Shown one piece after another: positions 1 through 41,067 of a stretch of DNA of 41,067 nt. The position numbers were made by a program, and so were the translations under genes. This stretch comes from a virus. Below the pieces are notes generated by a model, which saw nothing but the letters and a program-made list of their open reading frames with translations, did not search any database and was not told where the DNA came from. Location: IMG/VR virus record IMGVR_UViG_3300009433_000013, positions 1-41,067 of that record; one strand, written 5' to 3'. The number at the start of each line of letters is the position of its first letter. The first letter of the stretch is position 1.

Positions 1-30
1 GAACAGGACGCCTGGCTTAGGGAGAGGCAT

Positions 31-1554
31 ATGCCCGAACCTAAAACACGGTGGCTGGTCGTTATAGTATCGTTAATCATAGCAACAGTGATTACTTATA
101 ATGCTAATAACTCTTCTCTGTTAAATGAGAGGATTCTAAATTTCTTTATCGGAGGCGCTTTTCTGTGGAGCACTCTCTTCGACAAACTTGATAAAACATT
201 AGAGCCCGTAAGTGGAACAGTAATACTCGGACCATCTATCTACCAGGATATTGTATACTTATTTATCTGGGTTTTCTCGTTGGTTTATCCTGTTTATTTT
301 ATACCATTTTTCACTATAGGGTCTTTATGGTACTTTTCTAGGTTTAATTCTATTTCTGCTACAGAAATTTATATGCCTCATAAAGTTGCTTGTTATTTGA
401 TTTCATATTATATTTTGAGTGCTTTTGTTGAGGTTCCTCCCGAAATATTGATAATTACATTATCGGCGGTCTGCGGAGTACACTATTTCTCCTCGGGTCT
501 GGGAAAATATAAGATACAATGGGAGAGGGTTAATCTTTTAGGAAATATAGCCCATGCCGCAAAAAATCAAAATAATTGGGGATTAATAGCCGATCGTTCA
601 TGGTTCCCGCTCATGCAAAAACTCAATGTCCCATTGCAGACCGCAGTAGTTTATGTTGAGATGGCTGCTGTGTTTAGTGTTATCGATTATCGACTGGGCT
701 TGTTTTGTTTTGGTTTTCTGTTCTTGATGCACTTGGGAATATTTATTTCAACAGGAATATTTTTCTGGAAGTGGATGGCTGTATTGGTTCCGGTTATCTT
801 TATGATCTATGGACTACAACTTCAGGTTTCCGAGATAACCTCGAATATTCCTTTGGTGATTTCGTATATCATTGCCATCGCTTTCTCATATTTACTTCCA
901 TCTATTCCTAGTTTAGTTTGGATTGATTCACCACTGAGTCATAAAATCACATGGATTATCAAGTCTCCAACTACAGAGAGTACCTATGAAATAAACCCTT
1001 ATGATGTTCGTCCATATGATATGTCTTTATCTCAGGGACGTCTAGGTGTATGTTATCCTTCTGATCTTTTTAATATGATGGGTTGTTTAGGAGCGTTAAA
1101 ACCTCCTTCTAGTCCGGAAGATATAGGAGAATTTCTCGCTCACTACGCTAATAGGTTAAATGTGTTGTCTACTAAGAAACTAGAGGAAGAACAGGTTAGA
1201 CCCGCTTTTCTTGAATTATACAATCAGGTGAAAATGTACGATAACTTTCTCAAGGATCAAGAGTTACCCGATTGGATGAAAAAGCATAAAAATGATCAGT
1301 TAATTAGGGGCATAACCGGTATTCTAGGCTGCCTTGAGAAAAGGTCCACTAAGCGACTCTTTATTCCTAACGTTCATATATGGAATCTTAAAAAAAAGGA
1401 TGACAAGTCGGTACTTCAAGATATATTGTCCGAGAGTTCATCTATATTAGAAATAAAGAGACAAGTATTCTTTTATAGCAATTATCATAATAAAAGTTTT
1501 ATCATACATGAAAGTCAATATGAGATTAATATAGGGAATTCGGAGATTGGGTGA
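31..1554 (+). CDS. HTTM-like multi-pass membrane protein
   Basis: This 507-residue protein has many hydrophobic segments in its first ~300 residues, starting with a helix at about residues 8-24. The stretch around residues 200-265 (LGLFCFGFLFLMHLGIF followed by a FFWKWMAV segment) resembles the HTTM family, membrane proteins related to vitamin-K-dependent gamma-carboxylase. The last ~200 residues are soluble and rich in charged residues. The next gene encodes a DCC-family protein, and HTTM and DCC genes are frequent neighbours in bacteria, which supports the call. GGAGAGG at 21-27 supports the ATG at 31, but the frame is open back to the window edge, so an earlier start is possible. The gene looks more AT-rich than the tail genes, hinting at acquisition. 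The reaction and substrate are unknown; it could also be an unrelated polytopic membrane protein. Confidence 0.62.
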   Translation: MPEPKTRWLVVIVSLIIATVITYNANNSSLLNERILNFFIGGAFLWSTLFDKLDKTLEPVSGTVILGPSIYQDIVYLFIWVFSLVYPVYFIPFFTIGSLWYFSRFNSISATEIYMPHKVACYLISYYILSAFVEVPPEILIITLSAVCGVHYFSSGLGKYKIQWERVNLLGNIAHAAKNQNNWGLIADRSWFPLMQKLNVPLQTAVVYVEMAAVFSVIDYRLGLFCFGFLFLMHLGIFISTGIFFWKWMAVLVPVIFMIYGLQLQVSEITSNIPLVISYIIAIAFSYLLPSIPSLVWIDSPLSHKITWIIKSPTTESTYEINPYDVRPYDMSLSQGRLGVCYPSDLFNMMGCLGALKPPSSPEDIGEFLAHYANRLNVLSTKKLEEEQVRPAFLELYNQVKMYDNFLKDQELPDWMKKHKNDQLIRGITGILGCLEKRSTKRLFIPNVHIWNLKKKDDKSVLQDILSESSSILEIKRQVFFYSNYHNKSFIIHESQYEINIGNSEIG

Positions 1555-1928
1555 TGATTGTATGGTATGACGCAGATTGCGGAATTTGTTCAAAATTTAT
1601 AGATACGGCTTTATATCGAGTCGATACCCAAAATATATTTTTTATACCGAATAATTTTGAAGAAAAAGTACCTCTAACCTTATCTCTCACTCATTATAAT
1701 TCCCTCAAAGAGAAGACAATAATAGTCCAAGATGAAGAAGGAGTTGTTTACACCCACCATGAGGCAATCGCTGAGATATTAAGTAGGATGGGCGGCTTTT
1801 ATACCCTTGTGTCAAAAATTATGAAAGCGCCTGTAATTTCACCCATTTGCTATTGGAGTTACAAGATATTCGCCCGATACCGACATTGGATAAGCAAACT
1901 TTTTGGCTTAAATCAATGTAAAATATAA
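1554..1928 (+). CDS. DCC-family (DUF393) thiol-disulfide oxidoreductase-like protein
   Basis: The N-terminus carries the family signature YDADCGIC (usual form YDGDCPxC), with the CxxC pair near residues 9-12, followed by a thioredoxin-like length of about 125 residues. A tyrosine/arginine-rich tail with a late cysteine (ARYRHW ... NQCKI) also fits DCC proteins. The ATG at 1554 overlaps the upstream TGA as TGATG; a GTG at 1551 would add one residue. GGAG at 1542-1545 lies eight bases before the ATG. Translation is therefore probably coupled to the HTTM-like gene, and the two products probably act together, the soluble redox protein serving the membrane protein. The redox role is a family prediction and is not shown by the sequence alone. 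Confidence 0.8.
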   Translation: MIVWYDADCGICSKFIDTALYRVDTQNIFFIPNNFEEKVPLTLSLTHYNSLKEKTIIVQDEEGVVYTHHEAIAEILSRMGGFYTLVSKIMKAPVISPICYWSYKIFARYRHWISKLFGLNQCKI

Positions 1929-1931
1929 AAA
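1924..1931 (+). promoter_or_regulatory. candidate T4-type late promoter (TATAAAAA)
   Basis: TATAAAAA matches the T4 late consensus TATAAATA at seven of eight positions. It lies about 55 bases before the dehydrogenase ATG, in one of only two intergenic gaps of more than 55 bases in the window, and overlaps the stop codon of the DCC gene. A second, poorer TATAAACT lies at 1935-1942. The same octamer also occurs inside genes (for example near 17543), so chance is a real alternative. Confidence 0.25.
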
Positions 1932-1986
1932 TACTATAAACTTTTTGAAAAGTCAACTAAAATAAACACAGGAGGAAGAGATCACT

Positions 1987-2838
1987 ATGAATGTTGGTAT
2001 TGTTGGGTGCGGATTTGTCGGCAGTTCCTTAAGGGAAGGTCTTCGAGATTCTGTAACTGTTAATGTGTATGATAAATTCAATACAGACTTATCGACGGTC
2101 GATTCATTAAGTGATCTAGTAACAGAAAGTGATATTCTCTTTGTGTGTCTTCCCACTCCTATGCGACGAACAGGAGAGTGTGACACCACTCTCGTGGAAA
2201 ACACAGTTCGCCTTATTGATAACTATTGCGAGGGAGATGATAAAGTCGTTGTGATTAAATCTACAGTTCCTCCAGGTACCACTAAGCGCCTTCAATTAAT
2301 CACTCGTGATTGTTGTAGTATTATTTTTAACCCAGAGTTTTTAACCGAAGCCAATCATATTGAAGATTTTAAAAATCAAAAACGTATTATTTTAGGGGGA
2401 GATAACTGTAAGGAAGCCTTGACAAAAGTTAAGAGCATGTATATGAAGCAGTTCCCTAATGTTCCTTATGTTCTGTGCGGTTCTCTGGAAGCCGAACTTA
2501 CTAAATATTTCTGTAATTGCTTCCTAGCAACTAAGGTATCTTTTGCAAATGAAATGAAACAGTATTGTGATGCCCTTGGTGCTGATTACGACAGGGTAGT
2601 AGAATCCTCAGTTTATGATGACCGAGTCGGGAAGAGTCATTTATCAGTTCCTGGTCCAGATGGTCAATTGGGGTTTGGAGGATCTTGTTTTCCTAAAGAC
2701 ATAAATGCTCTCATACACAGCATGAAAGCAAAAAATGTTAATCCATCCCTTCTGTCGGCGGTGTGGCAAAAAAATTTAGAAGTTAGACCAGGAAAAGACT
2801 GGGAACAATTAAGAGGGAGAGCAGTAACAGATGACTAA
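1987..2838 (+). CDS. UDP-glucose/GDP-mannose dehydrogenase family protein, short form
   Basis: The product probably oxidises a nucleotide sugar (such as UDP-glucose to UDP-glucuronate) with NAD. The N-terminus has the Rossmann motif GCGFVG (residues 7-12), followed by STVPPGTT, FNPEFLTE, and the active-site stretch GFGGSCFPKD with catalytic Cys234. A conserved Lys/Asn helix (LTKYFCNCFLATK) precedes it. At 283 residues it holds the NAD-binding and central domains but stops where family members continue into the C-terminal UDP-sugar-binding domain (full length about 390-450). GGAGG at 1971-1975 lies eleven bases before the ATG. It overlaps the epimerase gene by eight bases, so the two probably form one sugar pathway. 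The exact sugar is not known, and the missing domain makes substrate assignment unsafe. Confidence 0.85.
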   Translation: MNVGIVGCGFVGSSLREGLRDSVTVNVYDKFNTDLSTVDSLSDLVTESDILFVCLPTPMRRTGECDTTLVENTVRLIDNYCEGDDKVVVIKSTVPPGTTKRLQLITRDCCSIIFNPEFLTEANHIEDFKNQKRIILGGDNCKEALTKVKSMYMKQFPNVPYVLCGSLEAELTKYFCNCFLATKVSFANEMKQYCDALGADYDRVVESSVYDDRVGKSHLSVPGPDGQLGFGGSCFPKDINALIHSMKAKNVNPSLLSAVWQKNLEVRPGKDWEQLRGRAVTDD

Positions 2839-3730
2839 GAAAAAATGTTTAGTTACGGGACATAAGGGTTATATTGGATCCCGTCTTTATCGTGCCTTGT
2901 TGAAAAGAACAGATTGTGAGGTTTTGGGTATCGACTCAGATGATCTGTTGGGTAATAATATTCTCCAATTGTTTAGCGGCTCTCCTTCACACCAAAAGAT
3001 GAGAGAAAAACTGGAAGAATGGTCTCCGGATTACATCTTTCATCTAGCGGCCATCCCCAGGGTTGGAGAGAGTATCGATAATCCAGTCCAGACTATGCTT
3101 AATAATGTAATGGCTGGAGCCATCATGTTAAATTTTGCAAAAGAGTGCAAGGTCAAGCGATTCATATATTCAAGTTCGTCTAGCATAGAAGGGAATGGTA
3201 GTGGACCCATGAGTCCTTATGCTTTGCAGAAGTATACTACTGAGTTGGAAGCCGGAATTTATTCTGACTTATTCGGTCTTGATACAGTATCTTTGCGCTA
3301 TTTTAATGTCTATTCTGAAGATCAACCAGCAGAGGGCGCTTATGCCACTGCGGTTGCGAACTGGATGAAACATATTAGAGACGAGGAAGAGCCGTTCATT
3401 ACTGGTGATGGGGAACAAAGACGGGACATGCTTCACGTAGATGACGCCATCGCAGCCAATATTTTTGCAATGGATTATGAACAAAATTTCAAGGGTGCGG
3501 TATTTGACGTTGGAACGGGAGAAAATATATCTCTCAACGAGATGAAAGAAATAGTTCTTTCTCACTTGCCGGATATAAACTTTGATTACGTAAAAGACCG
3601 CAAAGGCGACGTGAAAGAAACTAAGGCTGATCCATCCGGTCTGAAAAAATTAGGATGGAAAACTAAAATTGATATTAAAAAAGGCGTTGATCGCTGTTTC
3701 AAAAACTTAAAAAAGGAGTTAACCAAATGA
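2831..3730 (+). CDS. NAD-dependent nucleotide-sugar epimerase/dehydratase (extended SDR)
   Basis: A 299-residue extended short-chain dehydrogenase/reductase. It begins with the Rossmann motif GHKGYIG (Gly10, Gly13, Gly16). It has a serine-rich active-site strand YSSSSS before the catalytic pair Tyr130-x3-Lys134 (YALQK), then SLRYFNVYS, and RRDMLHVDD, which is typical of UDP-sugar 4-epimerases. The length is close to the family norm of about 310-340. A purine-rich GGGAGAG lies just before the ATG, within the end of the dehydrogenase gene. Paired with the dehydrogenase, it could convert UDP-glucuronate to UDP-galacturonate or interconvert UDP-glucose and UDP-galactose; the sequence does not decide between these. 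A dehydratase role is less likely. Confidence 0.85.
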   Translation: MTKKKCLVTGHKGYIGSRLYRALLKRTDCEVLGIDSDDLLGNNILQLFSGSPSHQKMREKLEEWSPDYIFHLAAIPRVGESIDNPVQTMLNNVMAGAIMLNFAKECKVKRFIYSSSSSIEGNGSGPMSPYALQKYTTELEAGIYSDLFGLDTVSLRYFNVYSEDQPAEGAYATAVANWMKHIRDEEEPFITGDGEQRRDMLHVDDAIAANIFAMDYEQNFKGAVFDVGTGENISLNEMKEIVLSHLPDINFDYVKDRKGDVKETKADPSGLKKLGWKTKIDIKKGVDRCFKNLKKELTK

Positions 3731-3906
3731 AATTATCAAACCAAGCAGTAGGTGCCCTTCTCATGACACTTCAAAAGTGTATTGCTGAGGAGGTCGATAT
3801 TACAGAATTACTATCAGACTGGAATCTGGAAGTCAAGAACGATGAGGTTTTTGTCACTAATCCGCCCCCAGTTCGTAGCGCCGTTACTACGGATGTGGTA
3901 GAATAA
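3727..3906 (+). CDS. small conserved phage protein, function unknown
   Basis: This 59-residue gene fills the gap between the epimerase and the zinc-ribbon gene. Its ATG overlaps the epimerase stop as ATGA, and its TAA overlaps the next ATG as TAATG. GGAG at 3715-3718 provides a ribosome binding site. The product has an amphipathic N-terminal helix (NQAVGALLMTLQKCIAEEVD), an acidic middle and a C-terminal TNPPP turn. From memory, small proteins with the same layout (LxxLQ ... DI ... NPP) occur in marine T4-like phages next to structural and sigma genes. No function is known to me. Confidence 0.75.
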   Translation: MKLSNQAVGALLMTLQKCIAEEVDITELLSDWNLEVKNDEVFVTNPPPVRSAVTTDVVE

Positions 3907-4172
3907 TGCCGCAATATGTCTATGACTGTCTTGCTTGTGAGAGCCAGATGCATATTAGGCATAGTTATCGATCAGTGGACATAACTTGTACCGCATGTGG
4001 ATCTGACAAGATCGTTAAGAATTTGTCTACCCCATTCAACGATGCCAGGGTAAAAAACAATAATCCCGAGAATTCTGTTGGTGACGAAGTAAAAGAAGCA
4101 ATCAAGAACAATGGTCATGAATTGCAAGAGATGAAGAAGAAAATTAAAAATAGAGTATTTGAGAAGAAATGA
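3906..4172 (+). CDS. FmdB-type zinc-ribbon protein
   Basis: An 88-residue protein with a zinc ribbon in the first 35 residues: Cys8-x2-Cys11 and Cys28-x2-Cys31, starting MPQYVYDC, as in FmdB-family putative regulatory proteins. The rest is a charged helical tail ending KKKIKNRVFEKK. Its ATG overlaps the upstream stop, and its TGA overlaps the next ATG (ATGA at 4169-4172). The position just before the late sigma gene fits a role in late transcription or protein-protein contact, but that is inference; FmdB-type ribbons lack an established activity. Confidence 0.75.
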   Translation: MPQYVYDCLACESQMHIRHSYRSVDITCTACGSDKIVKNLSTPFNDARVKNNNPENSVGDEVKEAIKNNGHELQEMKKKIKNRVFEKK

Positions 4173-4477
4173 CATATATTTTAGCGTTTTTGGTCTTAAT
4201 TCTGGGTGCAGCCGTGGGTATGCTCGTGTGGTATATCCGAGGCTTACTCGAATATACTAAAAACGTAAACGAAGATGTTTTCATTGCCTCTTCTCTGATT
4301 AAGAGTTTTAATGAGCACCTAGATAAGGTTTATAATGCCGAGAGATTCTATGGTGATTCGACCCTTGAAGGGCTTGTGGCACATATAAAAGACTTGATGG
4401 AAGAGTTAGACATCTTTATTAAGCAGCAAAACATTTTTTTAGATTCGGATAACAATGAAAAAGAAGAAGAAGAGTAA
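4169..4477 (+). CDS. one-pass membrane protein, function unknown
   Basis: A 102-residue protein with a clear N-terminal membrane helix (residues about 3-24, ILAFLVLILGAAVGMLVWYI), then a helical soluble part and an acidic tail ending EKEEEE. There is no cleavage-type site, so it is probably anchored in the inner membrane with the acidic end in the cytoplasm or periplasm. The last 23 bases overlap the sigma factor gene. From memory, similar short anchored proteins sit beside the late sigma gene in related marine phages, but I do not know a function. It does not look like a holin, which usually has a shorter soluble part and no long acidic tail, though that cannot be excluded. Confidence 0.7.
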   Translation: MTYILAFLVLILGAAVGMLVWYIRGLLEYTKNVNEDVFIASSLIKSFNEHLDKVYNAERFYGDSTLEGLVAHIKDLMEELDIFIKQQNIFLDSDNNEKEEEE

Positions 4478-5144
4478 AAATCATTATTTTACAAAAGTAA
4501 CGGAAGACGCCATCGTCGCCTATTGTGCGACAGAGGATATTGGTATTCGATCGAAACTTTATGTAGAAGAAATCCAGCCAGCATTCAATGAGTTGGTGGA
4601 CAAGATTGTCTATACTTATAAGTTTACTTCTCTTGAAAATATTGATCACCTGAAAGATGATTGCAAGGTTTGGCTTACCACAATCCTAGGTAAGTTTAAC
4701 CCCAACCAAGGGACGAAAGCATTTTCTTACTTTTCAGTCGTAACAAAAAACTGGTTTACACACAAAGCGAAAAAGCAAACCAAAAAGAATCGCCGTGAAG
4801 TTAATTATGACTCAATGATCCGAGAAGTCGAAGCCGTCTCTGCATCTGGGCATAGTGATTTCTATGATGCTGCTGAAGAACACCAATACTGGGCCTTCTT
4901 GTTATCTGAGATCGAGACCTGGCGCACTTTAAGTTTAAAACCCAACGAGGAAAAGGTTCTTAACGCTATAGAAACCCTGATGAAAAATATTGATCAGATT
5001 GAAATCTTTAATAAAAAGGCAATTTATTTATACATGAGAGAAATCACTGGCTTGAACACCAAGCAAATTGTTAGTTGCTTGAATAAAATGAGAGTTCGCT
5101 ACCGCACTTTTAAGAAAAAGTGGGACGAAGGAGAAATTAACTAA
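4455..5144 (+). CDS. late-transcription sigma factor, T4 gp55-like
   Basis: The 229-residue product resembles T4 gp55, the sigma factor that directs host RNA polymerase to late promoters. The region 2-like core lies at about residues 62-105: acidic DHLKDD, then FNPNQGTKAFSYFSVVTKNWF, matching the F-P-G-A-F-YF pattern of sigma region 2 that binds core polymerase and the -10 element. The C-terminal part (about 190-225) is a basic helical segment (GLNTKQIVSCLNKMRVRYR) that may act like a helix-turn-helix. T4 gp55 is 185 residues and ends in a hydrophobic clamp-binding motif, which I do not see here. There is no ribosome binding site before the ATG, so translation is probably coupled to the overlapping upstream gene. 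The N-terminus is very basic (MKKKKKSK). Confidence 0.8.
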   Translation: MKKKKKSKNHYFTKVTEDAIVAYCATEDIGIRSKLYVEEIQPAFNELVDKIVYTYKFTSLENIDHLKDDCKVWLTTILGKFNPNQGTKAFSYFSVVTKNWFTHKAKKQTKKNRREVNYDSMIREVEAVSASGHSDFYDAAEEHQYWAFLLSEIETWRTLSLKPNEEKVLNAIETLMKNIDQIEIFNKKAIYLYMREITGLNTKQIVSCLNKMRVRYRTFKKKWDEGEIN

Positions 5145-5157
5145 CAAACTAGTTAAT
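5136..5157 (+). repeat. perfect 8-bp inverted repeat around the sigma gene stop
   Basis: ATTAACTA (5136-5143) and TAGTTAAT (5150-5157) are exact reverse complements around a six-base loop. The structure includes the sigma factor stop codon and ends three bases before the next ATG at 5160. The stem is AT-rich and there is no T-run after it, so it is a poor terminator; a hairpin that controls the downstream start is possible. Confidence 0.5.
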
Positions 5158-5159
5158 GT

Positions 5160-5462
5160 ATGAAAAAGAATTTAGAGTCTCTTATAGAGCAAGCACTGGA
5201 AAACATTAATCAAGACCGTCAAGAGACTGAGCAACTGCTCAGCAATCTTAAGGAATACATGTCAGTTTCCTCAGAAAGATATTCGGATGCTGGCTCTACT
5301 GCCGCTAAATTTGTAGAAACTCTACAGCGAAGTAATGAGCAACTAGTCAAACTCGCTACCCTGGTTTATCGTAAGGAAACAACCAATAATGAACGAGGGT
5401 TATCCGAAGAGGATAAAAATTCTTTATTTGATATAATAAAGGACAAACCTAAAGATGGCTAA
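5160..5462 (+). CDS. small helical/coiled-coil protein, function unknown
   Basis: A 100-residue protein dominated by charged helical sequence with heptad-like spacing (LIEQALENINQ, TEQLLSNLKEYM, FVETLQRSNEQLVKLATLVY), so probably a coiled coil. It overlaps the next gene, encoding the peptidase, by eight bases. There is no ribosome binding site before the ATG; an inverted repeat sits there instead. Its place directly before the tail hub genes suggests a tail or assembly role, but no family was recognised. Confidence 0.65.
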   Translation: MKKNLESLIEQALENINQDRQETEQLLSNLKEYMSVSSERYSDAGSTAAKFVETLQRSNEQLVKLATLVYRKETTNNERGLSEEDKNSLFDIIKDKPKDG

Positions 5463-6747
5463 ATCAGATGCAAAAGCAGATTGGCTTGATCCTTCTATAA
5501 GTATCTCTGCTAATACAGACGCTTATCATAATGAACAGTTAGTTTACGGACAGGACCCGGCTTCCCATCTTGTAAAGAAAGTCCTCAGGACATCTGTTGG
5601 AGTAAATACCACCGGCGGCGACCAAGTTTTAAAAGCCCGAGTTGTTCATGTCCCTTCGATAAATTCTCCTGAATCTGAATCCTGGTTTGGTTTAGTTTGG
5701 CCATGGGCCACCTCTACAGAGCCCACAATAGGTAAACATCCTGTTGTAAAAGTCCAAGTTGTAAGCGATAACAGAGACGCATTTTTGCAGGTTCGTCCTC
5801 CATCTTCGAATTCTGACGCTTCAGGTAATTTTTACAGAACAGTCTCTAATCCTAGTGGACTTGAGATAGGGCACGGGTCTGAGGTTGATATTGTACTTCG
5901 TAACCCTCGCATGGGGTTTAGTACTAATCCAAATATATCCGCTGGCACTATTATTAGTGTTAATCAATTGAAATCCCAGGATCTTAATGGTAAGAATGGA
6001 AATTGTAATCCCCGAGCCCCTGGCTCAAACGGCTCCAATACTGTTTCTGGATCCTGTAATGCCCCTGGTACCCCGAGCCCTCGTCAAGGACCCAAGAGCC
6101 GAAATTTCATTTCTCTACCACCACCAGCAGCAACAGCCCAAATTGTTTATCCTACAAACCCTGTATCGGTTAATGATGCAGATCAGGCACCAACACCATC
6201 TATTCAATCAGGATATACTTCAGATAGTTTCTTCACGAAGTTTGCAACATCAGGAATTGGTCCCCGGCGGACAGGACTCGCCGGCGCTAGTACAAACCAT
6301 GCAGGAGTTGATTTCGTTGCGCCAATGGGGGCAAATATTTATGCATCCCTGCCGGGTAAGGTGGTAAGACGTAGGCTACAAGGAGCCCCCAGCACCAAGG
6401 TAGGTTATGGGTGGTATGTTGTTATTGAACATACAGATTTTGTTACTCCTTACGGGGGTCCTTTTTACACCCTTTATGCACACATGGGACCGCCTCTAGT
6501 ACGAGTAGGCGATCCGGTTTCTCAAAAGCAAAAAATTGGAACCTCACAAAACACAGGGCGTAGCACGGGTCCGCATCTTCACTTTGAGGTTCTTTATGAC
6601 CCCCGAGGTAATTCCAAAATTGGCGTGAAGGGGGAAGTTATTGATTCTCTAGAGCCCATAAGTCAGTTCTTATTTGGACCAGGGTTTGCTATCAAAGGAA
6701 CTACCGGAAACAACCCCGGTGGGGCTTATGGGGGATCGGGAGCATAA
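5455..6747 (+). CDS. tail-hub-like protein with M23 (LytM-type) peptidase domain
   Basis: A 430-residue protein. The C-terminal half (about 275-395) is an M23 zinc endopeptidase domain: zinc ligands His282 and Asp286 in HAGVD and His376 in HLHFE, with His343 (YAH) and His374 at the catalytic positions. Such enzymes cut peptide cross-links in peptidoglycan. Residues about 45-170 form a beta-rich domain (GDQVLKARVV, HPVVKVQVVSD, GSEVDIVLRNP) that resembles the OB-fold front end of T4 gp5, joined by a low-complexity Asn/Pro/Ser linker at about 178-250. The C-terminus is glycine-rich. There is no signal peptide, and the gene heads the baseplate genes. I infer a virion-bound hub enzyme that opens the cell wall during infection, replacing the gp5 lysozyme. 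An ordinary lysis endopeptidase is the alternative. Confidence 0.85.
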   Translation: MAKSDAKADWLDPSISISANTDAYHNEQLVYGQDPASHLVKKVLRTSVGVNTTGGDQVLKARVVHVPSINSPESESWFGLVWPWATSTEPTIGKHPVVKVQVVSDNRDAFLQVRPPSSNSDASGNFYRTVSNPSGLEIGHGSEVDIVLRNPRMGFSTNPNISAGTIISVNQLKSQDLNGKNGNCNPRAPGSNGSNTVSGSCNAPGTPSPRQGPKSRNFISLPPPAATAQIVYPTNPVSVNDADQAPTPSIQSGYTSDSFFTKFATSGIGPRRTGLAGASTNHAGVDFVAPMGANIYASLPGKVVRRRLQGAPSTKVGYGWYVVIEHTDFVTPYGGPFYTLYAHMGPPLVRVGDPVSQKQKIGTSQNTGRSTGPHLHFEVLYDPRGNSKIGVKGEVIDSLEPISQFLFGPGFAIKGTTGNNPGGAYGGSGA

Positions 6748-7766
6748 TGTCTAAATTTCCATCTATACTGCCAGCATTTATGACTGCACAGACAAAGAGA
6801 GTTGTTGACGAGGATCCGGGCTCAGTAGGGGAACAGGGCAATGGGATAGACCAAACTCCGTTATTTACTGAGCCTAATCCGAATTATTTGGTTGCTGATG
6901 CAGAAACAGTATCGCAAGGTAAATGTGGCAGTATTATCATTCAAGGACGAGACCGCCCAGGAAGTATTAAATCGGGCATGGGTTCTGGGCTCCCTAGGGC
7001 AGCCACCCAGGGAGTGGACACACCACTGTCTCAAAGAACTGCACAAGCCGGACTCCCTAAAGGAGCACCTGTAAGTCACGCAGCGTGCATTGACTTGATC
7101 GCAGGATTATCGGGAGTTCTAAAAAGAGAAGTGGATGCTTCTGGGGAGCCTGTTCTGACCAATAAACATACAGAATTAGATTGTTCTCGTATCTATATGA
7201 CGCAAATGGCTCACGATATCGACTCCCAGGAGTATTTTAATATTGCAAAAGCACCAGGGGAAGGCAGTATGACCGGACGAGGTGCAATCGTCATAAAGTC
7301 CGATCTTGTGCGAGTGGTTGCACGAGAAGGTATTAAAATCGTAACCGGCACAGATGTCTATCAGGGGTCCAGAGGAATGAATGTAGAGGGAACACCAGGG
7401 ACAATTGCCCTGATTGCCGGCAACGACGCCTCTACTTTAGAGCCTATGGTTAAGGGCGATCAGTTAGTTACGGTTCTTGACAAGACTACTGATTTAATTG
7501 ACGATCTACAGTCGAGTGTGTATTTTAATCTTGAGTTGATTACGTTTTTGATGGCTTCTTTTGCCGACCCTACTGGAGTCTCCCAATCAAAACTTAAAGA
7601 ACTGACATCAAAAATAGTTCCTGCCTACATAGATTTGTATACTCAAGATTTGAACTATGAATTTCACAAGGCAAACTATGGCGGCAAATTCAGTGAAGAC
7701 CTGAAGAAAATCTATAACCCGTTGCCGGTACACAATTTCAGAAGCAAATTCTGTTCCGTTAATTAA
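6747..7766 (+). CDS. probable tail hub/spike structural protein
   Basis: A 339-residue protein coupled to the peptidase gene (TAATG at the junction, GGGAG at 6739-6743 as ribosome binding site). The middle has beta-strand repeats (GRGAIVIKSDLVRVVAREGIKIVTG) like those building the triple-stranded beta-helix of phage spikes, such as the end of T4 gp5 and the VgrG/gpV spikes. The N-terminal ~110 residues are rich in Gly, Pro, Thr and Gln and probably flexible; the last ~100 residues look helical. Its place between the peptidase and baseplate genes suggests it forms the spike or anchors the peptidase, making a two-gene version of gp5. The family is remembered from marine phages as structural but unnamed. 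Confidence 0.6.
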   Translation: MSKFPSILPAFMTAQTKRVVDEDPGSVGEQGNGIDQTPLFTEPNPNYLVADAETVSQGKCGSIIIQGRDRPGSIKSGMGSGLPRAATQGVDTPLSQRTAQAGLPKGAPVSHAACIDLIAGLSGVLKREVDASGEPVLTNKHTELDCSRIYMTQMAHDIDSQEYFNIAKAPGEGSMTGRGAIVIKSDLVRVVAREGIKIVTGTDVYQGSRGMNVEGTPGTIALIAGNDASTLEPMVKGDQLVTVLDKTTDLIDDLQSSVYFNLELITFLMASFADPTGVSQSKLKELTSKIVPAYIDLYTQDLNYEFHKANYGGKFSEDLKKIYNPLPVHNFRSKFCSVN

Positions 7767-7779
7767 GGCTAAATAAACC

Positions 7780-10700
7780 ATGAGTGTTATTTTAACAACC
7801 CGACAAAAGAATATCGTCAACCCATATGCTGATCAGACATATCAGGACCGCTTAGGTGGTCAGTTGGGAGTTGATCCTTATGATTATCATGGCATTCGCA
7901 ACAAATTTGTGATTGAGGCTATCCACGATAGTTATATTAATTTTCAAAACTTTCCTAATATTGGAACTGAGATGTCCCCGGATGTTGCGCTCCCTGATGG
8001 GCAAAGAATTATAACATCCACCGATGCCCGTGCCTACTTTTCAATCTATCCCCAGAACGGTAGACTAACTCGGGATTCCATAACTGGAACACAGGCTATG
8101 GAGCCTTGGGGTGGAGATGAGGCACAGAGAGAACTAGGAACTTTAGTTGCTCGTCTACGTGAAAATTCTGTAATTCAAAATTATACAACATTCACTACAG
8201 AATTATCTCAAGCCAGCGCCGGCGCTTCACAGCCCGATCAGGATATCGCTAACCTTATGGCAATTAATCCTACTCACTCATTCCCATATTTGGCTCGATT
8301 AAGGTCAGCATTAGGTCTGCGTACAAGGGATATTATAAATCCAAATACTGCACCACTTGAAAACACTTTAATATCTCCCCAGGTTAATACTTTCGTAGGG
8401 TCAGAGTCTAATGTGGATCTTTACGAGTGGACAAAAAATGCAGAACCAGAAACAGACAAAGAGAAAGTGTATTTCAATGTAGTTGACGATAAATTCTATT
8501 ATGTTGTTCGAACAGATTTAACAGATTTTAATTCTCTGGATATAGCCTGGATTCTGCCAGAACTGAAAAGCCAAGGAGTACTTCAAAAATATCAAGATAT
8601 TGCCGACCGAGGAATTAAAGAGATACTAAAATTCTCAGGTAGATTATCTAGAGGGAATTATCTGGCACTACAAGAGACGTTTGGGGGAATTGAGGCACCA
8701 GAATTTCAACAATATAACTTAGAGGAAGAGGATACTCCTCGTTTTCGCAAGTACAATATGTTTACTTCCAAGGATCCCCGTCCGGGATCCCGCTGGGTTT
8801 GTGCCATCACCATTGACCAGGAAATTATTAATAGCCTGCCAGTCACTGACGCAATTTCCTATCAGGATGAGGCACTTACTCCCTATCAACTTTCTTTGGT
8901 AATAACCGACACAGAAAAAACAAATGTAAGCAGTCGAGAGCCTCGATTTTTTGAGAACCTAAACCTTGCACAGAAATTGGTTGATGTCTCAGACATGCTC
9001 GAAGAATATGGCCAGACCCTAAGAGAAGAAGGGCTTGGACCTATCCTCTTGAACAATATAGACCTAGATATTGAATCGCAAAAGATCGAGTCATTTTATG
9101 ATTTATTCGGGAGTTTTTATGCTTATAATCGACTGTCCCTGCAAGATGATGATCTTGTACAATTTTTCTTTGACGACTCATTTCGCTTATTGTATATCTG
9201 CATAAATGGGGTGGCCTATACACGGGCAACGGGTAATCCTAATTTTCAGCCTGAGCCTGTAGAGGGCACTCCCACTGTAGTTTTGGACGCTTTTGCCTAC
9301 TTAACTGCAACTACATTCTCTTATATCTATAATGCTTTGGAAATATCGAATGAGTCTTTGTTGACTACCCCACAGACTCGCCAGCCATGGGCAACATTTT
9401 TGTCGATGTATACCTTTCCACAGCCTGATTTTTCACCCGAAAAGATTGATCAAGTAAAAAGGAATCAAGGGACATTTGATCTTTCAAACACTTTATCCCA
9501 GCAAAAGAATATTTTTACAAAACTTGCTCAGTATTCTCGTATTCCTCAAAGCGAAGCAAATCGGCTTTGGAACAAAAAAGAAAGGTATGTATTCCTGAGT
9601 GACGCCTTATTTGCTTCGGGCTGCGACACCCTCGCCGCCCAAGCCCTTCGAGAGACTCTCACCGCTATAGCGGTATTAGAAGGAAAGATTTCAGTACGTA
9701 CATATTTGAGGAGAATTATTCAAGTTCTGAAAAGGGAAGTGATTCAAGATGAGACCACCCGGCGCTTACTTACCGCCGGCGCTACTGCTGATCCTCAAAA
9801 TATATCAAGGGAAGTGCAACGCCTTGTAGAGAATCAGATTTTCTGCTCTTTGGATGTATTAGGAGGGGCAGTTGGAGCCGCAGTTTTACAAGCAACTGAT
9901 TCACAGCCCGCTACTAACCAGTTGTCTCGGGTCTCCAAAGATTTAAAACAACCACTGGTTTTAGAATTTAAAAAATTACCAATGATGAATAAGCAAAATA
10001 GAGCCAAATCGGCTTATCGTGCCGTCATTAATAGAATTATTACTAATTTTTTGAAATCTCTTTTGGCAGGCGTTGCCAAGGATCTAGTAAAGGCTGTGGC
10101 AGGATGTGGTCCTGCTGCTGGTCAGAGTGAACTAGACCTACTCCAAAATGCCTTTAGGCAGTACGATTACGGCGGAGTAGAGCTTAATAATTTACTCATC
10201 AACCTCGACATCGTACAAATTGCTAAAGATGTAGATCTGGTAAATGTTAACCAAGAGATCATCGATGATGAGACAATAACAGTCAAAACAGATCCTAGTG
10301 CTGAACAACTTCAAAAATTCATTGCTGATGTATCTAAGATGGTTACCCCCACCGAGATGACCAGCCTACTCGGAGGTGATGCTGATGACCTATTGTATCG
10401 CTCTATTTTAGAAACCGTGAAAGATGGATCAATATCTTGGCCAATCGGAGTCCGTCACAAAGATCCGGGAGACCAAAACGTCGGTGAAGAATTTATTCAG
10501 GCGATCAAAGATGAATTTACGGGTGAAGACTATGAATTTATATACGAAACAATAAATCCCTCCCCTTATGATGACTTTATTTTTACTAAGGAAAAGATAA
10601 AGGAATTTTTTGCAGCCATTGGTGCCGGCTTAGGGGAACTAGAGTCAGAAGATTCTCCATCTGCGCTAGATGAATTTTGCGAAAATCGAGATCCTGACTT

Positions 10701-13587
10701 AACTACTCTTAAGTTGAGGTTGAGTGAGGCTCAGATGATTGGACAATTTGATCAGGTATTTTCTAGTAAAATTGCTCGGATCAATTCTTATTGTGATTAT
10801 CTTCGCAGTTTGCAAAGCCTCCAATTTCAGTTGGACCAATTGTTAGCTAGCCTGCCGATGATGGAGTGGTATAATAGTATCTTGAGATTGTTGGCTCGAA
10901 TCTTGCCCTATCTTACTAGCATGTTATCGGCATGGTGGAAAAATGCTTTTGGCAAACAGCCTCAAAATGTTAGTGATCCACGCTATAATTTATATTCTAC
11001 AGAGATTGGAATTCAATTATTTTATCAGAGTTATTATATGCTCCATAGTTCCATGGTCGTGCCTCGATTGCAAAAAACAAGTACAAATCGTTTTGTTTAT
11101 AGAGTACCTATTGTTAACTATTCTACGGATCGTGTAGAGATACCTTCAACCGCCTACAAGGAGTTAGGAACCCAACTTATCTTACCTTATGCACACTATG
11201 GTATAACAGACGACAGTACATCAGATGCTCGCATCGGCTCATACGCTGCCTCCACAGCACCTCAACATTTACGAGAAAAAATTGGAAACTCAGCCATCCC
11301 TGCTCGTCCGGACGTAGCATTAGGACAATACGAAGGAGTCTATTCAGAAAGAGCCACGGAATATATTAAGCCATATTTGAAACAGATCCAATACAGGGAG
11401 CCTTATATCGGATTCTTTCCCACTGTGGCTTTATCTGTCCGTAATAGCAATGATCCAATAGAGCCAGGTATTCGTATTTATGTTGATAGCCCACAGAGTT
11501 CTTCTAGGGGATTTGGGCAAACTAACCCCTATAATAATGAGTCGTTGTTGGCATCTTGGAACCCTCAGGATTTTGCTACTGAGCCTAATTCTCCTGTATC
11601 TTATGGAATGCTTTTAAATAATTTAATAGAACCTGGTACACAAAATTTGAATACTGGCGGCACTGCCCTTCCGAGTCTTTCTTCGGGAACAGGGGCTGGA
11701 CTACAGCGCCCCTCAAGTGCTGTACAACAAATGATTAATAGTTTTTTCATGACGTCTTTAAAATTAGTAGATGATGACAATCCTTTTAGTATTGACACAA
11801 CAGATGAAAGTCTGAATGTTATAAGTAACCCCTCTGAGTTTGTTGAAACACAAATTGATCGTGTTATTACATCCGATGTTGGAAAGCGCCGCTTGCCTCG
11901 TTACATCTACGGTACTAACTTAGAAGTATTTGTTGCCAATGATGATATTTGCGTCACTGCTGACCAAAAAGCGGACGCAGAAGCCTGGGTCAGCGTGATA
12001 CAGTCTAGGATACAACAGTTCTTTGTTAATACTTTGCCGTTAGCACGAGTATATCCTTGTTGGAATAACACGGGAACTGTAAATTTGATTACTGATTATT
12101 TATATCGAAAAATACGAAAAGAACTTAAGAGCAGAAATATATTAACTCCTCTGTTACAGAATTTTGATATGATTGAGAAAGTTTATGCGGACTTCCCTGT
12201 TGAAAACCCTCAGTTAGTGATAAGTGACAGTAAAACACCAGACGAAAACCTCAAAGAAACAATTCAGAAAATATTTGTAAGAATGTTAGATAACATTGCC
12301 AGAACATCAGAATATTCTCTGATCAACCGATCAGTTTATGACAATTTTGAAGTACTGGGAAGGGATAACCCTTCATATACTAAATATCTGTCCTCGTTGT
12401 TTTTGTTCTACCAAGAGATGGCCTCTCAAATTCAGCAAGGTAATTACGCAAACCTGGGGATTAGAGACAACCAGGTCACTGCTGCGCTTAGGCTATTGGG
12501 AGAAATGAGGGACCCGAATACTCAAACTGTGACGGCTTTCGGAGAACAGGTGGGGTCATATTATTTCCCCATTGGACCTCTGTATGCAACTTACTTAATA
12601 TATTATGACAACTCAGTAAAATATGGGGAACGTTATAGTGACATCTACTATAGATCTCAGGTAGAGATTGCAGGGAGTGACGACGCTTTCCTGGGCGCAG
12701 TCAGAGGGCAAACATACTCCAAGTTTGCTAATAAATATGTAGGGTTCCCTGTCTCAGTTCTAGAATATAATGAATCTTATGATATTACATATTATTCCAC
12801 ACCTCAGGTTGAAGAGAGGGTTGCTTATTTAGATCGGCTTCTAACTGATCCTAACCTCATTGAAACCTCGCTTCTTGAGAGAATTGATATTGAGGACCGA
12901 ACAAGAGGAGTTAGCCAGCGGACTTCAGAGGCAGCTTTGACTGTCCTTGATAACGGTTACCGGTATATGAGCCCTTATGATGCACCTCCAGAATATTATG
13001 ACGCAATGGGGACGGTATTTTCTTCCGCTAAAGATTGGCTTGGAGGCAATAATCCTCTCGGCAATCTCGACGCTTGGTGGAAACAACCTGAATATATGCC
13101 TCCATTCACTGAGGAACAAATTGAGGAAATGTATGAAGAGTATCTGGTGAGGAGCGAACAGGAAATCAGAACGATCGTGTCACAGAATTATAAACCCGCC
13201 GGCGGCGAGCCCGTAGCCCGATTAGCCAACCTACAAAGTGCATGGAAAGCCTCGGCACGTAATTACTTTGCAGCCCTTGGAAGCAGGGATGTTGGTCCTT
13301 ATGGCAACGCCGCCTCGGCGCAAGGTGCCCCAAATTTGGTATCAGTCGATGAATTATGTACTTATAGTAGTACTAGGTTGGATTCATATGTAAATGGATT
13401 ATTTGGCGAAAGGTCGTTTGGTGATGTGCTTAGCGAGACACCAATAGTGAAGCGTATGGTTTATGGTGTAGTACTATCTACACTAGGTGATGCCCAGGAA
13501 TACGTCTGCTTAAATACTGGACCTTCTTTACAAAGCGTTAGAATTGAAAAAAATACACTAGAAACACTAATTAAACCAAATGAGTAA
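7780..13587 (+). CDS. very large tail/baseplate protein, function unknown
   Basis: A 1935-residue protein with no domain I recognise. There is no signal peptide and no convincing membrane segment; a strongly amphipathic or hydrophobic stretch near residues 1020-1060 (MMEWYNSILRLLARILPYL) is more likely a core or coiled-coil helix. The first third is mixed alpha/beta, the middle (about 600-1060) largely helical, and about 1090-1450 rich in Tyr, Pro and Ser as in beta-structured virion proteins. It lies between the hub genes and the gp25-like gene, which it overlaps by eight bases, so it is very probably a baseplate or central hub component. It is much larger than T4 gp27 or gp53 and may combine several roles. 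AAGG before the ATG is a weak ribosome binding site. Confidence 0.75.
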   Translation: MSVILTTRQKNIVNPYADQTYQDRLGGQLGVDPYDYHGIRNKFVIEAIHDSYINFQNFPNIGTEMSPDVALPDGQRIITSTDARAYFSIYPQNGRLTRDSITGTQAMEPWGGDEAQRELGTLVARLRENSVIQNYTTFTTELSQASAGASQPDQDIANLMAINPTHSFPYLARLRSALGLRTRDIINPNTAPLENTLISPQVNTFVGSESNVDLYEWTKNAEPETDKEKVYFNVVDDKFYYVVRTDLTDFNSLDIAWILPELKSQGVLQKYQDIADRGIKEILKFSGRLSRGNYLALQETFGGIEAPEFQQYNLEEEDTPRFRKYNMFTSKDPRPGSRWVCAITIDQEIINSLPVTDAISYQDEALTPYQLSLVITDTEKTNVSSREPRFFENLNLAQKLVDVSDMLEEYGQTLREEGLGPILLNNIDLDIESQKIESFYDLFGSFYAYNRLSLQDDDLVQFFFDDSFRLLYICINGVAYTRATGNPNFQPEPVEGTPTVVLDAFAYLTATTFSYIYNALEISNESLLTTPQTRQPWATFLSMYTFPQPDFSPEKIDQVKRNQGTFDLSNTLSQQKNIFTKLAQYSRIPQSEANRLWNKKERYVFLSDALFASGCDTLAAQALRETLTAIAVLEGKISVRTYLRRIIQVLKREVIQDETTRRLLTAGATADPQNISREVQRLVENQIFCSLDVLGGAVGAAVLQATDSQPATNQLSRVSKDLKQPLVLEFKKLPMMNKQNRAKSAYRAVINRIITNFLKSLLAGVAKDLVKAVAGCGPAAGQSELDLLQNAFRQYDYGGVELNNLLINLDIVQIAKDVDLVNVNQEIIDDETITVKTDPSAEQLQKFIADVSKMVTPTEMTSLLGGDADDLLYRSILETVKDGSISWPIGVRHKDPGDQNVGEEFIQAIKDEFTGEDYEFIYETINPSPYDDFIFTKEKIKEFFAAIGAGLGELESEDSPSALDEFCENRDPDLTTLKLRLSEAQMIGQFDQVFSSKIARINSYCDYLRSLQSLQFQLDQLLASLPMMEWYNSILRLLARILPYLTSMLSAWWKNAFGKQPQNVSDPRYNLYSTEIGIQLFYQSYYMLHSSMVVPRLQKTSTNRFVYRVPIVNYSTDRVEIPSTAYKELGTQLILPYAHYGITDDSTSDARIGSYAASTAPQHLREKIGNSAIPARPDVALGQYEGVYSERATEYIKPYLKQIQYREPYIGFFPTVALSVRNSNDPIEPGIRIYVDSPQSSSRGFGQTNPYNNESLLASWNPQDFATEPNSPVSYGMLLNNLIEPGTQNLNTGGTALPSLSSGTGAGLQRPSSAVQQMINSFFMTSLKLVDDDNPFSIDTTDESLNVISNPSEFVETQIDRVITSDVGKRRLPRYIYGTNLEVFVANDDICVTADQKADAEAWVSVIQSRIQQFFVNTLPLARVYPCWNNTGTVNLITDYLYRKIRKELKSRNILTPLLQNFDMIEKVYADFPVENPQLVISDSKTPDENLKETIQKIFVRMLDNIARTSEYSLINRSVYDNFEVLGRDNPSYTKYLSSLFLFYQEMASQIQQGNYANLGIRDNQVTAALRLLGEMRDPNTQTVTAFGEQVGSYYFPIGPLYATYLIYYDNSVKYGERYSDIYYRSQVEIAGSDDAFLGAVRGQTYSKFANKYVGFPVSVLEYNESYDITYYSTPQVEERVAYLDRLLTDPNLIETSLLERIDIEDRTRGVSQRTSEAALTVLDNGYRYMSPYDAPPEYYDAMGTVFSSAKDWLGGNNPLGNLDAWWKQPEYMPPFTEEQIEEMYEEYLVRSEQEIRTIVSQNYKPAGGEPVARLANLQSAWKASARNYFAALGSRDVGPYGNAASAQGAPNLVSVDELCTYSSTRLDSYVNGLFGERSFGDVLSETPIVKRMVYGVVLSTLGDAQEYVCLNTGPSLQSVRIEKNTLETLIKPNE

Positions 13588-13984
13588 ATTACAAGGGATA
13601 TCTCCCCAACTACCTTTATCATATAGTGAAACCGATGGACCCTATCGGCTTAATAAGACTTTGACGCAGACAATTCGTCAAAATTTTAAAAATCTTATTC
13701 TTACTTCCCCCGGTGAGCGTATTATGGAGCCAAACTTTGGAGTTGGTCTTTATAACTTTTTATTTGAACCTCTTTCCGGCGAGACGATGGATCGATTAGT
13801 CGAAAAGATTACAGAACAAAAAGATGTCTATATGCCCAGCGTAAACATCGAGGTTATAGATTTTGTCACATCAGATGAAAACAGCAACCTTGCTTATAAC
13901 CAAGTACAGGTAGTAATTCAATACAACATTCTTCCATATAATGCGAAGGATGAATTACGCATCACTTCTACTATGGCTAACTAA
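13580..13984 (+). CDS. 25: baseplate wedge protein, gp25-like (GPW/gp25 family)
   Basis: At 134 residues it matches the size of T4 gp25 (132). The family core is visible: TLTQTIRQNFKNLILTSPGERIMEPNFG followed by VGLYNFLFEP, where the PGER and PxFG positions are the conserved ones. In T4, gp25 joins gp6 and gp53 at the inner baseplate wedge and primes sheath assembly. The gene overlaps the 1935-residue protein gene by eight bases and is followed 26 bases later by the gp6-like gene, the usual partner. The protein was once thought to be a lysozyme, but the role is structural. Confidence 0.92.
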   Translation: MSKLQGISPQLPLSYSETDGPYRLNKTLTQTIRQNFKNLILTSPGERIMEPNFGVGLYNFLFEPLSGETMDRLVEKITEQKDVYMPSVNIEVIDFVTSDENSNLAYNQVQVVIQYNILPYNAKDELRITSTMAN

Positions 13985-14010
13985 TTAAGTTTATAAGGGA
14001 ACATTAATCC

Positions 14011-15819
14011 ATGGCAAAACCACCAATTAATTATACTAGCAAAGATTATACTTCGATTCGAAATGACTTGGTTAACTATGCGAAGCGTTATTATCCAACT
14101 ACTTTTAAGGACTTTAGCGAGGCCTCGTTCGGAGCGATGATGGTGGACATGGTTGCCTATGTTGGCGATCAGTTGTCTTTTTATGCAGATTTTCAAACTA
14201 ATGAGACATTTTTGGATAGCGCCATCAGATTTGATAATGTTATCCGCCTCTCAAACATGCTTGGATACAAAACCGCCGGCGCTGCACAATCGACTGGACA
14301 AGTTGCCTTATATGTAACAGTACCTGCAAATTCACTGTCACGAGGACCTGATCTAGATTATTTCCCAATTCTTAGGGCTGGGTCTCTTATCGGGGCTGGT
14401 GGCGGCGTCGGATCTCAGGGTGCTATCTATAGCCTGATAGATGATGTGGATTTTACTGATCCTAATAACCAAGTAACTGTGGCAAACGTAGATATCACAA
14501 CTGGTAATCCTACACACTTTGCCATTAAAGCCTACGGTACGGTCGTTTCAGGACAGAACTTCCGAGACATTATTACTGTAGGAGATTATTCCCGATTCCG
14601 CCAAGTGAAACTTAACAGGGGAAATATATCTGAGATATTATCGGTAACAGATAGCCAAGGAAACGAATATTATGAAGTCGATTATTTGACTCAAGATGTA
14701 GTGATTCAACAAGTAAAAAACATTAATAGTGATCGGACTGCTGTCCCATATGTGATGAGGCTTGTCCCAGTTCCTCGGAGGTTTGTTTCTACAAATACTT
14801 ATGAGGGAAATACTTTTATTCAATTTGGGTATGGGTCGGAGGAAAACCTTACAGGGGATGTTATAGCAGATCCGGCAGATGTGGTTCTGGATGTAACGGG
14901 CAGAAATTATATTACAGATACTACATTTGATCCTGGAAAACTTATTCAGACAGACAAATTCGGTGTAGTTCCCTCTAACACTACTTTGACAATAGAATAT
15001 GTGGCGAACACAACTTCCAATGTCAATGCTGCCGTGGGGACACTTAATTCTGTTGTTGGAGCAAACTTTTCTTTTAAGAATCAAGGAACGCTGAATGCGA
15101 CGCTGGTAACAGACGTCCAGACATCTTTAGAAGTAGAGAACGAAGAACCTATTCTAGGGGACACAGAGCCTCTCTTGCCTGATGAGGTCAGAGAACGAGC
15201 CTTTGGAACTTATGCTGCACAGAATCGTGCAGTTACACGAACTGATTATATTAATCTACTTTACAGGATGCCATCCAAGTTTGGTAAAGTGTTCCGCTGT
15301 AATGTTATCCGAGATACTAATTCGCTAAAACGCAACCTAAACGTGTACCTAATGTCTCAAAATAGCGCAGGAGATCTCATAGTCCCCAACAGTACTTTAA
15401 AAGAAAATGTTAAAACATGGCTAAACAGATATCGAATGATCAACGATACTATAGATGTACTGGAGGGACGAGTGATCAATATTGGAATAAATTTCCGTAT
15501 TTTGCCTGCCCTGGATGTCAATCGATATCAACTTCTTCAGGACTGTATTCAGAAACTCCAACAGGACTATATCAATATTAAGTTTAATGTAGGGGAGGCG
15601 ATTTATATATCAGAGATTTATAAACTCCTAAATGATGTCCCAGGCGTTGTAGATACTACAAATGTGGAACTAATTAATCAGAGTGGTGGTGTTTATAGCG
15701 ACGTAGTCTATGATATAGACAGTAACCTCTCGGACGATGGTCGTTTTTTGTTAATACCAGAAGACGCTGTAGCCGAAGTTCTTGTTCCTGGTACTGATAT
15801 CTCTGGGGTGGTAACATAA
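14011..15819 (+). CDS. 6: baseplate wedge protein, gp6-like (baseplate J family)
   Basis: A 602-residue protein (T4 gp6 has 660). The N-terminus (INYTSKDYTSIRNDL, then FGAMMVDMVAYVGDQLSFYAD and NETFLDSAIR) is the hallmark of gp6/baseplate J proteins. A later conserved stretch is AQNRAVTRTDYINLLYRMPSKFGKV, near residue 410. gp6 forms the iris-like ring that holds the baseplate wedges together and moves when the sheath contracts. AAGGGA lies 9 bases before the ATG, and the gene directly follows its partner gp25. The assignment is firm at family level. Confidence 0.92.
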   Translation: MAKPPINYTSKDYTSIRNDLVNYAKRYYPTTFKDFSEASFGAMMVDMVAYVGDQLSFYADFQTNETFLDSAIRFDNVIRLSNMLGYKTAGAAQSTGQVALYVTVPANSLSRGPDLDYFPILRAGSLIGAGGGVGSQGAIYSLIDDVDFTDPNNQVTVANVDITTGNPTHFAIKAYGTVVSGQNFRDIITVGDYSRFRQVKLNRGNISEILSVTDSQGNEYYEVDYLTQDVVIQQVKNINSDRTAVPYVMRLVPVPRRFVSTNTYEGNTFIQFGYGSEENLTGDVIADPADVVLDVTGRNYITDTTFDPGKLIQTDKFGVVPSNTTLTIEYVANTTSNVNAAVGTLNSVVGANFSFKNQGTLNATLVTDVQTSLEVENEEPILGDTEPLLPDEVRERAFGTYAAQNRAVTRTDYINLLYRMPSKFGKVFRCNVIRDTNSLKRNLNVYLMSQNSAGDLIVPNSTLKENVKTWLNRYRMINDTIDVLEGRVINIGINFRILPALDVNRYQLLQDCIQKLQQDYINIKFNVGEAIYISEIYKLLNDVPGVVDTTNVELINQSGGVYSDVVYDIDSNLSDDGRFLLIPEDAVAEVLVPGTDISGVVT

Positions 15820-15820
15820 G

Positions 15821-17326
15821 ATGGCTATTAAGAAATATTACGCTACTAAAGACAATACCATAACTGACGCATTTAAAATTGATCTTCTGACTCGGGGCAC
15901 TGGGTCAAACATGGGTATTGCAGATATTTTAGAGACATTTGTGATCCATGGACAGACTTCTGCATCTATTAATGCCGGCAATGCGGAGCAGAGTAGGATA
16001 CTAATTCAGTTTCCAGTATCTACTATTGCTTCAGATATGTTGGCTGGTGTTATTCCTAACGATACTTCTAGTTTAAAATTCTATCTTAATCTTTATAATG
16101 CTCCCCACGGAAGCACTGTCCCGGTAGATTATTCTTTAGATGTTCGAATGCTCAGTCAAGCATGGCAAGAGGGTCGTGGATTGGACATGGATAATTATAG
16201 TGACCTGGGAGTATCTAACTGGATTTATGCTTCGGGAAGCACTGCATGGAACGCTACCGGCTCTTCTTATCTCTATGGTGCTGGGACTTCTGCCACTGCT
16301 CCGTTTGAGAGTGGACTTGAAAATATTCGTCTAGATGTCTCTAGTATAGTAAATAAGTGGTTAGATGCTACACCAAATTATGGATTCTTAATTAAATTTC
16401 CTGATGCTATTGTATCGGGCTCGACCACGATGTATACCAAGAAGTTCTTTGCTCGATCTTCTGAGTATTTTCATTATCGCCCAACGCTAGATGTTTGGTG
16501 GGATTCTACTCGTCGAGATAATCGGGGTAATTTTGCTATTAGTAGTAGTATGGCACCTGCCGCAGATAATCTTAATACTCTTTTTCTTTATAATGTGGTC
16601 AGGGGTCAATTGCAGAATATCCCTGGGCTTATAAAAGATACTTTAAGTGTAGAGATATTTTCAGGAAGTCAAGCAGCGACTGTTCCGGTTGTGCCTACTG
16701 GTAGCGCCCTGGATATAGTTCGTTCTAATAGTACGACCTCAACCATGGTGACGGGCGGCGTTTTATTTGAAAATGGAGTAAAGACTACAGGAGTCTATAC
16801 TGCCTCTTTCGCATCAACTAGTTCTTTCGAACAAATATTTGATGTTTGGTCTACGGGATCTGGAGCACAAAGAGTAGAGTTTTTCACTGGATCTTATATA
16901 CCAAAATCATTAAACACGGCGGATCTTCAATATGATGTAAAGTATATTACGACCATCACTAATTTACAAAGTGCATATTCTCAAGGTGATAATCCTACTT
17001 TGCGTGCTTTTACTCGTAAAAAAGACTGGAGCCCCAACATTTATACAGTCTCAACCAGACATATCGAGCCCGAAGTGATAGACAACGCATATTATAAAGT
17101 CTACCGAGTAATCGATGATTTAGATGTTATTCCGTATGGGACTGGTAGTACTGATAATTATTATAGTCGATTATCATATGATATAAGCGGTAACTATTTC
17201 AAACTTGATACCAGTTATCTTGATCCTGGGTATGCCTATGGAATTAAGTTCTCTTACTACCTTCAGGGAACTTATCAAGAGCAGCCCGAAGTATTTAAAT
17301 TCCGTATTGAAGAAGAGAACACATGA
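15821..17326 (+). CDS. tail structural protein with DNRLRE-like beta-sandwich
   Basis: A 501-residue protein. The first ~235 residues follow the layout of DNRLRE-type carbohydrate-binding-like domains: an N-terminal YYATKDNTITDAF strand, RILIQFPVS, DVRMLSQAWQEG, DVSSIVNKWLDATPNYGFLIKF, and a closing HYRPTLDVWW. The rest is Ser/Thr/Gly-rich beta structure, typical of fibre or baseplate-periphery proteins. One base separates it from the gp6-like gene, and it overlaps the giant gene in ATGA, so it is part of the baseplate operon. It may attach fibres or touch surface sugars; binding to a sugar has not been shown for phage members that I know. Confidence 0.65.
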   Translation: MAIKKYYATKDNTITDAFKIDLLTRGTGSNMGIADILETFVIHGQTSASINAGNAEQSRILIQFPVSTIASDMLAGVIPNDTSSLKFYLNLYNAPHGSTVPVDYSLDVRMLSQAWQEGRGLDMDNYSDLGVSNWIYASGSTAWNATGSSYLYGAGTSATAPFESGLENIRLDVSSIVNKWLDATPNYGFLIKFPDAIVSGSTTMYTKKFFARSSEYFHYRPTLDVWWDSTRRDNRGNFAISSSMAPAADNLNTLFLYNVVRGQLQNIPGLIKDTLSVEIFSGSQAATVPVVPTGSALDIVRSNSTTSTMVTGGVLFENGVKTTGVYTASFASTSSFEQIFDVWSTGSGAQRVEFFTGSYIPKSLNTADLQYDVKYITTITNLQSAYSQGDNPTLRAFTRKKDWSPNIYTVSTRHIEPEVIDNAYYKVYRVIDDLDVIPYGTGSTDNYYSRLSYDISGNYFKLDTSYLDPGYAYGIKFSYYLQGTYQEQPEVFKFRIEEENT

Positions 17327-20300
17327 GCGTAAAAAAGTTATTTGACAAAAATAAGCAGGCAGTAACTGTAGGAAAATACCTACGACTAAGTGCTCCTGAC
17401 ACTTTAGGTGACGGAATTGAATCCGAGGCTCATCTCAAGGCTTCTCTTCAGAAACAAGATTATGTTCTGCCTCCTATCAATTATTCAAACCCTGAAGAGT
17501 TTGTCAAGTTTGGCTCGGCTGAACAGTATTATAAAAATGCATTTGAGTATATTTTAAGTTATTATCCTTACGATGGTTCTGAATTTGAAAAGGTAGATTT
17601 TTATAATAAACTTAATCCTGTTGAAAAATATTTCTTTGAGGAAATCTATCCTACATCTACTGGCTTTATACAGAATGGCGTGACTTATGGCGCTATTACC
17701 CCTCATCCATCAGGGTATGCCTCTTCCTCGGCTCAATATGTCCAAGTTAAGGGTGGTCCCCACAAAAATACTTTTTACAATGTAGAGCAGGATCGTACTT
17801 CTAATCTTGAGTTTGGCGGACCTGACGGGACAACAGTTGAGTTTTTCTATAAAAAAGCCGCCGCTATTGATCATACGGTAGAATCTCCTCGCCAGGTAGT
17901 TTTTGATCTATGGAATGGTGCCAGTACTACATCTGATGAATACGGACGACTTCGCATTGAAGTGGTAACTGGATCGAGTGATCATTTTGAAGTTACTTTC
18001 CGATCGGGATCTACTGGATTTGATAATGTTGTTGTACCCACGGCGACTACTCCGATCAATGATGATACTTGGAGAAACTTTTCATTCGTATTTAATACCA
18101 CATCTAGTTCCCCTACTCTGGACTTTTTTGCTAATGGAACTTGTATACAGACTGGAATCGCTCCAACTGTTGCTGGCGCAATAGGGACAGTCACTGGATC
18201 TATGATAGCCAATATAGGTGCCCTCCGAACCACACCTGCTGGTGCAGGCTTTTCCGGAGTAGACCAGGGCTATGGTAAACTTTCTGCATCGCTGGACGAG
18301 TTTCGTTTCTGGAAAACTGCCCGAAATGACGAGGAAATTGGAAGATACTGGTTCGCCAACGTAGGCGGAGGAAGTAACAAATATGATGTTAATGTTTCTC
18401 TCGGTGTCTATTTTAAATTTAATGAGGGAATTACGACCAATGCGGCTGTTGACCAGGTTATCATGGATTACTCTGGTCGTTTGTCTAATGGGTTGTACGT
18501 AGGTTACAACTCTACAAATACTCGTAATACAGCCTCGGCGATTAATCAGTTAAAAATAGAATCAATTCATGAGTTTGGTGATCCCATTGTTCGGTCTTCT
18601 AATCCCAACTATACAACCTTGTTGGCAGATTACATTCTGACAGGAAGTAATTATGATTATCAAAATAACGCCCGCTTATTGAACCATTTGCCTAACTGGA
18701 TAATCGAAGAAGAAGAACAGGGCTCTAACGAGATTGTTAGCCTAACACAGATTATGGCTAACTACTTCGACACAATTTATAATCAAATAACTTATATCAA
18801 AAACCTTCGTTACATGGATTATGTAAGCGGAAGCCTTTCCTCTTCTTATACACATTTTCCCTATAATGACAGGTTAGTTGAGAATCTAGGTATCGAGGCA
18901 CCAGAGTTATTTGCCAACGCCGGAACTCTTCAGCAATTCTTGCAGCGTGATGAGCAGATCAATTTTGACGACCAACTGGAAGATATTAAAAATTCGATCT
19001 ATAAGAACATTTATAATAACTTAAATTTCATTCTCAAGTCCAAGGGCAATGAAAAGGCGATTCGGAACTTCATTAGGTGCTTAGGTGTAGATGATGAAAT
19101 TATTGCGCTTAATACTTACCCTAATAACGCTGACTTCGAATTGGTCTCTAATTATAAGGCAGGCGTCAGTACTAAGAAGTTCGCTGACTTCACAGCCCAT
19201 CTGGACCAGGCGGATGACGAAGCAATTGTCTATCAGTATTATGATTCAACAAACCCTAATTCAGTAGGTACCATTTCTGGATCTACGTCTTTGGGGGAAT
19301 TTGCCTTTACTCTTCAGAGCGAACTTGATCTTGCCGTCAAACAGGATTATAGAAATTTAGGATATAATATTCCTCAAGTCGTGACAGCATCAGTCATGGG
19401 TTTCCATACTCCCGCCGACTCCTCTCCTACAATCACCGATACAACTTGGGCAGCAGCATCAAGCGATTACGGTCTTCAGGTACAGGTAATCAAGAGTCCG
19501 GGTGAATACCCAGAAATTTTCGAACCCGCACACAAAGTAAAAGATGCCTACTTTCTGGTTAAAGACCGAGAAGGTAAGACGCTCCTTACTAGTAGTATCT
19601 TTAATAATGTGTATGACAACACTAAGTGGAACCTGGCCTTGTCCTTACGCCCTGAGAGATATCAATTCTCTGACGGTGTTATCGGATCAGCAGTGGCTCA
19701 AACTGGCTATACTCTGGAACTCTATGGCGTTAACTACCAAAACGGCATAAAGAAGTATAGTTTTTCTTCGGCGACAGATCTTTCGGCAACTTCGGGATCT
19801 AATATCATAGAAAGTGCTAAAAAAGTATATCTAGGAGCATCTAGGTTTAACTTTACAGGAAGCACGCTGGTTAATACTGATATCAGGGGATCAAGCGTAA
19901 GATACTGGACAGACTATCTTCCAAATTCTACTGTTGATCACCACGCCAAAGAGGTTGATACCTACGGACGCCTCAATCCCTATAGAAACGCTTACGAATT
20001 TCAGAGTGCTGCTCCTAATGTTTATATCCCCAAGATTCAAACATTGGCACTCAACTGGGATTTCGCTGATATCAGTGGGAGTGATTCAAGCGGTCGGTTT
20101 ATGGTTACTGATTATTCCTCGGGCTCAAACGTGCAAGTTTACCCTAACGAGTACCAGGGTCCTGTCTTTAGTAATATTAATCTACGAGAACATACTGGTC
20201 GTGGCGACTTCTTTAAGTCTAGTTTCACGCCGGTAAGAAAACAGTACGTTTACACCGACCATCTTCAGATCCCCGAATATGTTGGCGGAGACAATATGGT

Positions 20301-23300
20301 CAATGTTCCTACTAGCGATGATGAGACTTTCGGTATTTATTTAAGACCTATTGACTTCTTCTTCGCAGTAGAGAGAAGCATGTATCGTAGTATCTCTAAT
20401 CGAATGTTGGAGATGTTTGCTTCTATCGAAGAATTTAATAATATCATAGGCGAGCCTGTCAACAAATACCGTCTAAATTATAAGCGAATGGAAAAGTTAA
20501 GAGAAATATTTTTCCGTAGAGTCAAAAATGATATTCCTGACTTTGATAAGTATCTCCGCTACTATAAGTGGATTGACACTGCGATGGGGGAGATGATCCA
20601 GGAATTATTCCCTGTTTCTGCCAAATACGCCCCAGAAGTTAGAAAAGTCGTTGAGAGTCATGTCCTTGAGCGGCCAAAGATTCAACACAAACTTACTATT
20701 CTAAGAGATAAGCATCCAGTAGCAGGAATCACCGGCAGCCTGGGCGCTGGCTTTGGGTCAGTTTGTCGTACCAGCCCAGGTTGGAAATTCAAACACGCAC
20801 CTATTCCTGCTCTTCAGAGTAGAAACTGTAACTGGTGGCGCACCCGAGCAGAAAGAGATGTTCCCCCCCTTATCGCTTCGGGAGGAAATTTAACCACTCG
20901 TAACGCTGTTTTAAACGCTGTACAGAAACAAGTAGATGGAACTAACTTCCTTTGTGTTGATGGACAAATAGTGGCTCCGATTTATGGCGGAATTAATCAA
21001 TACCTGAACAAAAAGAGGCGCATTCGAGATTACACTTTTGATCAATTCAAGAGTCTGGAGGATTGTGATGATGTTCTTGATCCCATGCAAAAGAAACTTG
21101 TTCCTTTTCGAGCAACAAAAGATGGTGTAAATTACAAAGGTGCTCAACTGACTCCATTCACCGCTATTAGTTCTAGTTTGACAACAGGCTATAATGCTCA
21201 ATTGAACAGTCTTGGTCTTACAGGGATCTCTCTTAATAATCTTCATGAGGACTCTATCTCTCCTTATCGTCATAGTGTGCCATTGCAGGGACCCTTTACT
21301 AAGCGTTGGGTCGGTGGTATCCAAGCACGTCATGTTGCACCATTTAGAACCATAGACCGCCGTGAAGAATACAATTTAACAATTACTTCGGGTACTGGCT
21401 CGGTTACGACTATAACGACAGGAATAATCCCCAAAGGTCAATACCTAAGAGGACTATCCTCAAAATCTCCTGTTAACCTTGCAAATATCAAAACTATTAT
21501 TACTGGCAGTACTCCTGGTGACGTTGTAAGAAAAGTCGGAAACTTTGAGAGAAACTATGAAGTTGTCCAAGGTAACAGTCGCTTTGAAACAAATATAGAT
21601 TTTATCTTTAATAATTCTCGTTATCAATACTCTATGCCATCGGCTTTTATTACGCCACCTGCCCGACGAACTAGTGGCTTGACTGGGTCCGCAGATTATC
21701 CGGCTCCAAGACAAGTGCCTAACCGAAGGAAGACGGAAGTAATTCTAGTTGATATGTTTGCTTCGCCTGGCTCTAAGGAAGATTCAAAGCAGCAGTTTAG
21801 AGATGTCAACTCTGATCAGTTTTCGCCCAATAGTGCGCTGCCTTTCCGAAATTTGGCTGTAATAAACCCTTATCTCAAGCGTTTAGGAACCCATTCCACC
21901 TTCGGAGGGTATCAATACGATCCAGCGACTGGTGCTCCTAGTACGACCCCTTCCGCAACTAAAATACAAAGAAATACAGTTTTACGTTTAGAGATGGGCT
22001 TTTCAGGAGCCGCCACCCCAACAACGGTAGGCACTGCTAGCGTTTACGATGATGGGTTTGTAACCCGCCCAGTCCCTAATGCTGATAGGGCTCAGTGGAC
22101 ATCCTATTTGTCTGGCTCTGAGAATGCTTCAATATATGACCAGTATGTTGCCTTGGGCAGTCGCTACCCAGCCAATATTACTTTTGTAACTCAAAGTGCT
22201 ACAGCCTACCCTTCAACTTTCTCTAATTCTTTAATTACTAATGCTGGCGGAAAGTCCGAATTTGTATGGGCAAACAATCGAGATTATGTCTCTTGGAAAC
22301 AAATGCAAGCCGGAAATTCTCAAAAGGCTCAATACTTTTGGCAAAATAATCTTTATGAGTTGTTACCCCAAGAAGTAGTGACGCTAAATGACGAAGTAAA
22401 ATTTGATGATGGTAGTAATGGCTCAATAGCCACTAAAACTCGTACAATATACAGTCGAAACGGACAAGCGGAGCCTCATTACTATTCCCAGAGATTTAGA
22501 GAAGCGCCCATTACTTCACGCTATAAAGCGTTACTCCATCAGATGAGGACTCCGATCGGAACACCCTCAAAGACATCAGAGCGTCATACTTCTATTGCCA
22601 TGGAATATACTTATGGAAATATGTTGATGGGGTTTGCTAACCGTGAGTTGAACGAACAAATCCAGGGCGATGTAAAATTTGCACATGGAAAGATAAAGCG
22701 CCCCTACGAGGTTTTAAGAGATCAATTCGTAGAAAATGTCCAGCGCAGTGTGAACGGTGCGGAATTAATTAAAGACTTTACTTATAGGGAAACAATTTAT
22801 CCGAAAGAAGTTTACACATATTTGTCACAGTCCCGTGCTCGCCAGGCTTTTGTTTATAGCCACTGGAGAGATGATGCTATAGTCACTGGTAGCGCAGCAG
22901 TGACATCGCTAACAGATTATTCTAAACTTATATCTCGGGTAAATATCGATGGCTTTAACCGACAGTCTACTCGCCTGAAGGGCGACTTTGTCACATCTCA
23001 GGGTTATCCGGTTCAAAACTTAGACCAGGTTCCGTATGAAGATCCCTCTTCACTGCCAGCGGGACCTGGATCTGGCTCAATATGGCCTCTTGACTCGTAC
23101 CTATATTCTGATTTCGATACGTCTTTGGTCACTGTGTTGACTGCCTCTACTCCAGTTGTTCTTGCGGATGCTGGTACGATGGCGGCTGGTGAGCTAATGA
23201 TGACTCACTATGGAACTATAAACGATAGAATTACTGACCCAGGTGGGTCTTTAAACAATGGCACGGCTGTTTATATAACTTCTAGTATTAATTCGGCACA

Positions 23301-26300
23301 ATATGTCTACAATGTTCCTGTTACCAAGGTTGATTGCACAACCACGTCTGCGGTCGCAGCAGTAGCCGCTATCACGGCAAGCAGGGGAGAGGGAGAGGGT
23401 CTTACGACTGCTACTGGACAGTTCGTGCTCGGAAGTAGTGCAGACGGCTCATCCCTCTTCGGCGCAGTGACGTTGGAAATTCAGGATCTAACATCGACTA
23501 AGACTTTTAAGTTTGTAAATAACTCCAATTCTAACACTTTCGATGCAGGCACCAATACCTATGAAATGGGTGTAGAGAATCCGCCTTTTGTGGGGGTATA
23601 TTTTACAAAAGAAGAGTGCCGGAATCAACTATTCAGTGCCATCGAATCTGCCCGTGTTGATGCCTCACCGTTGAATATTGCTCTGCCTGCAAAATCAGGT
23701 ACGGATACTATTGACTTAACCGCAGGTACAGCAGGTACTGCCTGGAATAGTAGAAATATAACTTCTAATGATACTGGTGTTCTTGGTGTGGCTGTAACCA
23801 GTTGGGCTGGAGCCACAGATTATACCTACAATAGTAAAACTCTGGACCTTGAAGATGTCGCTCACGGTGTGGTATCATACATTTTTGATGCTGCTACAGC
23901 ACCCGGTGCGTCTACGGATACAATCATAGGTACTTTTGGGGCAACCGCCACATCTGATGTTATTGCAGCCATCGCTCAAACAATATCTCTGTCCCAAGCA
24001 GCAGGTGCTATCAATATTACACCAGGGACAGTGGCGGGATCAACTGTTCCTTTAACTGCGGATGTCGCAGGCACAGCAATGAATGGCAAACCCGTCGCAG
24101 GCACAGCCGAAACTGATGGCGGTGTTACGACTGTGGCATTTGCTGCTGGAGCAGCAGCATCCACTGTGTGTGTCGATCTTCCCGAGCCTCGCTCCCCTGG
24201 ATCGGTATACACCAGACCAGCCTGGACAGCAGGAGTTTCAAGAATATATGTTGATGGACCAAATAAGCGCCAGTCCGCCGCCCAGAGCCGGCCATTCTAC
24301 GACACCTATGAAAAATATGTGGAAAATATAAGACTAGCAGGCAAAGAAAAAACTATCATGCCTGAGTTTCGGATTAGTGAACACATCAAACAGTACCAGC
24401 AGAATGGTAGTCTTCTATCAATTGTTTCTGCCTCCTTGGAGCTTACTGGTGCCAATCATACAATGTTTAACGGAGTCAATAGTTCTTTCTATCAACGTTT
24501 TGCTGAAACAGATAAGTTAGAGTTCCTTGGGGACTTTATGCCTGATGATATTTTGCAGAGAGATTTTATTTTCAACAATTACCCACGACACTTTGAACTG
24601 GGCTCAGAAGCAATTGTAAAAATGCTCCCTTACGATGGTTTTTATCCAGCAAATAGAAGCCTTGAGATCGCTGCTCTGTTTAGGGATGCATACATTGGCA
24701 ATGCTGTACTGACTGGCACAAGTGGATCTGCAACTTCTGCATGGAGATCATTGCTCCGACCTTTCTTGGCACCGGGAATCCTTTACAACTCCATTAAGTC
24801 TGGAATCGCTGTTGATTATCCTATTCGCCGGACCACTCGAAACTTAACACAGTACTTATCTTCTAGCGCAACTTTGCCATTACATGGGTGCCTGAGCGGA
24901 ACTCTGTCGGTTAGTAATGCCCCAGGGACCATCCCAGGCAACAGGAGACGTAACTTATCAACTGCAAATTGGCAAAATGCAGATATTAATTCTTTTTTCT
25001 GGGCTGATCGCCTACCTTTTGAAACACTAGTTGATCCTGTTCCAGCCTTAAAAACAGGAGAGTCTCTAGGGACTGTCTTGTCGGACCTTAACGAGTATTT
25101 GTATCTTGATGCTACGGGATCAATATCCGCCAAGTCTTTGAACGATACCTTGTACAAAAAAGCCATGTCTAACTTCTTGGCTAACGTACCTAAGTTTTTC
25201 TTGAAAAAGAAGACTAATAAATATGGACCTGAGGGGTACTTGACTAAATTCGTTTCTCAGTTCGGGGCACCTCCCAAAGATGGACAACAAAATACCGCTC
25301 CCGAAAGAACTGTAGAGGTTGAAAAAGATGCCGCCTATATGATGGAGATTGGTCTACTTAAAACGGAGAATTTCAACCAGTACAGTAATCCATATGCTTT
25401 TGGGATTCCTACCAGTACGGGCTCAGTAGACTGGCACGGACTTACATCTGACGAACTTCCAAAGGGCAGGGAACAGAACTGGCCAAAACACCGTGGTGAG
25501 TTTGCGCCGTTTACGCCACCATATTATTATGGACCATCTTTAGTAAGAATGTTGTTTATGCCACGGGGCGATAAAAATGATTATACTTTGGACGAAATTC
25601 TTAATAATGATCGAGGCGAGCTTTTTGTTCAATACTTGAATGAAAGTGGGAGTTATTATGATATGACTTCTGGTTCATTCATAGACCGAGATAATAACGT
25701 GGTAACCTCTGTTGCTACCCCATCTTATGGTTGGAACCGAGCATGGCAAAACAGGATGGATATTGATGCCTCGGTTAACATATTTAATACTTTCCCGACT
25801 TCTACGGGAACATCTTATCGGAGTACGGATCCTAACAAATGGACCATCATGCCCAAGTGGGAATGTCCAGTTCTAGATTTTCCAAGCTCTCAAACCGCAG
25901 AAGGTGTTCCGTCATATCAATTCTCCGCATCTGTAGGTACTGGAACCTATTATTCTGGATCCAAGGGGATGTGGCACCAGTATGGTGTTCAGCCAGATAA
26001 TGATGAAGGGGTGTATATGTACATCAAGGATATCCCCACTGGCAATAGCGAAGAATACGATTTTGTGGCTATCACATATCTTGATGGTGCTACTGCTAAG
26101 CGTACCAACAAGTATGTGAAAAAAGTTCCTAAATTTGTTAGTGATGCCGAGAGAACAGTCAAGTCTTTGGGAGATCTGGTTGGCTTTGACTCAGAAGAGA
26201 TTATTCGTAATGGTATAGATTTCAGCAAAGCGAAGCGCCTGGGCGAACTCGGGGAAGATAATGAAAAATCACTTTCCGAGGCAGTCTTGGCATTACCTGT

Positions 26301-27258
26301 CTATTTTGATAAAGACCAGAAGCCTCGCATAATTCCTCTTCGGGCTCCCGCCGACAAATTAGGTCCAAAAATTAAAGAATTCCGAAAGAGATTCACAAAG
26401 TTTTCATTGCCTCCTGCTTTAGCAAATGGTTTATTGGGACTTGTACCTCAGGGATACCCCAACATCCCTGACCTCATTAATCCTTTTGGTCCGGATGACT
26501 ACGATCAAGTGTTGGACGGGACCAAAATGCTTCACACTCCTGTGGTTTATTTATTAGAACATAAAATTTCTCTAACCAAACAGGATTTAGCAGACATGTG
26601 GCAGGGAGTAATGCCTGATATTTCTCAGAGATTCAACATGAGTTATACAGCAGTTGACCACTACCTTCCGGGAGATAATGTAGAAGAAACTGCCACTAAG
26701 TTCCCAGAAGTCCTTAAGGAGCAGATTATTTTAGATATTCCTCGTAATGAACGAGATGGTCACCCACGATACGATCTTCTAGATATTTCGGGGCTACCAG
26801 ATCTTCGAGGTGTTTATCCCGAGATACGTTGGTTAGTATTCAAAGTAAAAGAAAGAGGACTTGTAGGATATGATCAAATGGTCATGGAAGAGGTGGATGG
26901 AGTGGATGCCTTGTCTTACGAAAAAGTAAACGGGTTCCTGAGTGCCCAAGGGTTAACTCCTGAGTCTGCTGCAAGGTTCATGGGCACTATGGACAATTGG
27001 GCAAAAACAGTATACAGTTACAAGCATTCACTCACGGAAGGTTCCTACAATTGGCCATACGACCATTTCTCTCTGGTCGAACTCAACAAATTGGATACAA
27101 AGTTCGTTTTTCGACCAGAGCTGGAGAGAGAATATACTGAAGAATCTCGAAATAATCCCCTCCCTGGTGAAGGGCAAATACCAGAGGGCGGTCTTGAGAT
27201 TCCACCACTAGGCGCAGGACTAGGTTTAAATCTGGGTGCGCAAAACAATGATGAGTGA
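17323..27258 (+). CDS. giant (3311-residue) tail protein with LamG domain and inserted tandem beta modules
   Basis: The N-terminal ~110 residues (FVKFGSAEQYYKNAF, YYPYDGSEFEKVDFYN, IYPTSTGF) match the start of large tail proteins I remember from marine phages. A LamG/concanavalin-like domain follows at about 140-370, ending with the marker strand SASLDEFRFWKTARNDEEIG. A helical segment at about 520-600 (DEQINFDDQLEDI, KSKGNEKAIRNFIRCLG) comes next. Most of the remainder is beta-rich with many Tyr, Asn and Ser. Two related ~105-residue modules sit at about 2054-2281. The end (about 2880-3311) is charged, with a Pro/Gly tail. No enzyme motif or signal peptide is seen. It probably forms a peripheral baseplate or fibre structure that contacts host surface glycans; that role is inferred from LamG and position. 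The frame is unbroken over 9.9 kb. Confidence 0.8.
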   Translation: MSVKKLFDKNKQAVTVGKYLRLSAPDTLGDGIESEAHLKASLQKQDYVLPPINYSNPEEFVKFGSAEQYYKNAFEYILSYYPYDGSEFEKVDFYNKLNPVEKYFFEEIYPTSTGFIQNGVTYGAITPHPSGYASSSAQYVQVKGGPHKNTFYNVEQDRTSNLEFGGPDGTTVEFFYKKAAAIDHTVESPRQVVFDLWNGASTTSDEYGRLRIEVVTGSSDHFEVTFRSGSTGFDNVVVPTATTPINDDTWRNFSFVFNTTSSSPTLDFFANGTCIQTGIAPTVAGAIGTVTGSMIANIGALRTTPAGAGFSGVDQGYGKLSASLDEFRFWKTARNDEEIGRYWFANVGGGSNKYDVNVSLGVYFKFNEGITTNAAVDQVIMDYSGRLSNGLYVGYNSTNTRNTASAINQLKIESIHEFGDPIVRSSNPNYTTLLADYILTGSNYDYQNNARLLNHLPNWIIEEEEQGSNEIVSLTQIMANYFDTIYNQITYIKNLRYMDYVSGSLSSSYTHFPYNDRLVENLGIEAPELFANAGTLQQFLQRDEQINFDDQLEDIKNSIYKNIYNNLNFILKSKGNEKAIRNFIRCLGVDDEIIALNTYPNNADFELVSNYKAGVSTKKFADFTAHLDQADDEAIVYQYYDSTNPNSVGTISGSTSLGEFAFTLQSELDLAVKQDYRNLGYNIPQVVTASVMGFHTPADSSPTITDTTWAAASSDYGLQVQVIKSPGEYPEIFEPAHKVKDAYFLVKDREGKTLLTSSIFNNVYDNTKWNLALSLRPERYQFSDGVIGSAVAQTGYTLELYGVNYQNGIKKYSFSSATDLSATSGSNIIESAKKVYLGASRFNFTGSTLVNTDIRGSSVRYWTDYLPNSTVDHHAKEVDTYGRLNPYRNAYEFQSAAPNVYIPKIQTLALNWDFADISGSDSSGRFMVTDYSSGSNVQVYPNEYQGPVFSNINLREHTGRGDFFKSSFTPVRKQYVYTDHLQIPEYVGGDNMVNVPTSDDETFGIYLRPIDFFFAVERSMYRSISNRMLEMFASIEEFNNIIGEPVNKYRLNYKRMEKLREIFFRRVKNDIPDFDKYLRYYKWIDTAMGEMIQELFPVSAKYAPEVRKVVESHVLERPKIQHKLTILRDKHPVAGITGSLGAGFGSVCRTSPGWKFKHAPIPALQSRNCNWWRTRAERDVPPLIASGGNLTTRNAVLNAVQKQVDGTNFLCVDGQIVAPIYGGINQYLNKKRRIRDYTFDQFKSLEDCDDVLDPMQKKLVPFRATKDGVNYKGAQLTPFTAISSSLTTGYNAQLNSLGLTGISLNNLHEDSISPYRHSVPLQGPFTKRWVGGIQARHVAPFRTIDRREEYNLTITSGTGSVTTITTGIIPKGQYLRGLSSKSPVNLANIKTIITGSTPGDVVRKVGNFERNYEVVQGNSRFETNIDFIFNNSRYQYSMPSAFITPPARRTSGLTGSADYPAPRQVPNRRKTEVILVDMFASPGSKEDSKQQFRDVNSDQFSPNSALPFRNLAVINPYLKRLGTHSTFGGYQYDPATGAPSTTPSATKIQRNTVLRLEMGFSGAATPTTVGTASVYDDGFVTRPVPNADRAQWTSYLSGSENASIYDQYVALGSRYPANITFVTQSATAYPSTFSNSLITNAGGKSEFVWANNRDYVSWKQMQAGNSQKAQYFWQNNLYELLPQEVVTLNDEVKFDDGSNGSIATKTRTIYSRNGQAEPHYYSQRFREAPITSRYKALLHQMRTPIGTPSKTSERHTSIAMEYTYGNMLMGFANRELNEQIQGDVKFAHGKIKRPYEVLRDQFVENVQRSVNGAELIKDFTYRETIYPKEVYTYLSQSRARQAFVYSHWRDDAIVTGSAAVTSLTDYSKLISRVNIDGFNRQSTRLKGDFVTSQGYPVQNLDQVPYEDPSSLPAGPGSGSIWPLDSYLYSDFDTSLVTVLTASTPVVLADAGTMAAGELMMTHYGTINDRITDPGGSLNNGTAVYITSSINSAQYVYNVPVTKVDCTTTSAVAAVAAITASRGEGEGLTTATGQFVLGSSADGSSLFGAVTLEIQDLTSTKTFKFVNNSNSNTFDAGTNTYEMGVENPPFVGVYFTKEECRNQLFSAIESARVDASPLNIALPAKSGTDTIDLTAGTAGTAWNSRNITSNDTGVLGVAVTSWAGATDYTYNSKTLDLEDVAHGVVSYIFDAATAPGASTDTIIGTFGATATSDVIAAIAQTISLSQAAGAINITPGTVAGSTVPLTADVAGTAMNGKPVAGTAETDGGVTTVAFAAGAAASTVCVDLPEPRSPGSVYTRPAWTAGVSRIYVDGPNKRQSAAQSRPFYDTYEKYVENIRLAGKEKTIMPEFRISEHIKQYQQNGSLLSIVSASLELTGANHTMFNGVNSSFYQRFAETDKLEFLGDFMPDDILQRDFIFNNYPRHFELGSEAIVKMLPYDGFYPANRSLEIAALFRDAYIGNAVLTGTSGSATSAWRSLLRPFLAPGILYNSIKSGIAVDYPIRRTTRNLTQYLSSSATLPLHGCLSGTLSVSNAPGTIPGNRRRNLSTANWQNADINSFFWADRLPFETLVDPVPALKTGESLGTVLSDLNEYLYLDATGSISAKSLNDTLYKKAMSNFLANVPKFFLKKKTNKYGPEGYLTKFVSQFGAPPKDGQQNTAPERTVEVEKDAAYMMEIGLLKTENFNQYSNPYAFGIPTSTGSVDWHGLTSDELPKGREQNWPKHRGEFAPFTPPYYYGPSLVRMLFMPRGDKNDYTLDEILNNDRGELFVQYLNESGSYYDMTSGSFIDRDNNVVTSVATPSYGWNRAWQNRMDIDASVNIFNTFPTSTGTSYRSTDPNKWTIMPKWECPVLDFPSSQTAEGVPSYQFSASVGTGTYYSGSKGMWHQYGVQPDNDEGVYMYIKDIPTGNSEEYDFVAITYLDGATAKRTNKYVKKVPKFVSDAERTVKSLGDLVGFDSEEIIRNGIDFSKAKRLGELGEDNEKSLSEAVLALPVYFDKDQKPRIIPLRAPADKLGPKIKEFRKRFTKFSLPPALANGLLGLVPQGYPNIPDLINPFGPDDYDQVLDGTKMLHTPVVYLLEHKISLTKQDLADMWQGVMPDISQRFNMSYTAVDHYLPGDNVEETATKFPEVLKEQIILDIPRNERDGHPRYDLLDISGLPDLRGVYPEIRWLVFKVKERGLVGYDQMVMEEVDGVDALSYEKVNGFLSAQGLTPESAARFMGTMDNWAKTVYSYKHSLTEGSYNWPYDHFSLVELNKLDTKFVFRPELEREYTEESRNNPLPGEGQIPEGGLEIPPLGAGLGLNLGAQNNDE
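23484..24166 (+). repeat. two tandem copies of a beta module inside the giant tail gene
   Basis: The translated stretch carries two similar units. Each has a strand pair around a phenylalanine or tyrosine (KTFKFVNN / VSYIFDAA), a helix of the type NQLFSAIESA / DVIAAIAQTI, a strand with LNIALP / INITPG, and a closing TAGTAGTAWN / TADVAGTAMN turn followed by a valine-rich strand. The module type (TxxxAGTxxN) is common in phage tail proteins. The copies differ enough at DNA level that they are old or separately acquired. Confidence 0.55.
24064..24107 (+). repeat. 14-bp in-frame direct repeat (GTCGCAGGCACAGC)
   Basis: GTCGCAGGCACAGC occurs at 24064-24077 and again at 24094-24107, exactly 30 bases apart, so both copies encode VAGTA in the same frame. 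It lies in the second beta module of the giant tail gene. Recombination between the copies would remove ten codons without a frameshift. Confidence 0.8.
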
Positions 27259-27268
27259 TACTTAAGAT

Positions 27269-28177
27269 ATGGTAAAGTTTTTTAATCAAAAGGAAGAAGT
27301 ATTGCAAGTGGAGTTAACTCCTTACGGTAAGGACAAACTTTCACAAGGCACATTCTATCCTAAATATTATGCTTTCTATGATAGTGATATTTTATACGAT
27401 GGTAAACACGGGGGTGTCACTGAGACGCAAAACCAGATTGTTCCTCGAATAAAAGATAACACTGCTAGATTAAAGACTTGGGCTAAATTCACGGGCTCAA
27501 CAAGTCCTGTTGTTTCCATAAATTCTACAACTGACATGAATCAGTTTAACCAAGTTACAGATGCTAATTCGAGATTCTTCCGATTTCTGGGGTCTAATAG
27601 CCCTTGGTCAGATTTTATGCCATCTTGGGATATTACTTTAGCACCACCCTCAGACGTCATCTTGGGTGAGACCGCTCAATATCAATCTTCTAATACTGTT
27701 CCATTATTGAGCGCATCGCTAGAAGTCCATTACCAATCTGAGCCAGCAGAAGACCCAGAGGCTGGTTTTGTTTACTACTTAACGGAAAATGAAAAAATAG
27801 TCCTGGATGTACAGGAACTTAATACTCTTTTTAAACTAAATGGAAATTTTGATATTGAAATATTTAAAATGGATACCCAAAACAACCTGACGGCATTAGG
27901 TTTTATTAATCGGGAATCACAACATGCTCAAGGTCTCCAGAACCAGACTAGCCCTTATGTACTGGTTGATACGATAGAGGGAACAGAACAAGATATTATT
28001 CAAGCCTTTCCGGAACTAGATAACACATATGTAGAGTATTATTTTAATGTTTTTCTGGATAAGGAAGTGCAAGGAGTGGAGATGCCGTCTAATTCAACAT
28101 TGTACAAGCGAAATGTTGACGCAACGGTAGGGGATTTGTGCGAAGCCGTTGATACTCTAAGTGGGAGAGATGGATAA
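27269..28177 (+). CDS. tail structural protein, conserved in marine phages
   Basis: A 302-residue protein. The N-terminus (FFNQKEEVLQVELTPYGKDK followed by LSQGTFYPKYYAFYDSDILYD) is a pattern I remember from unnamed virion proteins of large marine phages, usually near baseplate or fibre genes. The rest is mixed beta with acidic patches. It starts ten bases after the giant gene with no strong ribosome binding site and ends TAATG, coupled to the next large gene. The LTPYG...L pattern is echoed by LTDEGRRRLALG in the protein at 34904-35929, so the two may share an N-terminal docking domain. The precise role is unknown. Confidence 0.65.
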   Translation: MVKFFNQKEEVLQVELTPYGKDKLSQGTFYPKYYAFYDSDILYDGKHGGVTETQNQIVPRIKDNTARLKTWAKFTGSTSPVVSINSTTDMNQFNQVTDANSRFFRFLGSNSPWSDFMPSWDITLAPPSDVILGETAQYQSSNTVPLLSASLEVHYQSEPAEDPEAGFVYYLTENEKIVLDVQELNTLFKLNGNFDIEIFKMDTQNNLTALGFINRESQHAQGLQNQTSPYVLVDTIEGTEQDIIQAFPELDNTYVEYYFNVFLDKEVQGVEMPSNSTLYKRNVDATVGDLCEAVDTLSGRDG

Positions 28178-31100
28178 TGATTTTAAGAAGAATTCAACAA
28201 CTCCGTCTTGATTCACTCGTTCTTGAGGAGAACGATGCGGAGTCTGGCGTCTTTAGTACGACTGTTAACATCCACAGTTCCTTCATCCAGCAGACTGGTA
28301 ATCTCTCAGAGAGTGATAGGGAATTAAGAAATCTTCGGGTAAGAATTGGGCTGGCTTACGAAAGTGGATCGGCTCAGGTGACTGATTTTGCAACTCAACG
28401 TTTTAATGAGTACCTTTTCCTTGAGGTTCAAGATAATAACTTTTCCGAGGTAGTAAGTGAAAATGGGTATACGGACTTTTTATACCGCAGCCTACAGCCT
28501 CAATTTCAGCAGTATATGTCTAGCGGATCCCCTTACTCACTTTATGCTAGTGACCAAGTGAGTCAGGAATTAATATTTCAAAGAGATGATAACATTTCTT
28601 ATACTGATAACGGCACTACCCTGCCTCAGGGCATAGTCCTTTATGACGCTGGGTTACTTGAGGTTCTTCCTCGTGATGAGGATGGGAACATTATTCGCCG
28701 CAGCGTGGAATCAACTCGTCCTGGAGTAGGAGATCCCGACAATCTAGATCCAGGCGCAGTCGTAATGGACGAAGAGGGTAACATTGTAGAACAAATCGAG
28801 GGACTAGCACTTAGAGACGCCTTACAGAACCTACAACGAGTTTCAATGCTGCCTGTCACCTTTGACATGTCCAATGTAACCCCTAGTAAATTATCACAAC
28901 TAACTCTCTATATGTTTATTTATGAGGCTCCCGAACAAGAAGGTTCTGGCTTGACCCTTGGGGCTGGAACAACTCCTATTGTGAGCGCCAACGTGCTAGG
29001 TTCTAAGAATATTTGGAATTCTATTTCTCGGGTTAACCCATATGTAGGGATCGGACCCTACAGTAATGGGCAGTTCAGGGATAGTCGAGTTATTGAAAGT
29101 CCACAACGTTCACAGGCTCAGATTATAACTACAGATCCATTATCTTTCGAAGAAGATAAGTATAAATTCTTATACGACAAATTGTATAAATCCTATGCAG
29201 GAACGTTGCTCGATCAAAATCCTGAAATTAAAAAGATCATTCAAGATAAAAACTTTTTCACAGACCTTTGGGTCACGAGAGATCATGATGAGGTGCCCCG
29301 GCTTACTTTTGCCTTTGATGTACAGTCATTCTTGATTTCTAATAGTGCTTTTTCATATTTTTATCGTAACCCTACAACGGCAAATATTCTTTTAGGTGGC
29401 GATGACAGTTATGATTTTACATTCTCTCAAGTGAAAGATATGTCTCTGTATCGGCACTATGTCAATCCATTGTCTTATGGGGGAATCAACAACCTTGGGA
29501 CAGTTGGAAATTTACGAACTTTAGGTCCCAACTTGTCTTATCCTAAAGAGTTTATTATGGCTGCCCAGCCTGTTTTGAACGTAACTGCTGCAACTGATCC
29601 AAAGATAAAATTCTTTGAAGGACAAGATAAAGACATCCCAGACATGCGCCGCCAAGGAGCAACGGATCGCCTAGGATATAGCGTAAAATATGTTGTAGAA
29701 GACAATGCGCCACTCTTCTTGCGAGAGGTAGTGCGGAGGCTTTACGGACTTAAGTATGATTTAGGACAGATCTTCGATAATATTGTGAATTCCATTCCAG
29801 ACACTGTGCGTTTTGAAGAAGGGGAAATTATAACAAATGGACGAAATATTTACAACGCCTCCTTGCGGCGCACTACTACGCCTCTTAACAATATTATAGG
29901 ACAGTTTCGGGGACAAGAAGTTTCCTATTTAGATATGATTAAACATGTCCTTGATGATTACCAAAAAATAATTGATGATATAATACCTTTGGAACAGGGC
30001 ACTCTTCTATATGATTATTATCGCCCACTTTTGACCGCAGATAATGTAAACCCCGAGGTTCTGGAGGATATAAAGAAAATAATTGAAATAGGAATATTCT
30101 TTTTCATTAAACAACTGCGTACTATTTTCCCCAATAATCCACTTGCAATTAATAATTTAGACCATGTGGTAACTGACTTTGAAAGCCGTGGAGTGTGCCA
30201 ACGAGATTATCCAATTTACCAAGAGGTGTACACGTTTGACGAGACTCTTGATTTAAATACCGATTTTGGATATGGTGCCGATTACATTTTCGAAAATCTT
30301 AACCCAAACATCCAAACTAGTGGACTTTCCAGGATTTCTTTTGAAGAATATGAAGGACGAATAAATTCAGAGTTTGAGAAATATTTTCAACGCCTGCAAC
30401 CACAAACCGAAAATATACCTACTGGGATCTTTGCTAATTCAGCAGCGAAGCACTTTACGCCTCTTATGGTTAATGTACCAAAACGTCAGGTATTTAAACA
30501 GACACGGGCATCTCAGCCCGGAAGAACTTTAGTAAATTATGATCTTGATTCATATGCTAGTTTGTTTTCTGACATAATGCACATGCACTACGATCGTAAG
30601 GATTTATTTTTTGCTACTCCCTCCCCGCAGTATGAGGCAGGGTATGAAAATATAAACTTAGAATCAAAGAATGAACAATTATACGACTCAGTATTAAGTA
30701 TCTTAGACGAGCGTTATGGGGTTCGCATAGAGGCTACTACCACTCCTCAATATAAATCACCTAAAATCTCAGAAGGACCATATGACCCCACCGTGGACCA
30801 AACTCGGTATACGCCAATTGGGGGAATGAGATTTATTCAAAATGGACCATTAGCACTACCGGGTATTATTGGTGGGGCTAATAATTTAGATCCCACTCTT
30901 ATAACATACTTTGAGACCTCTACACAGTCGCTGGATGGCAAGCCTTCTCCTAATGACTCACAAGATTTACAGATAAGACTTGGGAAACGTAAGACTAGAA
31001 AGTTGCCTATTAAGTTGCCTTTTGCAATTTTTGGTGAATTGTCTATTGACAAAGAACTAGATTTTGTGGTATCCTACGAAAGAGATCTTTTTAATTCTTT

Positions 31101-31941
31101 TAATATTATTCAAGAAATGTTTGACCTAACAGAAAATAATATACAATCAGCACTGGATAGTACTTTGCTCAATTTGCCCAACCAGCAAAAGAGCATGGCT
31201 ATTGTCTCGACGACTAATAACCAAATTGCCGTGGGTGAAAACGAGGGAGACTTGTCTTATGATGCTTGCCGCCCTATCCTAGAAGACTCGGATGCGGCTA
31301 ACGACCCTCAGGAATTGATTAGTTATTATCGGCGTGGAATCAATTTTCCTCCCTATTCTCAAACCAAGGATCCGATGAAGATATATGCTAAGTTTTTGGC
31401 TTTCTGGATGAACTACAAGCAAATTGCAGTAGTTGAGTATCTTAATGGGTTTGGAAACTTAAAGCCTGGTCCTTTTTCGTTGAGTGGTGATTTTGGATCT
31501 AACCTCATAGAACCAGATGAGAATCAAAATCTAGATGGTGCGTTCACACAGAAAATGAAACTTGAACAGTGGCTTGAGGTCACTCCGGAAGTATTGAATA
31601 ATATAGAACAAGGACAACAATTGCTGTGCAGGGTCCGAACGCTAGACGCTTCAGACTATCAATTTTTATCCCAAGAGGTATTAAAAGACAATGTAGCGGA
31701 AAATCTAAATGATGCTTTTAAGTCTATAGATATACTTAACTTACCTATGTATAATAAGTATTTTTACTTTATAAAGGGAGAGGCACAACTTAGACCCATC
31801 GATCGAGACTTGCCAGAGGTTCCTAGAACTATAGTCAATCTTAATCCCCCGGCTGAAGATATTAACCCTCCTAGAGTAGAAGACCCTAATGCCGGTTCAT
31901 TATACGGGCTTATTGGCGGAGAGGTTTTAAATAATGACTAG
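28177..31941 (+). CDS. large tail/baseplate structural protein, function unknown
   Basis: A 1254-residue protein with no recognised domain. The first ~270 residues are beta-rich (SGVFSTTVNIHSSF, LRVRIGLAYESGSAQVTDF, SKLSQLTLYMFIYEA), like attachment or oligomerisation domains. From about 340 to 700 it is more helical and charged, and the end is proline-rich (PPAEDINPPRVEDPN). There is no signal peptide or membrane segment. Its ATG overlaps the upstream TAA, with GGGAGAG as ribosome binding site, and its last eight bases overlap the next gene. It sits among tail genes, and the size fits an extended peripheral baseplate or fibre component. An unrecognised enzyme domain cannot be ruled out. Confidence 0.68.
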   Translation: MILRRIQQLRLDSLVLEENDAESGVFSTTVNIHSSFIQQTGNLSESDRELRNLRVRIGLAYESGSAQVTDFATQRFNEYLFLEVQDNNFSEVVSENGYTDFLYRSLQPQFQQYMSSGSPYSLYASDQVSQELIFQRDDNISYTDNGTTLPQGIVLYDAGLLEVLPRDEDGNIIRRSVESTRPGVGDPDNLDPGAVVMDEEGNIVEQIEGLALRDALQNLQRVSMLPVTFDMSNVTPSKLSQLTLYMFIYEAPEQEGSGLTLGAGTTPIVSANVLGSKNIWNSISRVNPYVGIGPYSNGQFRDSRVIESPQRSQAQIITTDPLSFEEDKYKFLYDKLYKSYAGTLLDQNPEIKKIIQDKNFFTDLWVTRDHDEVPRLTFAFDVQSFLISNSAFSYFYRNPTTANILLGGDDSYDFTFSQVKDMSLYRHYVNPLSYGGINNLGTVGNLRTLGPNLSYPKEFIMAAQPVLNVTAATDPKIKFFEGQDKDIPDMRRQGATDRLGYSVKYVVEDNAPLFLREVVRRLYGLKYDLGQIFDNIVNSIPDTVRFEEGEIITNGRNIYNASLRRTTTPLNNIIGQFRGQEVSYLDMIKHVLDDYQKIIDDIIPLEQGTLLYDYYRPLLTADNVNPEVLEDIKKIIEIGIFFFIKQLRTIFPNNPLAINNLDHVVTDFESRGVCQRDYPIYQEVYTFDETLDLNTDFGYGADYIFENLNPNIQTSGLSRISFEEYEGRINSEFEKYFQRLQPQTENIPTGIFANSAAKHFTPLMVNVPKRQVFKQTRASQPGRTLVNYDLDSYASLFSDIMHMHYDRKDLFFATPSPQYEAGYENINLESKNEQLYDSVLSILDERYGVRIEATTTPQYKSPKISEGPYDPTVDQTRYTPIGGMRFIQNGPLALPGIIGGANNLDPTLITYFETSTQSLDGKPSPNDSQDLQIRLGKRKTRKLPIKLPFAIFGELSIDKELDFVVSYERDLFNSFNIIQEMFDLTENNIQSALDSTLLNLPNQQKSMAIVSTTNNQIAVGENEGDLSYDACRPILEDSDAANDPQELISYYRRGINFPPYSQTKDPMKIYAKFLAFWMNYKQIAVVEYLNGFGNLKPGPFSLSGDFGSNLIEPDENQNLDGAFTQKMKLEQWLEVTPEVLNNIEQGQQLLCRVRTLDASDYQFLSQEVLKDNVAENLNDAFKSIDILNLPMYNKYFYFIKGEAQLRPIDRDLPEVPRTIVNLNPPAEDINPPRVEDPNAGSLYGLIGGEVLNND

Positions 31942-34843
31942 AAGATTCTTATCATTTCACGAGACTGTCAAGGGGCCTCTTTTAAAATATTATAGAAATA
32001 ACTCGAATACTTATTTTACAGGAAATCCCCTAAGTCCTGAGTCGGGAGATAGTAGCCTAAGACTAACAGCCCCCGAGGAAAGTCGTTTTGGTAAAATAAT
32101 TACTGAAATGCAGTGGTCTTTGGGCGGCTTTAATGGTACTGAACCTCAGGTAGCAAACCAAAATACATATGACTTTTGGCTTAATTCTTTTTACAATCAT
32201 TACGGTCCTGGTGATTTCCGAGAAGATCGACCTGCGGGCAGTTATGCCTATGTGAACCGCCAAGAGGCTGGACGCCCAGTGGAAAGTTTTTCTCGGGACA
32301 TGATGGCTGCCGCTCTCAGTACTGCACGGACATTGATATCTAATGGTCTTGTATCGGTATATCTAAATGAAGTTGAGCTATTAAGAGATGGTCGCACCGC
32401 AGCGGCATTTATCGGGGTTTTGACTCGGATACCGACGCCGGCTCTACAGCAATTTGATTACCCTACTTTGACTGATCCTGGTTTAGGCTTACGAACCCTA
32501 AAAGATCTTTTTGACCGGATGCCTAGTTTCACTCGTGACCGAAACTACCTAGATAATCCTCGTAATCTGCTCCTTATGTCCCGTGCTATTCGTGTAGCAC
32601 TTCCACCCGAGGTCATACAGACTATATTGGCCGTCACTCTACCGGAGTTCCAAGAAAACCCAAAATATAATTACTATTTTGTATCTGAACAGATGCCATT
32701 TGTGACCTCTATGGAAACCAATCCTCTACTAGAGAACGATAACATGCCTCAGGGATTCGCCCAAGTTAATCCTGATTATGCTCGGTATGATGCAAAATAT
32801 GAGGAAGCAACATCTTTGCCCGATATACCTGTGGGGGTTCAGCCGGATAATTATGTGTTCCGTCTTTATTCTTCGGCTTCGGCTACTCCTAATGAGGCTG
32901 CCCAACAACAGGGTATTTCCGTTCCAACTACTTGGCAAAACGGAGAGATCTCAGCAGGAATTTCACTGTACTCACGCTATCGAACGATTTTAAACTTGAA
33001 TGGCAACATTGATAACAGCCACGTTGAAAATACCCGTCTTATAGATTATTTAAGTATATTCTCGGATGCAGTTCCTACTTTGACAGAAGAGGATAAACAA
33101 AGGCTCTCCCAAACAAATATGAATATAATAGTTCCCTCTAGGGAAATGTATTTATTCCAGGACACTCGCCAGTCATTTCCTTTTTCTATTGCTGTTGATT
33201 TTGAAGCAGACGACGTGGGACCTGCTGGTTCTTTAATACAGCGTAATCAGGTTAGTATCCCTATCATGCAGGCGCTGAAGGATAGTGACTATTTCGCCAG
33301 AGAACACGAGGTTGTTTCAACGTATGTGGACCTTCCCTCCGCCGGCGAACCTAGAGTTAATTTTACGTCTAAAAGGGTGCCGCTGTCAATGACTTCGGTT
33401 ACTAATCTGTTGGATTTTGGTAAAGGTCCGGACCAGGACATTACGTCATTAATTTTAAGTCATGAAGGTACCCCGTATGTAACTGGTCGAAGTGTTGATT
33501 TGAACCTTCAGGACGACCTATCCGTGAGTACCCGTCGAGGCTGGGTCGAAATTGCTCATGCTACATTTTCTCGATACTCTCAAATTCTAAATGCCGAAGA
33601 AAGAACTACCTCTGAGGCATTGTGCTATAGATTAACAAAAAAGCATGACGGAAATGTTGTAAAAGATGTTTTTATAGGGAACGGCGCTTCTAATTCTCCT
33701 AACGGCGGACGTCAACTGTCTTATATTGATACTCAAATCAAGTACGACACAATGTATGAGTATGAACTTTCAGAGTATCGCTGTGTTTATAGTACTAACT
33801 ATCATTTTTTCTGTCTCCCAACTGTGCCATATTGGATGCTTAATGGTAGTGAAGCCACCCCTCCCATCAACACTGACCCGGAGCCAGTCGTTTTTGACAT
33901 TATGGTGGCAGCAACTCCATCAATAAAGATTATTAAAGTCCCTATTTATAGCAGAGAAGCATATAGTAATTTCGTCAGTAATCCACGAAATAGGGCTAGA
34001 AACAATGGACTTTACTTTCCGACGTCGAAAGTTTTAGATTTTCCACCCCCGCCACCAGAACTATTGGTGATCCCTTATATGGACAATTATAGACAAATAC
34101 AGATTGGCATTAAGCGGAGCACTGGAGATTACACTGGTAGAAGTTCATTGCCTGTGGTTTCTATCGGGGATCAGAACTCTAGGATAGCCAGTCTATACCG
34201 ATACCAAAAACATTTTGAATACTACGGACTACAGCGAGGATTTCTTGGCTATCGCAACGAAAGTACTAATGAAGTTCGCCGTGCAACACTGTATCGAACA
34301 GAGTCGATGACCAATGGTGCTTCTACTTATGCCGATCTTTATTCGTCTTTTAATCCCGAAAATAACGAGGATGTAAAGGTCCGGCATTACTCTATAGGAC
34401 CTACGGAGGATGACGAAGTTACCCAAGTTGAATCTTTTGATTTGATGGAGAATCTAGAGCCTAATCGTGAGTACTTTTACACAGCAACCGTAGAAGATGT
34501 TCACGGTAATCCTTCAAATCCTAGTCCCATATATCGGGTGAGGCTATTGTATGATAAGGGACTATATATTCCAGAAGTGGACTTATATCAATTTACTCCC
34601 GTGAAGACACATATCCCAACAAGGAAGTTTGCTAGGTTCTTACATATCGAAGCATCTGACATTCAAACCTTCCCTTTCAACGAGGAAAACGAAGAGGGTG
34701 TCTTAGTCGGAACACGGAACTTGGCAACTAACTTGGGGAACACAATAAACGGCGAAAATTTCCTAGTGAGACTAACGTCTCGGGACACTGGGAGAAAAAT
34801 CGATATTAAGTTGAGTTTTAGCCAAAGAGATATAAATGAATAA
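31934..34843 (+). CDS. large tail protein with Fn3-like domains
   Basis: A 969-residue protein. Two stretches read like fibronectin type III domains: about 555-630 (ALCYRLTKKHDG, LSYIDTQIKYDTMYEYELSEYR) and about 790-880 (SFDLMENLEPNREYFYTATVEDVHGNPSNP split over two strands), with the typical turn before a Tyr-x-Tyr strand. The N-terminal ~300 residues are mixed and unrecognised. Fn3 domains in phage tails usually act as spacers or weak glycan contacts. GGAGAGG at 31918-31924 precedes the ATG. The gene closes the block of overlapping large tail genes; a 60-base gap follows. Confidence 0.65.
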   Translation: MTRRFLSFHETVKGPLLKYYRNNSNTYFTGNPLSPESGDSSLRLTAPEESRFGKIITEMQWSLGGFNGTEPQVANQNTYDFWLNSFYNHYGPGDFREDRPAGSYAYVNRQEAGRPVESFSRDMMAAALSTARTLISNGLVSVYLNEVELLRDGRTAAAFIGVLTRIPTPALQQFDYPTLTDPGLGLRTLKDLFDRMPSFTRDRNYLDNPRNLLLMSRAIRVALPPEVIQTILAVTLPEFQENPKYNYYFVSEQMPFVTSMETNPLLENDNMPQGFAQVNPDYARYDAKYEEATSLPDIPVGVQPDNYVFRLYSSASATPNEAAQQQGISVPTTWQNGEISAGISLYSRYRTILNLNGNIDNSHVENTRLIDYLSIFSDAVPTLTEEDKQRLSQTNMNIIVPSREMYLFQDTRQSFPFSIAVDFEADDVGPAGSLIQRNQVSIPIMQALKDSDYFAREHEVVSTYVDLPSAGEPRVNFTSKRVPLSMTSVTNLLDFGKGPDQDITSLILSHEGTPYVTGRSVDLNLQDDLSVSTRRGWVEIAHATFSRYSQILNAEERTTSEALCYRLTKKHDGNVVKDVFIGNGASNSPNGGRQLSYIDTQIKYDTMYEYELSEYRCVYSTNYHFFCLPTVPYWMLNGSEATPPINTDPEPVVFDIMVAATPSIKIIKVPIYSREAYSNFVSNPRNRARNNGLYFPTSKVLDFPPPPPELLVIPYMDNYRQIQIGIKRSTGDYTGRSSLPVVSIGDQNSRIASLYRYQKHFEYYGLQRGFLGYRNESTNEVRRATLYRTESMTNGASTYADLYSSFNPENNEDVKVRHYSIGPTEDDEVTQVESFDLMENLEPNREYFYTATVEDVHGNPSNPSPIYRVRLLYDKGLYIPEVDLYQFTPVKTHIPTRKFARFLHIEASDIQTFPFNEENEEGVLVGTRNLATNLGNTINGENFLVRLTSRDTGRKIDIKLSFSQRDINE
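34831..34838 (+). promoter_or_regulatory. candidate T4-type late promoter (TATAAATG)
   Basis: TATAAATG matches seven of eight positions of the T4 late promoter TATAAATA. It lies at the end of the 969-residue protein gene, about 65 bases before the ATG at 34904, ahead of the 60-base gap where the run of overlapping genes is broken. A late sigma factor encoded in the same window makes such a site plausible. There is no -35 match, as expected for that class. Confidence 0.35.
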
Positions 34844-34903
34844 TTTTGATAAATCGATACTATTTAATAATAACTACCAGCATGGTACGAAAGAGGAAAA
34901 GTT

Positions 34904-35929
34904 ATGGGATTTTTAGATAACAGTGGTGACATTCTGCTTGATGCAGTTTTGACAGATGAGGGTCGCCGACGACTTGCGCTTGGTGATGGATCATTTACAA
35001 TCACCAAATTTGCCCTGGGTGATGATGAGATTGATTACTCTCTTTATACTCCTGTAACATCTTCGGGATACCAAGATTTACGAATTCTTAAATTGCCTGT
35101 CTTTGAGGCATTTACTAATAATACTTCAACCCTTAAACACAAGTTATTATCCTATGCTGATGATGAGTTGTTTTATCTTCCACTAATTCGAATTAACAAC
35201 ATTTATGATGCTGGGTATCGTGTTGGTGGTGATTCTGGAGTCAACGCCGATGTTCCCGTCGGAGGATACTTAGTTAGCGTTGATGATGACAGTACTCGGT
35301 CTTTGAGCGTTATAACCGGTGGCGGAACTCGTTTTGCAAGTGCTAACCAAGTCACCAGTGTTAGTAGTCTTATATTTGATCAGGGACTTGAATCTTCTTT
35401 ATTGAATGCTGGATACCTCGGCGCATCGCAACCTGAGTTGGGTGAGACAAGATATATTGTCGAAGTAGACAATCGACTCTTGCGATTAGCAACTCCTACT
35501 GTGGGAACTAATAACACTTTGGCTACTCCAAGTTTTGTGGATGATGATAACGTGGCAAGTTATTATTTCTCTATGCAATCCGATCCTGGATATTTTGCAC
35601 AACAAAATGCAGACGGCGGAGTTTTGGCTCATGCAAATGGAAACAATTTTACATATGATTTGAGCCCCGGAAACAACGGTGGACAACTTCAATCTACTAC
35701 TAAAAAGATTGGACCTACCTCAACGACTGGTCGAATCGGAACACGATTAGTATTTTCACTGAGATCTTCCCAGCAGACAGAAGCATCTAGTACAATCTTT
35801 ACAACATTGGGTAGTACTGCTACAATCAATGCAATAAATTATTACTATATTGATACTGTTATTCGAGTAACGGGATTCAATACTGGGTATCGCATTGATG
35901 TACCCATTAAACTTCTGAAGAAACAATAG
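34904..35929 (+). CDS. distal tail/fibre structural protein
   Basis: A 341-residue protein beginning MGFLDNSGDILLDAVLTDEG and continuing RRRLALGDGSFTITKFALGDDEIDY, a strongly patterned N-terminus I remember from structural proteins of many large marine phages; it probably docks the protein to the baseplate. The remainder is Ser/Thr/Asn-rich beta structure ending RVTGFNTGYRIDVPIKLLKK, like fibre or tail-periphery proteins. AGAGG at 34891-34895 precedes the ATG. It opens a group of three similar-sized genes that probably build the outer part of the tail. Receptor binding is possible but not shown. Confidence 0.68.
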   Translation: MGFLDNSGDILLDAVLTDEGRRRLALGDGSFTITKFALGDDEIDYSLYTPVTSSGYQDLRILKLPVFEAFTNNTSTLKHKLLSYADDELFYLPLIRINNIYDAGYRVGGDSGVNADVPVGGYLVSVDDDSTRSLSVITGGGTRFASANQVTSVSSLIFDQGLESSLLNAGYLGASQPELGETRYIVEVDNRLLRLATPTVGTNNTLATPSFVDDDNVASYYFSMQSDPGYFAQQNADGGVLAHANGNNFTYDLSPGNNGGQLQSTTKKIGPTSTTGRIGTRLVFSLRSSQQTEASSTIFTTLGSTATINAINYYYIDTVIRVTGFNTGYRIDVPIKLLKKQ

Positions 35930-35939
35930 GATTTAAACC

Positions 35940-37022
35940 ATGGCAACTAGCTTTAAAACATTTTTACCTAATGATGTGCAGGATACTCGCACAAAACTTC
36001 ATGAAGCAATACCGATCACTGGATCTATTTTATCCGGAACTTACCAGTTAGTTCCCGGAACAGAACTGAACATCAAAAACTATTCTCACGGCATGTTCCA
36101 GAGTGTTTATGATTATCCTTATTTGAGTTCTTCCGCTAACCATATTATGGACCTCAGTGTGGGACTTTCTACCACTAAGAGTGCTGCACAAGCTGGCGGA
36201 GCCACTGGACTAAATAACAAGAACGATATGTATAATGAAATCTGTCAGGTTTTGGCAGGATACAATGTCAGCGGTTCCATTCAGGAATTAGAAGTTAGTG
36301 GCAACTTTGGCAGTTCTACCGAATCTTTAAAGATGCGTGATGTCTTTATCGTCAATCTTGCCCGACTACTGACAAAAGACGAGATTCAGTTGGAGACCGG
36401 TGGCGGGTTTCGGATGACGGTTGGAACAACCGCAGCCTTTGCTGATGCTTTTACAACTACTGCAACCATTTATGATAAGGCTGCCACCAATCGTCGTACT
36501 AATTCACCTGCCGGTGAATTTAATCAATTGTTTTTCTCAGGTGCAGCCGTGAGTGCCCCCCATGATCTTGCTTGTGGTCTTCTATTTTACCAAGCAGGAG
36601 TGGCAGTGCTGACCTCTTCCATATTTTCGGCTGTTCTTGGCGGCACAGCATGTCAAATGGATCCTGCTGGTACGACAGTAGAAAATCTCGTAGTTTCGTC
36701 TTCTATTGACGTAGCATCTAATGCTCTTCGGGGACGCATCCAAAATATCGAATTTAATAACACTACAGACCTAAATTCGACAATCTATATGTGTCGTGCA
36801 TCTATGAACGAATTTAACTATAGCAGTAACCCCACTTATTTAAGCGGGACTAGCAGCCAGGTAATTGTCAAGAGTGACGCCACTCAACAGCCAGTCTCTT
36901 ATATGACCACTGTTGGGTTGTATGGTCCTCGAAATGAATTGCTGGCTGTAGGTAAATTAAGCGAACCTCTTAAGAAAACCCCCGCAGATGAATTCACAAT
37001 CAGGATGAGACTGGATTACTAA
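35940..37022 (+). CDS. tail structural protein, paralogue group A
   Basis: A 360-residue protein. The N-terminus (FKTFLPNDVQDTRTKLHEAI, then PITGSILSGTY, NYSHGMFQSVYDYPYLSSSANH) is a highly patterned module I recall from marine phage tail proteins. The C-terminus (TTVGLYGPRNELLAVGKLSEPLKK ... FTIRMRLDY) closely resembles the end of the next protein, so the two share a C-terminal fold and probably arose by duplication. AGGA at 35928-35931 is the ribosome binding site. A role in the outer baseplate or fibre is inferred from position and composition. Confidence 0.7.
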   Translation: MATSFKTFLPNDVQDTRTKLHEAIPITGSILSGTYQLVPGTELNIKNYSHGMFQSVYDYPYLSSSANHIMDLSVGLSTTKSAAQAGGATGLNNKNDMYNEICQVLAGYNVSGSIQELEVSGNFGSSTESLKMRDVFIVNLARLLTKDEIQLETGGGFRMTVGTTAAFADAFTTTATIYDKAATNRRTNSPAGEFNQLFFSGAAVSAPHDLACGLLFYQAGVAVLTSSIFSAVLGGTACQMDPAGTTVENLVVSSSIDVASNALRGRIQNIEFNNTTDLNSTIYMCRASMNEFNYSSNPTYLSGTSSQVIVKSDATQQPVSYMTTVGLYGPRNELLAVGKLSEPLKKTPADEFTIRMRLDY

Positions 37023-37037
37023 GATCTGGAGGAATGA

Positions 37038-38234
37038 ATGCCTTACCTCCACGAGTTCGGTGAAGATGACGTTTTTGTAAACCGTATGGTTGCATACCCG
37101 CAATATCAGTTTACATTCTATAGCGGATCAGCATATATTAATAATGATAGAGACATGGGGGTCAATATACCCTCTGGTTCTATTAGTTTATATGAATACA
37201 ACGTAGATCGAGATGGTACTACCCAACAACTCATTTACCCCTACATTATCAAGGCTGGGCAGTGGTTAAGTTTTCCTAACGTAACCACTACAGAATATGA
37301 GACATTAGATTATGGCGGAAAAATAACTGGTAGTTATCCATTGACTAGTTCTGTAACTCGGGAATATTTTCCTGCTTGGACTACTGGATATCCGTTCCCA
37401 AATGGGACTAACGTTGAAAAAGATTTATATGTGGATACTCGAAAGGAAATAATCTCCTTACGTAACACATTAGAGTATTATCGAGGACTTAGCAATTCTC
37501 ATCATTTTACTGGTAGTTTTATGACGGGCGCTGTTAACCTTCTGGATATTCCATCTATTTTTTATGATAATTCAATTAAAAAAGGTACAGTAGACCTTAA
37601 ATTTTATTATACAGGTTCCTTGATGGCAAGAGCACAAGACACTCGACAAAATGGAGAGTTAGTGGGAACTTACGGGGCTACAAGTGGCTCTATAGTCGGT
37701 TTAGTATTATACAATGAGGGTTTTGTAATATTAACCTCTTCAGTAAATCTTTCTACTAATTTAGACAACTACTTAGGAACTGGCACTCTTGTCCAGCCAC
37801 AGTGGAATTATTTTGGAGCATACTCTCAGGCAAGTATCTCTGGTAGTACAGGCACTTTTGCAAGTGCTAGTTTATACAGGTTGGATCTGGACGGGACTCA
37901 GAAAATTCCTGTTATGACCGCATTCGCTACAGCACAGAGGGGACATGTTAATAATTCCTTGAATCCTACTTGGTTGAGTGCCAGCAATGGAGACTGGCAC
38001 CCTTCTTCCTCAGTAAGTCCTCAGGGTTATGTGGAGCCAAGACAGGTTACCATCAAGAACACAGTGGAGAGTCAATACTGTGAATTCGACGATGAATTCG
38101 AAAAACAAGTATTCATCAGTGAAATAGGTATTTTTGATGAGAGTAAGAACCTTATTGCAATCGCCAAATTGGCAAACCCAGTATTGAAAAAAGATACTGA
38201 TGATATGACATTTAAACTAAAATTAGATATCTGA
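37038..38234 (+). CDS. tail structural protein, paralogue group B
   Basis: A 398-residue protein, Ser/Thr/Tyr-rich and beta-structured. Its C-terminus (FISEIGIFDESKNLIAIAKLANPVLKK ... MTFKLKLDI, in pieces) matches the end of the preceding protein position by position, while the N-terminal and middle parts differ, as expected for fibre proteins with a shared attachment or assembly domain and a variable body. TGGAGGA at 37027-37033 is a strong ribosome binding site. It is the last tail gene in the run; eleven bases separate it from the nuclease gene. Receptor binding is possible. Confidence 0.68.
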   Translation: MPYLHEFGEDDVFVNRMVAYPQYQFTFYSGSAYINNDRDMGVNIPSGSISLYEYNVDRDGTTQQLIYPYIIKAGQWLSFPNVTTTEYETLDYGGKITGSYPLTSSVTREYFPAWTTGYPFPNGTNVEKDLYVDTRKEIISLRNTLEYYRGLSNSHHFTGSFMTGAVNLLDIPSIFYDNSIKKGTVDLKFYYTGSLMARAQDTRQNGELVGTYGATSGSIVGLVLYNEGFVILTSSVNLSTNLDNYLGTGTLVQPQWNYFGAYSQASISGSTGTFASASLYRLDLDGTQKIPVMTAFATAQRGHVNNSLNPTWLSASNGDWHPSSSVSPQGYVEPRQVTIKNTVESQYCEFDDEFEKQVFISEIGIFDESKNLIAIAKLANPVLKKDTDDMTFKLKLDI

Positions 38235-38245
38235 TATACTGACAT

Positions 38246-38824
38246 ATGATCTTAGGTTTAGATATTTCTACTACCATGGTGGGTGCCGCTATTATCGACC
38301 CTGAAACTCGCTCTCTTGTTCACGTAGAGGGTTGGGATATTTCCAAGTGTAATAATCTTTTTGAAAAAGCCGAAGCCATCGGCGCAGAACTATATTCCTT
38401 GCGATCGGCTTACAATATTCAGGAAGTCTTTATAGAGACTGCTCTTAAGAGGTTTATGCCAGGAAGGTCTCGTGCAGACACTATTATCAAGTTGGCCAAA
38501 TTCAATGGGGTTATCTCGTGGCTATCTTTTGAATGCTATGGGAAAGAGCCAACTTATATTAATGTTAATACGGCACGTACTCTTTACGGACTATCTTTTC
38601 CACGAGGGACAAAGGGACCACAAAGAAAGAAGATGGTTATCGAAGCCGTAATAGAGAAAGAAAAAACTTCTTTTACTTATGAGATGGCACGTGGCGGAAA
38701 GAATTACAAGAAGGGTACTGACGACCGGGCTGATGCTGTTGTCATTGCAAGAGCCGGAGAATACATTTTAAGGAACAAAGATAACAAAGGTTTCTTGACG
38801 GAAAAGATAGTTTTAGTTGAATGA
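38246..38824 (+). CDS. RuvC-like Holliday-junction endonuclease
   Basis: A 192-residue protein with the RNase H-type fold of RuvC. The acidic active site can be placed: Asp6 in LGLDIST, Glu64 in VFIETAL, and Asp160 with Asp163 in GTDDRADAVVIARAG, matching the D/E/D-x-x-D pattern of RuvC (173 residues in E. coli). The basic stretch PRGTKGPQRKK may contact DNA. RuvC-type enzymes resolve four-way junctions; in phages they trim branched DNA before packaging or during recombination. There is no clear ribosome binding site in the eleven-base gap, so translation may depend on the tail gene before it. T4 uses an unrelated enzyme (gp49), so this is a different solution. Confidence 0.85.
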   Translation: MILGLDISTTMVGAAIIDPETRSLVHVEGWDISKCNNLFEKAEAIGAELYSLRSAYNIQEVFIETALKRFMPGRSRADTIIKLAKFNGVISWLSFECYGKEPTYINVNTARTLYGLSFPRGTKGPQRKKMVIEAVIEKEKTSFTYEMARGGKNYKKGTDDRADAVVIARAGEYILRNKDNKGFLTEKIVLVE

Positions 38825-38838
38825 GGACTATTTAAAGT

Positions 38839-39477
38839 ATGAAATTGACAAAAGACGCAATCCGTTCCTTGATCCAAGAAGAACTAGGAACACTCACAGA
38901 GGCAATGGACTCAAAAGAGCTTGCGGGCAGGGCAGCCACCTTTGTGGATGATCTTTTAGAACAAGGTGCCAATGAGGGATCTATTAAATCAGCCGTAAAC
39001 GATGCGATTAATCTCAAGCGCAAACAAAAACAACAAGCCCAGGCGGGTGCAGCGAACCGCCGAGATATTCAGGAAATGGGTTGCGGCGACCAACCGCAGA
39101 TGCCAGACCCAACACATCATGACGAAGATCATGAAGGAAGCATGGCCAAGCGTCAAATGTTTAAGACTGCTGAATATGCTGCCATCATTTTTGATATGTT
39201 GCATGATGATGAAGAATTACCGGCATGGATCCAGAGCAAACTTACCAAGATAGCCGACTATGTTGGCGTTGTAAAACATTATCTTGAGTATGATAAAGTC
39301 ATCGACGGACACCCAGCCAACCGTAAAGAAAAGAAATGGTCCGATGCTGACCATGATAGGCAAGAAGACCTAGCACAAAAACTTGCTAAGAAAAACCCTG
39401 ATATGCCCAAAGATGAAAAAATGGCTATAGCCGGCGCACAGGTTAACAGAGACAAGCGCAAGCGCAGCAAAAAATAA
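38839..39477 (+). CDS. conserved marine-phage protein, function unknown
   Basis: A 212-residue, highly charged protein. It begins MKLTKDAIRSLIQEELGTL, a short amphipathic N-terminal motif (LIxEEL) that recurs on many unrelated proteins of large marine phages. The middle (MAKRQMFKTAEYAAIIFDML, then LPAWIQSKLTKIADYVGVVKHYLEY) is a well-patterned helical domain also familiar from such phages. The C-terminus is very basic (DKRKRSKK). A Lys/Gln-rich helix (about 50-70) joins the parts. Basic tail plus position beside a DNA nuclease would suit a nucleoid or capsid-packaged protein, but this is speculation. AGGA at 38824-38827 precedes the ATG. Confidence 0.65.
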   Translation: MKLTKDAIRSLIQEELGTLTEAMDSKELAGRAATFVDDLLEQGANEGSIKSAVNDAINLKRKQKQQAQAGAANRRDIQEMGCGDQPQMPDPTHHDEDHEGSMAKRQMFKTAEYAAIIFDMLHDDEELPAWIQSKLTKIADYVGVVKHYLEYDKVIDGHPANRKEKKWSDADHDRQEDLAQKLAKKNPDMPKDEKMAIAGAQVNRDKRKRSKK

Positions 39478-39481
39478 TCTC

Positions 39482-39509
39482 TTGACTTATTGAAAATATA
39501 TGTGATAAT
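39482..39509 (+). promoter_or_regulatory. sigma-70 promoter with extended -10
   Basis: TTGACT (39482-39487, five of six to TTGACA) and GATAAT (39504-39509, five of six to TATAAT) are separated by 16 bases, and TG at 39501-39502 gives an extended -10. Transcription would start near 39516, just ahead of the strong ribosome binding site of the HAD gene. It is the best host-type promoter I see in the window and lies in a 54-base gap. Confidence 0.72.
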
Positions 39510-39517
39510 ATTCCTAC

Positions 39518-39524
39518 GGAGGAG
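39518..39524 (+). promoter_or_regulatory. strong ribosome binding site fixing the HAD start
   Basis: GGAGGAG lies seven bases before ATG 39532. It decides in favour of this ATG over a TTG at 39490, which would put the promoter inside the coding region. Confidence 0.8.
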
Positions 39525-39531
39525 TATTGTT

Positions 39532-40140
39532 ATGAAGCATCAAGTCTTTATGGATATGGATGGGGTACTTGTGGACTTTGAGTCTGGTGTACTCAAGTAT
39601 ATGAATCAGATTATGCAGGAAGCAAATCGAAACCCTGAGCACCAATTTTACAAGTTAGCAAAATCTACTGCCAAAGAGGTAGGTGGCTGGGATGTAGAGA
39701 TCACCCGCTGGCACATTGCTAGACCTGATAGTTCTGAGGATAGTTTCCCACGTAATTATCGAACTCGTGATTTTATGTATCGTCTCGTAGAAGATGATGT
39801 CGAGTTGTGGGAAAATCTTGAATGGGAGCGCAACGGTAAGAAGTTGTGGGACTATGCAAAAAACATCCCAGGTATCCAGGTTCTGTCGGCTCCGATGGCA
39901 GAGGGATCCCGCAAAGGTAAGATCCTATGGGTAAAGAGGGAACTCGGGCTGGACGAGGAATTGGTAAACCTTTCAGACACCAAAGAGCCTTTCGGAACTC
40001 ATAATGGAAAACAGGGACTTTTGATTGACGACCGTGACAAATATATTAATCAGTTTCGTGCTGGCGGCGGTATTGCGATTAAACATAACCCAGATGATGT
40101 GGATAATACTATTAAGCAACTTCAAGAACTCGGTTACTAA
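39532..40140 (+). CDS. HAD-family 5'(3')-deoxyribonucleotidase-like phosphatase
   Basis: A 202-residue haloacid-dehalogenase-type protein. Motif I is MDMDGVLVDF with nucleophile Asp8 and Asp10; motif II is LSAP in the middle; a lysine follows in GKILWVKRELG (motif III position); motif IV is LLIDDRDKY. This order and the size fit 5'(3')-deoxyribonucleotidases, which remove phosphate from deoxynucleotides and so adjust nucleotide pools. It has its own promoter and a strong ribosome binding site, and it sits directly before the primase gene, so an early role around DNA replication is likely. The substrate is inferred; other HAD phosphatases share the motifs. The stop codon is in the same frame as the primase. 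Confidence 0.8.
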   Translation: MKHQVFMDMDGVLVDFESGVLKYMNQIMQEANRNPEHQFYKLAKSTAKEVGGWDVEITRWHIARPDSSEDSFPRNYRTRDFMYRLVEDDVELWENLEWERNGKKLWDYAKNIPGIQVLSAPMAEGSRKGKILWVKRELGLDEELVNLSDTKEPFGTHNGKQGLLIDDRDKYINQFRAGGGIAIKHNPDDVDNTIKQLQELGY

Positions 40141-41067
40141 TTGTTAAACGACCCCAACTCGGCGAAGAAAAAAAGAATCCTTGATGAAATCCTTGGCAGA
40201 CCTCAGCGCCAGGGCAAGGAATATCTTTACACTTCCCGATGTTGCAGTCATCACAAAAAGAAACTCTCGGTTAACTTTGATAAGAACGTTGCCAAGTGTT
40301 GGACATGTGACTGGCGTACCAAAAATTTACGACGCCTTGTCAGACGTTGGGGCGATATAAGTCACATCCATAGATGGAAGGACTTTGACGCCGATATTGA
40401 CCTAGGCGACCTAGACAACCTGTTTGTCAAGGAAGAGGAAACTAGCCAACGAATTGACCTTCCAAATGAGTTTCAAACGCTTACTGGTCGGTCTCAACCT
40501 GCCTCGGCAAGAGTGCCCCTAAACTATTTACGCAAACGTGCCGTTGAACAGAAGGACGTCCTTTATTGGAAGATTGGCTACTGCGCTTCCGGGGAATACA
40601 AAAATAGAATTATTCTCCCATCATTTGACGAAGAAGGTTATTGTAACTTTTTTACGTCCCGCACATATGACCCCAACGTTTGGCCTCCATATATGAACGG
40701 ACCCGGCAACAAAGACATCATCTTCAACGAACTGTTGATTGACTGGGAGCGAGAGGTCACTCTGGTTGAGGGTGTCTTTGATGCTATCGTGGCTGGCGAG
40801 AACAGCATTCCACTGCTCGGCTCAACCCTCAGAGAAGACAGCAGACTTTTCAGGAAGATCGTAAAAAACGACACACCTGTCCTGCTTGGGCTAGACAACG
40901 ACGCCCACAAGAAAGCGATGAAACTCGTGAAAGCCTTGCTGGCTTATGACATAGAGGTTCGGCTTATGGATACATCCGGCTATAAAGATATTGGCGAGAT
41001 GCCCCCTGGTGTATATCAGAAACGCAAAGAGAAAGCGCCTTTTATTGATTCTGACACCTATTTATTC
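40141..41067 (+). CDS. DNA primase (zinc ribbon + TOPRIM), cut by window end
   Basis: The frame is open from just after the HAD stop to the end of the window (309 codons, incomplete). A CHC2-type zinc ribbon is visible: Cys34/Cys35 and His37/His38, then Cys53-x2-Cys56 (CWTC). A TOPRIM core follows, with Glu210 in LVEGVFDAI and Asp252-x-Asp254 in LGLDND, the metal-binding residues of primases. These make RNA primers for the replication fork. The only start before the zinc ribbon is TTG at 40141, directly after the TAA of the HAD gene; no ATG or GTG occurs in frame before about codon 124. There is no obvious ribosome binding site, so the start depends on reinitiation or stop readthrough. Whether a helicase domain follows, as in T7 gp4, lies beyond the window. 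Confidence 0.85.
   Translation, partial: MLNDPNSAKKKRILDEILGRPQRQGKEYLYTSRCCSHHKKKLSVNFDKNVAKCWTCDWRTKNLRRLVRRWGDISHIHRWKDFDADIDLGDLDNLFVKEEETSQRIDLPNEFQTLTGRSQPASARVPLNYLRKRAVEQKDVLYWKIGYCASGEYKNRIILPSFDEEGYCNFFTSRTYDPNVWPPYMNGPGNKDIIFNELLIDWEREVTLVEGVFDAIVAGENSIPLLGSTLREDSRLFRKIVKNDTPVLLGLDNDAHKKAMKLVKALLAYDIEVRLMDTSGYKDIGEMPPGVYQKRKEKAPFIDSDTYLF

Follow-up and report, generated by a model that had tools for sequence, protein, structure and literature searches.

To our knowledge, most bacterial HTTM proteins have no assigned function. HTTM and GGCX proteins have a polytopic core in which the elements Y..sG..K....W, E and H....G.F.W follow one another, and the same elements occur in the same order in the family of a phage membrane protein described here as A. 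In GGCX, the active-site lysine K218 is the base that activates vitamin K hydroquinone (available text of PMC12589487 and PMC9146348), and W223 lies in the vitamin K hydroquinone pocket (available text of PMC12589487).

Bacterial HTTM proteins can also be paired with or fused to DCC1-like proteins (PF04134, formerly DUF393), and in these pairs and fusions the membrane part precedes the DCC part, as it does in the phage. The bacterial fusions are one protein, whereas phage A and B come from separate overlapping genes, and, unlike the bacterial pairs and fusions, A belongs to a branch whose bacterial members have no adjacent DCC. We found no description of a phage-encoded HTTM or DCC protein in the literature searched; where DUF393 and phage occur together in the available text of PMC8612252, the subject is heliorhodopsin transcripts.

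The glycan cassette of Synechococcus phage S-SCSM1 carries annotated glycosyltransferases, methyltransferases and nucleotide-sugar enzymes of the kinds found here, and its asparagine-synthase-like protein is 40% identical over 96% to the phage one next to A. Unlike the present phage, S-SCSM1 has no tblastn match to A or B, nor has any other of 50,697 phage records searched. A is also without a tblastn match in 72,556 plasmid records.

Gene pair on two phage contigs

The stretch of DNA analysed, the window, is a 41,067-base IMG/VR virus record that opens inside gene A (Table 1). We found that the TGA of gene A overlaps the start of gene B (GGGTGATG), which may be GTG 1551 or ATG 1554 and has GGAG a few bases upstream. 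The window sequence thus bears out the earlier note, which had described a polytopic protein whose stop overlaps the start of a YDADCGIC protein.

A scan of the viral collection found a second contig with both genes, IMGVR_UViG_3300025869_002638 (59,088 bases), which overlaps the window by 11,551 bases with 7 mismatches. None of these is in gene A, one is in gene B and silent, and three are in the dehydrogenase gene, one of them changing N to S. Gene A is complete on this contig, with its ATG at L002:9899, 3 nt past an asparagine-synthase-like gene whose stop is at 9895. The true start is therefore about 68 bases before the window (window base 1 corresponds approximately to L002:9971), and not at position 31 as had been proposed; the ATG at 31 encodes internal Met35 and looked like a start because the window edge cuts the gene. 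The A-B pair is real and unusual.

Table 1. Features of the phage locus and of two bacterial polytopic-DCC fusions. Coordinates without a locus prefix are window positions.
Feature	Coordinates	Strand	Evidence
Gene A, 3' 1554 bases of 541-aa polytopic membrane protein, HTTM superfamily by sequence	1..1554	+	overlapping contig, HTTM profile, bacterial family HMM
Gene B, 125-aa DCC1-like thiol-disulfide oxidoreductase family protein, CxxC (YDADCGIC)	1551..1928	+	PF04134
Short UDP-glucose/nucleotide-sugar dehydrogenase, 283 aa	1987..2838	+	PF03721, PF00984, TIGR03026
NAD-dependent nucleotide-sugar epimerase/dehydratase	2831..3730	+	PF01370, phrog_540
Zinc-ribbon protein	3906-4172	+	matches in 60/74 related viral loci
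102-aa membrane protein	4169-4477	+	matches in 63/74 related viral loci
Sigma-like protein (name from a weak PHROG label, E 0.14)	4455-5144	+	74/74 related viral loci
Asparagine-synthase-like protein, 447 aa, next upstream of A	L005:206-1549	-	PF13537, PF00733
Fusion, polytopic part + C-terminal DCC, 420 aa	L033:1447-2709	-	
Fusion, polytopic part + C-terminal DCC, 424 aa	L034:625-1899	+	

Relation of gene A to HTTM proteins

The protein encoded by gene A has 7, 8 or 10 hydrophobic segments, depending on the threshold. It has no significant Pfam, PHROG or NCBIfam match and no PDB match by sequence or profile search; against PF05090, nothing was found at E up to 1 with the part in the window or at 0.01 with the whole protein. 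An AF2 model from a 4-row alignment reached a pLDDT of 40.

Relatives were found in bacteria. Four loci were returned from 84,980 bacterial and archaeal genomes: an Acidimicrobiales MAG (L007), an Actinomycetota MAG (L008), a frame-broken copy in a Verrucomicrobiaceae MAG (L009), and L010, which was rejected as a chance pattern match in another frame. With a profile of A, L007 and L008, the family was found in 5 of 387 genomes from the phylum of L009, the L009 genome included, and in 1 of 396 genomes from the phylum of L007, which is L007's own and has two copies. The resulting family of eight comprises A and seven full-length bacterial proteins (L007, L008, L022, L023, L024, L025 and L027; frame-broken copies in genome G004 lie outside it, and a 7-row alignment of the family omits L024). 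Lys193 and His268 are identical in all eight members and Trp198 in seven. An HMM of the seven bacterial members gave A 82.9 bits, and one reversed and 20 shuffled copies of A scored 0.1 or less.

When the family of eight was compared as a profile with one built from 19 PF05090 domains, Prob was 96 and P 4.8e-9, and control profiles (one reversed, five column-shuffled) reached Prob 0.3 or less. The 19 domains are those longer than 180 aa among 25 hits drawn from 44 listed matches. The alignment runs along Y..sGl.K....W, E and H....G.F.W. When single members were compared with the HTTM profile, Prob was 96 for L022, 76 for L007, 65 for L008, 56 for L027, 43 for L024, 13.5 for A (P 0.002, weak), 7 for L025 and 1.1 for L023. 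In comparisons with five single HTTM-type proteins, four scored above all 13 controls and the membrane part of L033 did not. An HTTM HMM built without the A family matched A alone among the 3,139 ORFs of 74 related viral loci (E 9e-4). By sequence, gene A is a diverged member of the HTTM superfamily, outside the curated Pfam family PF05090; the HTTM-like assignment in the earlier note stands at the superfamily level, through profile-profile comparison via the bacterial homologues and through the HMM among viral ORFs, but does not extend to a PF05090 match.

The link to GGCX passes through L039, a member of the HTTM set that aligns with human GGCX residues 16-456 (E 5e-44). As read from the alignments via L039, GGCX K218 has its counterpart in K193 of A, and W223 in W198. 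The likeness has limits. The histidine of the GQxHxxDR motif of A's bacterial family aligns with a different residue in phage A, which counts against full catalytic conservation. In addition, the C-terminal part of A gave no alignment with VKGC-like proteins above controls (P 0.69), so a VKGC-type C-terminal part is not supported.

Gene B and DCC proteins

The assignment of the second protein to the DCC/DUF393 family was confirmed by a full-length match above the family cut-off. Residues 4-115 of gene B match PF04134 with E 7.3e-14 (53.4 bits, cut-off 27.8), covering positions 1-111 of the 113 in the profile with CGIC present. Seven aligned DCC proteins all share C10, C13, A72, R111 and C123. 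Gene B had no significant PHROG or NCBIfam match and no PDB relative by profile search, and its single-sequence model has a pLDDT of 37.7.

Among ten DCCs, a small set, the three best matches to gene B were L033 (53.5 bits), L047 (33.9) and L034 (33.5), all fused to or adjoining a polytopic or HTTM part; the fourth DCC so linked, L057, did not match gene B. A tree of 11 DCC proteins was set aside, with 6 of 8 inner branches open. Three further DCC candidates were discarded: in L074 the motif lies in a short frame with no DCC ORF, and in L075 and L076 the motif was absent from all ORFs of 60 aa or more. Separately, a bacterial DCC has matches in two Staphylococcus phage records that lack annotation.

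Bacterial loci

HTTM and DCC proteins had been described as neighbours in bacteria, and this is true of some HTTM proteins but not of A's own relatives. Among 34 HTTM loci, one has a DCC next to the HTTM gene (L047) and one has it fused (L057); among nine DCC loci in genomes with A homologues, two have the DCC fused behind a polytopic part (Table 1), of which the L034 fusion has the G..K...W motif and the L033 fusion does not. None of the eight loci around bacterial A homologues has a DCC neighbour. DCC genes lie elsewhere in five of the seven genomes with A homologues, and two of the seven have none at all. Hence, a single phage and the gene overlap are the basis for coupling A with B.

Most of the same eight loci have genes of polysaccharide-type pathways. 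Six have Pfam glycosyltransferase matches (L022, L024, L025, L027, L029, which is L008, and L028, which is L007 and has a weak GT47-type match), and sulfotransferases lie at L023 together with a pair of asparagine synthases. At L026, where the contig ends and the copies are broken, no glycosyltransferase genes were noted by eye. We also found an asparagine synthase (PF00733) within 10 kb at five of the eight loci, compared with 0.14 expected from genome-wide counts. This expectation assumes random places and independent loci, but two of the loci share a genome and three of the genes are close relatives (70-100% identical), so the P of 3e-7 overstates the case. At L007, the asparagine-synthase gene is 360 nt upstream of the A homologue on the same strand. 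The phage asparagine-synthase-like protein has no significant similarity to that of L007 (E 0.37); hence, the phage and bacterial neighbourhoods are shared in kind and are not the same gene pair. A's bacterial family is found mostly in polysaccharide-type loci.

Phage sugar cassette and its variable site

The pair lies inside a sugar cassette, with eight sugar-type genes upstream and the UDP-sugar dehydrogenase and epimerase downstream. The order, backward from the asparagine-synthase-like gene, is an FkbM methyltransferase, a GT2-type gene, a double methyltransferase, GT1 and GT2, and farther upstream two GT1-type genes (one below the Pfam cut-off), a 279-aa frame, a 223-aa frame and PhoH-PIN. 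The position at the edge of the structural block, as the earlier note had it, is correct within the window, but the other side of the pair is made of sugar-type genes. Downstream of the sigma-like protein are an M23 peptidase and then gp25 and gp6 baseplate proteins. The 223-aa protein adjoining PhoH (L005:10271-10942, minus strand) has metallopeptidase-type matches below cut-off (E 6e-5 and 2e-4).

The dehydrogenase has matches to its N-terminal and central domains and none to the C-terminal domain. Related phages have the same short form at 277-289 aa (L099:6879-7712, L101:6647-7501, L102:4370-5206 and L130:6553-7422), so it is probably not a broken gene. Asparagine-synthase-like enzymes amidate uronic acids in O-antigen loci, and by family names the product of this cassette is perhaps a uronic-acid or uronamide glycan. 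The asparagine-synthase-like protein starts with MCG, a feature of glutamine amidotransferases, but the match to its synthase domain covers only positions 2-135 of 354.

A search with the sigma-like protein gave 74 viral loci (L078-L151), or 59 clusters once near-duplicates were collapsed, and 60 of the 74 extend 5 kb or more upstream, far enough to take in A. Judged by this gene, the closest phage records are Flavobacterium phages immuto (32%), an uncultured phage (29%) and Microcystis phage Mel-JY01 (27%). We found that the zinc-ribbon, 102-aa and sigma-like genes form a conserved anchor (3906-5144), which is the downstream border of a highly variable cargo site. The cargo in the 74 loci consists of varying sugar, methyltransferase and glycosyltransferase genes; upstream, an epimerase match is present at 39 loci, a dehydrogenase at 14 and the glycosyltransferase types at 1 to 16.

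A, B and the asparagine-synthase-like gene each occur at 1 of the 74 loci, the phage's own second contig. By HMM, there was no other A or DCC in these loci, and they had no other ORF of 150 aa or more with four or more hydrophobic segments. When the 50 longest of the related records were searched, A and B were again found on the phage's own second contig and were absent from the other 49. This contig was also the only one returned when the viral collection was scanned three times for A by motif.

Proposed role of A and B

The neighbourhood supports glycan synthesis or modification, as judged from gene families, and the HTTM core with a DCC partner suggests redox at the membrane. We put forward, at about even chances, that A and B are cargo of the phage glycan cassette and form a redox-linked membrane step of the glycan pathway. 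The data show the gene structure, the family ties, the neighbourhood and how rare the pair is; the catalysis, the quinone, the A-B coupling, the substrate and the product are what we infer. Within the cassette, A would act at the membrane on a glycan that is nascent or linked to a lipid, with a quinol bound near K193. B would cycle its CxxC such that A, its quinone or its substrate is kept in the right redox state, and the product would be a modified glycan, perhaps with uronic acid or uronamide, on the host surface or the virion.

A more specific form of this proposal is quinone-dependent glycan modification by a phage, in which an HTTM-core enzyme with a lysine-activated quinol and a dedicated DCC thiol partner would act on a sugar or lipid-linked sugar by vitamin K carboxylase-like chemistry, and its bacterial relatives would do likewise in polysaccharide loci without a dedicated partner. 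We regard this form as unlikely. If the chemistry holds, vitamin K carboxylase-like catalysis would extend beyond proteins, and a membrane redox step would join the means by which phages alter glycans. The family itself appears to be a diverged HTTM branch tied to glycan loci in bacteria and phage, and in the phage the membrane protein and a likely redox partner are encoded side by side in a compact operon.

Alternatively, A could retain the HTTM fold only and serve glycans at the membrane without redox chemistry, as a flippase, polymerase or transfer factor, and B could be an independent cytosolic redox protein that shares the operon. This reading is less probable than a redox-linked step, but it is the strongest of the alternatives. 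The eight bacterial loci without a DCC neighbour, the two of seven genomes with no DCC and the GQxHxxDR histidine not kept in the phage all fit it; the lysine kept in 8/8 members, the overlap of genes A and B and the adjacent or fused HTTM and DCC parts in bacteria speak against it.

Superinfection exclusion had also been suggested, together with redox or lipid modification of the host membrane. No evidence for superinfection exclusion was found, and the neighbourhood points to glycan synthesis. An action of the pair on the host membrane unrelated to glycans, whether by exclusion or by general redox or lipid change, would suit a polytopic A, a B of a thiol-redox family and a pair confined to this lineage among the 74 related viral loci, but the place of the pair inside a sugar cassette and the sugar loci around the bacterial homologues make it quite improbable.

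Very unlikely, in our judgment, is that A modifies a protein or peptide, by chemistry of the vitamin K carboxylase type, as in GGCX, or of the peptide-maturation type. The latter role is assumed for HTTM proteins in linaridin clusters (available text of PMC9927463), and the superfamily link and the K218/W223 correspondence agree with such chemistry. Against it, the C-terminal part of A is unlike that of VKGC-like proteins, the neighbours are sugar-type genes, and no candidate peptide or protein substrate was noticed among them.

Composition and origin

The pair had been described as AT-rich and possibly acquired. Overall G+C is indeed low, at 0.369 for A and 0.349 for B, the lowest of the 36 genes compared. 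However, third-position G+C (A 0.351, B 0.317) is within the range of the other 34 genes (0.278-0.457), and so is codon use (z of 1.7 for A and 1.5 for B; range -1.5 to 2.3). Hence, the A+T richness is mainly one of amino-acid composition, and composition does not support a recent foreign origin.

Acquisition is favoured in that the other 73 related loci and the 49 other long contigs lack A and B, but composition does not favour it. A and B look like an addition to the variable cassette in one lineage, and given their ordinary codon use, either this addition is not a recent one or the source genome had a similar composition. An assembly artefact that attached bacterial DNA to phage sequence, which the occurrence of the pair in one lineage and a window that begins inside gene A might suggest, is scarcely credible, as two contigs match over 11,551 bases apart from 7 differences, the second runs on through sugar-type genes into PhoH, the codon use matches the phage, and the conserved phage anchor is within about 2 kb downstream.

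Farther along the window, frames of 1,935 aa (7780-13587) and 3,311 aa (17323-27258) lie between or beside the baseplate genes.
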